64,000 bases of DNA from Corynebacterium jeddahense (GTDB lineage Bacteria; Actinomycetota; Actinomycetes; Mycobacteriales; Mycobacteriaceae): NCBI RefSeq assembly GCF_028609865.1, contig NZ_CP063194.1, forward strand, positions 372,001-436,000, written 5' to 3'. Made by a program: the position numbers and the translations under genes. Positions within the stretch are counted from its first letter, which is position 1. Every line of letters begins with the position of its first letter. Under the pieces are notes generated by a model. That model saw only the letters and a list, made by a program, of their open reading frames with translations, was not told the origin of the DNA and did not search any database. This document shows positions 1 through 64,000 of this stretch, in pieces.

Positions 1-1
1 G

Positions 2-286
2 GGCACGGTGACCCCGGACGTCGCGAAGGCGATCCAGGACTCCAAGGGCGGCAAGATCGCCTTCCGCGTTGACAAGGCGTCGAACCTGCACGCCATCATC
101 GGCAAGGCGTCGTTCACCCCGGAGCAGCTCGCCGAGAACTACGGCGCGCTCCTCGACGAGGTCAACCGCCTCAAGCCGGCGTCCGCGAAGGGCGTGTACC
201 TGAAGAAGGTCACCGTCTCCGCGACCCAGGGCCCGGGCGTGCCGGTGGACACCTCCGTGGAGAAGAACTACGCCACCAAGGCATAG
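2..286 (+). CDS. rplA: 50S ribosomal protein L1, C-terminal part
   Basis: The window opens inside this gene; the frame is open from base 2 and ends in TAG at 284-286. The visible 94 residues begin [11 protein letters not shown] and carry the L1 core wording ([22 protein letters not shown], then the segment [14 protein letters not shown]), which is the C-terminal part of domain I of L1. L1 binds 23S rRNA at the mobile stalk and in many bacteria represses its own mRNA. In this genome the rplA end is followed by a strong hairpin terminator, and rplJ-rplL come 2.7 kb later rather than directly after it. Start codon and N-terminus lie outside the window. A GTG at 8 is internal, not a start. Confidence 0.96.
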
Positions 287-300
287 TTCACCCACGATCC

Positions 301-330
301 AGCGCCTCGGTTGCTACCGGGGCGCTTTTT
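301..330 (+). terminator. Rho-independent terminator after rplA
   Basis: AGCGCC-T-CGG (301-310) pairs with CCG-G-GGCGCT (317-326) around a six-base loop, followed by a T run. It sits 15 bases after the rplA stop. The stop codon of the convergent HNH gene (314-316) lies inside the loop, so the hairpin may serve both directions. Confidence 0.85.
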
Positions 331-1393
331 CGTGCCCGAAGAGTTGGTCTATGGCCCCGCGGTTGGAGTTTTTCACTGGGGTTCCGTGGGGGCTGATCCA
401 CCATGGTGCGCCGCGGATCATGGCGATGTGGCCGCGTTTGTTGCGCGATGGGTCGTCGTCGTTGACGCGGTTGTGGTAGCGACACAACGGGGCGAGGTTG
501 TCCAGGTTGGTTTCCCCGCCGTGTTTCCAGGCGGTGACGTGGTGGATCTCGCAGGCTTGCGCCCCGTGGCGGCAGCCGGGGAACGCGCATACCGGCATGA
601 CGAGCCGGGCGAGGTCGCGTTGTTTCGTGTTGGCGAGGCGTTGGGTGCGGTAGAGGTTGACGGCACCTGCTTCGGGGTGGAACGCGGCGACGTCGAGCGT
701 GTCGCCGAACTCTAACGAGAGGAATTCGGCCCCGGTCATGGTGGTGCCGTCGGTGAGCGTGAGGATGACGTCGTCGCCCAATCCTGCGGTGATGCGGGTG
801 TATTCGGGTAGGGGCAGGAGGATCATGGGGCGGGGTGCGGCGGCGGGGACGGTTTCGCCGGCGTCGAGGAGGTTCCAGAACGCGGCTTCCATTTGGGGTG
901 CTGCGGGTTGGGTGGGGTCGATGTGGTGGCGGAGGGCGTGTTCGAGGTCGGCGGCGCGGCGGTCGTCGGCGGTGATGGTGATGCGGGTGCGTCCGTGTTT
1001 GGGGGCGGAAAACGTCATTTGTTTTTTCGCCGGTTGAGGTTCGGCGGTGGGGAGGATGTCGTTGGCGCGGCGGCGCAGGGTTTCGTAGGTGCCGCGTACG
1101 CAAAGCAGGGCGTGGCGTAGTTTCCATTGCTCGGTGCCGGTGAAGCGGGTGAGGTGTTTTTCGATGAAGACGAGTTTGTCCAGGCTTGTGCCGTTGTCGC
1201 GGGCGAGGGTGAGCGCGCGGCGTTGCTGGGCGCGGTAGCGGGTTGGCCCGTAGTAGACGGTGTGGATGCGTGCCCATTCGCGCAGCGTGTCGGGTTTGAC
1301 GCCGGCGGTGGTGAGCGCGTCGCGGTCGTAGTGGGCGAGGGCGTCGATGGCGCCGGCCCCAACCGCGAGTGCGAGTGCTTCGAATGGGTTCAT
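314..1393 (-). CDS. HNH endonuclease signature protein (DUF222/13E12 type)
   Basis: The product (359 aa from the ATG at 1391-1393) has an N-terminal helical DUF222-like region and a C-terminal HNH motif: C-A-F-P-G-C, then CEIHHVTAWKHGGETNLDNL and LCRYHN, with the zinc-type Cys pairs and the catalytic His-His and Asn-x-x-x-His. This family is abundant in corynebacteria and mycobacteria, often in several copies, and its biological role is not settled. I chose the ATG giving MNPFEALALAV over the upstream GTG at 1438 because the residues before it read like non-coding DNA. The gene converges on rplA. No sign of damage. Confidence 0.82.
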   Translation of the reverse strand: MNPFEALALAVGAGAIDALAHYDRDALTTAGVKPDTLREWARIHTVYYGPTRYRAQQRRALTLARDNGTSLDKLVFIEKHLTRFTGTEQWKLRHALLCVRGTYETLRRRANDILPTAEPQPAKKQMTFSAPKHGRTRITITADDRRAADLEHALRHHIDPTQPAAPQMEAAFWNLLDAGETVPAAAPRPMILLPLPEYTRITAGLGDDVILTLTDGTTMTGAEFLSLEFGDTLDVAAFHPEAGAVNLYRTQRLANTKQRDLARLVMPVCAFPGCRHGAQACEIHHVTAWKHGGETNLDNLAPLCRYHNRVNDDDPSRNKRGHIAMIRGAPWWISPHGTPVKNSNRGAIDQLFGHEKAPR

Positions 1394-1501
1394 GCCCGTC
1401 ACACTAGGGGAAACCAATTCGGTGTCAAGACCACCCACCGAAACCTGTGGATAACTCCCGCAACCAACACGCGGTTATCCACAGCTGGCACAATCGCACG
1501 C

Positions 1502-2776
1502 GTGGAAGCGGTCATCATCGGCGCCGGCGTCAACGCGCTCACCGCGGCGGCGCGGCTGGCGAAGGCGGGCTGGCGCGTCGACGTGTTCGAGCGCGCGGAC
1601 AGGGTCGGCGGCGCCGCGCGCACCGACGTGATCGACGGGCGCCTCATCGACCGTGGCGCGGCCTGCCACCCGTTCGGCGCCGCGTCCCCGGCGTTCGCGC
1701 AGCTCGGGCTCGACGTCGAGTGGCTGCGCGCCCCGATCGAGATGGCCCACCCGCTCGACGACGGCGCCGCCTTCCTCCACCGCAGCCTCGCGCAGACCGC
1801 CGCCGAGCTCGGCCCCGACGCCCGCGTCTGGCGCGGCATCCACGCCCCGGTCGTCCATCACATCGACGCGCACCTCGCTAACGCCCTCGCCCCACCGAAC
1901 CGCTGGCCGGCACACCCGCTGCGGCTCGCCCAGTTCGGCGCCCGGGGCGCGTGGCCCGCGGCCGCCGTGCCGCTGCGCACCGAGCGCGCCCGGGCGCTGT
2001 TCGCCGGCAGTGCGGCCCACGCCATCCTCCCGCCGACGCGCGCGGGCACGGCCGCGTTCGGCGTGCTGTTCGGCGCGCTCGGGATGACGCGCGGCTGGCC
2101 GGTGGCCAAGGGTGGTTCGGAGGCGGTGGCGCGGGGGTTGGCGGAGCTCGTCGAGAAGCATGGCGGGCGAATCCACTGCAACCGCGACGTGCCGCACAAC
2201 GCGCCGAAACGGCGCCGCGGGCCCGGCGTTCACAAGGTCGACTTCCTGCTCAACGAGCCCGTGCCGTGGCGCGACCCGCGCGTCGGGCAGGCCGCGACGG
2301 TGCACCTCGGCGGCACGCTTCGCGAGATCGACCACGCCGAGCGGGCCATCCGCCGCGGCCGGCTGCCCGAGCGCCCGTTCGTCATGGCCGCGCAGCAGTT
2401 CGTCGCCGACCCGCAGCGGGGCCTGAGCCTGTGGACGTACGCCCACGTCCCCGCCGGCTACCGCGAGCGCTACCCGGGCGAGGTGCGCGAGCTCATCACC
2501 CGCCAGGTCGAGCGGTTTGCGCCCGGCTTCCGCGACGTCGTCGAACGGGTCGTGGAGGCGAGCCCCGCGGACCTCGAGCGCTGGGACCCGTGCCTCGTCG
2601 GCGGCGACATCGCGAACGGCGCGCACCCGCTCATCCGCCTCCCGCACCGCCTGGGCGCGGGGGAGTACCTCGCCTCGAGCGCCGCCGCCCCCGGCGCCGG
2701 CGTGCACGGGATGCCGGGGTGGTGGGCGGCGGAGGCGGCGCTGCGCGATTTTGATCCCGGCGCCCTTTCCGGCTAA
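1502..2776 (+). CDS. NAD(P)/FAD-dependent oxidoreductase, phytoene-desaturase-like, possibly internally shortened
   Basis: Starts at a GTG (residues MEAVIIGAGVNALTAAARLAKAG). A Rossmann FAD-binding motif GxGxxxL is at residues 7-12 and is followed by the acidic end of strand 2 (VDVFERADRVGGAART). The C-terminus has the family signature VHGMPGWWAAEAAL that closes the FAD site. At 424 aa it is shorter than typical members (about 480-520). The join HCNRDVPHNAPKRRRGPGVHKVDFLL passes from the substrate domain straight to the GPGVHKVDF strand, so a stretch that usually lies between them seems to be missing in frame. Substrate unknown. Upstream lies the divergently read HNH gene. Function by family only. 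Confidence 0.75.
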   Translation: MEAVIIGAGVNALTAAARLAKAGWRVDVFERADRVGGAARTDVIDGRLIDRGAACHPFGAASPAFAQLGLDVEWLRAPIEMAHPLDDGAAFLHRSLAQTAAELGPDARVWRGIHAPVVHHIDAHLANALAPPNRWPAHPLRLAQFGARGAWPAAAVPLRTERARALFAGSAAHAILPPTRAGTAAFGVLFGALGMTRGWPVAKGGSEAVARGLAELVEKHGGRIHCNRDVPHNAPKRRRGPGVHKVDFLLNEPVPWRDPRVGQAATVHLGGTLREIDHAERAIRRGRLPERPFVMAAQQFVADPQRGLSLWTYAHVPAGYRERYPGEVRELITRQVERFAPGFRDVVERVVEASPADLERWDPCLVGGDIANGAHPLIRLPHRLGAGEYLASSAAAPGAGVHGMPGWWAAEAALRDFDPGALSG

Positions 2777-2849
2777 CATCCTCAACCGAAGTTTGAGCCG
2801 AGCTCAAGTTTCACCGAAGACCGTCGGTCACTCTGGCAACAGAGTCGAA

Positions 2850-2929
2850 GGCGCCCCGCTCCAGGGGCCGGCCCACGCAGGAGAAACGAGGCGCCTTTCA
2901 CGCGTGCCCCGTGCTTCTGCACGGGGCAT
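2850..2929 (+). promoter_or_regulatory. rplJ mRNA leader: long-range stem and attenuator-like hairpin
   Basis: GGCGCC at 2850-2855 can pair with GGCGCC at 2890-2895, enclosing a CCCC/GGGG hairpin and an AGGAGAAACGA segment, the layout of the L10(L12)4-binding leader in many bacteria. It is followed by a strong hairpin, TGCCCCGTGC (2905-2914) against GCACGGGGCA (2919-2928) with a TTCT loop and a short T run, which could terminate or pause transcription. By analogy with L10 leaders, excess L10-L12 complex would bind here and reduce expression of rplJL. The pairing is seen; the regulation is inferred. Confidence 0.6.
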
Positions 2930-2985
2930 TTTCCTTTGCCCCGGGCGGATTGAAGGACATGAAGTATCGGAAGGAGGCGTGTGTC

Positions 2986-3507
2986 ATGGCAAACCCGAAG
3001 AACACTGCGGAGCTCGAAGCGCTCCGTGGCAAGTTCGCCGAGGCGAGCTCCGTCGTGCTCACTGAGTACCGCGGCCTGACCGTGGGTCAGTTGCAGGAGC
3101 TGCGCGGTGAGCTGGGCTTCGATGTCGAGTACCACGTCGCCAAGAACACCCTCATCAAGATCGCTGCGAACGAGCAGGGCATCGAGGGCCTCGACGATCT
3201 TCTCACCGGCCCGACCGCCGTCGCGTTCATCAAGGGCGACGCGGCCGTCGACGCTGCGAAGGTGATGAAGAAGTTCAACAAGGATAACGACGCGTTCGTG
3301 ATCAAGGGCGGCTACATGGACGGCAACGTCCTCGACGCTTCCCAGGTCGACGCGCTCGCCGAGATGGACAATCGCGAGACCACCCTTGCCAAGCTTGCTG
3401 GCGCGTTCCAGGGTTCCTTGGCCAAGGCTGCCGGCCTCTTCCAGGCCCCGGCCTCCAAGACGGCTCGCCTTGTCGCTGCGCTGCAGGACAAGCAGGAAGC
3501 CGCGTAA
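2986..3507 (+). CDS. rplJ: 50S ribosomal protein L10
   Basis: 173 aa beginning MANPKNTAELEALRGKF, with the L10 hallmarks SSVVLTEYRGLTVGQLQELR and the helical C-terminal tail on which L7/L12 dimers sit. L10 anchors the flexible stalk of the 50S subunit. The ATG at 2986 is preceded by GGAAGGAGG at good spacing; the longer reading from 2911 starts inside the leader hairpin and was rejected. rplL follows 51 bases downstream in the same transcript. Confidence 0.97.
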   Translation: MANPKNTAELEALRGKFAEASSVVLTEYRGLTVGQLQELRGELGFDVEYHVAKNTLIKIAANEQGIEGLDDLLTGPTAVAFIKGDAAVDAAKVMKKFNKDNDAFVIKGGYMDGNVLDASQVDALAEMDNRETTLAKLAGAFQGSLAKAAGLFQAPASKTARLVAALQDKQEAA

Positions 3508-3558
3508 ACACACTCTTTAACCCGGGCCGGATCGGCCCACAACAGAAAGGATGCCATC

Positions 3559-3948
3559 ATGGCAAAGCTCTCCAAGGACGAGCTCATCGAGCAGTTCAAG
3601 GAAATGACCCTCATCGAGCTCTCCGAGTTCCTCAAGGAGTTCGAGGAGGTCTTCGACGTGACCGCTGCCGCTCCGGTTGCTGTTGCAGCTGCGGGCGCTC
3701 CGGCCGCCGGCGGCGAGGCTGCCGCTGAGGAGAAGGACGAGTTCGACGTCGTCCTCGAGGACGCTGGCGACAAGAAGATCGGCGTGATCAAGGTTGTCCG
3801 CGAGCTCGTTCCGGGCCTGGGCCTGAAGGACGCCAAGGAGATGGTCGAGGGTGCCCCGAAGGCCATCCTCGAGGGCGCCAACAAGGACGACGCCGAGGCT
3901 GCGAAGACCAAGCTGGAAGAGGCTGGCGCGAAGGTCACCCTCAAGTAA
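3559..3948 (+). CDS. rplL: 50S ribosomal protein L7/L12
   Basis: 129 aa: [24 protein letters not shown], an Ala-rich hinge (residues about 34-58) and the C-terminal domain with [31 protein letters not shown], the surface that recruits translation GTPases such as the EF-Tu and EF-G encoded later in this window. Multiple copies bind L10. RBS GAAAGGA precedes the ATG. A strong terminator follows, so rplJL form a unit separate from rpoBC. Confidence 0.97.
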
Positions 3949-3968
3949 GCATTCGCTGCTTATCGACG

Positions 3969-4003
3969 CCCCCTTCGGCCGCAACCGCGGCCGGGGGGGT
4001 TTC
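3969..4003 (+). terminator. Terminator after rplL
   Basis: CCCCC-TT-CGGCCGC (3969-3982) pairs with GCGGCCG-GGGGG (3987-3998) around AACC, followed by TTT. It lies 20 bases after the rplL stop and immediately before the GTG of the aldehyde dehydrogenase gene. Confidence 0.85.
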
Positions 4004-4019
4004 GCGTACCGTCGGGCGG

Positions 4020-5439
4020 GTGATCGAGGTAACCAACCCGGCGACCGGGCAGACCGTGGGGCGGGTGTGCAAGTGCACCGCGGATGACGCGCGCGAGGCG
4101 TTCGCGCGCGCCCGGGCCGCCCAGCCCGCGTGGGCCGCCACGCCCGCGCGGAAGCGGGCCGCCGTGTTCCGCCGGTTCGCGCTCCTTGTGGCGCAGCACC
4201 GCGACGAGCTGCTGGACACCATCCAGGACGAGAACGGCAAGAACCGCGCAAGCGCGCTCGAGGAGGTTGCCGACGTCGCCGCGACGGCGCTGTACTACGC
4301 CCAGACCGGGCCGAGCCAACTGAAGACCCGCCGCCGGTTCACCCCGGCGCCGCTGCTCACCACCGCGCGCGAGCAGCGCCCGCCGAAGGGCGTGGTCGGC
4401 GTGATCGCGCCGTTCAACTACCCGCTCGCGCTCGCGGTCTCCGACGCGATCCCGGCGATGGTGGCGGGCAACGCGGTCGTGCTCAAGCCGGACCTGCGCA
4501 CGCCGCTCTCGGCGCTCAAGGCGGCGGGGATCCTGCGCGAGGCGGGGCTGCCGGACGGGGTGTTCAACGTCGTGCCCGGCGACGGGGGGGGACGTGGGCC
4601 AGGCCATCGTCGAAGAGTGCGACTTCCTCATGTTCACCGGCTCGACGGCGACGGGCACGCGGTTGGCGCAGCAGGCGGCGGCGAGCCTCATCGACTACTC
4701 CATGGAGCTCGGCGGCAAGAACGCGATGATCGTCGCCGCCGACGCCAATCTCGACCGCGCCGCCGAGGCCGCGGTGCACGCCTGTTTCGCCAACTCCGGC
4801 CAGCTGTGCATCTCCATCGAGCGCATCTACGTCGAGCGCCCCGCCGCCGAGCGCTTCATCCCCGCGTTCGTCGAGCACGCCGCGTCCATGCGCGTCGGCC
4901 CGGGCCGCGGGTGGGACGTGGACATGGGCGCGCAGATCTCGCCGGAACACACGGACCGCATCGAGGCGTTCGTGAACGACGCGCTGGCGAAGGGGGCCAC
5001 CGCGCTCACCGGGGGCCGCCGCACCGGCCCGGCCTTCTTCGAGCCGACCGTGCTTATCGACGTCCCTCCGGACGCCGACCTGCACTCCCAGGAGGTCTTC
5101 GGCCCGGTGGTCTACGTCGAGGTGGTGGACACGCTCGAGGAGGCGGTGGCCAGGGCGAACGCCACGGACTACGGGCTGAACTCGTCGGTGTGGGCGGCTC
5201 CGGCGACAGCTCGTCGATTAGCGGGCGCCCTCGAGAGCGGCACCGTGAACATCAACGAGGGCTACGCCCCGGCGTGGATGGCGCTCGGCGCGCCGATGGG
5301 CGGGTGGAAGCGCTCGGGCATGGGGCGGCGCCATGGCGAGCACGGCATCACGAAGTACACGGAGCCGCGCAACGTCACCGAGATGCGCTGGACGACGATG
5401 TCGGGCCTGCTCGGCCGGGCAGCGCGGCGGCTGGGCTAG
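4020..5439 (+). pseudogene. Succinate-semialdehyde/aldehyde dehydrogenase, split by a +1 frameshift in a G run
   Basis: Two overlapping frames encode one aldehyde dehydrogenase of the NAD(P)-dependent GabD2 type. Frame 1 runs from the GTG at 4020 (MIEVTNPATGQTVGRV) through KGVVGVIAPFNYPLALAV to GVFNVVPGDGG. Frame 2 resumes with DVGQAIVEECDFLMFTGST and contains the catalytic Glu (MELGGKNAMIV) and Cys (NSGQLCISIERI) and the C-terminal end. The break is in a run of eight G at 4584-4591; seven G would give a continuous protein of about 473 aa. As written the gene makes only a fragment without the catalytic Cys. It may be a true pseudogene, a slippage-prone phase switch, or a sequencing error. Confidence 0.8.
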
Positions 5440-5450
5440 ACTGGCCCACC

Positions 5451-6371
5451 ATGTCTGTCCGCAATGTCGCCGCCCCGCTTGCCGGTCTCGGCGTGGCGCT
5501 TGCGGTGGCCGGGCTCGTCGCGCCGCACGTCCTGCTCACGGGCGCGCGCCTGCCGCTCGCCCTCGGCGACGTGACGTGGACGATCGAGGACCCGGACGGC
5601 ACCCGCGACGGCCGCCCGGCGCCGGTGACGCGCCAGCTGCACATGGAGATCAACGACCCCGCAGACGACGACACGGCGAGCGTGCGCGTCGGCGACACCC
5701 TGCGCGCGGGCGAGGCGGGCTCCGACTTCGACAACCTCGTCACCGCGTCCACGTGGGCCTACGTCATGGACCGCGTCTCCGGCGCTGCGGTGGGGGACGC
5801 GGAGCTCGCCGCGGTGATGGCGATGCCGGCGACGCAGGTGCGTCTCGACGGCGCTTGGCTCAAGCTGCCCGCCCCCGCCGGGGAGCAGACGGTGGACGTC
5901 TTCGACCCCGTCCTGCGCGGCGCCGCGCCGGCGGAATACGCAGGCGAGGAGGAGATCGCCGGGCGGACGGTGGTCCGCTACACCCAGCACATCGCGTCGA
6001 CGAACGTCGCCCAGCGCTACGCGGACCCGCGCAACACGCTCACGGTCGACGGCGCGCGCACGTTCCTCTTTCACGCCGCGGACCGGAAGCTGCTCGTGGA
6101 CCGGGAGACGGGCCTGGTCGTGGGCATCGACGAACGCGTCGACGACTACTACGGCGACGCCGCGGGCAGGGGAGTGCGAAACGTGGTGACGTACGACGGC
6201 AAGGCGGACCGGGAGGACGTCGAGACGCTGGTGTCCCGGATCGGGGACGCGCAACCGCGACTCGCCTCGCGGGCGCTGTGGCGCGGCGTGGCGTGGACCG
6301 GTGCGCTGCTCGCGCTGGTGGGGCTCGCCATCGCGCTGATTCCGCTGGTGCGTTCGGCGCGTCGCGTTTGA
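5451..6371 (+). CDS. DUF3068 membrane protein (PorA-family annotation)
   Basis: 306 aa with an N-terminal hydrophobic segment (residues about 6-28, VAAPLAGLGVALAVAGLVAPHV) and a C-terminal one (about 280-300), enclosing a large extracytoplasmic domain. This two-anchor layout and the wording TWAYVMDRVSG and VGIDERVDDYYGD fit DUF3068, an actinobacterial family often annotated as porin PorA family without proof. The ATG at 5451 lies 12 bases after the dehydrogenase stop. It is in frame with the first part of the broken dehydrogenase, but the 783-residue read-through is an artefact of the frameshift. Its place just ahead of rpoB is typical for corynebacteria. Confidence 0.8.
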   Translation: MSVRNVAAPLAGLGVALAVAGLVAPHVLLTGARLPLALGDVTWTIEDPDGTRDGRPAPVTRQLHMEINDPADDDTASVRVGDTLRAGEAGSDFDNLVTASTWAYVMDRVSGAAVGDAELAAVMAMPATQVRLDGAWLKLPAPAGEQTVDVFDPVLRGAAPAEYAGEEEIAGRTVVRYTQHIASTNVAQRYADPRNTLTVDGARTFLFHAADRKLLVDRETGLVVGIDERVDDYYGDAAGRGVRNVVTYDGKADREDVETLVSRIGDAQPRLASRALWRGVAWTGALLALVGLAIALIPLVRSARRV

Positions 6372-6696
6372 CCCCGCCGCCGCGCGGGGTGGTAGGCTTC
6401 CCCGCAGCAGCGCCCAGACGGCACCGGGCGCGACGGGAGCTGTAACGCGGGGGCGGGCGGCGGCGATGGTATCCCTTTACAAACTGAGAGGGTTTGTATA
6501 AGGTTATTCGTTGCGCTGGAAGCCGTCTCCGGTGCGTACGCAGAGCCTTGTGCAGCGGGAAGAAATTTCCGATTTGACAAGGTGATTTTGCTGTCTCTGG
6601 GGGCGGGACTTCTGAAGCAGACCGAATGCTAACTTATCCTGCGGAAACGCCGCTGGGCCGCGAAGCCAGACGCGGGCCGGCGGGCCTCCGCCAGAG
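6372..6696 (+). promoter_or_regulatory. rpoB upstream region with candidate promoter at 6476-6502
   Basis: This 325-base stretch has no convincing gene. A candidate promoter is TTTACA (6476-6481), 15 bases, TATAAG (6497-6502); the spacing is short, so confidence is low. A second -35-like TTGACA is at about 6575 without a clear -10. Either would give rpoB a leader of about 100-190 bases. Confidence 0.35.
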
Positions 6697-10194
<3,498 letters not shown>

Positions 10195-10203
10195 GCGCCA
10201 GGT

Positions 10204-10235
10204 GGTCGTCGAGAAGCAATTGCGTATCGACGACC
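10204..10235 (+). repeat. 32-bp imperfect palindrome between rpoB and rpoC
   Basis: The left arm GGTCGTCGAGAAGCAA (10204-10219) mirrors the right arm TTGCGTATCGACGACC (10220-10235) with two mismatches. In RNA it would form a long hairpin 43 bases before rpoC. The same half-site recurs near other ribosomal operons in this window (for example 36202, 45281, 45498, 50946, 58814). Function unknown: an RNA processing site or protein binding site are both possible. Confidence 0.7.
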
Positions 10236-10277
10236 AAACGAACGCATTAGCAAAAACTACTGAAAAGGAACTTTTAC

Positions 10278-14276
<3,999 letters not shown>

Positions 14277-14313
14277 ACAGCCCGCGCTTCTGGCGTAGCA
14301 CGGTCTGCTAGCA

Positions 14314-14346
14314 GGCCCGGCCCCGTTTTTCGGGGCCGGGCCCTTT
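14314..14346 (+). terminator. Terminator after rpoC
   Basis: A perfect 12-bp stem GGCCCGGCCCCG (14314-14325) and CGGGGCCGGGCC (14331-14342) with a T5 loop and a following CTTTT. The stem is also followed by T-rich DNA only on this strand, so it works for rpoBC. Confidence 0.92.
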
Positions 14347-14525
14347 TCATGCCCGCTCCGGGCTGCTCTGCCTCGCCTTACTCCCCACACCCTGCCCTCT
14401 CCCCGCCACCGCTGCCCTCTCCTCGCCGCAACTAGAGCATAATTCGGTGTATAGACATTCGGCGTGGGGAAACGCGCCCGCGTGACACCCTGATTTTCGT
14501 TGAGCTCTAGTGCTTCCTACTCTTC
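14347..14525. other. Gene-free stretch between rpoC and the ATPase gene
   Basis: No gene is supported here. It contains two copies of a CTGCCCTCTCC-type pyrimidine-rich block (about 14391-14424) and an AT-richer segment (ATAATTCGGTGTATAGACATT, about 14438-14458) that may hold the promoter of the following gene (TATAGA as a possible -10). Base composition drops here, marking the edge of the accessory island. Confidence 0.4.
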
Positions 14526-14585
14526 CGCAAATGGACGAGTAGGAGACCCGCAAATGGACGAGTAGGAGACCCGCAAATGGACGAG
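14526..14585 (+). repeat. 23-bp tandem repeat (2.6 copies) that triplicates the RBS and start of the ATPase gene
   Basis: The unit starts CGCAAATGGACGAG and ends TAGGAGACC. Copies begin at 14526, 14549 and 14572 (the last partial, ending in GAG at 14585). Each of the first two copies reads ATG GAC GAG TAG (14531-14542 and 14554-14565), with the TAG overlapping an AGGAG ribosome-binding site for the next ATG. The third ATG (14577) continues as ATG GAC GAG CAC into the long gene. The two upstream units are thus three-residue minicistrons MDE* that could couple or meter translation, or may simply be duplication debris. Confidence 0.85.
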
Positions 14586-15899
14586 CACGGCAAAATTGCT
14601 GCTAGAGTCCCACATGTGTCGTACTTAGTGAGGACTATCGATGCAGAGCTCGACGAGATGATGCCATTCCTGGCGGCGGTGGCGTTGGACGGGCCCAAGG
14701 GCGTAGGGAAAACAGAGACGGCGGGGCGGCGCGTCGCCCATACGTACAGCCTGGATGACCCAGATCAGCGGAAGATCGTCGCAGCTGATTTCGGCTTGCA
14801 GTCCATCCCCGAGGGCGGCGTGCTTTTCGACGAATGGCAGCATCTTCCCCAGGTCTGGGACTCGGTGCGCCGCCAGGTTGACGCGGGGGCACCGCCCGGG
14901 CGCTTTCTTCTCACAGGCTCCGCGACACCAGTCGATGCTGCCGGGACACACTCGGGAGCGGGCCGGATCCTGTCGCTGCGCATGCGCCCGATGGGGCTGC
15001 ACGAGCGCGGCGTGGTGCAACCAACCGTGAGTTTTAGCGAACTCCTCTACGGCAGTGAAGGCGGACCAGACACCGGTTACGCTGGACCGCAGGCGAAAAT
15101 CGGCGGCACCAGCGATTTTTCAATCGTCGACTACGCGCAGGCGATCGCGTCGAGCGGATTCCCCGGGATCGCATCTTTACCGGCCAGGTTGCAACAGGTC
15201 CAGTTGGACTCCTATCTACTGAGAATCATTGACCGGGACCTGCCGGACCGAGACATCGAGGTGCGCCGGCCCGAAACCCTGCGGCGCTGGCTTGCTGCGT
15301 ACGCCGCGGCCTCCTCTACGACTGCGACCTACAGCAGCATTTTGGACGCCACCACAGGGGGTGATGGTTACCAGCCGTCGAAAGACACCACATTGCGTTA
15401 TAGGGACCACCTGCAGCAACTCTGGCTGTTGGATCCGGTTCCAGGCTGGACATCATTCCACAACCCGCTCAAGCGTGTGAGCCAAGCTCCGAAACATCAA
15501 CTCGCGGATCCCGCGCTCGCACTTCGTTTGCTGAATTTCACCGCCAATGACCTGCTGAATGGCCGTGGGGTGCATATGTTCGGCCCGCTGCTCGAGTCGC
15601 TTGCAGCGCTTGGTGTGAGGATCCTGGCGCAAGCCGCGCAAGCGCGAACGTTCCACCTGCGCACCCACGGTGGTGATCATGAGGTGGATCTCATAGTCGA
15701 AGGGCAGGGCGGCGCGTTGCTGGCTATCGAAGTCAAGCTCGCTGCGGGTATCGACGACCGGGATGTCCGCCACCTTCACTGGCTCAAGGAGCAGATGCGT
15801 GGCGACGTCTCCGACCTCGTCATCCTCACCACCGGCTCACAGGCTTACCGCCGAGCCGACGGCGTCGCCGTCGTGCCCTTGGCCCTGCTGGGCGCCTAG
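14577..15899 (+). CDS. AAA-type ATPase with DUF4143 and nuclease-like C-terminal domain
   Basis: 440 aa. Walker A is GPKGVGKTET (residues about 39-48), a Walker-B-like segment is GGVLFDEWQHLPQVWD, and the sensor-like LLTGSATPV follows. The middle has the DUF4143 helical region (LLRIIDRDLPDR, LWLLDPVPGW). The C-terminus holds a PD-(D/E)XK-like core, HEVDLIVEGQGG then LAIEVKLA, close to the archaeal/bacterial ATPase family often found in mobile regions. Cellular role unknown in this family. Its stop codon overlaps that of the convergent cas2 remnant. AGGAG lies upstream of each of three copies of the start. Confidence 0.78.
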   Translation: MDEHGKIAARVPHVSYLVRTIDAELDEMMPFLAAVALDGPKGVGKTETAGRRVAHTYSLDDPDQRKIVAADFGLQSIPEGGVLFDEWQHLPQVWDSVRRQVDAGAPPGRFLLTGSATPVDAAGTHSGAGRILSLRMRPMGLHERGVVQPTVSFSELLYGSEGGPDTGYAGPQAKIGGTSDFSIVDYAQAIASSGFPGIASLPARLQQVQLDSYLLRIIDRDLPDRDIEVRRPETLRRWLAAYAAASSTTATYSSILDATTGGDGYQPSKDTTLRYRDHLQQLWLLDPVPGWTSFHNPLKRVSQAPKHQLADPALALRLLNFTANDLLNGRGVHMFGPLLESLAALGVRILAQAAQARTFHLRTHGGDHEVDLIVEGQGGALLAIEVKLAAGIDDRDVRHLHWLKEQMRGDVSDLVILTTGSQAYRRADGVAVVPLALLGA

Positions 15900-16201
15900 T
15901 ATCGACGACGCCGTTGCTGGCGTGCTCTGCTCCAGCCTGTTCGGCGAGCTTGTGATTTCGGCGACTCGGGTCTCACCATAAGCGTGAGACCGTCGAAGTC
16001 CGTTGGCGCCCAGTCGTGGCGGTGCGTCCGGAACTCCATCCCCTGCTCGTTGTTCGACGAATACACCAGCAGAGCCCGGCCGTCCTTCACCAGTTCCACG
16101 GTCCTGTCCCAAAGCAAATCCCGAACACGCGCAGAGGGCGTGCCAACGAAGGTGCCCGGTGTAAGTTCCGTAAGCCATTTCGTCAGGTCGCCGCGTAAAC
16201 C
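15896..16201 (-). pseudogene. cas2: cas2 (type I-E), 3' part, separated from its start by an insertion element
   Basis: Reading minus strand from the insertion edge gives RGDLTKWLTELTPGTFVGTP, SARVRDLLWDRTVELVKDGR, ALLVYSSNNEQGMEFRTHRH and DWAPTDFDGLTLMVRPE, the body of Cas2e, ending in TAG at 15896-15898. The first 13 codons are 2 kb away at 18180-18220. Deleting 16202-18179 and one copy of the 8-bp target duplication joins the two parts in frame to give a 112-residue Cas2e, so the gene was intact before the insertion. Cas2 bridges two Cas1 dimers in the spacer-integration complex; without it new spacers are normally not acquired. Confidence 0.93.
16194..16201. repeat. 8-bp target-site duplication, left copy (CGTAAACC)
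   Basis: CGTAAACC abuts the left end of the insertion; the identical eight bases follow the right end at 18180-18187. Eight-base duplications are the norm for ISL3-family elements. The copies flank the whole 1978-bp composite, not just the complete IS. Confidence 0.93.
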
Positions 16202-17647
16202 GGCTCTTCGTGTTTTAGAGTGCGTTGATCTTGGGTTGGAGGCCGCCGGAGTGAATCAGGCAACGCAAGATGTAGTGGTTGATGTTGCGGAACCCTAGCG
16301 CGATGCCGCGGAGGTGTTCGAGACGGCCGTTGATGGCTTCGACCGGCCCGTTGGAGGCGCCGATATCGAAGAACGCGAGGATGTCGGTGCGGCGTTTGTG
16401 CAGGCTTCGCCCGAGTTGGGTCAGCTCTTGAAGCCCGGCCTGACGAAGCCCGCGGAGCCGGTTGATCAGCCTGCGCATCTTCGTTTTCGCACGGCGCTTG
16501 TTGGGGTCTTCGTAGCAGTCGATGATCTCCTGGTACACCAGCCATGTCTCTTGCAGCACCGCGTAGTCATCGTCGTAGTTGAACAACACATCCAAGCGGT
16601 GCTGCTGCTCGCCATTAAGCAGACCGGTGCGGGTGAGCATGGTGCGACGGTTTTTATATAACGGGTCGTTGGTCCTGCCGCGCCTGCCGTAGGTTTCACG
16701 CTGCAGCCTCTGACGGCACGCGGTGACTTTGTCGCCGGCAAGACGCACCACGTGAAACGGGTCCATCACCCGGGTTGCGTGAGGAAGCGCCTCGTCAGCT
16801 GCGGTGGCGTAGCCCTGGAACCCATCCATGGTGACCACTTCCACCTCGTCGCGAAATGCTTTCGGCTGTTGGTTGATCCAGCATGTGAGCACGTTCGCGC
16901 TTCTTCCCGGAATGACATCGAGCAACCTCGCTGGTTGGCCTGTGTGGTGGCGGGTCATATCCACGATCACGGTGACGAACCCGCCGCCGGCCGCACGTCG
17001 ATCGTGGGCCCATTTGTGCTCATCAACCCCGATAATGCGCACCCCGGCCAAGTGGTCGGGGTCGGCGACGAGTTCCCTGGCCATGGACAATGCGAGATCG
17101 CATGTCAGCTGCCAGCTGATCCCGAGTGCTTTGGCGGTGGCGGCGATACTCATCCGGTCAATCGCTAAACGCTGCAAGATCCAGCGCACCACCCGATGCG
17201 TGACCTTCGAGCGATCGTCAGCACATGCCAGGCCAGCCCGGAAGATCTTCTGCGAACAGAGGCGGTTCACACACCGAAAGCGCGGCAGACGCACCCGTAA
17301 CCGGGTGGGAAACCCGACAACAGGAAGATCCACCAACTCCCGGCAGACGTGGTCACGCAGCACACCTGGCTGTCCACACGATGGGCAGGAGTTGATCGGG
17401 TCGAGCGCTTCACAGTCGATGACGGTGAGCGTGTCGTTGTGGGCGGCATTCGTAATCGCCAACCCAAGCTCCGCGGTGCGGCAAATGGTATCGGCGACAA
17501 TGTTGGAACTAGGCTGCATTACAGGGTCCTTGTTGAGTTCGGATTGGCTTGAACACCTAAATCCTTAACCCAGCAAGGACCCCCACATCTTGTGCCACAC
17601 CCAAGCACCCCGAAAAACGACCCACGCACTCCCAAACACGAAGAGCC
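16202..17647 (-). mobile_element. Complete ISL3-family insertion sequence (IS31831/ISCg1-like size)
   Basis: 1446 bp. Terminal inverted repeats are GGCTCTTCGTGTTT at 16202 and its complement at 17634-17647, diverging after 14 bases. It encodes one 434-residue transposase filling almost the whole element. The family assignment rests on the transposase and the 8-bp target duplication; the IS31831 comparison is from remembered length (about 1.45 kb) and host range and was not checked by alignment. Confidence 0.85.
16215..17519 (-). CDS. ISL3-family transposase
   Basis: 434 aa, apparently intact. N-terminal zinc-ribbon CPSCGQPGVLRDH with paired Cys further on (FRCVNRLCSQ), a helix-turn-helix region (SIAATAKALGISWQLTCDLA), then the DDE catalytic domain: IIGVDEHKWAHDR, VEVVTMDGFQGYATA and the C-terminal SNGPVEAINGRLEHLRG that supplies the Glu. 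It would mobilise this element and the related inverted-duplication structure. Its ATG at 17519 is followed upstream by the IS left end. Because the inverted partial copy repeats its C-terminal half, transcription reading from either side can give a long hairpin RNA. Confidence 0.93.
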   Translation of the reverse strand: MQPSSNIVADTICRTAELGLAITNAAHNDTLTVIDCEALDPINSCPSCGQPGVLRDHVCRELVDLPVVGFPTRLRVRLPRFRCVNRLCSQKIFRAGLACADDRSKVTHRVVRWILQRLAIDRMSIAATAKALGISWQLTCDLALSMARELVADPDHLAGVRIIGVDEHKWAHDRRAAGGGFVTVIVDMTRHHTGQPARLLDVIPGRSANVLTCWINQQPKAFRDEVEVVTMDGFQGYATAADEALPHATRVMDPFHVVRLAGDKVTACRQRLQRETYGRRGRTNDPLYKNRRTMLTRTGLLNGEQQHRLDVLFNYDDDYAVLQETWLVYQEIIDCYEDPNKRRAKTKMRRLINRLRGLRQAGLQELTQLGRSLHKRRTDILAFFDIGASNGPVEAINGRLEHLRGIALGFRNINHYILRCLIHSGGLQPKINAL

Positions 17648-18179
17648 GACAAAGTCACCGCGTGCCGTCAGAGGCTGCAGCGTGAAACCTACGGCAGGCG
17701 CGGCAGGACCAACGACCCGTTATATAAAAACCGTCGCACCATGCTCACCCGCACCGGTCTGCTTAATGGCGAGCAGCAGCACCGCTTGGATGTGTTGTTC
17801 AACTACGACGATGACTACGCGGTGCTGCAAGAGACATGGCTGGTGTACCAGGAGATCATCGACTGCTACGAAGACCCCAACAAGCGCCGTGCGAAAACGA
17901 AGATGCGCAGGCTGATCAACCGGCTCCGCGGGCTTCGTCAGGCCGGGCTTCAAGAGCTGACCCAACTCGGGCGAAGCCTGCACAAACGCCGCACCGACAT
18001 CCTCGCGTTCTTCGATATCGGCGCCTCCAACGGGCCGGTCGAAGCCATCAACGGCCGTCTCGAACACCTCCGCGGCATCGCGCTAGGGTTCCGCAACATC
18101 AACCACTACATCTTGCGTTGCCTGATTCACTCCGGCGGCCTCCAACCCAAGATCAACGCACTCTAAAACACGAAGAGCC
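17648..18179 (+). pseudogene. Inverted partial copy of the ISL3 element (C-terminal transposase fragment)
   Basis: Starts abruptly at GACAAAGTCACCGCG, which corresponds to position 16733 of the complete copy, and runs to the IS right end at 18179. It encodes the last ~143 transposase residues (from DKVTACRQRLQRETYGRRGR to GGLQPKINAL) without the zinc ribbon, helix-turn-helix and first catalytic Asp, so it cannot make an active enzyme. The junction with the complete copy shares only a few bases (CGACAAAG-like). Confidence 0.92.
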
Positions 18180-18187
18180 CGTAAACC
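18180..18187. repeat. 8-bp target-site duplication, right copy (CGTAAACC)
   Basis: Identical to 16194-16201; both are part of the original cas2 coding sequence (codons 12-14). Confidence 0.93.
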
Positions 18188-18220
18188 GGCGGGGCACGCG
18201 GTCACCACAAGGACAATCAC
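18180..18220 (-). pseudogene. cas2: cas2 (type I-E), 5' part
   Basis: GTG at 18218-18220 begins VIVLVVTACPAGLR, the first beta strand of Cas2e, then runs into the IS. The GTG overlaps the cas1 stop codon as GTGA, the usual tight coupling. As the DNA stands, translation would continue into the IS and stop after about 45 residues. See the 3' part at 15896-16201. Confidence 0.93.
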
Positions 18221-19155
18221 GTACGGACCTCGTCGTCTGCCCAGTTCACGCCTGAGGCGATGACTTCGAGCTCGCTCCACAGCATCAACTCGGCGTCGCT
18301 GAAGGGTTCGTCTTCAGGCACGCTCATGACAAATTTGAGGTCGCGGACCATGCGCTGCATGAGTCGCCTTTCGACAACCGCGTCTCGCATAATTCTTCGG
18401 ACAACAATCGCGGGCTGACCTTCATTACGAGCGACGGCATCGAAGGCAGCCGGTATAGCGATTTCTGCCTTGTACAGATCCGCGATGTCGTACACGAATG
18501 AGCGGTCAGTGCCGGTGTGAATGATCCCAAGCGCCGGAACGAAGCCCATCCCCGCAACAACGGCATGGGCTATGCCGTAGAGGGCAGCGCTCGCTGCGGT
18601 GAGTGCCTGGTTGATCGGTGAGGAGGAGTCAAAGTCATTCGGGTCGTAGCTCCTGCGGTCCCAGTACACTCCGGTGCGCGCAGCCTCGGCGGCGTACACC
18701 TTCTTCATACGAGCTCCTTCGCGGCCCCGAAGCTTGGCCATCGAGAGACCGGTGAGATCTTCGCCCGGAAAACGGAGATCGTACATCCGTTTTGCGCAGT
18801 CCAAACGCTTTCTCTGGTGGGAAACAATCTCAGCTTGAAGCTCAGCCATGCGCGAGGACTTAGCAGGTGGCCGGCCGCTGGCGTAATACCTAACACCACG
18901 CTCACCTACCCAAACCGTAGAAGTGCCAGCATCTCCAAGTAAAGCCATTGCCGCATACGTGATTCGGGTTCCAGGGCCAAGGAGGAGTACCGCCAGCTGA
19001 GTGGCTGGGACATGTGCCACGCCACGCTGATCAGTGATGGTGAGCGCGTTCCCGTCTCGATTCACCGTTGCGCGCTCAACGTAGAGGAAAGAAATTCGGT
19101 CTCCCATCTGCGCCAAAGCGTGCCGGGTGATCGGCAGCTCTTGGGGTGTTGCCAA
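18217..19155 (-). CDS. cas1: CRISPR-associated endonuclease Cas1 (type I-E)
   Basis: 312 aa. The integrase of spacer acquisition; works as dimers with Cas2. Metal-binding catalytic residues are present: Glu in LRGREGARMKKVYA (about 147), His in ALGIIHTG (about 211) and Asp in FVYDIADLYKAE (about 223). The N-terminal beta-sandwich domain (ITRHALAQMGDRISFLYVERATV) is typical of Cas1e. The start is an uncommon TTG at 19153-19155, one base after the cas6e stop, so translation is probably coupled. The gene is intact, but its partner cas2 is disrupted, so acquisition is predicted to be off. Confidence 0.95.
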   Translation of the reverse strand: MATPQELPITRHALAQMGDRISFLYVERATVNRDGNALTITDQRGVAHVPATQLAVLLLGPGTRITYAAMALLGDAGTSTVWVGERGVRYYASGRPPAKSSRMAELQAEIVSHQRKRLDCAKRMYDLRFPGEDLTGLSMAKLRGREGARMKKVYAAEAARTGVYWDRRSYDPNDFDSSSPINQALTAASAALYGIAHAVVAGMGFVPALGIIHTGTDRSFVYDIADLYKAEIAIPAAFDAVARNEGQPAIVVRRIMRDAVVERRLMQRMVRDLKFVMSVPEDEPFSDAELMLWSELEVIASGVNWADDEVRT

Positions 19156-19156
19156 C

Positions 19157-19858
19157 TTACTTCACCGGTGCCAGAGTGAGCAGGCCACAACCGTAAGCGC
19201 GTGCGCGGCCGATGCCGTGGGTGAGAGCATGACGGATTGCGTCCGCATCGGTGATCTCAAGGGTGCCGGAGAATCGCGCTTTCGCGATGCGCACCTGATT
19301 GCGCGACCCGCGAGATTCATTCCCCTTCCCGAAAGTGTCGGTCCACCGCTCCATCACCATAGGAGCATCGCTGACGGCCCAGCGGGAGCGCTCTTCATCG
19401 GTGCACGGGTCGTCGTCACGCGGAGCGAGCGCGAAACCCGCCTTGGGTGCCTGTTTGTACAGCCAGTCCAGCTGATGCCTCGCGGACACGTGTGCCTTGA
19501 CCTTTCCCCGTTTTCCGTTTGGTTCGGAGTAGGTGGGGTTGGCGACGATCTCGAAGTGCCAGCGCTGCCCCTTCATCAGGGAATCTAAGAACCGGCCGTA
19601 GTCGGCGGTTTGCGCCGGACGGCTTTCCCACCCAGCTTGCTCGACGATCACGGCGCCCGTGGGTTTCTCGGGCCCGACGACATACAGGACGGATTCGTGG
19701 TCGTGCGGATCAACTCGCCAGAGCACACGGGCTTCGTCTTCAGAGATATCCGGTGGGAAGGAAGCGCGAACTGCAGCGTGCATCGCCTGCGGGTTAGTGA
19801 GCAGTTTGCGGCCGTTTCTGCGAGCTGGATTGATGGAAATCCTTGTCAGTGTGCTCAT
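19157..19858 (-). CDS. cas6e: crRNA-processing endonuclease Cas6e
   Basis: 233 aa. Cuts the CRISPR transcript below the repeat hairpin and stays on the crRNA 3' end as part of Cascade. Two ferredoxin-like halves are visible; the likely catalytic His is in MHAAVRASFP (about 27), and the glycine-rich loop near the C-terminus is THGIGRARAYGCGLLTLAPVK. The start ATG overlaps the cas5 stop as ATGA. The repeats of the array have the Cas6e-type stem (CCCCGC/GCGGGG), matching this enzyme. Confidence 0.94.
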   Translation of the reverse strand: MSTLTRISINPARRNGRKLLTNPQAMHAAVRASFPPDISEDEARVLWRVDPHDHESVLYVVGPEKPTGAVIVEQAGWESRPAQTADYGRFLDSLMKGQRWHFEIVANPTYSEPNGKRGKVKAHVSARHQLDWLYKQAPKAGFALAPRDDDPCTDEERSRWAVSDAPMVMERWTDTFGKGNESRGSRNQVRIAKARFSGTLEITDADAIRHALTHGIGRARAYGCGLLTLAPVK

Positions 19859-20577
19859 GCTTGCATCACCGTTTCAAAGTAGATATCCCGCGAAGACGAT
19901 CGTTCCTTTCCTTCAGGATTGTGGAGCACGACGTCCTCGCACCGAATCACGTCACGCCATCCGTAGCGACGATGTTGCGGGTCGAAGGAGAGAGGAACAT
20001 CCTGACGCGGAACGCCGCCCGACTCGCCAGCTAAAGCGTCGCGGTACAACGCGAGCGAGACCTGTTGCGGTGACTGCCTCTTGTGCTGCGCGGATGCGTA
20101 CCAATGTTGGTGGTCACGCAACGACTGCTCACCACCACTATCGGTTACGCCAACGACCAGCCCCGGGTGCACCGGGCACGATCGGCGGCCCATGAAGAGC
20201 GGAAACGCGGGTGATCTTAGTGCTTCGGCGATGTTCTCGAGCAGTGCCCGGTCATCTGACTCAACTGCGGCGAGGAATGCCGCGTCGGACAGGAAGTAGC
20301 GAGTAACCAACTGAGCTGGTTCATTCGGCTTGGTCTGCCATTCCTGCGCTGTCTGATAATCGCGCAATAGACTGCCGGATTGGTCAACGCGAACCGCCAT
20401 GTTCAGTGCTGCGAGATCCTCGATCTCGTCCGTGCGCCGTCGTCCCTGCGCCGCAGCGATGAGACCCACGATGCCGGATTTGGTTGGAGTGGTGGCCGTA
20501 GCCCGAATCTTGAACCGAGACTCGTCGCCCCATGATTGCATCGGCCCCTTCAAAAGGAGCAATAGTGAGTGGGACAC
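19855..20577 (-). CDS. cas5e: Cascade subunit Cas5e (CasD)
   Basis: 240 aa. Binds the crRNA 5' handle in Cascade. The N-terminal Cas5 signature is LLLLLKGPMQSWGDESRFKIRATATTPTKSGIVGLIAAAQG; FMGRRSCPVHPGLVVG is the conserved mid-region. Starts with GTG at 20575-20577, its G shared with the cas7 stop TAG. Confidence 0.93.
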   Translation of the reverse strand: MSHSLLLLLKGPMQSWGDESRFKIRATATTPTKSGIVGLIAAAQGRRRTDEIEDLAALNMAVRVDQSGSLLRDYQTAQEWQTKPNEPAQLVTRYFLSDAAFLAAVESDDRALLENIAEALRSPAFPLFMGRRSCPVHPGLVVGVTDSGGEQSLRDHQHWYASAQHKRQSPQQVSLALYRDALAGESGGVPRQDVPLSFDPQHRRYGWRDVIRCEDVVLHNPEGKERSSSRDIYFETVMQA

Positions 20578-21749
20578 TAGCTATCACCTGCGAGACGGTT
20601 CAGCTCATCGTCCACACGTTCCGTGAGACCAGCGAGCGTGGTGCTTTCAGCAATCCCCTCGAACGGAGCGGCGAGGTCGCCCATGCCCATTACGAAAGCT
20701 GCGCGCGGTGCGAAACCGTAGACCTCCTGGACGACCCGCGCCTCTTGCGCAAGTCGCTCAGCTGCGACGGTTCGGCGCGACTTGGATTCACCCTTCGCCC
20801 CAGTTTCGAACTGGAAGCTGCCGTGGGTTTCCTCGAGTACGGGCGTTTCAAACGCGTTAACCAAGGAGACAGGTCGCGTGTCCCGAATGGCCACGTACAC
20901 CAGCTCAGGAAGCGTCTGGTTGGCAAAAGTGTTGATTTTGCCCGTGGGCATCGACGCGATGAACGCCTCGATGAATTGTCCCGCTGCCTGGCGCGCGACC
21001 TCAGCAGAGCCGAGGTTCTTCTCCAGCCCATCGAGATTGACTGTCGCGTAGCGGTACAAAGTGGAGGACATCATCTGAATGGTGCCGATCATGCCCGCGC
21101 CGGTCTCCTGGCCTTCCTCGGCGAGGTCATCCACCGCAGTGAAGTAATCGAAGTCCGGGGTGGATCCGTGAATGCCGATGGCGTGCGCAACCTGCACGGC
21201 TGCGTCAACGTTGTACGCGGCATCATCTGCAACCATGCGGCCGAACATCGCCATATCCACCGAATGGTTGGTGTCCAGGATTGCTTTAGCGTCAGCGCTG
21301 GAGATCTTCTCATCCCCGCGCTCAAGAAGCGTCTGCACCGCGCGATCCACTTGCTGCTGGCTCAGGAAAATGAGGTAGCTCGTGCGGGGGTAGGGGCTTG
21401 GCTCCGGAGCCTCGGGGTCAGCCTTCTTTGGCTTCTTGTCCACCTCGGTCTTGATTCCAGCTGCCTTGAACAGTTTTTCAGCCCGAGCGATCGCTTCGGC
21501 CTGATCGAGCCCCTCCTTTTCGAGAAGGCGGGCGATCTTTTCTGGAAGGCGCTTCGAGCGGTCCCCGACCAAACCGCTATCAAACTGGTCCTCGAAGTAA
21601 CGGCGAATCGCCCGCTTCCAAGACTGGGAGGAAACTCGCTGGCGCGGTACGCCGCCGAAGACTGCGGTCTTGGGTGCTCCGGTGTCGTCGCGGTTGATCA
21701 GGGACGGGGGAATGGTCTGTAGAGCGTGGATGTCGATGATGAGGGACAT
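20577..21749 (-). CDS. cas7e: Cascade backbone subunit Cas7e (CasC)
   Basis: 390 aa. Six copies coat the crRNA spacer and hold it in segments, with every sixth base flipped out. Recognised by MSLIIDIHALQTIPPSLINRDDTGAPKTAVFGGVPRQRVSSQSWKRAIRRYFE at its start and KINTFANQTLPELVYVAIRD in the middle. The ATG at 21749 (AGAAAGG upstream) is preferred to the longer frame from 21920, which lies in cse2. Starts 13 bases after the cse2 stop. Confidence 0.94.
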   Translation of the reverse strand: MSLIIDIHALQTIPPSLINRDDTGAPKTAVFGGVPRQRVSSQSWKRAIRRYFEDQFDSGLVGDRSKRLPEKIARLLEKEGLDQAEAIARAEKLFKAAGIKTEVDKKPKKADPEAPEPSPYPRTSYLIFLSQQQVDRAVQTLLERGDEKISSADAKAILDTNHSVDMAMFGRMVADDAAYNVDAAVQVAHAIGIHGSTPDFDYFTAVDDLAEEGQETGAGMIGTIQMMSSTLYRYATVNLDGLEKNLGSAEVARQAAGQFIEAFIASMPTGKINTFANQTLPELVYVAIRDTRPVSLVNAFETPVLEETHGSFQFETGAKGESKSRRTVAAERLAQEARVVQEVYGFAPRAAFVMGMGDLAAPFEGIAESTTLAGLTERVDDELNRLAGDS

Positions 21750-21762
21750 GGTGAATGCCTTT

Positions 21763-22410
21763 CTAGGAGGAAGCGGCGGGGAGGTCAGTGGGTTCGTTGT
21801 CGGAGAGTTGCTCGTCCTGCTGGGACGGGCGGAGCATGCCGACCGCGTAGTCGCGGCCCCAGCGCAGGAGAACGCCATCGCGACGCGTGGGGTTTTGCAG
21901 GCTGCGCAAGTCGTGGGCAAACGCGCCGTAATCGAAAGCGAGTTTTTTGTTCCTCAGCAATGAAACCAAAGTGCGAAGGTGAAGGAGCCGCGACGTTTCG
22001 TCGCGTGCGGTTTGCATCGCGTCGAATCGGGGTTTGAGAGATGCCGAGTCACTGATGCTGTGCAGGCGGCCACAGGCTCGTGCAAATGAACGGTCCTCGG
22101 TGTGCGCCGGGGTGGTTGCGCTTTGCATGTGTGCGGCAAAGAGTGTGAGGGCGTAGTATGCCGCGGATTCGGACGGGGAAGGGGCGTCCCCACGCCCGAT
22201 CTCACCTTCGCTCAATGTAGGGGTGAGCACACTTAGCACCAGTTGAAGTGCGAGGGGATCAGTTCCGAATTCGCGCGCCGCACTTTTGCGCAGCTCTGCG
22301 AGGATTCGGCGCGCTTCCGTTCCTTCGATTGAGTCGGGTCGTTCCAAGTAACTGGTTTGCAGGCGGGCTGCGGTGTTGGCCACACTGAATCGCAGATTTG
22401 GACTGCTCAT
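21763..22410 (-). CDS. cse2: Cascade small subunit Cse2 (CasB)
   Basis: 215 aa, helical. Two copies stabilise the displaced DNA strand in the Cascade R-loop. Weakly conserved family; identified from position between cse1 and cas7, length and motifs such as AAYYALTLFAAHMQS, RFDAMQTARDETSRLLHLRTLVSLLRNKKLAFDYGAFAHDLRSL. ATG overlaps the cse1 stop as ATGA. Confidence 0.9.
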   Translation of the reverse strand: MSSPNLRFSVANTAARLQTSYLERPDSIEGTEARRILAELRKSAAREFGTDPLALQLVLSVLTPTLSEGEIGRGDAPSPSESAAYYALTLFAAHMQSATTPAHTEDRSFARACGRLHSISDSASLKPRFDAMQTARDETSRLLHLRTLVSLLRNKKLAFDYGAFAHDLRSLQNPTRRDGVLLRWGRDYAVGMLRPSQQDEQLSDNEPTDLPAASS

Positions 22411-24110
22411 GCTTGGTCTCCTTTCTGGCGCAATTCGCGCTGTTCTTTCTCGTGCTCCCGCAAAAGGGGGAGGTCTTTGCTGATTCGATACTGCAGACTG
22501 CGGTATAGGGACCCCGCGCTGACCACGCGCCCCTCGCCGTCCTCTCCGGCATCGACCACTCGCCCGACCAGCGCCTTTTGTCCCGCTCCGCGCACTTTCT
22601 CATCCGCAATGCGGAAGAGATGCTCGCGGATCCGGCGCTGCCAACCGATACCTTCTTCCTCAATTTCCTCCAGGTTGAGGTTCCGCAGCCAGTCGAGGAA
22701 GAGTGGTTCCAAGAGGGTGTACAGGCTGTCGGCTGCGTCAGCGTCAAAGACGTACTCGCCGCCTGCCGCAACCTCGAGTTGACCTGCGAACCAGCCGAGC
22801 GAGATGGCGGCATTCTTGGTCGCTTCAGCGGCGTCTCGGACGTATTGGCGGTGTACTCGGGACAGGCGGTCATCCTGCAGCAGGGAAAGAGGCAATCCAA
22901 TGTTTCCCGTCACCACAGTGCCTATCGACGAACTCTGTGGCCCGTATCCCATCGACACGATGTGGACATCCGCGACTTCGTTGGAGCGCTGGTGCCGGGC
23001 GATCGAGGCAAAATTGATCAAGTTACTTGGCCGCTGAGGTGCTCGGTCTGTATCTGAAAAACCGGGATCCGACTGAGCAGCAATCAGTGCGTCCAGTGAC
23101 CGCCACATTGTGCGCTCCGCATCGTACGGTTTCGGATAGAAGGCCAACTGTCCCTTCTTGGATTGGTTCTTGCTGAAGCGGTATGGGGTCATCGGATCCC
23201 CAAACGCGTTCTTCCCCGCATCGGGGATGCGGTCACCATTGCTCACTAGCACGGCGACAACCTGGTCTCCCTCCGGGAACAGGCGGATCCTCCTACACTG
23301 CCAAGTTGCCAAATCGGCTGCACCTTTAGGCGCCGGCGCTGGAGGATCGGCGAGTTTGCCTGCGCGATCGTTGCGCTGAGCTGCTGAATCAGGTTCGCGT
23401 TCCCAGGCCGGCAGATCGTCAGCGGCGCTTGGAGAAAGGATGTCCTCAGTGCTGTTCAGTAGCAGCGTCTCCAGCAGGGTGCGGCCTTGGATGACGGTGC
23501 CGCCGGTCATCCCGGCCCAGCCTGTGCCGATCGGGTAACCTTTTCCACCCTTCACACGAGGATCGCCGATTGCGCCGGATTTGATACCGGAGTAGTCATA
23601 GGCTTGGGTGTGAATGAGCCAGCGCGCAGCTTCGGCAAACGTCAAACTTGAGCGGCCTTCGTGCGTGCGCATCGTGAAATAGTCTTGCTCCGCATCAGGC
23701 AAGATGCGTGAGACGGGTTGCCGCGTGGACTTGGTCGTGTCCAGAGCCGCCACCTGCATGAAGGGAGCAGTGGTGTCGAAGAGATTGAATCGATCCCGGT
23801 GCGTGTTGAGGTACTCCAGGACGGCGTCATCGCGGCCGTCGTCGAGAAGCTGCTTGCGTGTGTTGATGAACCATTCTTCCCACCGCCGAGCTTTTGCGGG
23901 CTCGCCGAGGTGGGCACGCCAGAAAATGGCCAGCAGTACGCGGAGTACCGCATAGTCCTGGGTGGGGGAGTCGCCGAGGATCCGAATGGGGGATGATGTG
24001 CCGTCGAAAACTTGGCGGATACTCAATGTTTCAATGCCGTCAGTGGTCTCGCAGACGATCCAAGGTTGCTCTAGGAGATCGAACGACGGCTGATTGTCTG
24101 ACGTTGTCAC
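22407..24110 (-). CDS. cse1: Cascade large subunit Cse1 (Cas8e, CasA)
   Basis: 567 aa from the GTG at 24110. Reads the PAM and recruits Cas3. N-terminal signature: FDLLEQPWIVCETTDGIETLSIRQVFDG; then AVLRVLLAIFWRAH, the loop with FNLFDTTAPFMQVAAL, and the C-terminal four-helix bundle. Follows cas3 after 57 bases with its own TTTCTCC/GGAG-type site. No damage seen. Confidence 0.94.
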   Translation of the reverse strand: MTTSDNQPSFDLLEQPWIVCETTDGIETLSIRQVFDGTSSPIRILGDSPTQDYAVLRVLLAIFWRAHLGEPAKARRWEEWFINTRKQLLDDGRDDAVLEYLNTHRDRFNLFDTTAPFMQVAALDTTKSTRQPVSRILPDAEQDYFTMRTHEGRSSLTFAEAARWLIHTQAYDYSGIKSGAIGDPRVKGGKGYPIGTGWAGMTGGTVIQGRTLLETLLLNSTEDILSPSAADDLPAWEREPDSAAQRNDRAGKLADPPAPAPKGAADLATWQCRRIRLFPEGDQVVAVLVSNGDRIPDAGKNAFGDPMTPYRFSKNQSKKGQLAFYPKPYDAERTMWRSLDALIAAQSDPGFSDTDRAPQRPSNLINFASIARHQRSNEVADVHIVSMGYGPQSSSIGTVVTGNIGLPLSLLQDDRLSRVHRQYVRDAAEATKNAAISLGWFAGQLEVAAGGEYVFDADAADSLYTLLEPLFLDWLRNLNLEEIEEEGIGWQRRIREHLFRIADEKVRGAGQKALVGRVVDAGEDGEGRVVSAGSLYRSLQYRISKDLPLLREHEKEQRELRQKGDQA

Positions 24111-24167
24111 TTCGCTTTCTCCTTTCTGTCACGGGTAGCAGGTGGGGTCGGGGAATACGGTACGGGT

Positions 24168-26972
24168 TTAGCTGACATTGTCCCCTTGCCCGTCGCTAAG
24201 AATTTCGATTCCGAGTTCCGAGGAGTAACGAACCCTGAACCGGCCTAGCTCTGCTTCGCCGTCCTCGTTGAGTGGGAGCGCGAGCTGACCTTTGAGGAGG
24301 TAGTGCTTGTTCCAAGCCGTTGGCGTTAGCTGCTCGAGAGACCCGACCACGTCGTTGAAATCATGGTCGTACCTGGTCATTCGCGCAGGAAGGCGCACTG
24401 TGCTCGAAGCGAGGTGAAGCGCCTGGCGGTAGTTCAGTTCGGGGTTTCCGGTAATCACCCAATCGGTTCCAAGAGGTGCATACTCCTCTTCGCTGCCGAG
24501 GATGGGGATAACCTCCACGGCCGGTTCCGCATCGCGCACTTGTGCTGCACCGATTTCTTCATCACCCAGGCGAACGGCGGCTCGCTGAAGATCCCCAAAG
24601 AGATCACTCAACCTCGAGCACTCATTCGGTGATTTGATTCGGAAGCTCTTAGAGCGGCTGTGCGCCGCTTCTTGGCGCGCCTGATTCAGAACTTCTGCTT
24701 TCTCCCATTCTTCGACCCATTCGGCCGGCACCTCTTGCTCAGGCGCGTAGACCGCTCGGACAAGCGGGGCGACATCGTCGGGGCGCTTGAACGTATCCGG
24801 TAGGTGGAGAATGGTTGAAAGCAGGACCTTGGCCCCATAGATCGCTTCGGCGCCGGAATTCAGTACCGGGTGCGGGGTGAGGGAATCGATGCTTCGGACA
24901 AACACTCGCGGCTCCCGCAGGGCCGCCGGCCTGTCCGTCAACGGGCGGTCGTGGCGGTGCAGGCGCCCGATGCGCTGAATCAGCAGATCCATCGGGGCAA
25001 TGTCGGTGATGAGAACATCAGCATCGATATCCAGGCTCTGCTCTGCGACCTGGGTGGCAACCACAATCTTGAGGTGCGGCCTGCTTTCGCCCCGATGTGC
25101 CCCGGGGCCGAGCTCGGTGCGTAAGCGGTCCTCTTTCTCTGAACGCTCCCACGCCATGAATCCTGCGTGGTGGAGTTCAACCTCGTCGGGGAAGGACTGC
25201 AGGAGAGCCGTGTAGGCCTCTTGTGCTCGGGCGATGGTGTTGCAGATGATGAGGGCCACGCCGCCGTCGTTAAGCAAAGCTTCCATCTCACGCAGGAGGA
25301 CTTCATCAGAATCTTCAATGACCTCGAGCGTGGCCTCTAGGTTCGTGGGACTGGGCTCTGGCGCAATGCTGTGTTGACTCGACCCCGAGGCCACAGTGAT
25401 GAGTGGGTAGGAGTGGGAAGGGGTCGCGACTTCCTGTCCGGTGTACGCTTTTACCAGAGCGTTTCTGCGATCTGGGGGCAGTGTCGCTGACATCATTATG
25501 ACGGTCGCTCCGTAATGCGCCAGCCACTCGAGGGTGGTTTCGAGGTAGTCGGAGGTGTATGTGTCGTAGGCGTGCACCTCATCGAAGATGATGATTTTTC
25601 CAGCAAGCGCGACATGCCTCAGCATGGAATACCGCTGCCGCAGCGCCATCATGAGCACTTGGTCGACGGTGCCCACGACCACGTTTGAAAGCAGCCCCCG
25701 GCGGCGCCCGCTCATCCACGAGCTTGCCACCACATTGTCGCCGGTGGGGTAGTCCTCGCCAATACCCTTGAACCGCAGTCGTTGGTACGGCTGGGAGAGC
25801 TGGTTCTTCGAATGTGCGAGGTAAAGAGACGCCACAGCTTCCGCCTCGGTCGTGTTCTTCGTCCATGCGATCGTCCGCTCGAGCAACCCGTTAGCGGTGG
25901 CCATCGTCGGTGCTGCGAAATAAATGCCCTGTGCATCCGTGGCGTTCGCGATGACATGTGCCGCAGCGAGCGCGGCTTCCGTTTTTCCTACGCCTGTCTC
26001 GGCTTCGAGGATGATTAGTGTGGGTTCGGTGACCGTCTTCGCGGCCTCAACCATTGCAGCCTGCACACTCCGTGCGCGGTAGTGGTCGGGCCAATCGAAG
26101 GAGCTTTGATACAGCTTATCGACGTCTCCGTCGATCGCCCTCCCGCTCCAAGGCGCCGTCAGGTCTGTCGCTTGCATTCCCAGCTGGACGCGTTCTTCCT
26201 GGGTGCCCGTGACCACCATAGGAAATGCTTCTGGGTTGGACGCGATCCAGTCGGCGATGACGACGAGACCGGTAAGCAGTTGTATCGCCGCTGCATCGTT
26301 CAGGCTATTCGTTTTCAGAGTTTCAAGGGTGCTCTGGACGTCTATGGCTTCGGCCATAGTGTTCAGTAGCTCGCGGTGAACCTCCTGCCACTCGTTTGGG
26401 TAGGCCGACAAAATGGTTTCGATGCGGTCCCGATCCTCAACTGGTGAAGGTACGCCGTGGTGAGCATCGGCGACCGATGAAAGCAGCTCTGCAGTTGGGT
26501 AATCAAACCCCTGTTCCATGAGCCAATTCAGGATGAGAACTCCGGAGCAGATTCCGTGCGGCATCTTCGTCAGGGTCTTCTCCAGACCCCCTACGCGAAG
26601 TGGGAGACCCGCATCGGTCAGGTTGAATACCAGATGCTCAAAACCACCCTTTTGCTCGAGTTGGGTTTGGAACTTTAAGCAGGCCTTGCCGCAATCGTGC
26701 ACGCCTGCGAGCCATATGTAGAGGTCTCGAACTTGGTCGTCGCTGAGGCTTAGCCCCTCGGTTAGTCGACGCTTAATTGGTTCTGCGACCCACGTGTCAT
26801 AAACCACCGCCGCCACCCCGGCCGTGTCCATGAGGTGCTGGGGAAGGCTGAGGTTACCGGATTCGTCCCCTGATTTCGCCCACATGGCGCGAGTTTGCTT
26901 ACTGAATGGCGGGAAGTTGGTGGGCGTTCGAACAGAATGTTCGAACTGGGGGGTTTCGTGTCGACCCTCCAT
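24168..26972 (-). CDS. cas3: CRISPR-associated helicase/nuclease Cas3 (HD + helicase)
   Basis: 934 aa. Degrades DNA marked by Cascade. HD nuclease: WAKSGDESGNLSLPQHLMDTA (about 31-51), then GVHDCGKACLKFQ (about 94-106) with the metal-binding His-Asp, and later SVADAHHGVPS. SF2 helicase: Walker A EAETGVGKTEAALAA (about 316-330), DEVHAYDTYTSD, SATLPP, and QRIGRLHRHDRPL. The ATG at 26972 has AGGAG seven bases ahead and a promoter 50-78 bases upstream; an ATG at 26885 directly before WAKSG is possible. First gene of the cas operon; the operon is compact except for a 57-base gap after cas3. Confidence 0.95.
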   Translation of the reverse strand: MEGRHETPQFEHSVRTPTNFPPFSKQTRAMWAKSGDESGNLSLPQHLMDTAGVAAVVYDTWVAEPIKRRLTEGLSLSDDQVRDLYIWLAGVHDCGKACLKFQTQLEQKGGFEHLVFNLTDAGLPLRVGGLEKTLTKMPHGICSGVLILNWLMEQGFDYPTAELLSSVADAHHGVPSPVEDRDRIETILSAYPNEWQEVHRELLNTMAEAIDVQSTLETLKTNSLNDAAAIQLLTGLVVIADWIASNPEAFPMVVTGTQEERVQLGMQATDLTAPWSGRAIDGDVDKLYQSSFDWPDHYRARSVQAAMVEAAKTVTEPTLIILEAETGVGKTEAALAAAHVIANATDAQGIYFAAPTMATANGLLERTIAWTKNTTEAEAVASLYLAHSKNQLSQPYQRLRFKGIGEDYPTGDNVVASSWMSGRRRGLLSNVVVGTVDQVLMMALRQRYSMLRHVALAGKIIIFDEVHAYDTYTSDYLETTLEWLAHYGATVIMMSATLPPDRRNALVKAYTGQEVATPSHSYPLITVASGSSQHSIAPEPSPTNLEATLEVIEDSDEVLLREMEALLNDGGVALIICNTIARAQEAYTALLQSFPDEVELHHAGFMAWERSEKEDRLRTELGPGAHRGESRPHLKIVVATQVAEQSLDIDADVLITDIAPMDLLIQRIGRLHRHDRPLTDRPAALREPRVFVRSIDSLTPHPVLNSGAEAIYGAKVLLSTILHLPDTFKRPDDVAPLVRAVYAPEQEVPAEWVEEWEKAEVLNQARQEAAHSRSKSFRIKSPNECSRLSDLFGDLQRAAVRLGDEEIGAAQVRDAEPAVEVIPILGSEEEYAPLGTDWVITGNPELNYRQALHLASSTVRLPARMTRYDHDFNDVVGSLEQLTPTAWNKHYLLKGQLALPLNEDGEAELGRFRVRYSSELGIEILSDGQGDNVS
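26926..26946. repeat. 21-bp palindrome inside the cas3 5' end
   Basis: GTTCGAAC, five bases, GTTCGAAC, each half itself palindromic. It lies in codons 9-15 of cas3 (or in the leader if the later start is used). It resembles the actinobacterial LexA box TCGAAC-N4-GTTCGA but has five central bases instead of four. Confidence 0.6.
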
Positions 26973-27021
26973 GCTCTGCTCCTATCGGTAGGTGGCTGGG
27001 CTGATAGTGGTTCTGCTGAAA

Positions 27022-27050
27022 AGGATAGCGTCCCTTGCGGGATGGGGCAA
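27022..27050 (-). promoter_or_regulatory. Predicted promoter of the cas operon
   Basis: On the minus strand: TTGCCC (27050-27045), 17 bases, TATCCT (27027-27022), giving a start near 27015 and a leader of about 43 bases to the cas3 ATG. The spacing is ideal; the boxes are moderately good. The site matched by the crRNA-like element (27057-27071) lies directly upstream, and a full 33-base R-loop from it would cover the -35 box. Confidence 0.6.
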
Positions 27051-27056
27051 CCCTAA

Positions 27057-27074
27057 ATCCCACAATAACGAGTT
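27057..27074 (-). promoter_or_regulatory. Protospacer-like site upstream of the cas promoter
   Basis: On the minus strand, AAC (27074-27072, PAM position) is followed by TCGTTATTGTGGGAT (27071-27057). This matches the pseudo-spacer of the neighbouring crRNA-like element at positions 1-5, 7-11 and 13-15, differing only at 6 and 12, then diverges. Such partial complementarity allows Cascade binding but usually not Cas3 cutting, so the expected outcome is repression of cas transcription. Confidence 0.72.
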
Positions 27075-27119
27075 TATTTTTCGTGGACTGGGGTAAGTTG
27101 CCGTGCTGCAATATGTTTA

Positions 27120-27196
27120 GTTGATCCCCGCTAGTCGGGGATGAGCCCTCGTTCTTGTGCGATCGGCTCACATCCCCGCGTCAGCGGGGTAGCATC
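27120..27196 (+). ncRNA. crRNA-like element: two degenerate CRISPR repeats around a 20-nt pseudo-spacer (CreR-like)
   Basis: Pseudo-repeat 1 (27120-27147) keeps the stem ATCCCCG/CGGGGAT and the 3' handle ATGAGCC of the array repeat. The 29th base is C and is followed by TCGTTCTTGTGCGATCGGCT (27149-27168). Pseudo-repeat 2 (27169-27196) keeps CCCCGCGT-AGCGGGG with one change in the loop. Cas6e should be able to cut both hairpins, releasing a mini-crRNA with a normal 5' handle. The pseudo-spacer matches a site beside the cas promoter 49 bases away (see 27057-27074). Known analogues are Cascade-guiding regulatory RNAs (CreA, CreR). No toxin-sized gene lies between the elements, so autoregulation rather than a CreTA toxin pair is the better reading. 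Transcription from here is inferred. Confidence 0.72.
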
Positions 27197-27259
27197 GGTG
27201 ACGCTCAAAAGTTGTCCGAAAAAGGTATGTGTGGCCTCTCTTCCCCCAGCTCGGGAAGG
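27197..27259 (+). promoter_or_regulatory. CRISPR array leader, proximal part
   Basis: 63 bases between pseudo-repeat 2 and the first perfect repeat (27260). The leader side is set by the repeat orientation (hairpin followed by ATGAGCC handle on the plus strand, as in other I-E arrays) and by degenerate repeats accumulating at the opposite end. No clear promoter boxes are visible in these 63 bases; transcription may start further upstream, in the AT-rich part 27060-27118. Confidence 0.55.
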
Positions 27260-30200
27260 GTGCTCCCCGCGTGAGCGGGGATGAGCCCCCCACCAAACAC
27301 GCCCCTGACCGCACACCGGCGTGCTCCCCGCGTGAGCGGGGATGAGCCGGTGGCGCGCAAACAGCTGTCCGGGCAGGTCGCGTGCTCCCCGCGTGAGCGG
27401 GGATGAGCCCTTTGAGCTAGACGCGCAACCCCTTAGCGCGATAGTGCTCCCCGCGTGAGCGGGGATGAGCCCTCCACCTGGTCAAAAGTGAGGTCGTGGA
27501 TCTCGTGCTCCCCGCGTGAGCGGGGATGAGCCCATGCCCGGCGGCGAACCCTCGATGGACGGGCTGTGCTCCCCGCGTGAGCGGGGATGAGCCCACTTTG
27601 AGTTTGCGCTTCTCCTTATCCCCGACGTGCTCCCCGCGTGAGCGGGGATGAGCCCCGCCGGTGAGAATGTCCACCTGCTCCACATCCGTGCTCCCCGCGT
27701 GAGCGGGGATGAGCCCGCGGCGACAATCAGCGTCGAGCCGAGCGCAGCCGTGCTCCCCGCGTGAGCGGGGATGAGCCCGCGCTGTGGGAGTGTCCGTCGG
27801 CGGCGGGGTCGTGCTCCCCGCGTGAGCGGGGATGAGCCCCGAGGTGACGGGGTGTTACGAAAATGTGCCCCGTGCTCCCCGCGTGAGCGGGGATGAGCCC
27901 CTGGTAGTCGGCGGTCTTGTGGTGGACTTCGGGTGCTCCCCGCGTGAGCGGGGATGAGCCCTCGAGGTCGTGGATCTCTGGTTCACCAAACGGGTGCTCC
28001 CCGCGTGAGCGGGGATGAGCCGTCCATTCGGCTGGGGCCGTCATCGGTCAGGCTGTGCTCCCCGCGTGAGCGGGGATGAGCCGCCGTCGTCGAGGGTTTC
28101 GCGGGAGATGATCGCGTGCTCCCCGCGTGAGCGGGGATGAGCCTCGTCGGTTTGAGCGGCAGGAGCATGAGCTTGAGTGCTCCCCGCGTGAGCGGGGATG
28201 AGCCCAAGGACTGGCTGCTCGACCTCGAAACCAAAAAGTGCTCCCCGCGTGAGCGGGGATGAGCCCGTGTTACCTGCCTCGAGCGCGGCACCACCCACGT
28301 GCTCCCCGCGTGAGCGGGGATGAGCCGTCGTCAACCCGGAGTGGGCCAGCGTGCCCGACGTGCTCCCCGCGTGAGCGGGGATGAGCCCCCGTAAATGGCT
28401 TGGATGACGAAAGACCTCGCGTGCTCCCCGCGTGAGCGGGGATGAGCCCCGGCGGCGCGACACCCCAAGAAATCGCCAAAGGTGCTCCCCGCGTGAGCGG
28501 GGATGAGCCCTCCACCAGATCAACCAGCACATCGAATACCGAGTGCTCCCCGCGTGAGCGGGGATGAGCCCTACCGAGAGGCTCACCATGAGCATTGATT
28601 ATGGTGCTCCCCGCGTGAGCGGGGATGAGCCTGTCCGCAGTGCTTGCAAAGTTCAACACCGGCCGTGCTCCCCGCGTGAGCGGGGATGAGCCCGCCATCG
28701 TCGACTTTCTGCAGAAACCCTTGTGGTGCTCCCCGCGTGAGCGGGGATGAGCCGCGAATCATCGACATGGTTGAAGCCGTGCTCGGGTGCTCCCCGCGTG
28801 AGCGGGGATGAGCCATCCAGGTGATGCAGCGCATGGGCGACGCCAAAGTGCTCCCCGCGTGAGCGGGGATGAGCCCGCGCAGTCTGTCGCCCCGGTGAAG
28901 GAGGAGGCGTGCTCCCCGCGTGAGCGGGGATGAGCCCAACATGCCCACCTGCCCAACTGCTGCTGGGGGCGTGCTCCCCGCGTGAGCGGGGATGAGCCCG
29001 CATGGTCGCCAAGCGCGACCCGACCGCTGCAGTGCTCCCCGCGTGAGCGGGGATGAGCCCAAGGACTGGCTGCTCGACCTCGAAACCAAAAAGTGCTCCC
29101 CGCGTGAGCGGGGATGAGCCCTTGGCCTGGAACGTTTCAGCCTGGTCGAAGTCGTGCTCCCCGCGTGAGCGGGGATGAGCCCGCGCACCGGACGGCAAAG
29201 TGACCGCCCCGCCAGGTGCTCCCCGTGTGAGCGGGGATGAGCCCTCCACCACCCCGCCAACCTTGCGGGCCTGCCAGTGCTCCCCGCGTGAGCGGGGATG
29301 AGCCCCGTCTCCTCACGCGACTCACGGACATACCCCTGTGCTCCCCGCGTGAGCGGGGATGAGCCCGCTATGTCGGCGTCGCAGGCCAGCATGGCGATGT
29401 GCTCCCCGCGTCAGCGGGGATGAGCCCGACGACTCCCGCGACGACGCTTCGGCCTTCTCGTGCTCCCCGCGTGAGCGGGGATGAGCCCCGGCAGTAGCTG
29501 CTGCCCCGCCGACAACAACTGTGCTCCCCGCGTGAGCGGGGATGAGCCCGCCTCGACACGCTGCTCGTGGACACCCTCGGCGTGCTCCCCGCGTGAGCGG
29601 GGATGAGCCCCCCGAGCGGGTCGCGGGTGGCTACATTGTCGGGGTGCTCCCCGCGTGAGCGGGGATGAGCCGTACAACGAGCAGGCGCTGGCGGCCATGG
29701 ATGCGTGCTCCCCGCGTGAGCGGGGATGAGCCCTGAACTTCGACGACCCGGACGAAGTAGACGGCGTGCTCCCCGCGTGAGCGGGGATGAGCCGAGAGGT
29801 TTGACAGTGAGAGAGTTCACGTTCACGTGCTCCCCGCGTGAGCGGGGATGAGCCCACACTAGCTGCCCGGACTAGCGGACAGACAAAGTGCTCCCCGCGT
29901 GAGCGGGGATGAGCCCGCGCTATTGAAATCTGCGAGAAGAAACAGCGCGTGCTCCCCGCGTGAGCGGGGATGAGCCCTGGCGTGCCACCAACAACGGATT
30001 AGCCCTCGCGTGCTCCCCGCGTGAGCGGGGATGAGCCGTCTCAGGACGCGTCGAAAGATGCGACGGATGCAGTGCTCCCCGCGTGAGCGGGGATGAGCCT
30101 CGCAGTACCAGCCGCAGCCAAACCCACAGCCCAGTGCTCCCCGCGTGAGCGGGGATGAGCCGTTGTGGCCGAGGTGAAGAAGATCGTGGAGTTTGTGCTC

Positions 30201-33200
30201 CCCGCGTGAGCGGGGATGAGCCCATCATGGCCTACACCCGTGGTCTGATCACCGCGTGCTCCCCGCGTGAGCGGGGATGAGCCGTTCCCTCGAGGGCGTA
30301 CCCCGAGCAAACCAAGGTGCTCCCCGCGTGAGCGGGGATGAGCCCGCCGCCCGTGACGCGGCGGACAACCGAATGCAGTGCTCCCCGCGTGAGCGGGGAT
30401 GAGCCCCCTCATTCCCCGTGGCGAACTTCCGGCCTTCCGTGCTCCCCGCGTGAGCGGGGATGAGCCGCCACCCTGGAAAACGTCTACACCTGGGACAACG
30501 TGCTCCCCGCGTGAGCGGGGATGAGCCGACTGCGCAGGGCTACGGCACCGGCACCATCCGGTGCTCCCCGCGTGAGCGGGGATGAGCCAGCGCAACAAGA
30601 CCGTGAAGTCTGACTTCATTGGTGCTCCCCGCGTGAGCGGGGATGAGCCCCCCTGACCAGCTCGACCAGGCCACCATCGACCGTGCTCCCCGCGTGAGCG
30701 GGGATGAGCCCCCACTCTGACGCGGGAGGAGATCGCCCATGAGGTGCTCCCCGCGTGAGCGGGGATGAGCCGACCCCGCGCACCACACCTGGTGGCAAGC
30801 AGCGCGTGCTCCCCGCGTGAGCGGGGATGAGCCCGGTGTAGACCGGCAGGGTGACGGGGCGGGCGGGTGCTCCCCGCGTGAGCGGGGATGAGCCCAAAGC
30901 CCTGCTGGATTCTGGCGTGAAGGTTTCGTGCTCCCCGCGTGAGCGGGGATGAGCCCAGTCGTCACAATTCGCCTCCTTTTGGGCATAAGTGCTCCCCGCG
31001 TGAGCGGGGATGAGCCCCAGCCGAACGCGATACGCGGCCCGGAACCCAAGTGCTCCCCGCGTGAGCGGGGATGAGCCCTTTTGCGCGTTGAACAACCTGT
31101 CAAACCCGACGTGCTCCCCGCGTGAGCGGGGATGAGCCCCAACCCTGACGCGGGAGGAGATCGCCCATGAAGTGCTCCCCGCGTGAGCGGGGATGAGCCC
31201 GACCAGGCCGGTCTGTAACCGGAAGCCGGGACGTGCTCCCCGCGTGAGCGGGGATGAGCCCGGGGTTGGACATTGCTCAAACCTCCTAGGTTGGTGCTCC
31301 CCGCGTGAGCGGGGATGAGCCCCCGGCGACACCATCTATGTAATCGAAACCGGAGTGCTCCCCGCGTGAGCGGGGATGAGCCGGACGGTGTCCTCACCCG
31401 CGCCGCCGCGAACGCGTGCTCCCCGCGTGAGCGGGGATGAGCCCAATCGCCTTCGCGGACGGCACGAACAATGCTCGTGCTCCCCGCGTGAGCGGGGATG
31501 AGCCCAGGGTGAAGAAGAAGGCCGGGGTGAACCCGGGGTGCTCCCCGCGTGAGCGGGGATGAGCCCATTACGGTTCCGCCACTCCTATCTCCCACTCAGT
31601 GCTCCCCGCGTGAGCGGGGATGAGCCCAAGAACCATTTAAACAAGAACCAAAGGAACGAGTGCTCCCCGCGTGAGCGGGGATGAGCCCTCATCGACGTCT
31701 CCATCATCAACCGCCAGGTCGTGCTCCCCGCGTGAGCGGGGATGAGCCTCCACATCTCCGGCCCGTGATTCGTGCGGGCGTGTGCTCCCCGCGTGAGCGG
31801 GGATGAGCCCAGCACCCTGCGGTGGCAGATGATCATGTCGTGGTGCTCCCCGCGTGAGCGGGGATGAGCCCACACCCAGGCCCTCGTCCACCAGCAGATC
31901 CACGTGCTCCCCGCGTGAGCGGGGATGAGCCTAGACAAGGCCTGAATACGCCGCAGGACTAGAGGTGCTCCCCGCGTGAGCGGGGATGAGCCTAGACAAG
32001 GCCTGAATACGCCGCAGGACTAGAGGTGCTCCCCGCGTGAGCGGGGATGAGCCCCCCCTGCAGCGACCCAGACATCTTCGCCGTCAGGTGCTCCCCGCGT
32101 GAGCGGGGATGAGCCCCAGCGGCCCCAAGAACCCGTCACCATGATTCTGTGCTCCCCGCGTGAGCGGGGATGAGCCCATGGTGGTGGTCTCTCTCTTTCG
32201 GGTGTCTGTGTGCTCCCCGCGTGAGCGGGGATGAGCCCTGCACTAGCTTCTGGTCGACAGCGTTGATCACGTGCTCCCCGCGTGAGCGGGGATGAGCCCG
32301 CATTGGCCGACCTTGAGCGCCCCCTCCCCGGGTGCTCCCCGCGTGAGCGGGGATGAGCCGTAATCACAGCCGGTTCCAGGTCAAGCGCTTCCGTGCTCCC
32401 CGCGTGAGCGGGGATGAGCCCCCGGTCAACGCGGCCGCACCAGTGCCCTTCACGTGCTCCCCGCGTGAGCGGGGATGAGCCCATGGCCGCCGACAAGCTC
32501 GAAGCGGCCCGTGTGTGCTCCCCGCGTGAGCGGGGATGAGCCCGACGCGCGACGACGGATGGAGTCCTTCGGCAGGTGCTCCCCGCGTGAGCGGGGATGA
32601 GCCGGTGGCGGGTTGGGCGGTGCCGCGGTCTGACGAGTGCTCCCCGCGTGAGCGGGGATGAGCCCCTACTCGAAACGCCGGCGCACACGACGGCCTGGTG
32701 CTCCCCGCGTGAGCGGGGATGAGCCCCGTTTCGAGTAGACACGTTCACGCAGGCCGTCGTGCTCCCCGCGTGAGCGGGGATGAGCCCATGTGCTGCGTCA
32801 ACCGCGGATCGCCGTCGTGAGTGCTCCCCGCGTGAGCGGGGATGAGCCCGCCACCAGCCCGCACCGGCCACGGTTGTGCACGTGCTCCCCGCGTGAGCGG
32901 GGATGAGCCCTCGTACGGTGGGGATACGGGCACCTACAAGAAGTGCTCCCCGCGTGAGCGGGGATGAGCCCAAGACCGCGATGGCCCACGTGCTGATCGT
33001 GAAGTGCTCCCCGCGTGAGCGGGGATGAGCCCCGGAACTCCCCGTTCGGCAGCAGTTCAAGGCCGTGCTCCCCGCGTGAGCGGGGATGAGCCGACGACCC
33101 ACGGTTCACAGGGACGGTTGGCATGGTGCTCCCCGCGTGAGCGGGGATGAGCCCTATCGACGGTGTCAAAGACAGAGGCGTACGCCGTGCTCCCCGCGTG

Positions 33201-35776
33201 AGCGGGGATGAGCCCCTCCCAGCCGAAAAGGAGACGACCAATGAGTGGTGCTCCCCGCGTGAGCGGGGATGAGCCGCGGCGAACCGCTTCTTCAACGCTC
33301 GCGGGGTCGTGCTCCCCGCGTGAGCGGGGATGAGCCCGACGGGAACGGCGGGTCGGTGAATTCGGGCATGTGCTCCCCGCGTGAGCGGGGATGAGCCCAC
33401 GCGCCCCAGCACCGGGGCGAAGGAATGGCGAGTGCTCCCGGCGTGAGCGGGGATGAGCCTGACAACGCCACGTTGCCCGACACAGACCCAAGGTGCTCCC
33501 CGCGTGAGCGGGGATGAGCCCCCTTGAGTCTCGGCATAGAACACCGAGCCGACGTGCTCCCCGCGTGAGCGGGGATGAGCCTCTTGTCCGGCGAGTCCGG
33601 GAACTGCTTATACAGTGCTCCCCGCGTGAGCGGGGATGAGCCCGGGGCGAGTTCTCCGCGCTGAATTCGGCCGGCGTGCTCCCCGCGTGAGCGGGGATGA
33701 GCCCCAACGCTGGCGTACCTGGGTGTGGCTGACCCGGTGCTCCCCGCGTGAGCGGGGATGAGCCCACCAGCCTGCTGCGCACCCAAGACGTTGTGCAGTG
33801 CTCCCCGCGTGAGCGGGGATGAGCCCCTGCACGTGCCCGGGCTATGCCAGACGAACCGGTGCTCCCCGCGTGAGCGGGGATGAGCCCAAACTCAAGGCTG
33901 GGCCGACCCGCACCTAGTGTGCTCCCCGCGTGAGCGGGGATGAGCCCGTCAGCGCCTGCTGCACCGCATTCCCCAGAGTGTGCTCCCCGCGTGAGCGGGG
34001 ATGAGCCCCCGCGTCCAGATCATGGGCGCGGGTCGGGATTGTGCTCCCCGCGTGAGCGGGGATGAGCCCCTCGACGTAGCCCATTGGCCTGAACCCGTCC
34101 GGTGCTCCCCGCGTGAGCGGGGATGAGCCGGGCGAGGGTGGCGACCCGTGCATGTTCTGCGAGTGCTCCCCGCGTGAGCGGGGATGAGCCTGACGGCGAC
34201 TACATCAGCTGTATCGGCCTGGGGTGCTCCCCGCGTGAGCGGGGATGAGCCCCCAGCAGAATTACTTCACGACGTGTTTTCGGAGTGCTCCCCGCGTGAG
34301 CGGGGATGAGCCGCCCGCGTCAAGGCGTACCGGCACGACATGTCCGGGCTCCCCGCGTGAGCGGGGATGAGCCGCCCGCGTCAAGGCGTACGGGCACGAC
34401 ATGTCCGTGCTCCCCGCGTGAGCGGGGATGAGCCCGCCGGCCAGGCAATCACCACCGCAGCCCACAAGTGCTCCCCGCGTGAGCGGGGATGAGCCCGCCG
34501 GCCAGGCAATCACCACCGCAGCCCACAAGTGCTCCCCGCGTGAGCGGGGATGAGCCCCCCGCGTACCCGCCGAGAAAGCACTCGCGGAAGTGCTCCCCGC
34601 GTGAGCGGGGATGAGCCCCTTCGACGGGGTGGGCGTGCGCCACTTGCTCCGTGCTCCCCGCGTGAGCGGGGATGAGCCCAACCCATCAACCGGACAACCC
34701 GCAGCGCGACGGTGCTCCCCGCGTGAGCGGGGATGAGCCCGCGTCGGCGGCACGGCGCGGATCACCCAGCACGTGCTCCCCGCGTGAGCGGGGATGAGCC
34801 CTCCAGCCCGTCAACATCGCCGACACGCGAAAGGTGCTCCCCGCGTGAGCGGGGATGAGCCCTACACCGCCGGCGAGGTCACCGGCAGCGTGGAGTGCTC
34901 CCCGCGTGAGCGGGGATGAGCCCTACACCGCCGGCGAGGTCACCGGCAGCGTGGAGTGCTCCCCGCGTGAGCGGGGATGAGCCCCCTCCCGCGGCCGTTG
35001 TGCAGGTCAAGCTCGGGTGCTCCCCGCGTGAGCGGGGATGAGCCCTCTCGCCCTGCACGGCACCACGCACCGACCACGTTCTCCCCGCGTGAGCGGGGAT
35101 GAGCGCCCGTCCGCGCCTTGTTGCGCGGCGATACCGGCGTGCTCCCCGCGTGAGCGGGGATGAGCCGAAAAGTGAAGTGACGCATGGAACGTGGGAAAGG
35201 TGCTCCCCGCGTGAGCGGGGATGAGCCTCGGTGCGCGCGGCCGCGTTGCGGCGTGACGACGTGCTCCCCGCGTGAGCGGGGATGAGCCCTCGAAGTGGTC
35301 ACGGATGTTCGTGCCGTAGGTGTGCTCCCCGCGTGAGCGGGGATGAGCCGTCGAAGCATCGACCGGGCCAGGCGGCCCGGAGGTGCTCCCCGCGTGAGCG
35401 GGGATGAGCCCTGCAAACTCAAAACCCGACCGCCGAAGGCGGTGTGCTCCCCGCGTGAGCGGGGATGAGCCGAAAAGTGAAGTGACGCATGGAACGTGGG
35501 AAAGGTGCTCCCCGCGTGAGCGGGGATGAGCCGGGACTTGGTCGGCCAAATCCCCCTATTCGCAGGTGCTCCCCGCGTGAGCGGGGATGAGCCGGGCTCT
35601 TGGCACATCGCCCCGTCCCACACCTCGTGCTCCCCGCGTGAGCAGGGATGAGCCGAATGCGTGGCGTGGCAAGCGTCGCTTGAGATGGTTCTCCCCGCGT
35701 GAGCGGGGATGAGCCCTGGACGGTATAGAAGAGGTCAAACTTGGGTAGGTGCTCCCAGCGTGAGCGGGGGGTAGGT
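27260..35776 (+). CRISPR. Type I-E CRISPR array, about 140 repeats
   Basis: A 28-bp repeat (starts GTGCTCCCCGCG, ends GCGGGGATGAGCC) alternates with spacers of mostly 33, sometimes 34 bases; the period is 61-62. From the first repeat (27260) to the last recognisable one (35749) the spacing allows about 140 repeats and 139 spacers. Nearly all repeats are identical. Variants: loop T-to-C changes near 29219 and 29399, 33433 (CCGG), a start lacking TG near 34346, and degenerate copies at 35089, 35627 (AGCAGGG), 35688 (GTTCTCC) and 35749 (truncated), marking the old end. The base after the repeat is mostly C. Some spacers recur (see findings). Reading frames spelling SSPLTRGA or IPAHAGST are repeats translated by chance. 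Confidence 0.98.
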
Positions 35777-36183
35777 GGCGGCGCGGCGGAACGCGGCGAG
35801 GTCCTCTTTGAGCATGCCGTGCGTGGAGTAGACGGCGAGGAACAGATGAGCATGCTGCCCGCCGAAACCACCCGCGTACGAGTGGAGGTCTCCTTGCGGT
35901 CCGGAAACGTCGCCGCAAGAAACGGCAGCGACGGCCTAAGCAGCCACAGCGCGATAATGAGCGACATCATTACCGAAAGCGGCGCCAGCGGCATGATCAG
36001 GTTCGCGGCGAGTGTGTTGAAGCCAGAGATCCAAAACGCTAGCCAGATCACGGCTTGCCGGCCGGCGAGCCCCAGGCAGATGACCGTCCCCAGCTGGGGG
36101 AGATGCTGAAACATCGAGCGCACGGCCCGTGCCGGGATAATCACGGACTCCCTAGCCACCTCCCGCAGCGCAGCGCCATTCAT
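35777..36183 (-). pseudogene. Truncated, frameshifted membrane protein gene at the old end of the array
   Basis: From the ATG at 36183 the product reads MNGAALREVARESVIIPARA, then two hydrophobic segments (TVICLGLAGRQAVIWLAFWISGF and LIMPLAPLSVMMSLIIALWLL), then SLPFLAATFPDRKETSTRTRV. At about 35846 the sensible coding passes to another frame (HAHLFLAVYSTHGMLKEDLA, then AFRRAAT), so one frameshift is present, and the gene is cut off by the last CRISPR repeat near 35776. The 3' part is missing. Family not recognised; a corynebacterial membrane protein by its look. It shows that the island or array landed in, or deleted part of, a resident gene. Confidence 0.6.
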
Positions 36184-36201
36184 CGCAGAAGTGTAATCGG
36201 A

Positions 36202-36236
36202 GGTTCGTCGATACGCGGTTTGCTTTACGACGAGCC
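36202..36236. repeat. Palindromic element upstream of rpsL
   Basis: GGTTCGTCGATACGCGG (36202-36218) is mirrored by TTTGCTTTACGACGAGCC (36219-36236) with several mismatches. The left arm is a copy of the dispersed GGTYGTCGATAMGCAA motif also seen at 10204, 45281 and 58814. Confidence 0.55.
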
Positions 36237-36409
36237 TTCGGTGTACATTCATCGAGGTTTCGCCCGCGACTGGCGGTGCGAAGTACGACGAACTCCAAGC
36301 GACTCGCTCACACGGTAGTTCATGTAAAACGGCAGGGCCCCGGAAAAGAGCCCCCATTTTTTCATGTACGGCCTAGTGTGTGCGGGGCGCGCTACTAGAA
36401 AGAGCGTGA
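36237..36409 (+). promoter_or_regulatory. rpsL upstream region
   Basis: No gene supported. Contains a GGGCCCCGG/GAGCCCCC region followed by a T6 run (about 36334-36362), perhaps a weak terminator for rightward transcription out of the array, and then the leader of rpsL. A clear promoter pair was not found by eye; AGAAAGAG just before the ATG is the ribosome-binding site. Confidence 0.35.
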
Positions 36410-36781
36410 ATGCCTACTATTCAGCAGCTGGTCCGCAAGGGCCGCCACGACAAGAAGGCCAAGGTTGCAACGGCCGCCCTGAAAGGCTCCCCGCAGCGCC
36501 GCGGCGTGTGCACCCGCGTGTACACCACCACCCCGAAGAAGCCGAACTCTGCGCTGCGTAAGGTCGCCCGTGTGCGCCTCACCTCCGGCATCGAGGTTTC
36601 CGCCTACATCCCGGGCGAGGGCCACAACCTGCAGGAGCACTCCATGGTGCTCGTGCGCGGCGGCCGTGTGAGGGATCTGCCGGGTGTCCGCTACAAGATC
36701 GTCCGCGGCGCGCTGGATACCCAGGGTGTGAAGGACCGCAAGCAGGCTCGCTCCCGTTACGGCGCGAAGAAGGGACAGTAA
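36410..36781 (+). CDS. rpsL: 30S ribosomal protein S12, with Arg at position 88
   Basis: 123 aa, [19 protein letters not shown], full length. S12 sits at the decoding centre and controls accuracy. Lys43 ([13 protein letters not shown]) is normal. Position 88, Lys in nearly all bacteria (GGRVKDLPG), is Arg here: GGRVRDLPG, codon AGG at 36671-36673. K88R is a well-known streptomycin-resistance substitution. All other arginines of this gene use CGC or CGT, so AGG looks like a recent one-base change from AAG. rpsG follows three bases after the stop. Confidence 0.97.
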
Positions 36782-36784
36782 TCA

Positions 36785-37252
36785 ATGCGTAAGCAGCAAG
36801 CACCGAAGCGTCCCGTCGTTAAGGATCCGGTTTACGATTCCGAGCTGGTCACCATGCTCGTGAACAAGATCCTGCAGGACGGCAAGAAGTCCACGGCAGA
36901 GCGCATCGTCTACGGCGCGCTCGAGATGTGCCGCGAGAAGACCGGTACCGACCCGGTGGGCACCCTCGAGAAGGCCATCGGCAACATCCGTCCGGACCTC
37001 GAGGTCCGCTCCCGCCGCGTCGGTGGCGCGACCTACCAGGTCCCGGTCGACGTGAAGCCGGCCCGCTCCACCACCCTCGCCCTGCGTTGGCTGGTCACCT
37101 TCACCCGCCAGCGCCGCGAGAACTCCATGACGGAGCGCCTCGCCAACGAGATCCTGGACGCGTCCAACGGTCTCGGCGCATCCGTGAAACGCCGCGAGGA
37201 CACGCACAAGATGGCCGAGGCCAACCGCGCCTTCGCCCACTACCGCTGGTAA
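36785..37252 (+). CDS. rpsG: 30S ribosomal protein S7
   Basis: 155 aa, [30 protein letters not shown], ending [10 protein letters not shown]. Primary 16S rRNA 3'-domain binder and, in many bacteria, the translational repressor of the str operon. Directly after rpsL; followed by a terminator, so rpsLG and fusA are partly uncoupled. Confidence 0.97.
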
Positions 37253-37277
37253 TCGCCCGCGCGGTCCGCACGATGGA

Positions 37278-37334
37278 AACCCGGAAACTGCATACCCGCC
37301 CCCGCAAGGGGCGAGAGCGTTGCCGGGTTTTTCT
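37278..37334 (+). terminator. Terminator between rpsG and fusA
   Basis: AACCCGG (37278-37284) pairs with CCGGGTT (37323-37329), enclosing a second hairpin CGCCCC-GCAA-GGGGCG (about 37297-37313), and is followed by TTTTTCTT. Likely partial terminator or attenuator inside the str operon. Confidence 0.7.
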
Positions 37335-37451
37335 TCGCTCAACCGGGCCTCATGCTGCCGCGTGAGCGATCAAGTGGCAGAATCGACAAAGGACAACTGA
37401 CCGACACAGGCGCCGCACGGCGTCGACGACTTCAAAGTTGGGGTAAACAAC

Positions 37452-39572
37452 GTGGCACAAGAAGTGCTTAAGGACCTTGCCAAGGTCCGCAACATCGGCA
37501 TCATGGCCCACATCGACGCCGGTAAGACCACCACGACCGAGCGCATCCTGTTCTACACGGGCATCAACCGCAAGGTCGGCGAGACGCACGACGGTGGCGC
37601 GACGACCGACTGGATGGAGCAGGAGAAGGAGCGCGGCATCACCATTACCTCCGCCGCGGTGACCTGCTTCTGGAACAACAACCAGATCAACATCATCGAC
37701 ACCCCGGGCCACGTGGACTTCACCGTCGAGGTCGAGCGCTCCCTGCGCGTCCTCGACGGCGCGGTCGCCGTGTTCGACGGCAAGGAGGGCGTCGAGCCGC
37801 AGTCGGAGCAGGTGTGGCGCCAGGCCGCGAAGTACGACGTGCCGCGCATCTGCTTCGTCAACAAGATGGACAAGCTCGGCGCTGACTTCTTCTTCACCGT
37901 GAGCACCATCGTCGACCGCCTCGGCGCGAAGCCGCTGGTTATGCAGATCCCGGTCGGTGCCGAGGACGACTTCGACGGCGTCATCGACCTGCTCGAGATG
38001 AAGGCCCTCATGTGGCCGGGCAAGGTCGAGACCGGCACCCCGCCGCAGATCACCGAGATCCCGGACGACCTCAAGGCCAAGGCCGAAGAGTACCGCGAGA
38101 AGCTGCTCGAGACCGTCGCCGAGTCCGACGAAGAGCTCATGGAGAAGTACTTCGGCGGCGAAGAGCTCACCATGGAGGAGATCAAGGGCGCGATCCGCAA
38201 GCTCACCGTCAACTCCGAGGTCTACCCGGTCTTCTGTGGCTCCGCGTACCGCAACAAGGGCATCGAGCCGATCCTCGACGCCGTCGTCGACTACCTGCCG
38301 AGCCCGCTGGACATCGGCGAGGTTCACGGCACCTCCGCGGACGGCTCCGAGGAGCTCACCCGCAAGCCGTCCGTCGATGAGCCGTTCTCCGCGCTGGCGT
38401 TCAAGATCGCCGTGCACCCGTTCTTCGGCAAGCTCACCTACGTACGCGTCTACTCCGGCCAGGCAATCCCGGGGGAGCAGATGCTCAACTCCACGAAGGG
38501 CAAGAAGGAGCGCGTGGGCAAGCTCTTCCAGATGCACGCGAACAAGGAGAACCCGGTCGAGCACGCCGACGCCGGCAACATCTACGCGTTCATCGGCCTG
38601 AAGGAAACCACCACGGGCGACACGCTGTGCAACCCGGATCACCCGATCATCCTCGAGTCCATGGACTTCCCGGACCCGGTGATCCAGGTGGCCATCGAGC
38701 CGAAGACGAAGGCGGACCAGGAGAAGCTCGGCACCGCTATCCAGAAGCTCGCCGAGGAGGACCCGACCTTCACTGTCAAGCTCGACGAGGAGACCGGCCA
38801 GACCGTCATCGGCGGCATGGGCGAGCTGCACCTCGACGTGCTGGTCGACCGCATGAAGCGCGAGTTCAAAGTCGAGGCGAACATCGGCTCCCCGCAGGTG
38901 GCCTACCGCGAGACCATCCGCAAGAAGGTCGAGCACCTCGACTACACCCACAAGAAGCAGACGGGTGGTTCCGGCCAGTTCGCGAAGGTCATCATGACCA
39001 TCGAGCCGTACAACCCGGATCCGGAGGAGCTGGAAGAGGGCCAGTCCGCAACGTACGCGTTCGAGAACGCCGTCACCGGCGGCCGCGTGCCGAAGGAGTA
39101 CATCCCGTCCGTCGACGCCGGCGTGCAGGACGCGATGCAGTACGGCTACCTCGCCGGCTTCCCGCTGGTGAACATCAAGGCCACCCTCGAGGACGGCGCC
39201 TACCACGAGGTCGACTCCTCTGAAATGGCGTTCAAGGTCGCCGGTTCCCAGGCGCTCAAGGAGGCCGTCGCGAAGGCGAAGCCGGTCCTGCTCGAGCCGC
39301 TCATGGCCGTCGAGGTTGTCACCCCGGAGGAGTACATGGGCACCGTCAACGGCGACATCAGCTCCCGCCGTGGCCAGGTGTACGCCATGGAGGATCGCTC
39401 CGGCGCCAAGGTGGTCAAGGCGAAGGTGCCGCTGTCCGAGATGTTCGGCTACATCGGCGACCTGCGTTCCTCGACCGCCGGCCGCGCGAACTTCACCATG
39501 GTGTTCGACTCCTACGCTGAGGTTCCGCAGTCCGTCGCGCAGGAGATCATCGACGAGCGCAACGGCAACTAA
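37452..39572 (+). CDS. fusA: Elongation factor G
   Basis: 706 aa from the GTG at 37452 ([37 protein letters not shown]). GTPase motifs: G1 [10 protein letters not shown]2 [12 protein letters not shown]3 DTPGHVDF, G4 NKMDKLGAD. Domains II-V follow, with domain [17 protein letters not shown] and [10 protein letters not shown]. It drives translocation of tRNAs and mRNA and aids ribosome recycling. Intact. Leader of about 115 bases after the preceding terminator suggests its own promoter. Confidence 0.97.
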
Positions 39573-39883
39573 GCCGAACGCCCGCCCGGTGAGCCGCGTG
39601 CCAGCGGCCGGCCGGGGCGACGGGCTCGCCCTAGCGGGGTAGCGGCCGGGCTGAGGCACCGAGACAATTGCGGCATCGAGCCGCGGCGAAGGCGGTGTCT
39701 GAGTCGGCCGTTACCCTCTAGGTTGGTCCGGGGATAACGGATCGGCCGGTTTGAAAAACGGCCTCTGGATACCTAGGATCTTGTAACTGGCACATTGTGA
39801 AATGGCTCCCGTGCACGCGGGGCGAATGCAAAACCACGTGGCTGCGAAGGTCGTAGCCACCATGAAGTCCAGGAGGACATACA
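39573..39883 (+). promoter_or_regulatory. fusA-tuf intergenic region with tuf promoter
   Basis: 311 bases without a gene. GC-rich inverted stretches follow the fusA stop (about 39590-39655) and may terminate fusA transcripts. The best promoter in the window is here: TTGAAA (39751-39756), 17 bases, TAGGAT (39774-39779), placing the start near 39786 and giving tuf a leader of about 98 bases. RBS AGGAGG precedes the ATG at 39884. Confidence 0.7.
39751..39779 (+). promoter_or_regulatory. Predicted tuf promoter (TTGAAA-17-TAGGAT)
   Basis: Close to the corynebacterial vegetative consensus with optimal spacing. It would allow tuf to be made in excess over fusA, as expected for the most abundant elongation factor. 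Confidence 0.68.
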
Positions 39884-41074
39884 GTGGCAAAGGAAAAGTT
39901 CGAGCGCACTAAGCCGCACGTGAACATCGGCACCATCGGTCACGTCGACCACGGCAAGACCACCACCACGGCCGCTATCACCAAGGTGCTGGCTGACGCT
40001 TACCCGGATGAGAACAAGGCGTTCGCCTTCGACGCGATCGACAAGGCTCCGGAGGAGCGCGAGCGCGGCATTACCATCAACATCTCCCACGTGGAGTACA
40101 ACACCCCGAAGCGCCACTACGCTCACGTCGACGCCCCGGGCCACGCCGACTACATCAAGAACATGATCACCGGCGCTGCTCAGATGGACGGCGCGATCCT
40201 CGTGGTCGCCGCGACCGACGGCCCGATGCCGCAGACCCGTGAGCACGTGCTCCTCGCCCGCCAGGTGGGCGTTCCGTACATCCTCGTTGCGCTGAACAAG
40301 TGCGACATGGTTGACGATGAGGAGATCATCGAGCTCGTCGAGATGGAGGTCCGCGAGCTGCTCGCCGAGCAGGAGTACGACGAAGACGCCCCGATCGTCC
40401 ACATCTCCGCGCTCAAGGCGCTCGAGGGCGACGAGAAGTGGGTTCAGTCCGTGCTCGACCTCATGCAGGCCTGCGACGACTCCATCCCGGATCCGGAGCG
40501 CGAGACCGACAAGCCGTTCCTCATGCCGATCGAGGACATCTTCACCATCTCCGGCCGCGGCACCGTGGTCACCGGTCGTGTGGAGCGCGGCGTGCTCAAC
40601 CTCAACGACGAGGTCGAGATCATCGGTATCCGCGAGAAGTCGCAGAAGACCACCGTCACCTCCATCGAGATGTTCAACAAGCTCCTCGACACCGCTGAGG
40701 CTGGCGACAACGCCGCTCTGCTGCTCCGCGGCCTGAAGCGCGAGGACGTCGAGCGCGGCCAGGTTGTCATCAAGCCGGGCGCTTACACCCCGCACACCAA
40801 GTTCGAGGGTTCCGTCTACGTCCTGTCCAAGGACGAGGGCGGCCGCCACACCCCGTTCTTCGACAACTACCGTCCGCAGTTCTACTTCCGCACCACCGAC
40901 GTGACCGGTGTTGTGAAGCTGCCGGAGGGCACCGAGATGGTCATGCCGGGCGACAACGTTGAGATGACCGTCGAGCTCATCCAGCCGGTCGCTATGGACG
41001 AGGGCCTGCGCTTCGCTATCCGCGAGGGCTCCCGCACCGTCGGCGCTGGCCGCGTGACCAAGATCATCGACTAA
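39884..41074 (+). CDS. tuf: Elongation factor Tu
   Basis: 396 aa, [32 protein letters not shown]1 GHVDHGKT (19-26), G2 [13 protein letters not shown]3 DAPGHADY, G4 NKCDMV, G5 SALKAL. Delivers aminoacyl-tRNA to the ribosome. Only one tuf copy is in this window. Strong codon bias typical of highly expressed genes; bracketed by its own promoter and terminator. Confidence 0.98.
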
Positions 41075-41100
41075 TTCCCGTCTGATCTGCACAGCCTGAA

Positions 41101-41128
41101 GCCGCTGCCCGTTTGGGCGGCGGCTTTT
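41101..41128 (+). terminator. Terminator after tuf
   Basis: GCCGCTGCCC (41101-41110) and GGGCGGCGGC (41115-41124) around GTTT, followed by TTTT. Confidence 0.92.
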
Positions 41129-41149
41129 CGCATGCCCTAGGCTGTCCGT

Positions 41150-41833
41150 GTGCACGACCCCACCCGCATCCCCCAGCTCATCGCCGCGCTCCAGGAGGCT
41201 TGGGAGGGGCAGCCCGACTTGAGCTTCGCGCAGCTCGTCGGCGTGCTCGAGAACCGGGGCTTACGGTGGGGGACGAGCGACACCGAGCTGCTGGAGATGC
41301 TCGGGGAGCTTTCGAGCGAGCACCCGTCGCTTATCGACGCCACCTCCGGCCCCCTCTCCATCACCACCATCGGCCCGGATCAGCTCGTTACCGTTGCGCC
41401 ACCCTACGTGGTCGTGCGCAGCGCCGTCGACGGCGCCCGGATGCCCGCGGTGTGGCGGTTCGCGCAGATGCGCAGGACCGGGCCCGGCCTGCCGCTCGTG
41501 CTCACGGACGAGGGCGGGGTCGAACACCACCTCGGCGTAGTGTCGCTGGTGGCGCGGGTGGGGGCCGAAGGTGCACCGTCGATACGCGGGATGCGCAGGC
41601 GCGATATCGGCAACGCGCGATGGCTCGTGCAGTTCGCGGACGGGCGCCGCGCGGTGGTGGGGCAGCGCATCCGCGTGTGGGAGACCGTGGGACGCGAAGT
41701 GCGCTCGCGGTGGGTTGCCTGGGAGACGATCCTTGGGTGCGAGCCGGGGGAAGACATGCAAATCGCCCCAGCGGGCGGCGGGGAGCCGCTGTCGCTGGGG
41801 CGTGTGGAGCGCGTGCTGCTGCTCGAGGCCTAG
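41150..41833 (+). CDS. Hypothetical protein, 227 aa
   Basis: Starts at a GTG 22 bases after the tuf terminator (MHDPTRIPQLIAALQEAWEGQPDLSFAQLVGVLENRGLRWGTSDTELLEMLG). No signal peptide, membrane segment or family motif that I recognise. The N-terminal 70 residues look like a small helical domain (two repeats of a D-L-S-F/L-x-x-L pattern); the rest is beta-rich, with RRRDIGNARWLVQFADGRRAVVGQRIRVWE. Codon use matches neighbours. It converges on the Asp23 cluster; the two stop codons overlap by four bases. Function unknown. Confidence 0.7.
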   Translation: MHDPTRIPQLIAALQEAWEGQPDLSFAQLVGVLENRGLRWGTSDTELLEMLGELSSEHPSLIDATSGPLSITTIGPDQLVTVAPPYVVVRSAVDGARMPAVWRFAQMRRTGPGLPLVLTDEGGVEHHLGVVSLVARVGAEGAPSIRGMRRRDIGNARWLVQFADGRRAVVGQRIRVWETVGREVRSRWVAWETILGCEPGEDMQIAPAGGGEPLSLGRVERVLLLEA

Positions 41834-42390
41834 GCCGGGACTCGGTCGAGGTTGAGCTTCCACACGGTGTCGATCTCCATGGTGTGGTTAGCCACGCGGA
41901 AGTCCTGATCCGCCGCCTCGACGACGCGGATGGCGTCCTCGAGGGGGTAGTTCGGGTTCGCGGTGACCGTGAACGTCGCCGTCGGGCGCTGGCCGACCAT
42001 GGCGACGCGGCACTTGGCCTGCGCGACCTCGTCGAGGCGCTCGAGCGCGTCGCAGGCGGCGTCCGAGACGCGCTGCACGTTCACGATGGTCTCGCCGTGC
42101 TCCGGATCCGCCGGTAAGATCCCGCGGTTGGAGAACGCGCGGGAGCGGAGGTTTGCAAGCAGGATCCACAGCCCGAGGATGCCCAGCACGATCGACGCGG
42201 CGATGAGCGCGTTGATGTACCAGTCCTCGTACGCGAACTCGGTAAGCCACGGGCGGTTGAGATCCTCGACCCAGTCGGAGAGGTATGGGATGTCCCAGTA
42301 CTCCGCGATGGGCACGAGGCCGACGCAGATGAGCAGCAGGCCGAGCAAAAACGTGATCAGCCGGTCGAAGAATCCGAGGGTCTTGGTCAT
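41830..42390 (-). CDS. Membrane anchor protein of the Asp23 cluster (AmaP-like)
   Basis: 186 aa: MTKTLGFFDRLITFLLGLLLICVGLVPIAEYW has the first membrane helix (about 9-28), and NALIAASIVLGILGLWILLANL the second (about 61-83), followed by a cytoplasmic domain of about 100 residues. This topology and the genomic place fit the alkaline-shock membrane anchor AmaP family, which tethers Asp23-type proteins. ATG at 42390 overlaps the previous stop as ATGA. Last gene of the cluster. Confidence 0.65.
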   Translation of the reverse strand: MTKTLGFFDRLITFLLGLLLICVGLVPIAEYWDIPYLSDWVEDLNRPWLTEFAYEDWYINALIAASIVLGILGLWILLANLRSRAFSNRGILPADPEHGETIVNVQRVSDAACDALERLDEVAQAKCRVAMVGQRPTATFTVTANPNYPLEDAIRVVEAADQDFRVANHTMEIDTVWKLNLDRVPA

Positions 42391-43046
42391 CGCTGCACCT
42401 CCGGTGCGACTGGGGCGGGGGCCGGGTTGGCCGCTGTGTTCGTCGCAGCGTTCGCGGCCGTGTTCGTCGCGGTTGCGTTCGGCAGCAGCTTCACGGAGAC
42501 CGCGGGCGGGGTGGCCAGGCTCTTGAACTCGTTGTTCAGCGAGCGGGTGACGCGCTCCTGCAGCGCGGCGCCGGTGCCGTCGTCGCCGACCTCCACCTTG
42601 AGGCGGTTGCGGCCTGCCTTCGAGCGCACCTGCTCGCCGCCGAGGTCGTTGCGCACGGTGTTCGTGGCCTTGCGCGCCACGTCCACCGGGCGGGTCCACA
42701 GCGAAACCGGGGAGTTCACGCGGACGTAGCCGTGGGGGCGCGGCTTGAAGGTGTAGAACACGAGCACGAGCCCGACGATGATGAGGACGATGCCGAGGGT
42801 CACCTGGGCGACGTCCGTGACAAACGAGCCGAGGTAGTCCCACGTCTGGCCGAGCCAGGAGTCGGACGGTGCCTCGTTGCGGTAGTAGTGGCACCAGAGG
42901 TCGCGCAGAGCCACGCCCGTGAGCGCGAGCAGCAGCAGGCTGGTCAGAACCGCGAGCCCGCGGGCGGCGGGGTTACCCCTCGGCTCGTCGCCGGGGTGCG
43001 GCCCGAGCGGCGCCGGGGCCGCGGTGGGCGTTGCGTTAGCGGTCAT
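42387..43046 (-). CDS. DUF6286-like membrane protein of the Asp23 cluster
   Basis: 219 aa. A proline-rich N-terminus, a membrane helix at about 32-50 (LAVLTSLLLLALTGVALRDL) and a second at about 80-100 (VTLGIVLIIVGLVLVFYTF), then a soluble C-terminal domain ending in a low-complexity Ala/Asn/Thr tail (ATNTAANAATNTAANPAP). Position after the Asp23-domain genes is that of the DUF6286 proteins of actinobacterial Gls24 clusters. Overlaps the preceding gene by 11 bases. Family call is by context and topology. Confidence 0.55.
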   Translation of the reverse strand: MTANATPTAAPAPLGPHPGDEPRGNPAARGLAVLTSLLLLALTGVALRDLWCHYYRNEAPSDSWLGQTWDYLGSFVTDVAQVTLGIVLIIVGLVLVFYTFKPRPHGYVRVNSPVSLWTRPVDVARKATNTVRNDLGGEQVRSKAGRNRLKVEVGDDGTGAALQERVTRSLNNEFKSLATPPAVSVKLLPNATATNTAANAATNTAANPAPAPVAPEVQR

Positions 43047-44064
43047 GGTATTTCACCACCGGTTCAATCTTGATTTCCTTGAGCGGCTTCGGAGCGGGCG
43101 GCACGGGCACGATCACGGCCGCCGGCGCGGGCCGGGAGGCGGGCACCGAGCGCTGCACCGGCACGATCTCGATCGGGGTGAGCGGGTGACGCTCTACCGT
43201 GATCGGCTGGAGCTGGTGGCGCTCTACCGTGATCGGCTTCGGCTGGTCGCTGCGCACGGTGATCTGCTCAAGCGGCTTGATGGAAGGCGCCGAGACGTCG
43301 ATCGGCCGGGCGAAGCGCTGGATGCTGATGCGGTCGAGCGGCTTCGGCGCCGGCACGCGCGGGTGGCGCGGCTGTGGCTCGCGGGCCTGCGGCATCCACG
43401 GGCGTACGGGCTCCGGCGGGAACGGCACGCGCGCCTCCGTCGGGTGCGTCGTCACCGGCACGAGGCGAGCGGGCGCCGGCACGTCGGGAGCAACGGGCTC
43501 CACCGGCACGGGCACGTCGACGGACTCGGGCGTGACAGGCGCGGGCGTCTCGGGGTGCTCGACCGCGGGCGGCGCGGGCACGACGACGTTGCGCATGTCA
43601 TCGACGAGCGAACGAGCCACGACGGGGTCGAGTTCGCGGCGCTCCGAGGTGACGGGGTGGACCACGTGGGTCGGGGAGACCTGGATCGGCGTCGGGATGA
43701 CAAAGGCCTCGTGCTCGGCGACCTCGTCCCACGTCACTCGCGTGCCCAGGGACTCGACGTTGGCGACGTCGATGCTGACGCGCGAGACGTCCAAGCCGGT
43801 GAGCGTGCGAACGTGCGCGATGATCGTCGCGCGCACCGCATCGGAAATGGCGGCGACGGGGGCGGGATACAACGTCGCGATCTCGGCGTCGATGGCGGCC
43901 GTGCCCGAGGTCTGGTCGAGACGCACGTTCACCCGCGGGAAGCTCTTTCCGGCGAGGCCGGCGAGCTTGGCGTCGAGCGTGCGGCAACCCGGCACAGTCG
44001 ATGCCGCCACCTCAGCCACGCGCTCGACGGTGCGCTCGCTGATGTGGTAGAAGGTCGTATCCAT
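43036..44064 (-). CDS. Asp23/Gls24-domain protein with long proline-rich tail
   Basis: 342 aa from the ATG at 44064 (MDTTFYHISERTVERVAEVAASTVPGCRTLDAKLAGLAG). The first ~115 residues have the Asp23 fold pattern (SFPRVNVRLDQTSGTAAIDAEIATLYP, VRATIIAHVRTLTGLDVSRVSIDVANV). The remainder is disordered-looking, rich in Pro, Val and His, with repeated PITVERHQL/PITVERHPL phrases and similar R-I/P-I-T/V units near the end. Start overlaps the previous stop (TAATG). Probably a cell-envelope-associated partner of the cluster; exact role unknown. Confidence 0.6.
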   Translation of the reverse strand: MDTTFYHISERTVERVAEVAASTVPGCRTLDAKLAGLAGKSFPRVNVRLDQTSGTAAIDAEIATLYPAPVAAISDAVRATIIAHVRTLTGLDVSRVSIDVANVESLGTRVTWDEVAEHEAFVIPTPIQVSPTHVVHPVTSERRELDPVVARSLVDDMRNVVVPAPPAVEHPETPAPVTPESVDVPVPVEPVAPDVPAPARLVPVTTHPTEARVPFPPEPVRPWMPQAREPQPRHPRVPAPKPLDRISIQRFARPIDVSAPSIKPLEQITVRSDQPKPITVERHQLQPITVERHPLTPIEIVPVQRSVPASRPAPAAVIVPVPPAPKPLKEIKIEPVVKYHDR

Positions 44065-44261
44065 TAGCTTCGGCCTCTGCTGCCGTTGCTGATGGCGGCA
44101 GTGAGGTCGAGCCGGCCGTCGAGCTGGGCACCGACAACCCCGCCGATGATGGTGAACAGCAGCAGCCAGAGCAGGCCGGGCCATCCGCCGAAGGTGACAA
44201 AGAAGGCGACGACGATGCCAATGATCACACCGGTGAGCGCCTTGTTAGCAAAGAGATTCAT
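44064..44261 (-). CDS. Small membrane protein, DUF2273-like
   Basis: 65 aa, MNLFANKALTGVIIGIVVAFFVTFGGWPGLLWLLLFTIIGGVVGAQLDGRLD. Two hydrophobic stretches separated by GGWPG form a hairpin in the membrane, as in DUF2273 proteins of Asp23 operons. Confidence 0.65.
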   Translation of the reverse strand: MNLFANKALTGVIIGIVVAFFVTFGGWPGLLWLLLFTIIGGVVGAQLDGRLDLTAAISNGSRGRS

Positions 44262-44327
44262 GAGAAAACCACGTTTCGGTTCAGTGAGGTGGGGCGAAGC
44301 GGGCGCCAGCGCGGTCGCGCGTTCGGC

Positions 44328-44630
44328 TTACTGCGCGTCCCCGGCGACGACGTCGACGAAGGCGGCATCGGAGGCGTCGAGCACGGCGTTGCGCACGTCC
44401 TCGGCGACGTCCTGGACCGTCCGGCCGCAGGCGACGTCGTAGACGAAGTGCACGTCGAAGCCGTCTCTGCCGTCGCGCGAGATGGCCCGCAGGCCCTCGA
44501 CGCGCGCGTTCGGCAGGTACGTCGCAATCTCGCCGAGGCGGCCGCCGTGCAGGGCCTTGACCCCGTCGACGGCCAGCGCGGCGTCGCGCACGCCCTCCGC
44601 AACCTCTCGGGTAACGGGGGTGGACGGCAT
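44328..44630 (-). CDS. Asp23-like domain protein, 100 aa
   Basis: MPSTPVTREVAEGVRDAALAVDGVKALHGGRLGEIATYLPNARVEGL and VHFVYDVACGRTVQDVAEDVRNAVL show the alternating strand-helix pattern of Asp23/Gls24 domains. It lies two bases after the Asp23 gene stop and is likely co-translated with it. A second Asp23-type subunit is the best reading. Confidence 0.6.
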   Translation of the reverse strand: MPSTPVTREVAEGVRDAALAVDGVKALHGGRLGEIATYLPNARVEGLRAISRDGRDGFDVHFVYDVACGRTVQDVAEDVRNAVLDASDAAFVDVVAGDAQ

Positions 44631-44632
44631 GG

Positions 44633-45145
44633 CTACTGGTTGATCTGCTGGTTCACCGGCTGGTTAACGGCCTGGTAGTTGGCGTCGTCCTGGACGGTGG
44701 TCTCCTGCTCCGGCAGGTGCACGTCGTGGACGGTGACGTCGACGCGGTCGACGATGAGTCCGGTCATGCGGGTGATGGCGACGGTGATGTTCTCGCGGAT
44801 CGCGTTGGCCAGCTCGTGGATGGCAACGCCGTACTCGGCGATGATGGCAACGGCGACGGAAGCGTGGCCGTCCTCAACCGCCACGTTCACGCCCTGCTGG
44901 ACGTTGGTGGAGGAGGTGAGGGACTCGCGCACAGCACCCCACATACGGGCAGCGCCGCCGCCGAGGTTGTGCACGCCAGAAACCTCGCGGGCGGCGATGC
45001 CGGCGATCTTGCCCACGACGTTGTCGTCGATGACGGTGTTGCCGTGCTCGGTCTCGAGGTTCTCGTTGCGCGGGCGGGTCTGCTCCGGCTCCACGACGGT
45101 GGAGGAGGTTGCCGGGGTGTTCTCGTTGGTGTTCTTGTCGGCCAT
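44633..45145 (-). CDS. Asp23/Gls24 family envelope stress response protein
   Basis: 170 aa starting MADKNTNENTPATSSTVVEP; the core GNTVIDDNVVGKIAGIAAREVSGVHNLGGGAARMWG then VAVEDGHASVAVAIIAEYGVAIHELANAIRENITVAITRMTGLIVDRVDVTVHDVHLP is the clear Asp23 domain. C-terminal tail NQPVNQQINQ is low complexity. First gene of the six-gene cluster, with GAAAGGA before the ATG. In other Gram-positives Asp23 is abundant at the membrane and tied to cell-wall or alkaline stress. The start at 45145 is preferred to a longer frame from 45250. Confidence 0.88.
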   Translation of the reverse strand: MADKNTNENTPATSSTVVEPEQTRPRNENLETEHGNTVIDDNVVGKIAGIAAREVSGVHNLGGGAARMWGAVRESLTSSTNVQQGVNVAVEDGHASVAVAIIAEYGVAIHELANAIRENITVAITRMTGLIVDRVDVTVHDVHLPEQETTVQDDANYQAVNQPVNQQINQ

Positions 45146-45280
45146 GACGGGTCCTTTCAAAGGTGTTTCAAATGGGCCGGCCGTGTCCCAGGGCGTCGCG
45201 CGCCTATGGGGTGACGCGGGACACGAACGGTTCGGATACAAACTGTACACAGTTCTTTGGGAAATTGGCGGGGGCCGAAA

Positions 45281-45312
45281 GGTCGTCGATACGCAGGCTT
45301 GCGTCGATGGCC
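45281..45312. repeat. Imperfect palindrome in the S10 promoter region
   Basis: GGTCGTCGATACGCAGG (45281-45297) is mirrored by CTTGCGTCGATGGCC (45298-45312). It is a further head-to-head copy of the dispersed motif and overlaps the -35 box of the candidate S10 promoter. Confidence 0.5.
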
Positions 45313-45328
45313 ACCTTGTGTTTTAATA
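45299..45328 (+). promoter_or_regulatory. Candidate promoter of the S10 operon
   Basis: TTGCGT (45299-45304), 17 bases, TTTAAT (45322-45327). If used, the leader before rpsJ is about 395 bases, long enough for L4-type leader control, as known in other bacteria. Confidence 0.45.
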
Positions 45329-45433
45329 CCCAGGTTGCCTTGACATGGGCCGGGTCAAACCGGCCGGTGGCTAGGCAAGCATGACACCTTCGTAAGACGG
45401 AGGATCCGCCGCAAGGCGGGCCGGTGAAGGGCC

Positions 45434-45493
45434 ATGGCAAATAAACAGCGGCAGTACGCGAGGGTCACGCACCCTTCCGAGTCTGACACCTGA
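45434..45493 (+). CDS. Possible 19-residue leader peptide in the S10 leader
   Basis: ATG GCA ... TGA encodes MANKQRQYARVTHPSESDT, preceded by GAAGG. Too short to judge by composition; the TGA is five bases before a copy of the dispersed motif. May be chance. Confidence 0.2.
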   Translation: MANKQRQYARVTHPSESDT

Positions 45494-45497
45494 GCGG

Positions 45498-45516
45498 TTG
45501 CTTATCGACGAGCACC
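45498..45516 (-). repeat. Copy of the dispersed motif in the S10 leader
   Basis: TTGCTTATCGACGAGCACC; its complement reads GGTGCTCGTCGATAAGCAA. It matches the copy after rpsQ (50946-50964) at 17 of 19 bases. Confidence 0.5.
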
Positions 45517-45730
45517 GGTCGGCGGAAGCACTGAGCAGCAGTTATTTGCGCGGTCATCTTCCGGTTGTGTCATGGCAGTCAAAACGACACTGGCGTTGAG
45601 CCAAGGGCCCAGCCCGGACAACGTTATAGAGAAACTAGAAGCTACAAACCCCACCGCTTCGATCTCGTCTCACTTCGTTCACTTCGAGCGAGGCGAGAGG
45701 TGAACGTGGGGATGCGAGGAAGAGGTAAGC

Positions 45731-46036
45731 GTGGCGGGACAGAAGATCCGCATCAGGCTCAAGGCCTACGACCACGAGGCGATCGACGCATCCGCGAAGA
45801 AGATCGTCGAGACGGTCACCCGCACGGGTGCCCGCGTCGTCGGCCCGGTGCCGTTGCCCACCCAGAAGAACGTGTACGCCGTGATTCGTTCTCCCCACAA
45901 GTACAAGGATTCTCGCGAGCACTTCGAGATGCGCACTCACAAGCGCCTCATCGACATTCTCGACCCGACGCCGAAGACGGTGGACGCGCTCATGCGCATC
46001 GACCTTCCGGCCAGCGTCGACGTGAACATCCAGTAG
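45731..46036 (+). CDS. rpsJ: 30S ribosomal protein S10
   Basis: 101 aa from the GTG at 45731 ([44 protein letters not shown]), with GAAGAGG upstream. Assembles in the 30S head and also acts in transcription antitermination (NusE). First gene of the S10 operon. Confidence 0.97.
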
Positions 46037-46070
46037 AGCAATCCCGACGTAAGTAGTGGAGAACTAACAC

Positions 46071-46727
46071 ATGTCTGACAACCAGATCAAGGGCATTCTG
46101 GGCAAGAAGCTCGGCATGACCCAGATCTTCGACGAGGACAACCGAGTTATCCCGGTGACCGTCGTCGAGGCTGGGCCGTGCGTGGTCACCCAGATCCGCA
46201 CCCCTGAAACCGATGGCTACTCCGCCATCCAGATCGCCTACGGCGACATCGATCCCCGTAAGGCAAAGAAGCCGCAGGCCGGCCACTTCAAGAAGGCTGG
46301 CGTGAACCCGCGCCGCTACGTCGCCGAGATCCGCATGGACGACACCTCGGCGTACGAGCTCGGCCAGGAGTTCAACGCAACCATCTTCGAGGGCGACACC
46401 TTCGTCGACGTTGCCGGCACCACCAAGGGCCACGGCTACGCCGGCGCGATGAAGCGCCACGGCTTCGCCGGCCAGGGTGCCGCGCACGGTAACCAGGCGT
46501 CGCACCGCCGCGTCGGCTCCATCGGCGCCTGCGCGACCCCGGGCCGCGTGTTCAAGGGCACGCGCATGGCAGGCCGCATGGGTGGCAACCGCGTTACCAC
46601 CCAGAACCTGAAGATCCAACGCATCGACGGCGACAACAACCTCATCCTGATCAAGGGCGCCATCCCGGGCGCGAAGGGTTCCGTTGTTACCGTCAAGACC
46701 GCAGTGAAGGGCGGTGCTCACGCATGA
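46071..46727 (+). CDS. rplC: 50S ribosomal protein L3
   Basis: 218 aa, [37 protein letters not shown]; the loop [40 protein letters not shown] reaches the peptidyl-transferase centre. Overlaps rplD by four bases. Confidence 0.97.
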
Positions 46728-47389
46728 CGAACCTGACGCTTGAAGTCCACACCGCTGACGGGGCCACCAACGGCACCGTCGAGCTCCCGGCCGAGTACTT
46801 CGACCGCGAGGCATCCGTGGCGCTGATGCACCAGGTTGTGAACGCACAGCTTGCTGCCAAGCGCCAGGGCACCCACAAGACGAAGACCCGTGGCATGGTC
46901 TCCGGCGGTGGCAAGAAGCCGTTCCGCCAGAAGGGCACCGGCCGCGCTCGCCAGGGTTCGACCCGTGCGCCGCACTTCACCGGCGGCGGCACCGTGCACG
47001 GCCCGCAGCCGCGTTCCTACGCGCAGCGCACGCCGAAGAAGATGATCAAGGCCGCCCTCGCGGGTGCTTTGACCAACCGCGCACAGAACGAGCGCATCCA
47101 CGTCGTGGAGGATCTCGTCCCGGGCCAGACCCCGTCGACGAAGTCCGCCCGCGCATTCATCGAGCGCCTCACGGACCGCAAGGCGGTTCTGCTCGTGATC
47201 GGCCGTGATGACCAGAACTCCCGCCTCTCCGCAAGGAACCTGCCGGGCGTCCACGTCATTGAGCCGGCTCAGCTGAACGCCTACGACGTCCTCAACGCTG
47301 ACGATGTCGTGTTCTCGGTCGAGGCGCTGCACACCTTCATCAACCGCGACAAGGCGCTCGCAAACGCCGCTGCGGAGGAGGAGAAGTAA
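46724..47389 (+). CDS. rplD: 50S ribosomal protein L4
   Basis: 221 aa, [26 protein letters not shown], with the exit-tunnel loop [41 protein letters not shown]. In some bacteria L4 represses its own operon via the leader. ATG overlaps the rplC stop (ATGA); rplW starts at the next base after its stop. Confidence 0.97.
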
Positions 47390-47695
47390 ATGGCTAAGAT
47401 CGCGAACCCGCGCGACATCATCATCGCGCCCGTGCTCTCCGAGAAGAGCTACGGCCTGATGGAGCAGAACACCTACACGTTCTTTGTGGATCCGTCGGCC
47501 AACAAGACCCAGATCAAGATTGCCGTGGAGCAGATCTTCGGCGTCGACGTCGCTTCCGTGAACACCGCGAACCGCGAGGGCAAGCGCAAGCGCTCCCGCA
47601 CCGGCTTCGGCCAGCGCAAGGACACGAAGCGCGCCTACGTCACGCTCCGCGAGGGCAGCGACTCCATCGACATCTTCGGCGGCGCAACCGCTTAA
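47390..47695 (+). CDS. rplW: 50S ribosomal protein L23
   Basis: 101 aa, [47 protein letters not shown]. Docking site at the exit tunnel for trigger factor and SRP. Confidence 0.97.
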
Positions 47696-47721
47696 GACGA
47701 CTCGATAGAAAAGGAACAACT

Positions 47722-48555
47722 ATGGCTATTCGCAAGTACAAGCCGACAACTCCGGGTCGCCGTGCCAGCTCCGTTTCCGCGTTCGACGAGATCACTCGCA
47801 CGACCCCGGAAAAGTCGCTGCTGCGCCCGCTCCCGAAGAAGGGCGGCCGTAACACCCACGGCCACATCACCACCCGTCACCGCGGCGGCGGCCACAAGCG
47901 TCGCTACCGCGTGATCGACTTCCGCCGCTCCGACAAGGACGGCGTGCTGGCCAAGGTCGCGCACATCGAGTACGACCCGAACCGCACCGCGAACATCGCG
48001 CTGCTGCACTACTACGACGGTGAGAAGCGCTACATCATCGCGCCGAAGGGCCTCACCCAGGGCACCGTCGTCGAGTCCGGCCCGAATGCCGACATCAAGG
48101 TGGGCAACAACCTGCCGCTGCGCAACATCCCGACCGGTACGACGATCCACGCCGTGGAGCTCAAGCCGGGCGCGGGCGCGAAGCTCGCACGTTCCGCCGG
48201 TACGTCCATCCAGCTGCTGGGTAAGGAGGGCAAGTACGCCGTGCTGCGTATGCCGTCCTCCGAGATCCGCCGCGTGGACATCCGCTGCCGCGCGACCGTG
48301 GGCGAGGTCGGCAACGCCGACCAGATCAACATCCGCTGGGGTAAGGCCGGCCGCATGCGCTGGAAGGGCTGGCGCCCGACCGTGCGTGGTGTGGTGATGA
48401 ACCCGGTCGACCACCCGCACGGCGGTGGCGAGGGCAAGACCTCGGGTGGCCGCCACCCGGTGTCGCCGTGGGGCCAGAAGGAAGGCCGCACCCGCAACCC
48501 GAACCGCTATTCCAACAACATGATCGTGCGGCGCCGCCGCTCGAAGAAGCGCTAA
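47722..48555 (+). CDS. rplB: 50S ribosomal protein L2
   Basis: 277 aa, [34 protein letters not shown]; contains [26 protein letters not shown] and the conserved C-terminal [27 protein letters not shown] near the peptidyl-transferase centre. RBS AAAAGGA. Confidence 0.97.
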
Positions 48556-48571
48556 GAGGAGGTAAACAGAC

Positions 48572-48847
48572 ATGCCACGTAGCCTGAAGAAAGGCCCGTT
48601 CGTCGACGAGCACCTCCTCAACAAGGTGGACGCTCAGAACGAGGCTGGCACCAAGCAGGTCATCAAGACCTGGTCGCGCCGTTCGACCATTCTCCCCGAT
48701 TTCATCGGCCACACCTTCGCCGTCCACGACGGTCGCAAGCACGTGCCGGTGTTCGTCGACGAGTCCATGGTCGGCCACAAGCTCGGCGAGTTTGCACCGA
48801 CCAAGACCTTCAAGGGTCACGTCAAGCAAGAGAAGGGACGTCGATAA
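48572..48847 (+). CDS. rpsS: 30S ribosomal protein S19
   Basis: 91 aa, [71 protein letters not shown]. Confidence 0.97.
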
Positions 48848-48850
48848 GCA

Positions 48851-49210
48851 ATGGCTGACACGATCACCACTGCATCCGCGACGGCCAAGTTTGTCCGCGT
48901 CTCCCCGATGAAGGCCCGCCGCGTGCTGGCCCTCGTCCGTGGCAAGGACGTCGCCGAGGCCCTCGCGATCCTGAAGTACGCGCCGCAGGACGCCGCCAAG
49001 GACGTGGCGAAGGTGGTTGCCTCCGCGGCCGCCAACGCCGAGAACAACTTCGGTCTCGACCCGCGCACGCTCGTTATCTCCGAGTGCTACGCCAACGAGG
49101 GCCCGACGATGCGCCGCTACCAGCCGCGCGCCCAGGGCCGCGCCTTCCAGATCCGGAAGCGCACCTCCCACATCACCGTTGTTGTCGAGTCCAAGGAAGG
49201 GGCCAAGTAA
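48851..49210 (+). CDS. rplV: 50S ribosomal protein L22
   Basis: 119 aa, starting [34 protein letters not shown]; the tunnel-lining hairpin is [30 protein letters not shown]. The TAA overlaps the rpsC ATG. Confidence 0.97.
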
Positions 49211-49959
49211 TGGGCCAGAAGATTCACCCGCACGGCCTGCGCCTGGGTATCACTTCCGACTGGAAGTCCCACTGGTACGCCGACAAGAACTATGCCGATT
49301 ACGTCGCCGAGGACATCAAGATCCGCGAGTACCTCGAGAAGAACCTCGAGCGCGCCGGCATCTCTGACATCGTCATCGAGCGCACCCGCGACCGCGTGCG
49401 TGTGGACATCCACACCGCGCGCCCGGGCATCGTGATCGGCCGCCGCGGCGCCGAGGCCGACCGCATCCGCCGCGAGCTGGAGAAGCTCACCGGCAAGATG
49501 GTCGCCCTCAACATCATCGAGGTCAAGAACATCGATGCCGACGCGACTCTCGTTGCGCAGTCCATCGCCGAGCAGCTGGTCAACCGTGTCGCGTTCCGTC
49601 GCGCCATGCGTAAGGCCATCCAGTCCGCGATGCGCAACCCGCAGGTCAAGGGCATCAAGGTTATGACGTCCGGCCGCCTCGGCGGTGCGGAAATGTCCCG
49701 TGTCGAGCGCTACCACGAGGGCCGCGTGCCGCTGCACACCCTCCGCGCGGAGATCGACTACGGCACGGCTGAAGCACACACCACCTTCGGCGTCATCGGC
49801 GTCAAGGTGTGGATCTACAAGGGCGACGTCGTGGGCGGTGTCCGCGAGTCCGAGCTCAACGCTCCGAAGAACGATCGCGGTGGCCGTGGCGACCGCGACC
49901 GTCGCCCGCGCCGCGGCGGCCAGCGCCGCCAGCGTGCAGAGCAGAAGAAGGAGGGCTAA
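49210..49959 (+). CDS. rpsC: 30S ribosomal protein S3
   Basis: 249 aa, [44 protein letters not shown] domain with [20 protein letters not shown]; the C-terminus is a basic tail ([26 protein letters not shown]). The ATG at 49210 shares its A with the rplV stop. Confidence 0.97.
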
Positions 49960-49962
49960 TTC

Positions 49963-50379
49963 ATGCTCATCCCTAAGCGCGTGAAGTACCGCCGCCAGCA
50001 CCGCCCGACCCGTTCTGGCGTGTCCAAGGGTGGCAACAAGATCACCTTCGGCGACTACGGTCTGCAGGCGCTCGAGCCGGCGTACATCACCAACCGCCAG
50101 ATCGAGTCCGCACGTATCGCCATCAACCGCCACGTCAAGCGCGGTGGCAAGGTGTGGATCAACATCTTCCCGGATCGCCCGCTGACCCAGAAGCCGCTCG
50201 GCGTGCGTATGGGTTCCGGTAAGGGCCCGGTGGAGAAGTGGGTGGCCAACGTCAAGCCTGGCCGCATCCTGTTCGAAATGTCCTACCCGAACGAGGAAGT
50301 TGCACTCGAGGCTCTGCGCCGCGCCGGCGCGAAGCTGCCGTGCAAGGTCCGCGTGATCAAGAAGGAGGACCAGTTCTAA
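49963..50379 (+). CDS. rplP: 50S ribosomal protein L16
   Basis: 138 aa, [71 protein letters not shown], with [19 protein letters not shown]. Organises the A-site region of 23S rRNA. Stop overlaps rpmC start (TAATG). Confidence 0.97.
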
Positions 50380-50618
50380 TGGCAACCGGTACCCCTGCAT
50401 CTGAGTTCCGCGAGCTCACCGACGACGAGCTGAAGGCCCGCCTCAACGAGGCGAAGGAAGAGCTGTTCAACCTGCGCTTCCAGCTCGCGACGGGCCAGCT
50501 GACCAACAACCGCCGCATCTCCACCGTGAAGCGCGACATCGCTCGCATCTACACGGTGCTGCGCGAGCGCGAGCTCGGCCTGTCCGTCGTCCCCGAGTCC
50601 ACGGGAGCTGAGGCATAA
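50379..50618 (+). CDS. rpmC: 50S ribosomal protein L29
   Basis: 79 aa, [65 protein letters not shown]. The coiled-coil L29 pattern is clear. Start shares its A with the rplP TAA; a longer frame from 50238 is spurious. Confidence 0.96.
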
Positions 50619-50620
50619 CA

Positions 50621-50938
50621 ATGAGTGAGGCAAACGTGACCGAGAACACCACCAAGGGCGACAAGCACACCCCTGCGCAGCCCAAGGAGAAGGGCCTGCA
50701 GAAGCGCCGCCGTGGCTACGTCGTGTCCGACAAGATGGACAAGACGATCGTCGTCGAGGTCGAGGACCGCAAGTCCCACGCCCTCTACGGCAAGATCGTG
50801 CGTACCACCACCCGCGTGAAGGCCCACGACGAGAACAACGAGGCCGGCATCGGCGATCTCGTCCACATCGAGGAGACCCGCCCGCTGTCCAAGGACAAGC
50901 ACTTCCGTCTCGTCGACATCATCGAGAAGGCCCGCTAA
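50621..50938 (+). CDS. rpsQ: 30S ribosomal protein S17
   Basis: 105 aa with an actinobacterial N-terminal extension of about 25 residues, then [80 protein letters not shown]. Last gene of this part of the S10 operon; rplN, which directly follows rpsQ in many bacteria, is 8 kb further on. Confidence 0.97.
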
Positions 50939-50945
50939 GGAGCAG

Positions 50946-50964
50946 TTGCTTCTCGACGATCACC
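50946..50964 (-). repeat. Copy of the dispersed TTGCTTMTCGACGA motif after rpsQ
   Basis: TTGCTTCTCGACGATCACC, almost identical to TTGCTTATCGACGAGCACC at 45498-45516, in the eight-base gap between the rpsQ stop and the terminator stem. Confidence 0.5.
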
Positions 50965-50995
50965 CCGCCCCGGTGCAAACCAGGGCGGGGTTTTT
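50963..50995 (+). terminator. Terminator of the S10 operon
   Basis: CCCCGCCC (50963-50970) and GGGCGGGG (50983-50990), 12-base loop, then TTTTT. Confidence 0.92.
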
Positions 50996-51043
50996 GCTGG
51001 CCGGGTGCAACTGGGGCGGCGCGCCAAGGTACCATGCCGAATT

Positions 51044-52909
51044 ATGTGTGGAATCGTTGGATACGTGGGCTCGGGCACGACTGAGCGCGACGCGAAGAAT
51101 GTGATTATCGAGGGGTTGCGCCGCCTGGAGTACCGCGGGTACGACTCGGCCGGCGTCGCCGTGGTCAACGACGGCACGATCGAGTGCCGCAAGAAGGCCG
51201 GCAAGGTCGCCGACCTCGAGGCGGAGATCGCGGACAACCCGATCCCGGCATCCAACCTCGGTATCGGGCACACCCGCTGGGCGACGCACGGCGGCCCGAC
51301 CGACGCGAACGCGCACCCCCACGTCGTGGGCGACGGCCGCCTCGCGGTGGTTCACAACGGCATTATTGAGAACTTCGCGCACCTCAAGGCGGAGCTCGTC
51401 GATAAGGGCTATAGCTTCAAGTCCGAGACCGACACCGAGGTCGCCGGCGCGCTGCTGCTGGACATCTACGACAACGAGGCGGGTGGCGACCTCACCCGCG
51501 CGATGCAGCTCACGGCCCAGCGCCTCGAGGGTGCGTTCACGCTCCTCGCGATCCACGCGGACCAGCAGGACCGCATCGTGGCCGCGCGCTGGAACTCGCC
51601 GCTGGTCATCGGCGTGGGCGAGGGGGAGAACTTCCTCAGCTCGGACGTCGCCGGCTTCATCGAGTTCACCCGCAACGCGGTGGAGATGGACAACGGCCAG
51701 ATTGTCACCATCACCGCCGACAGCTACGAGGTCACCGACTTCGAGGGCAACCCGGCGGAGGCAAAGCCGTTCACCGTCGAGTGGGACGTCACCGCCGCGG
51801 AGAAGGGCGGCTACAACTCCTTCATGGAAAAGGAGATCCACGACCAGCCAACCGCCGTGCGCGACACGCTCTACGGCCGCTTTGACGAGGAGGGCAAGCT
51901 CACCCTTGACGAGTTGCGCATCGACGAATCGACGCTGCGCTCCATCAACAAGATCATCATTGTCGCCTGCGGCACCGCCTCCTACGCGGGGCAGGTGGCG
52001 CGCTACGCCATCGAGCACTGGTGCCGCATCCCGACGGAGGTGGAGCTCGCCCACGAGTTCCGGTACCGCGACCCGATTGTCAACGACCGCACGCTCGTGG
52101 TGGCCGTGTCCCAGTCCGGCGAGACCATGGACACCCTGATGGCCGTGCGCCACGCGCGCGAGCAGGGCGCGAAGGTCGTTGCCATCTGCAACACCGTCGG
52201 CTCCTCTATCCCGCGCGAGGCGGACGCGTCGCTGTACACCTACGCCGGCCCGGAGATCGCCGTCGCGTCGACGAAGGCGTTCATCTCCCAGATCGTTGCC
52301 GCCTACCTGCTCGCGCTGTACCTCGCGCAGGTGCGCGGCGACAAGTACGCCGACGAGATCCGCCAGATCATCGCCGAGCTCCAAGACATGCCGGAGAAGA
52401 TCCAGCGCGTGCTGGACAACGAGGACCAAGTCAAGCAGCTCGGCGAGGACATGAAGGACGCGAAGTCCGTGCTCTTCCTCGGCCGCCACGTCGGCTTCCC
52501 GGTCGCGCTCGAGGGCGCGCTGAAGCTCAAGGAGGTCGCGTACCTGCACTCCGAGGGCTTCGCGGCCGGCGAGCTCAAGCACGGCCCAATCGCGCTCGTG
52601 GAGGAGGGGCAGCCGGTGTTCATCATCGTGCCGTCCAAGCGCTCGCGGAACAACCTGCACGCCAAGGTCGTCTCCAACATTCAGGAGGTCCGCGCCCGCG
52701 GCGCCGTGACCGTCGTCATCGCGGAGGAGGGCGACGAGGATGTGGTGGCCTACGCCGACCACGTCATCCGCATCCCGGAGACCGCCGGCCTCATGCAGCC
52801 GCTGCTGTCCACGATCCCGCTGCAGATCTTCGCCTGCGCGGTCGCCGAGGCGCGCGGCCTCAACGTGGACCAGCCGCGCAACCTGGCGAAGTCCGTCACT
52901 GTGGAGTAG
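51044..52909 (+). CDS. glmS: Glutamine--fructose-6-phosphate aminotransferase (isomerizing)
   Basis: 621 aa. Makes glucosamine-6-phosphate from fructose-6-phosphate and glutamine, the first step to UDP-GlcNAc for peptidoglycan. After Met removal Cys2 (MCGIVGYVGSG) is the N-terminal nucleophile of the glutaminase domain; HTRWATHGGPTDANAHPH and NGIIENF complete it. Two SIS sugar-isomerase domains follow (IIVACGTASYAGQVARYAIE, VAVSQSGETMDTLMAVRHA, GRHVGFPVALEGALKLKEVAYLHSEGFAAGELKHGPIALVE), ending with the canonical LAKSVTVE. The ATG at 51044 is required to expose Cys2. Its place inside the ribosomal region is unusual and may reflect rearrangement. Confidence 0.97.
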   Translation: MCGIVGYVGSGTTERDAKNVIIEGLRRLEYRGYDSAGVAVVNDGTIECRKKAGKVADLEAEIADNPIPASNLGIGHTRWATHGGPTDANAHPHVVGDGRLAVVHNGIIENFAHLKAELVDKGYSFKSETDTEVAGALLLDIYDNEAGGDLTRAMQLTAQRLEGAFTLLAIHADQQDRIVAARWNSPLVIGVGEGENFLSSDVAGFIEFTRNAVEMDNGQIVTITADSYEVTDFEGNPAEAKPFTVEWDVTAAEKGGYNSFMEKEIHDQPTAVRDTLYGRFDEEGKLTLDELRIDESTLRSINKIIIVACGTASYAGQVARYAIEHWCRIPTEVELAHEFRYRDPIVNDRTLVVAVSQSGETMDTLMAVRHAREQGAKVVAICNTVGSSIPREADASLYTYAGPEIAVASTKAFISQIVAAYLLALYLAQVRGDKYADEIRQIIAELQDMPEKIQRVLDNEDQVKQLGEDMKDAKSVLFLGRHVGFPVALEGALKLKEVAYLHSEGFAAGELKHGPIALVEEGQPVFIIVPSKRSRNNLHAKVVSNIQEVRARGAVTVVIAEEGDEDVVAYADHVIRIPETAGLMQPLLSTIPLQIFACAVAEARGLNVDQPRNLAKSVTVE

Positions 52910-52918
52910 CCGGGCCGC

Positions 52919-52959
52919 GTGATGGTATAGCAGCGCCTCGAGCGGCACTATACGATCAC
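52919..52959. repeat. Palindromic element, copy 1, after glmS
   Basis: GTGATGGTATAGCAGCG and GGCACTATACGATCAC form an imperfect hairpin centred on CTCGAG. It begins ten bases after the glmS stop and shares GATGGTATAGCAGCG with copy 2. It may act as a glmS terminator or as an operator. Confidence 0.6.
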
Positions 52960-53015
52960 GCGTTCAACCTTGTGTTTACCCAGGTGAAGTTGAACATGAT
53001 TTCCAGTAAAAGCCT

Positions 53016-53051
53016 GATGGTATAGCAGCGGGGGCGCGCCGCTATACCATC
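53016..53051. repeat. Palindromic element, copy 2
   Basis: GATGGTATAGCAGCG (53016-53030) is mirrored by CCGCTATACCATC (53039-53051). 97 bases after copy 1. Between them lies a smaller inverted pair GTTCAAC/GTTGAAC (about 52962-52995). No gene is supported in 52910-53098. Confidence 0.6.
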
Positions 53052-53098
53052 CGGCAAATTCGTGAGCGGCGCGCAGAACAGGTCTGGGGCGGGCCGCT

Positions 53099-53240
53099 CT
53101 ACCCCAGCTCGTGCAGGTAGGGCGTATCGGCGCCTGTGCGCGAGACGGTGATGGCGGCGGCGCGCGCGGCGAAATCGAGGATCTCGCGCCACTCGTCCGC
53201 CCCCAGCGCCAACAGCGCAGAGCGGTCCAAGCCGCGCGCG
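53099..53240 (-). pseudogene. Remnant of a PfkB-family sugar kinase (C-terminal end)
   Basis: Minus-strand reading gives LDRSALLALGADEWREILDF and AARAAAITVSRTGADTPYLHELG before TAG at 53099-53101, which resembles the last helix pair of PfkB-family fructokinase/ribokinase-like proteins. Nothing upstream on that strand continues the gene; at about 53235 the sequence switches to the EIIA remnant on the plus strand. Confidence 0.55.
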
Positions 53241-53524
53241 TCGTCAACCTCAAGGGCGAGCACTTCTCCCCGCAGGTGAAAAAGGGCGACCAGGTTCGCG
53301 CAGGGGATCTGCTGGCCGCGTTCGACATTGCCGGCATTGAAGCCGCCGGCTACGAGGCGACCACGCCGGTGGTGGTGTCCAACACCAAGAAGGTCGGCGA
53401 CGTGCTGCCGAGCCTGCTGCTGCCGGGGGATGTCGCCGCGGGCGACGCGTTGTTCGCCGTGGAGCCGAAGCGCCCCGAGGGCGATGCTGCCGCCGCGGGT
53501 TCTACCGTGGTCGGCGCCGAGTAG
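53230..53524 (+). pseudogene. Remnant of a PTS EIIA (glucose/sucrose-type) domain
   Basis: The plus-strand frame reads VNLKGEHFSPQVKKGDQVRAGDLLAAFDIAGIEAAGYEATTPVVVSNTKKVGDVLP and ends AVEPKRPEGDAAAAGSTVVGAE with TAG at 53522-53524. This is the C-terminal half of an EIIA-Glc domain; the part with the phosphorylated His is absent. In corynebacteria such domains end PtsG or PtsS. Together with the kinase remnant it suggests a deleted sugar-uptake locus. Confidence 0.75.
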
Positions 53525-54346
53525 CTACACCCCGCCCGCGAGCCGGTAGAGACGGTGGAAGTGGTGCACCGGCCCGTGGCCCCGGCCGACGCGGAGCTCG
53601 TCGGCGTGGGCGATGGCCTCGTGAAGCCAGGACGACGCCCAGGTGACGGCGTCCTCGGCGCTGTCCAGCACCATCCGCGTCGCCAGCGCGGACGACAGCG
53701 AGCACCCGGTGCCGTGCGTGTTTTCGGTGTCAACGCGCGGCACCTCGGCGGTGTGGGTGGCGCCGTCGGGGGAGACCAACGCGTTTGAGGCGAGGCTGCC
53801 GTCCAGGTGGCCACCCTTGACCAGCACGCTCACGCCCGCCTCGCGGGCGTATTCGCGCCCCAGCGCAACCGCAGCGTCGAAGGATTCCGGCTCAGGCTGC
53901 CCAGTCAGCACCGCGAGCTCGGGGATGTTCGGGGTGGTCACGGTGGCGTGATCCCGGACGAGCTCGCGCAGGGCGTCCTCGGCGTCGGCGGTGAGCAGCC
54001 GGTCGCCGGAGGTGGCCACCATCACCGGGTCCACCACCACGACCGGCACAGGGTGCGCGGCCAGGTAGTTAGCGACGGTGGCGGTAGTCTCCGCGTCGCC
54101 GAGCATGCCGATCTTCACCGCGTCAACGTCGACGTCGTCGAAGACGGCGTCGAGCTGCGCGCGCAAGAAGGCCTGCGGGGGCGTGTGAATCTCCCGCACC
54201 CCCTGGGTGTTCTGGGCCACCAGGGCAGTGACCACGCTCATGCCGTAGCCGCCGGCGGCCGCGATGGACTTCAGGTCGGCTTGAACGCCGGCGCCGCCGG
54301 TGGGGTCGGTGCCGGCGATGGACAGGACTCTCGGGATGCGTGCCAT
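53525..54346 (-). CDS. thiD: Hydroxymethylpyrimidine (phosphomethylpyrimidine) kinase
   Basis: 273 aa. Phosphorylates HMP and HMP-P for thiamine diphosphate synthesis. MARIPRVLSIAGTDPTGGAGVQADLKSIAAAGGYGMSVVTALVAQNTQGV is the substrate-binding start; PVVVVDPVMVATSGDRLL and DTENTHGTGCSLSSALA (anion hole) are conserved. No ThiE domain is fused. Probably last gene of a minus-strand set (channel, two GTPases, thiD); 17 bases after the previous stop. Confidence 0.95.
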   Translation of the reverse strand: MARIPRVLSIAGTDPTGGAGVQADLKSIAAAGGYGMSVVTALVAQNTQGVREIHTPPQAFLRAQLDAVFDDVDVDAVKIGMLGDAETTATVANYLAAHPVPVVVVDPVMVATSGDRLLTADAEDALRELVRDHATVTTPNIPELAVLTGQPEPESFDAAVALGREYAREAGVSVLVKGGHLDGSLASNALVSPDGATHTAEVPRVDTENTHGTGCSLSSALATRMVLDSAEDAVTWASSWLHEAIAHADELRVGRGHGPVHHFHRLYRLAGGV

Positions 54347-54363
54347 GCCCCCGACCGTACCGG

Positions 54364-55962
54364 CTACCCCGCCGCGACGGCGATGCGCTCGGCGAAGCGG
54401 TCGTAGTCCGCGCGGATGGCCAAGAGCGGGTCAGCGACCGCAGTCTGCGAGACCGCCGCCACCTGCTCGCGCACCGCGGCCCGGGTGCGGCGCTTCACCC
54501 CGGAGCCGAGCATCCCGCCGAACACCGCGGTGACCAGGCCGATGACCAGCCCGGTGAGCAGGCCCGCCATGATGAGCAGCGTCGGGATCGGCCAGCCCTC
54601 CACGCCGGGGACGAGCGTGTCACCGAGCAGGGGAGTGAGCGCGCCCGGCACGAACGCGACGAGGAGATACCACAGCACCCCCACGAGCGCGGCGAGCAGC
54701 GCGAGCCACTGCACGACCTTGAGCGCGTTCCACCCCTTCGACGGCTCCGCGGGCAGCTCCGCGCGCGCGACGGCGCGGTCAAGCTCGGCGGGCAGGGACC
54801 GCGAGATTTCCTCGGAGCGGTCCGCGACGGCGGCGGACCACTCGTGCGGCAGCCCGTCGGCGACGGCGGCCGCGTAGTCGCGCACGCCGCGGTTCGCCAC
54901 CGCCTTCGAGGCCGCGTCGAGCTCGGGCATCGAGGTGCGGTGCACGCCGAGCTCGTCGGGCGCCTCGCGCAGGCCCAGCCGACGCAGCGGGTCCGGCTTG
55001 AACTTGGTCACCCAGGAGGTAAGCAACCAGCCCGTGCGCTCGTGCAGGCGCTTGCGGTACGCGGCGGCGGTGGTCTCCGCGATGCGGTCCGCGCCCGCGG
55101 CCTGGGCGAGTACTTCGTCCATGTCGCGCTTCGCATGCTTAGCGACGCCTCCGGTGCCCCTCGCCCCCGCGTAGTCCTGCGTGGCGGAGACGATGTCCGC
55201 CTCGATGCGTGCGGTCTGGGCCGTGCGCGCCTTGGCTACACGGGTGATGGCGCGGCGGAGGTCGTCGATACCCGCGCCGGTGAGCGTGGAGGTGGGGACG
55301 ACCTGGACGTTGGTGAGGCCGTCGTCACGCAGCAGCCCCGCGTAGGAGGCCACAACCGTGTCGACGTCGCGCGCGGCGAGCAGATCCGACTTGTTCAGCA
55401 CCGCGAGCGTGACCGCGGAGTGGTTCGCGTGGGGCCGGATGAACTCGTTGTGGATGACGCTGTCGGCGTACTTCTCGGGGTCGGAGACCCACACGAGCAC
55501 GTCCACCTGGCCGGCGAGGCGCTCCGCGATCGCGCGGTTGGACAGTTCGAAGGAGTCGAAGTCGGGCAGGTCGAGCAGGATGATGGGGCCCGCGCCGGGG
55601 GCGAACTCGCCGGGGCGTTCGCGGCGGTCCTCGACGCCGAGCCAGTCGAGCAGCTCCTCGGAGCCCGCCGGCTGCCAGATGGCGGCGAGCGGGGAGGATG
55701 TGGTGGGGCGCCGCGCGGCGGCCTTGCCGAGGTCCTCGCCGACGACGGCGTTGAACAGGCTCGTCTTGCCGGATCCGGTGGCGCCGAAGAACCCGACGAC
55801 GGTGTGCTCCGCGCTCAGCGCGCGGCGTTGCGCGCCGGCGTGCGCCACCTGCTCAAGGCGCTCCCGGCGCTCCGGGGCGAGGTACGGCGCACCGATCTGG
55901 GCCGCCTCCTCGAGTGCGGCGAGGCGCTCGCCCAGCCCCGCCTGCTTCTTAAACAGCGCCAC
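54364..55962 (-). CDS. Membrane-linked GTPase (YfjP-like, dynamin-related), second of a pair
   Basis: 532 aa. G1 GFFGATGSGKTSLFNAVVG (about 57-75), G3 LLDLPDFDSFE, G4 NKSDLLA. The C-terminal third has two hydrophobic stretches (WLALLAALVGVLWYLLVAFVPGAL and TLLIMAGLLTGLVIGLVTAVFGGML). Starts 14 bases inside the end of the upstream GTPase gene, so the two are co-translated; paired GTPases of this kind in actinobacteria are thought to form heteromeric membrane-remodelling complexes. Specific role unknown. Confidence 0.8.
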   Translation of the reverse strand: MALFKKQAGLGERLAALEEAAQIGAPYLAPERRERLEQVAHAGAQRRALSAEHTVVGFFGATGSGKTSLFNAVVGEDLGKAAARRPTTSSPLAAIWQPAGSEELLDWLGVEDRRERPGEFAPGAGPIILLDLPDFDSFELSNRAIAERLAGQVDVLVWVSDPEKYADSVIHNEFIRPHANHSAVTLAVLNKSDLLAARDVDTVVASYAGLLRDDGLTNVQVVPTSTLTGAGIDDLRRAITRVAKARTAQTARIEADIVSATQDYAGARGTGGVAKHAKRDMDEVLAQAAGADRIAETTAAAYRKRLHERTGWLLTSWVTKFKPDPLRRLGLREAPDELGVHRTSMPELDAASKAVANRGVRDYAAAVADGLPHEWSAAVADRSEEISRSLPAELDRAVARAELPAEPSKGWNALKVVQWLALLAALVGVLWYLLVAFVPGALTPLLGDTLVPGVEGWPIPTLLIMAGLLTGLVIGLVTAVFGGMLGSGVKRRTRAAVREQVAAVSQTAVADPLLAIRADYDRFAERIAVAAG

Positions 55963-57799
55963 CGTCGCCCCCCTTGCCGAACGTGCCGCGTAGCTGGTCG
56001 AACAGGCCGCGCAGGGTGCCGTTTTGGAAGCTTTCCTCGACGGACTCGGCCGCAGGGTCGTCGATACGCGTGAGCTCCTGCTTCGGGGCGACGCCGAGCA
56101 GCTTCACGTCCACCGCGCGGCGCGCCTGCGCGGACGCGTCGCGGATCTGGTCCGCGGTCGCGCCCTCGAGGAGCGGGTCGGTGAGTGCGTGGTAGCGGTC
56201 GCGCTCGGCGGCGAAGAGCTCGCCGAGGCGCTCGTTCAGGTCGCTGCGCGCGTCGGTGACCATGCGGCGCACAGTGTCCTCGCCGAAGATGGTTTCCAAC
56301 AGCTTCTGGCCCACGACGGCGGAGCCGCCCGCGATGGCCACCTCGCCGCCCGTGATGCCCGCGGTGGAGGCGAAGACGGCGAGCATGAGCGCGACAGTGA
56401 CCACGTTGAGGCCGAAGGACATGATGCGGGCGCGCTGGCGCTTGTCGCCGGCGGTGTCCTGGATACGCTCGATAAGCGCGCGCTGCCAGTCCCGCACGAG
56501 CTGCGCCGCCTGCTCCGAAATGTCCGCGCTGGCGCGGGCGAGCGCCGGGTCGGCGTCGGCGCGCAGCTCCGGGGCGACCGCGCCGGTGTGGGACCAGGCG
56601 CGCGCGGCTGCAGTCTCCGCGGCGTCCACGATGACCGCGTGCAGGCCGGACTCGATCTCCGTCTCCACTTCCCGCAGCGGCGCGGGCTCGCCGGTGAAGA
56701 AGCTGCCCACCTTGTCCACGGCGTTCGAGAACCAGCGCTCGAACCCGCGGACGACGTCGGAGGTGCCGATGACGTCCTGCCACCGGTCCATCACCTCGCT
56801 GCGCAGCAGCTGGCCGTCGGAGGTGGCGTCGATGACGTGGCGCGTGGCGGCGGTGTAGAACTCGTGGATCGCCGCGTCGAGCTGGTTGGCAAAGTTCTCT
56901 TGGCGCTCGCGGCGGGCCACGAGGGCGTCGACACGCTCGAGCGCCGCCTCGACCGCGCCGGCGACGGTCTTGCCGGCGACATCCCGGCGCGCGACGGTGT
57001 CTTCGGCGAGGCTGGTGAGGTAGTCGCGCAGCGGGGCCACGAGCTCCTCGCCGAGGAACTCGCCGCGCGCTTCCTCGCCGAGGTCCGTGACGAACGGCAC
57101 CGTGAACACGGTGGCCTGGCCGAGGCCGGCCTCGTTCATCATCCGCCGCAGGTCGTCCGGCACGGTCTGGGCGGCCTTCTCGTCGAGGCGGTTGAGCACG
57201 ACGACGACCTCGATGCCGCGCGAGGCGGCGTCGTTGAGGAAGTTCCACACCAGCTGGTCGGCGTAGCGCGCGGGGGTGGTGACGAAGATCCACAGGTCCG
57301 CCGCCGCGAGGAGCTGGGAGGCAAGCGCGCGGTTCTGGTCGTCGATGGAGTCGAAGTCGGGCGCGTCGAGGAGGGCGAGGCCTTCGGGGACGCGCTGCGT
57401 CTCGACGACGCGAAGCGTTGTCGACTGCTCGTTGCCGGCCCCGTGCGAGCGGGTGAGCCCGGGCAGGACCTGTGGCGAGTTGAACCACTCGGCGTCGCCT
57501 GGGTTGGCCACGAGCACCGGCTGGCGCGTCGTCGGGCGGATCACGCCCGGGTTGGACACGCGCTCGCGCAGCAGGCCGTTGACGAGCGTGGACTTGCCGG
57601 AGCCGGTCGAGCCGCCGATGACGGCGAGGAGCGGCGCGTCGAGGTTGGCCAGGCGGGGCAGGACGTAGTCGTCGAATTGGTTGACGATGGCGCGGGCCTC
57701 TGGTGCGACGTCGACAGGCAGCGACGTGTCGGCGACGGCCTCGCGTACGCCGCGCACGGCCTCGAGGACGTCGGGGGTCTGGGTATTCACCCGTCCCAT
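55949..57799 (-). CDS. Dynamin-like GTPase, first of a pair
   Basis: 616 aa. G1 AVIGGSTGSGKSTLVNGLL (about 60-78), G3 LLDAPDFDSIDDQNR, G4 NRLDEKA; long helical middle; a hydrophobic segment at about 440-475 (IMSFGLNVVTVALMLAVFASTAGITGGEVAIAGGSAVV). Overlaps the second GTPase gene by 14 bases. Upstream, 19 bases separate it from the formate/nitrite channel gene on the same strand. Confidence 0.8.
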   Translation of the reverse strand: MGRVNTQTPDVLEAVRGVREAVADTSLPVDVAPEARAIVNQFDDYVLPRLANLDAPLLAVIGGSTGSGKSTLVNGLLRERVSNPGVIRPTTRQPVLVANPGDAEWFNSPQVLPGLTRSHGAGNEQSTTLRVVETQRVPEGLALLDAPDFDSIDDQNRALASQLLAAADLWIFVTTPARYADQLVWNFLNDAASRGIEVVVVLNRLDEKAAQTVPDDLRRMMNEAGLGQATVFTVPFVTDLGEEARGEFLGEELVAPLRDYLTSLAEDTVARRDVAGKTVAGAVEAALERVDALVARRERQENFANQLDAAIHEFYTAATRHVIDATSDGQLLRSEVMDRWQDVIGTSDVVRGFERWFSNAVDKVGSFFTGEPAPLREVETEIESGLHAVIVDAAETAAARAWSHTGAVAPELRADADPALARASADISEQAAQLVRDWQRALIERIQDTAGDKRQRARIMSFGLNVVTVALMLAVFASTAGITGGEVAIAGGSAVVGQKLLETIFGEDTVRRMVTDARSDLNERLGELFAAERDRYHALTDPLLEGATADQIRDASAQARRAVDVKLLGVAPKQELTRIDDPAAESVEESFQNGTLRGLFDQLRGTFGKGGDGGAV

Positions 57800-57818
57800 T
57801 CTGGCAGACGGGGCGACA

Positions 57819-58619
57819 CTAGTCCTTGTAGTCCGTCTTGGTGAGGTTGAGCCAGCCGTAGATGCCGCCCATGATGAAGCCGCCGCCGACGAAGTTGCCC
57901 AGCCACACGATGACCCAGTTGCGCATGACGTTCCAGGCGGTGAACCCTTCGATCGCGTCCGCGCCCAGGGTGAAGCCGCCGAGGCAGGTGAGGATGAAGT
58001 TCGCGATAGAGTGCTCGTAGCTCATTGTGGCGAAGGACGGGATGATGAGGATGACGCCCCACAGCTTCGCGCTGTAGTCCTTGCCCGCCTGGGTGGCCAG
58101 CATGAACGCGATGTTGACCACGATGTTGGCCAGGATCGCCTCGACGAACAGGGTGCCGCTGCCCTTCTGCAGCTTGGACATGAGCAGATCGTGGAGGAAC
58201 CCGTCCGGCTCCACGTGCTGGCCCATCGTCGTCTTGGAGATCAGCCAGGAGATCGCCACCGCGCCGAGGAGGTTGAAGAAGGTGACAAATACGACGAGGA
58301 GGAAGCCCCGCCACGGGTCGTTCTTCTTGTGGACGGCGCCGTACGTCATGAACATCATGTCGCCGGTGGCGAGCTCGCCTTGCAACACGATGATGATGTA
58401 GAGCGTCGACGCGAAGATGCCGCCGAAGGCGTACTTTCCCCAGCCGGGGGCGTAGACGTCGAGAAGCTGGGCGGTGGACGCGGCGAACGCCGTCATGATG
58501 CCGAGGTACACGCCGGCGAGGACGGCACGGGTGGCGAAACGGGCGGGCTCCTGGGTGAACAGGTCGACCTTGTTCTTAATGGCGTGCGGGGCGGCTTCGT
58601 AGAAACTCACGGCGACCAC
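57819..58619 (-). CDS. Formate/nitrite transporter family channel
   Basis: 266 aa with six predicted membrane helices. Family hallmarks: VLAGVYLGIMTAFAAST, FASTLYIIIVLQGELATGDMMFMTYG (helix 2 break), NIVVNIAFMLATQ, FATMSYEHSIANF (central His) and NWVIVWLGNFVGGGFIMG. Conducts small monovalent anions such as formate or nitrite. With the OFA transporter and FdhD near 61 kb it hints at formate use, but nothing links them directly. The start is GTG at 58619; a second GTG four codons in is also possible. Confidence 0.88.
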   Translation of the reverse strand: MVAVSFYEAAPHAIKNKVDLFTQEPARFATRAVLAGVYLGIMTAFAASTAQLLDVYAPGWGKYAFGGIFASTLYIIIVLQGELATGDMMFMTYGAVHKKNDPWRGFLLVVFVTFFNLLGAVAISWLISKTTMGQHVEPDGFLHDLLMSKLQKGSGTLFVEAILANIVVNIAFMLATQAGKDYSAKLWGVILIIPSFATMSYEHSIANFILTCLGGFTLGADAIEGFTAWNVMRNWVIVWLGNFVGGGFIMGGIYGWLNLTKTDYKD

Positions 58620-58907
58620 CGTACAAGAGGTGATACTTAACGGCGGGACGAGGACGCCCGCGCCCGCGGGCGATTTGGGGAATCGGCCCAGCTCGTGGTT
58701 GAATAACCCAGTTGTCTACTGCTGGTCGGGTGCGACGCGCGTTTCCGAGTGGAGTATCCGAGACCCTTCGACCACGCTGCGCTCCTCCTCGTGTGCGAGG
58801 AACGGGCCCGCGAGGTTCGTCGATAAGCAATGGGCACCGAAAAGCATTGACCACGTGCGTGCAGGACGGAAATCTGGCGCACATTGACCCAGGTCAGGAG
58901 ACCAACT
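58620..58907 (+). promoter_or_regulatory. rplN upstream region with a copy of the dispersed motif
   Basis: 288 bases without a convincing gene, shared by the divergent channel gene and rplN. GGTTCGTCGATAAGCAA is at 58814-58830, and GCAATG/CATTGA elements follow (58826-58850). Promoter boxes are not obvious. CAGGAG at 58893 is the rplN ribosome-binding site. Confidence 0.45.
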
Positions 58908-59276
58908 GTGATTCAGCAAGAATCGCGTCTGAAGGTCGCCGACAACACGGGTGCGCGCGAACTGCTGTGCATCCGCGTCCTCGGCGGCTCGACCCGACGC
59001 TTCGCCGGCATCGGCGACACGATCGTCGCCACCGTGAAGGAAGCTGCCCCGGGCGGCAACGTCAAGGAGGGTGAGGTTGTGAAGGCCGTCGTCGTCCGCG
59101 CGAAGAAGGAGACCCGTCGCCCGGACGGCTCCTACATCGCGTTCGACGAGAACGCTGCCGTCATCATCAAGAACGACACCGAGCCGCGCGGTACCCGCAT
59201 CTTCGGCCCGGTGGCCCGTGAGCTGCGCGACAAGCGCTTCATGAAGATCGTGTCTCTCGCACCGGAGGTGATCTAA
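58908..59276 (+). CDS. rplN: 50S ribosomal protein L14
   Basis: 122 aa from the GTG at 58908 ([37 protein letters not shown]), the normal L14 length. The longer frame from 58884 adds eight unrelated residues. Begins the second half of the S10/spc genes here. Confidence 0.97.
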
Positions 59277-59279
59277 CTT

Positions 59280-59594
59280 ATGAAGATCAAGAAGGGCGAT
59301 ATGGTCCAGGTCATCGCCGGTAAGGACAAGGGAGCCCAGGGCCGCGTCATCGAGGCGTACCCGCAGCGCGACAAGGTCCTCGTCGAGGGCGTGAACCGCA
59401 TCAAGAAGCACGTCGCCAACTCCTACACGGAGCGCGGCGCAGAGTCCGGCGGCATTGTCACCCAGGAGGCCCCGATCCACGTCTCCAACGTGATGATCCT
59501 GGATTCCGAGGGCAAGCCGACCCGCGTCGGCTACCGCTTCGACGAGGACGGCAAGAAGGTCCGCGTCGCCAAGTCGAACGGGAAGGACATCTAA
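59280..59594 (+). CDS. rplX: 50S ribosomal protein L24
   Basis: 104 aa, [51 protein letters not shown] motif in the first 40 residues. Stop TAA shares its A with the rplE ATG. Confidence 0.97.
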
Positions 59595-60181
59595 TGACTG
59601 AGAGCATTCAGAACTACACCCCGCGCCTGAAGACCCGTTACCAGGACGAGATCCGCGGCAAGCTCAACGACGAGTTCCACTACGACAACGTCATGCAGAT
59701 CCCGGGCCTGACCAAGATCGTGGTGAACATGGGTGTCGGCGACGCCGCCCGCGACTCCAAGGTGATCAACGGCGCGCTCGAGGACCTCACCGCCATCACC
59801 GGCCAGAAGCCGCAGCTGCGCCGCGCGAAGAAGTCCATCGCGAACTTCAAGCTCCGCGAGGGCATGCCGATCGGCGCGAAGGTCACCCTCCGCGGCGACC
59901 GCATGTGGGAGTTCCTCGACCGCCTCCTGACGGTCGCCCTCCCGCGTATCCGCGACTTCCGTGGCCTGTCCGACAAGCAGTTCGACGGTGCGGGTAACTA
60001 CACCTTCGGCCTGTCCGAGCAGACCATGTTCTACGAGATCGACATTGACAAGATCGATCGCGTCCGCGGCATGGACATCACGCTCGTGACCACCGCCACC
60101 AACGACGAGGAAGGCCGCGCGCTCCTGCGCCACCTCGGCTTCCCGTTCGTTGACAAGGACGGCAAGATGCAGCGCGTCTAG
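59594..60181 (+). CDS. rplE: 50S ribosomal protein L5
   Basis: 195 aa, [65 protein letters not shown] at the end. Binds 5S rRNA in the central protuberance. Followed by a terminator, so the rest of the spc genes are not attached here. Confidence 0.97.
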
Positions 60182-60206
60182 CTCGCGCTCGCCTGATTGC
60201 TTGATG

Positions 60207-60240
60207 ACGCCTCCGGTTCCCACCGAGCCGGGGGCGTTTT
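60207..60240 (+). terminator. Terminator after rplE
   Basis: ACGCC-T-CCGG (60207-60216) with CCGG-GGGCGT (60228-60237), 11-base loop, then TTTT. Confidence 0.85.
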
Positions 60241-60314
60241 CGCGTCCTCGGGGTGGCGTGAATGGAAGCTTTTCGCTGAGTCATACGTGCGGGTTATGAT
60301 TCCGCTCGTAATTT

Positions 60315-61855
60315 ATGCACGCCGACGCTAGGTATCGTCCCATGTCCTTCTTCTCCCGCAGCGCAATCATCGCGCCCAAGGAATTCAACCGCTGGCTGGT
60401 CGTCCCGGCGGCGCTGGCCATCCACCTCTCCATCGGCCAGGTGTACGGCTTCTCCGTGTTCAAAAAGCCCATGATGGAGCACTTCGGTGTCGGCGAAGTG
60501 GCGGTGGGGTGGATCTTCTCTCTGGCCATCGGCATGTTGGGCACATCCTCGGCGCTCTTCGGCTCGTGGGTGGAAAGCGTCGGACCGCGGGCCTCGATGG
60601 TCGTCTCCGGCGCGTTGTGGGTGCTGGGCTTCTTCGTAGCCACGCTGGGCATTAGCACCGGCAATCTGTGGCTGGTCTACTTCGGCTACGGCTTCATCGG
60701 CGGGATTGGCCTGGGCATCGGCTACATCTCGCCGGTGTCCACGTTGATGAAGTGGTTCCCGGATCGGCCGGGTCTTGCCACCGGCCTTGCCATCATGGGC
60801 TTTGGTGGCGGCGCGCTCATTGCCTCGCCCGCGTCGAATCGCCTCATGGAGGCGTTCGGCGGCGGCACCGAGATCGCGGACCGGGCCGCGGGGCTGCAGC
60901 CGACGTTTATCACCCTCGCGCTGGTGTACCTCGTGGTCATCGCCATGGGCGCGTACTGCATCCGGCTGCCGCACCCGGACTGACGCCGTCGGGCGCACCG
61001 AAGCGGAACGCGAAGCCGTCCGAGGTCGCCATCGTTGGTGCGAACGTGAGCGCATCGAACGCCATCCGCACGCCGCAATTCTGGTGCCTGTGGGTGATTC
61101 TGTTCTGCAACATCACCGCCGGCATCGGCATCCTGGAAAACGCCGCGCCGATGGTGCAGGACTACTTCCCGGCGCTGACGGCCGCGGCGGCCGCGGGCTT
61201 CGTCGGACTGCTCTCGCTGGCCAACATGGGCGGCCGCTTCATCTGGTCGTCGGCTTCTGACGTGATCGGGCGCAAGAACATCTACATGGTGTACCTGGGC
61301 GTCGGGCTGATCTTCTACTTCGTTCTGGCTTCTGCCGGCCACACCAGCTTGGGGCTGTTTGTGGCCTGCGCCCTGGTCCTGCTCACTTTCTACGGCGGCG
61401 GGTTCTCCACCATCCCCGCGTACCTGCGCGACTTGTTCGGCGTGTACCAGGTCGGTGCGATCCACGGCCGGTTGCTCACCGCCTGGTCCGCAGCCGGCGT
61501 TGCAGGGCCGCTGATCATCAACATGGTGGTCGAGCGCCAGGCCAGCCGCGGTAACGAGGGCCCCGAGCTCTACCAGCTGTCGCTCTACATCATGTGCGTG
61601 CTGCTCGCCGTGGGTCTCCTGGCCAACTTCCTAGTCAAGCCGGTTGACCGCAAGTGGTTCGAAGACCCGCAGACTGTTCAGGCCAAGGTTGAGGCGGACC
61701 GTGCCGCTGCGGCCGGGGCAGATGCGGGTGCCGGTGCGAAAGCTAGCGGTGCGCACACCGCTGTAGCGCTGGTGCTGGCGGCGGTCATCGCGGCGCTGCT
61801 GGTCTACGGCCTGTGGGAGACCGCGGTGAAAGCCTCCGGCATGTTCGTGGGCTAA
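60315..61855 (+). pseudogene. OFA-family (oxalate/formate antiporter-like) MFS transporter, split by a -1 frameshift
   Basis: Part 1 (60315-60983) encodes six helices from PKEFNRWLVVPAALAIHLSIGQVYGFSVF to LVYLVVIAMGAYCIRLPHPD, then TGA. Part 2, in the frame two bases on, continues TPSGAPKRNAKPSEVAIV, APMVQDYFP, and NMGGRFIWSSASDVIGRK with six more helices and ends at 61855. Adding one G at 60982 (CCGGACTGGACGCCG) restores ...HPDWTPSG... and a protein of about 513 aa, the usual OFA length. The start may be the ATG at 60342 (MSFFSRS) rather than 60315. Either a pseudogene or a sequence error. Confidence 0.8.
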
Positions 61856-62607
61856 GCCCCGGCGTAGACGCTGAAGCGCTCGGCGGAGACCTCGCCGACC
61901 AAGACGGTGTTGGTTTGCCGGGCGAGTTCCACTGCCATCGACGTCACGCCCGCAGTCGTGACGACGGCGCCAAAGCCGGCCGCCGCGGCTGCACGCACCG
62001 TCTCAAAGCCAACCCGGGCGTCGAGCGCGAGGGTGAGGTCGGTGGACGGGACGCCGTCGAGAAGCATGTGCCCGATGACCTTGTGCACCGCGTTCAGCGG
62101 GTCGAGGTCTTGGCGGCTCGCGTCGCCCGCGACGGCGGTGGGGAGGTCGCGCACGCGATGTGCGGCCAGTGCGGACGGGAGGGCAAAAAGGGCGACCGGA
62201 TCGAGCTGCATGAACTCGGCGCGGACATCGAGGTGCGCGGCGAGCTCGCGTACCCGCTGTTCGGCGGAAATGCCGCATGCGTCGCCGGGGATCGGATCGA
62301 TGAAGTGCGGGGCGGCGGGGCGCGCGAGGTTGATGTCTAAGAGGTTGTAGGTATTCTCCCCGCCGATGGCCCCCTCGCAGTAGCGGGCGGTGACGACGTC
62401 ATCGACCCGGCTGATAAAGCCCTGCGCCAACAACAGCCCGTGCGCGAGCTCGATGTCGTTGCCGGGGGTGCGCATGAGCGTGGCGACGGATTTGCCTCCG
62501 GCCCGAACCTCCAACGGCTCTTCAACCGCGACCTGGCCCGCGCGGGTGTCCCGGGTGCCGTCGGCGCCAATCTTTGTTACAGCGAAGCTGCGTTTACTCC
62601 TGCTCAT
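61852..62607 (-). CDS. fdhD: FdhD-family protein with altered cysteine motif
   Basis: 251 aa from the ATG at 62607 (MSRSKRSFAVTKIG). FdhD transfers sulfur from a cysteine desulfurase to the Mo cofactor of formate dehydrogenase. VEEPLEVRAGGKSVATLMRTPGNDIELAHGLLLAQGFI and the C-terminal RFSVYAGA fit the family. The reactive CxxC loop normally reads S-C-G-V-C-G; here it is DACGIS, so the second Cys is replaced by Ser. The GGLHAA and REDVGRHNAVDKV segments are also changed (ALAAHRVRD; RQDLDPLNAVHKV). It may be a diverged paralogue with another role or weakened activity. Its stop overlaps the MFS gene end. Confidence 0.8.
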   Translation of the reverse strand: MSRSKRSFAVTKIGADGTRDTRAGQVAVEEPLEVRAGGKSVATLMRTPGNDIELAHGLLLAQGFISRVDDVVTARYCEGAIGGENTYNLLDINLARPAAPHFIDPIPGDACGISAEQRVRELAAHLDVRAEFMQLDPVALFALPSALAAHRVRDLPTAVAGDASRQDLDPLNAVHKVIGHMLLDGVPSTDLTLALDARVGFETVRAAAAAGFGAVVTTAGVTSMAVELARQTNTVLVGEVSAERFSVYAGA

Positions 62608-62862
62608 TGCACCGATGCTAGCGCCGGGGATGACGGTTGTGGCGAGTGTATGCTGCGCGCCGTGGAAGCAATTGTGCACGAGCGCATCGCCTCACCGCGC
62701 ATTTGTGTCCGGGGTTCGACCATGCGGCCAATGTACCTGCGAGAACGCGGGTTATCCACAGGGCGGCAGGCACGAATTTCACAGGGGCGGCCCGTCGTGT
62801 CGGCCACGTTGGCTATAACTACACCCACACATCCGAAACCAGGGAAGGGGTGGGTGCGTCCG

Positions 62863-63576
62863 ATGCGTACCGAGGACAAGATCAAACAACGAGTGCAAAA
62901 ACTGCTGAACCAGGCGCGCGACAGGGAGGGCACGCCCGAGGGGGACGTGTTTTACGCCCGCGCGTTCGAGCTCATGGCGCAATACGGCTACGAGCAGCGG
63001 TACATCGACGGCCCGGAACCGTCCGAGGTGGGCCAGCGCGCCTACGAATTCACGGGCTCGTACACGGAGATGCAGGCGAACCTCCTGCTCACCATCGCGG
63101 CTGCGCTGCATTGCACCGGGTTTTCGCAGCGCGTGTACAACTCCACGCGGATGAAGGACGCCGTCATCTTCGGGTGCGTGCGCCACCTCGAACGCGTGGA
63201 CATGCTCTACCCGCTGCTGCTACCGGCGATGCTCGCGGACGCCCAGAAGCTGCACGCCAACAGTTGGGGTGAGTCGGCGGTGGTTCGGCGGCGCTCCTTC
63301 ATGTCCGGGTTCGCGGCCAGCATCGGTGCGCGGCTTTCGCAAGCCGAGCGCACCGTGGAGGAATCCGACGGTGAATACGGGCTCGTGCTTGTCGACGACT
63401 TTCAGAAAGCCACCGAAGCCCGCGACAACTTCGCCGCGGAGCAGGGCTTTCTCCTGGGCAACTACGCGTCGAAGCGGTCGTTCGACGCGGACGCGTTCAG
63501 CCAGGGCCACGCGGCAGGACAGCGCTCCGACATCGGGCAGAGCCGAGTGCGAGCCCGGCCCGCCCTGCCGTTCTAG
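62863..63576 (+). CDS. DUF2786 domain protein
   Basis: 237 aa from the ATG at 62863 (MRTEDKIKQRVQKLLNQARDREGTPEGDVFYARAFELMAQYGYE, the DUF2786 helical motif), then VIFGCVRHLERVDMLYPLLLPAMLADAQKLH and a C-terminal SFDADAFSQGHAAGQRSDIG. Many phage and mobile-element proteins share this domain, but it is also common on actinobacterial chromosomes; function unknown. AGGGAAGGGG lies upstream; a GTG at 62854 is an alternative start. Converges with the next gene, the stops sharing CTAG. Confidence 0.8.
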   Translation: MRTEDKIKQRVQKLLNQARDREGTPEGDVFYARAFELMAQYGYEQRYIDGPEPSEVGQRAYEFTGSYTEMQANLLLTIAAALHCTGFSQRVYNSTRMKDAVIFGCVRHLERVDMLYPLLLPAMLADAQKLHANSWGESAVVRRRSFMSGFAASIGARLSQAERTVEESDGEYGLVLVDDFQKATEARDNFAAEQGFLLGNYASKRSFDADAFSQGHAAGQRSDIGQSRVRARPALPF

Positions 63577-64000
63577 CCCCCGTCCTCGTCCACCAGCCAC
63601 GCGGCCGCAGCCACGATCATCGCCTCGGCCGCCCGGTCGAGCGTGGGCTGGAGGTCCGGCGCGAACGTGGGGGAGTGGTTCCCGGGGGCGTTTTCCCAGT
63701 CGGCGAAACCGCCCACACCCCAGTACGTGTACGGCACGCCGAGGGCGTCCGGGATGATGGAGAAATCCTCCGAGGCGGGGATCCGGCCCAGGTCCATGGC
63801 CTCGTCGTCGAAGTAGGCGTCGAAGGCGTCGCGCACCCGTGAGGTGATCACCGGGTTGTTGTCCGTGAGCGGGTACTCGTCGTAGAAGGTGATCTCCGGC
63901 TCCCGGGGGCTTCCGGCGGCGATGCACTCGCCGCGCACGATGCGGATGATCGCGCTGCGCAGCTTGTCGCTGACCTCGCGGGTGTACGCGCGGGTGTTTA
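63573..64000 (-). CDS. M20-family amidohydrolase, C-terminal part (runs off the window)
   Basis: The frame is open from base 63998 and ends at 63573-63575. The visible 141 residues include REVSDKLRSAIIRIVRGECI, DNNPVITSRVRDAFDAYF and the conserved metal-site segment IPASEDFSIIPDALGVPYTYWGVGGF, then NHSPTFAPDLQPTLDRAAEAMIVAAAAWL, as in IAL-type hippurate/N-acyl-amino-acid hydrolases of corynebacteria. The start and first metal ligands are outside. Confidence 0.9.
   Translation of the reverse strand, partial: NTRAYTREVSDKLRSAIIRIVRGECIAAGSPREPEITFYDEYPLTDNNPVITSRVRDAFDAYFDDEAMDLGRIPASEDFSIIPDALGVPYTYWGVGGFADWENAPGNHSPTFAPDLQPTLDRAAEAMIVAAAAWLVDEDGG

What the first reader, a model, noticed from the sequence alone, without database searches (positions are those of the whole stretch)
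27057..27196. A crRNA-like RNA that appears to target the system's own cas promoter
Two degenerate CRISPR repeats (27120-27147 and 27169-27196) flank a 20-nt pseudo-spacer. Its first 15 bases, TCGTTCTTGTGCGAT, match TCGTTATTGTGGGAT on the minus strand at 27071-27057 except at positions 6 and 12, exactly the bases that type I-E Cascade flips out and does not read. The site follows AAC, and C is also the commonest base after the array repeats, where in type I-E the last repeat base comes from the PAM. It lies six bases upstream of a TTGCCC-17-TATCCT promoter for cas3, so an R-loop would cover the -35 box. Pseudo-repeat 1 keeps the Cas6e stem and ATGAGCC handle. Short matches of this kind bind without cleavage in known CreA/CreR systems. 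I know of no description of this instance in Corynebacterium.
Basis: partly seen in the sequence, partly recalled or inferred. Interest (0 to 1): 0.95.

Follow-up and report, generated by a model that had tools for sequence, protein, structure and literature searches.

The report
crRNA-like brake on own cas genes
Beside its CRISPR array this Corynebacterium carries a worn, one-guide mini-CRISPR whose guide matches DNA just upstream of its own cas genes, and across dozens of Corynebacterium species guide and matching site have changed in step, so the immune system is predicted to use this RNA to hold down its own expression.

Summary
A degenerate repeat-guide-repeat (27120-27196) carries a guide that matches the cas3-sense strand at 27071-27057 at 13 of 15 bases, failing only at 6 and 12, after AAC; the pattern occurs at only these two places in the 2.57-Mb genome. 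Comparative data make chance untenable. Of 94 Corynebacterium cas3-upstream regions, 52 hold a divergent handle-like element chosen without looking at targets; 47 of those 52 have a site of at least 10/13 read bases between it and cas3, against about 4% for shuffled or foreign guides. A relaxed scan of the other 47 regions adds 11 loci (0.1 expected). Guide and site co-vary (254 compensated versus 14 unanswered differences at read positions; 2 versus 35 at positions 6/12). Guide length falls into two classes only, canonical or about 12 nt shorter. This is the anatomy of CreR, the Cascade-guiding RNA that represses cas promoters, already reported for type I-E (review passage). I therefore call it a new, lineage-wide set of members of a known kind; the primary CreR paper was not held. 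Transcription, processing, binding and repression are untested here.

The parts
27120..27147 (+). pseudo-repeat 1 (psiR1): degenerate repeat keeping a CCCCG/CGGGG hairpin and the ATGAGCC 5' handle
   Evidence: handle core GGGGATGAGCC: 138 in the window, 137 of them in array repeats and this one
27148..27148 (+). base between repeat and guide (PAM-derived position of type I-E), C
27149..27168 (+). guide of the crRNA-like RNA (bases 1-15 match the cas3-upstream site); 12 nt shorter than the array's usual spacers
27169..27196 (+). pseudo-repeat 2 (psiR2): keeps the hairpin CCCCGC-GTCA-GCGGGG (27174-27189) but has lost the handle sequence
27057..27071 (-). target site matching guide bases 1-5, 7-11 and 13-15, on the cas3-sense strand
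27072..27074 (-). AAC flank at the PAM position
   Evidence: AAC in 41 of 47 loci (window included)
27045..27050 (-). proposed -35 box TTGCCC of the cas3 promoter (inferred)
   Evidence: sequence; not reported by the consensus scan
27022..27027 (-). proposed -10 box TATCCT of the cas3 promoter (inferred)
   Evidence: sequence; TAnnnT hexamers are frequent 15-50 nt after the site start in relatives
24168..26972 (-). cas3, first gene of the predicted controlled operon
   Evidence: TIGR01587, TIGR01596 above cut-off
22407..24110 (-). cas8e/cse1
   Evidence: TIGR02547
21763..22410 (-). cse2/cas11
   Evidence: TIGR02548
20577..21920 (-). cas7e (true start probably inside this ORF)
   Evidence: TIGR01869
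19855..20577 (-). cas5e
   Evidence: TIGR01868
19157..19858 (-). cas6e, the predicted processing nuclease
   Evidence: TIGR01907
18217..19155 (-). cas1e
   Evidence: TIGR03638
27260..35715 (+). canonical type I-E array, 139 repeats, 138 spacers, 126 of them 33 nt between repeats

Best explanation
The element is a degenerate one-guide mini-CRISPR whose RNA is predicted to be processed like a crRNA, to load into the cell's own Cascade and to guide it to a site just upstream of cas3, where it likely represses the cas operon. Shown by sequence: handle and hairpins, the 13/15 match with free positions 6 and 12, the AAC flank, and co-variation of guide and site in other species. Inferred: transcription of 27120-27196; Cas6e cuts giving an 8-nt 5' handle and a 3' hairpin; binding through about 13 read base pairs; no Cas3 attack because pairing stops after about base 15; steric exclusion of RNA polymerase; and feedback, since plentiful canonical crRNAs (138 spacers) would compete for Cascade and lift the brake. 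It works like CreR.
For: Match and uniqueness. Target-blind test: 47 of 52 handle-like elements have a site of >=10/13 read bases; shuffled guides reach that in about 3.7%, foreign guides in about 4.2% (n=2354). All 47 sites stay the same when chosen on all 15 positions. In 37 distinct guides, mismatches at positions 1-5 are 0,0,1,0,2; position 6: 26; 7-11: 0,1,2,3,4; 12: 28; 13: 4; 14: 12; 15: 15; rising to 29 and 30 at 17 and 18. Flank of the 47: AAC 41, AAG 3, AAT 2, AAA 1 (used only to break ties); per guide cluster AAC 17, AAT 2, AAG 1 of 20. Co-variation 254 compensated to 14 unanswered. One search adds 11 loci of the 47 left, 0.1 expected; ten of them have Cas3 only 33-38% identical to the window's, and in five the site lies on the other strand within 45 nt of the Cas3 match start. 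Guide length is quantised. Positions 6, 12, 18 are flipped out in type I-E Cascade (PMC5965380, passages). [quoted passage not shown] CreR autorepression in types I-B, I-E, V-A (PMC13131331, passage).
Against: No RNA, binding or expression data. The promoter is a weak consensus match, and the matched 15 bp end 6 bp short of its -35 box. Of 94 loci, 36 lack a guide-site pair at threshold (two of these, L090 and L094, show an 11/13 candidate in the looser); 5 of 52 handle elements had no site at >=10/13 (one, L101, gained one). The PAM could not be checked independently: in five of six phage stretches the best spacer matches were only 81-88% identical with flanks ACC, TCC, GAT, TGC, CAC, none AAC; the sixth had no match above 69%. 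Type I-E Cascade with spacers shortened by 12 bp still supports slowed Cas3 degradation (PMC7296934, passage), so shortness alone would not make the guide safe; a few loci pair out to base 17-18. At read positions 33 pairwise cases have a changed site with the same guide, and 28 show other changes. Two guides of close relatives (L003, L004) match the L005 region better (13) than their own (12).
Confidence: 0.87

Rival explanations
1. The element is a decaying end of the array and the match to the cas3-upstream DNA is chance.
For: Both flanking repeats are degenerate and lie next to the array leader.
Against: Co-varying guide-site pairs in 47 of 52 handle-bearing loci, 11 more of the 47 left, quantised guide length, one site in the whole genome.
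Confidence: 0.01
2. It is a CreA antitoxin: the guide represses a small toxin RNA or gene (CreT) lying before cas3, making the cell addicted to Cascade.
For: CreA has the same anatomy, including pairing of bases 1-5 and 7-11 and two degenerate repeats (PMC8501985, passages).
Against: In the window 49 nt separate the proposed -10 box from the cas3 ATG, with no other ATG, GTG or TTG (sequence printed), so there is no room for a toxin reading frame; in five divergent loci the site lies close to the cas3 start. Longer gaps in some relatives were not examined for a CreT.
Confidence: 0.04
3. Cascade bound at the site activates cas3, or mainly controls the divergent transcript of the RNA itself.
For: In the window the match sits upstream of the proposed -35 box and 48 nt before pseudo-repeat 1.
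Against: Distance and strand of the site relative to cas3 vary widely (-54 to -314 from the Cas3 match start; opposite strand near the start in five divergent loci), which suits a roadblock better than a positioned activator.
Confidence: 0.07
4. The guide is an ordinary spacer taken by accident from the cell's own DNA and neutralised by mutation.
For: Self-derived spacers occur (recalled knowledge).
Against: The guide is 12 nt short, its repeats are degenerate, its match stops at base 15, and guide and site change together over the genus.
Confidence: 0.01

Closest known systems
CreR, cas-regulating crRNA-like RNA (Liu et al. 2023, Cell Host Microbe; paper not held, known here from passages of PMC13131331, PMC12737573, PMC12948488)
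   Same: Mini-CRISPR outside the array, partial complementarity to the own cas promoter, effector used as repressor; type I-E is named among the types.
   Different: I could not read which I-E species were examined. This set spans Corynebacterium with four candidates in other actinomycete genera, and its guides come in two length classes, canonical or about 12 nt shorter.
CreA of CreTA modules (PMC8501985, PMC9458426)
   Same: Two degenerate pseudo-repeats, short pairing that skips base 6, PAM next to the site (passages).
   Different: CreA represses a toxin RNA; here the site precedes cas3 and there is no room for a toxin frame in the window. Type I-B there, I-E here.
tracr-L autorepression of Cas9 (recalled, not looked up)
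   Same: A natural short guide turns the effector into a repressor of its own promoter.
   Different: Type II, different RNA and effector.
Shortened-spacer repression in Haloarcula hispanica type I-B (PMC10989794)
   Same: Spacers of 20-24 bp repress the target, and with 24 bp interference and priming disappear (passages).
   Different: Engineered, type I-B.

Membership tests
CreR | crRNA-like unit outside the array with degenerate repeats near cas | tested here: met
   27120-27196 between cas3 and the array leader
CreR | guide partly complementary to the own cas promoter region, next to a PAM-like flank | tested here: met
   13/15 after AAC; 47 of 52 handle-bearing loci in the genus
CreR | conserved 5' handle and 3' hairpin for Cas6 | tested here: met
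   in the window, handle ATGAGCC and hairpin 27174-27189; in the 47 loci, psiR1 stem of >=4 bp in 34 and a perfect psiR2 hairpin in 46 (L085 lacks one)
CreR | site overlaps a working cas promoter | tested here: inconclusive
   weak -35/-10 match, not reported by the scan; TAnnnT frequent 15-50 nt after the site start in relatives, but also at the site start
CreR | RNA made, processed and bound by Cascade | not testable with these tools
   needs small-RNA sequencing and pull-down
CreR | represses cas; relieved by crRNA competition or anti-CRISPR proteins | not testable with these tools
   needs reporter assays
CreTA (CreA) | controls a toxin (CreT) | tested here: not met
   no ATG, GTG or TTG between the proposed -10 box and the cas3 start in the window
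type I-E CRISPR-Cas | cas8e/cse1, cse2, cas7e, cas5e, cas6e and cas3 | tested here: met

The most novel reading that the evidence does not exclude
Actinomycete type I-E systems keep a dedicated autorepressor: a guide built in one of two lengths only, canonical or 12 nt shorter, so that the short form assembles a smaller Cascade with two Cas7 subunits fewer that binds the cas promoter as a repressor distinct from the immune complex; the genomes thereby record, base by base, how Cascade reads DNA (1-5, 7-11 and 13 constrained, 14-15 partly; 6 and 12 free).
Probability: 0.45. Interest if true: 0.82.

Novelty: new member of a known kind. Interest (0 to 1): 0.7.

Why it matters
A review of actinomycete CRISPR systems asks whether they have regulatory roles there (PMC12231136, passage). 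Here 58 of 94 Corynebacterium cas3 loci carry a predicted self-regulating guide, including many diverged pairs usable as natural mutants. Such pairs show, without any experiment, which guide bases evolution holds matched and which it leaves free, and they predict a natural short-guide Cascade repressor that can be tested directly. For anyone using native type I-E systems in corynebacteria, the brake would have to be removed or titrated to raise cas expression.

Tried and rejected
Plasmid collection with the cas3-array intergenic region: no match. Spacer-protospacer matches in phage records to fix the PAM: matches too diverged to decide. Consensus promoter scan: none for cas3 or the RNA, one terminator-like hit. 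Rfam at E <= 1: only Chlorobi-1 at 13.1 bits against a gathering score of 50, taken as chance. Phage mini-array guides (see noticed items) as mimics of the cas brake: no match of the read bases plus AA flank in 242 Corynebacterium genomes for either guide, and in the fetched cas3 regions at best 12/13 without an AA flank, inside cas3; rejected at this stringency. A self-match of one canonical spacer at 43645 is what chance would give (my estimate). Liu et al. 2023 and a paper on shortened spacers in E. coli Cascade were not held. Searches behind the statement that I saw no description of this element in Corynebacterium; some of their listings were capped, and they cover the open-licence library only. 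In PMC9944170 (type I-E in C. striatum) I saw only passages found with six terms, none about such an element; PMC10097628 holds none of the five terms tried.

Full report
WHAT IS THERE. The window holds a type I-E effector set on the minus strand (cas3, cse1, cse2, cas7e, cas5e, cas6e, cas1e; cas2 further on) and, on the plus strand, an array of 139 repeats and 138 spacers at 27260-35715. Between cas3 (start 26972) and the array lies the reported element. Pseudo-repeat 1 (27120-27147) keeps a hairpin and the ATGAGCC handle; after one base (27148, C) comes a 20-nt guide (27149-27168); pseudo-repeat 2 (27169-27196) keeps the hairpin CCCCGC-GTCA-GCGGGG but not the handle. Guide bases 1-15 match minus-strand 27071-27057 at 13 positions, the exceptions being 6 and 12; the site follows AAC. 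In the 2.57-Mb genome the 13-base pattern occurs only at guide and site. The handle core GGGGATGAGCC occurs 140 times in the genome, all on one strand; 138 are in the window, 137 in array repeats and one here; the two outside the window were not looked at. None of the 138 canonical spacers exceeds 11/15 in the same upstream region.

FIRST COMPARISON. A scan of named genomes gave nine Corynebacterium cas3 loci (C. tuscaniense, C. urinipleomorphum, C. senegalense, Candidatus C. gallistercoris and five unnamed species). Eight of the nine carry a pseudo-repeat with handle upstream of cas3; in all eight the guide matches a site on the cas3-sense strand at 12-13 of 15, after AAC (seven) or AAG (one); C. 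senegalense (L008) shows none. The five most distant guides (L006, L007, L009, L010, L011) each match their own site best in the cross table; among the close relatives, L003 and L004 guides match the L005 region slightly better (13) than their own (12).

GENUS-WIDE TEST. Cas3 has a homologue at E <= 1e-50 in 94 of 242 Corynebacterium genomes, the own one included. I fetched the upstream region of the other 93 and used the window as the 94th. To avoid choosing elements by their match, I first picked, in each region, the handle-like sequence ([AG]T[GA]A[GA]CC after at least three G in four bases) nearest to cas3, 60-480 bp upstream on the divergent strand: 52 of 94 regions have one. Then I looked for the best site between it and cas3, scoring 13 read positions (1-15 without 6 and 12). 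Scores: 13 in 11 loci, 12 in 19, 11 in 15, 10 in 2, 9 in 2, 8 in 2, 7 in 1. So 47 of 52 reach 10. Shuffled guides reach 10 in about 3.7% and foreign guides in about 4.2% of 2354 trials. The flank was used only to break ties, yet it is AAC in 41 of the 47, AAG in 3, AAT in 2, AAA in 1. Choosing sites on all 15 positions gives the same 47 sites.

A READ-OUT OF CASCADE. Over 37 distinct guides, mismatch counts are 0,0,1,0,2 at positions 1-5, 26 at 6, 0,1,2,3,4 at 7-11, 28 at 12, 4 at 13, 12 at 14, 15 at 15, then 21, 29 and 30 at 16-18. Three quarters mismatched is what unconstrained bases give, so 6 and 12 look free, and constraint fades at 14-16. Reduced to one locus for each of 20 guide clusters, 30 of 39 mismatches among positions 1-13 fall on 6 and 12 (mean 6.0 and maximum 16 in 100,000 simulations). 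Within clusters, guide differences at read positions (1-13 without 6 and 12) are answered by the matching change in the site in 254 pairwise cases against 14 in which the site stayed the same and 28 others, and in 33 cases the site differs with the same guide; at 6 and 12 the numbers are 2 answered, 35 with unchanged site, 34 other, 40 with the site alone changed. These pairwise cases share ancestry and are not independent. Bases 6, 12, 18, 24, 30 are those flipped out in the type I-E structure (PMC5965380, passages).

SECOND GROUP AND OTHER GENERA. Scanning the 47 remaining regions with a looser handle on either strand, an AA flank and >=11/13, found 11 more loci with 0.1 expected from shuffles. 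Ten of them have Cas3 only 33-38% identical to the window's; nine have handles ATGATCC or ATGTTCC and nine have the guide running with cas3; in five the site lies on the opposite strand within 45 nt of the Cas3 match start. Total: 58 of 94; two further regions (L090, L094) show 11/13 only in the looser. The other 34 had no pair at threshold; several have partial or split cas3 genes. Among 296 sampled genomes of the class, 46 (own included) have a Cas3 match; of 25 of the 29 fetched regions outside the genus (four dropped beforehand: L144, L164, L168, L169, all with shorter loci), 4 have a candidate pair against 0.095 expected. These four are leads, not established members.

LENGTH. The distance from the end of pseudo-repeat 1 to the pseudo-repeat 2 hairpin was measured by searching 10-60 nt downstream for a perfect G+C-rich stem. 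The 5' arm ended at 31-32 in 31 loci and at 43-44 in 18, with nothing between and one locus (L085) without a perfect stem, of 50 examined (the 47 plus L089, L095 and L101, added by hand). The array repeat gives 44. The ten further Corynebacterium loci give eight at 32 and two at 43-44, and the four outside the genus 44, 44, 33, 33. So guides are canonical or about 12 nt short. Type I-E Cascade holds one Cas7 per six bases of guide, so the short class predicts a complex with two Cas7 fewer; this is inference. In 21 of 47 loci the second hairpin is followed by a T-rich stretch (at least 5 T in 10) and may serve as terminator; the window's is not (three T in ten, sequence).

HOW IT LIKELY WORKS. 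Shown: the anatomy and co-variation above. Inferred: the RNA is made, cut by Cas6e, and loaded into Cascade; Cascade binds the site through about 13 read base pairs; pairing then stops, so the R-loop does not lock and Cas3 does not attack. [quoted passage not shown] In type I-B, spacers of 20-24 bp repress, and at 24 bp interference and priming are gone (PMC10989794, passages); in type I-E, spacers cut by 12 bp still allow slowed degradation (PMC7296934, passage), so the mismatched tail, not shortness alone, must protect. The bound complex would block RNA polymerase at cas3. In the window the match ends 6 bp before the proposed -35 box. In 37 loci TAnnnT hexamers number 54 in the seven 5-nt bins 15-50 nt after the site start, against 0-6 per bin in the others, except the two bins around the site start, which hold 9 each. 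The varied distance and strand of the site argue for a roadblock rather than a positioned activator. Because 138 canonical guides compete for the same Cascade, repression would report how much free Cascade exists.

WHAT IS KNOWN. CreR RNAs are reported to mediate autorepression in types I-B, I-E and V-A (one passage of PMC13131331; longer description in passages of PMC12737573; PMC12948488). The primary paper (Liu et al. 2023) is not held, so I cannot say which I-E organisms it covers. CreA, the toxin-controlling cousin, pairs through bases 1-5 and 7-11 and has two degenerate repeats (PMC8501985, passages), and repeat degeneration stabilises such units (PMC9458426, passages). A review of actinomycete CRISPR systems leaves regulatory roles as an open question (PMC12231136, passage). 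In the eight library searches named in Tried and rejected I saw no description of this element in Corynebacterium. I therefore file it as a new member of a known kind, with the two guide lengths as a possible variant feature.

LIMITS.

Noticed in passing
L017 600-750 (Corynebacterium phage SamW MH727560.1, about 22046-22200); also Stiles, Dina, StAB, Troy, Lederberg, Bran: Samwavirus phages of C. xerosis carry, between genes 23 and 24, an unannotated two-guide mini-CRISPR with the same I-E hairpin and ATGAGCC handle (ATGAGTC in one unit of Stiles), followed by a terminator-like hairpin; 12 Corynebacterium phage records (RefSeq duplicates included) hold at least 80% of it. Its guides have no match of the read bases plus AA flank in 242 Corynebacterium genomes. 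It could be an RNA anti-CRISPR or a weapon against rival phages.
   Followed up: partly
15980-18255: cas2 (PF09707 hit at 15980-16204, minus) is separated from cas1e by an ISL3-family transposase gene (16215-17519, minus) and a second, partial copy of the same transposase on the plus strand (17561-18166).
   Followed up: partly
27143-27169: In the window and four close relatives the bases after the guide (GGCTC or GGCTT) can pair with the handle (GAGCC), folding the guide into a hairpin; fold z-score -4.2 in the window. A possible control of loading, unexplained.
   Followed up: no
L003, L004, L005 upstream of cas3: Pseudo-repeat 1 is an almost perfect palindrome in these species (for example GGCTCATCCCCG-ATTA-CGGGGATGAGCC), unlike the array repeat.
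   Followed up: no
L095 (G107), site 313 nt upstream of the Cas3 match start: Guide TAGGT-C-ATTTC meets site TAGGT-ATTTC, as if the DNA base opposite flipped guide base 6 were absent; scored as a miss.
   Followed up: no
27209-27259 and leaders of relatives: A box like AAGTTGTCC (27209-27217) and a short inverted repeat just before the first array repeat are shared by the array leaders of the close relatives.
   Followed up: no
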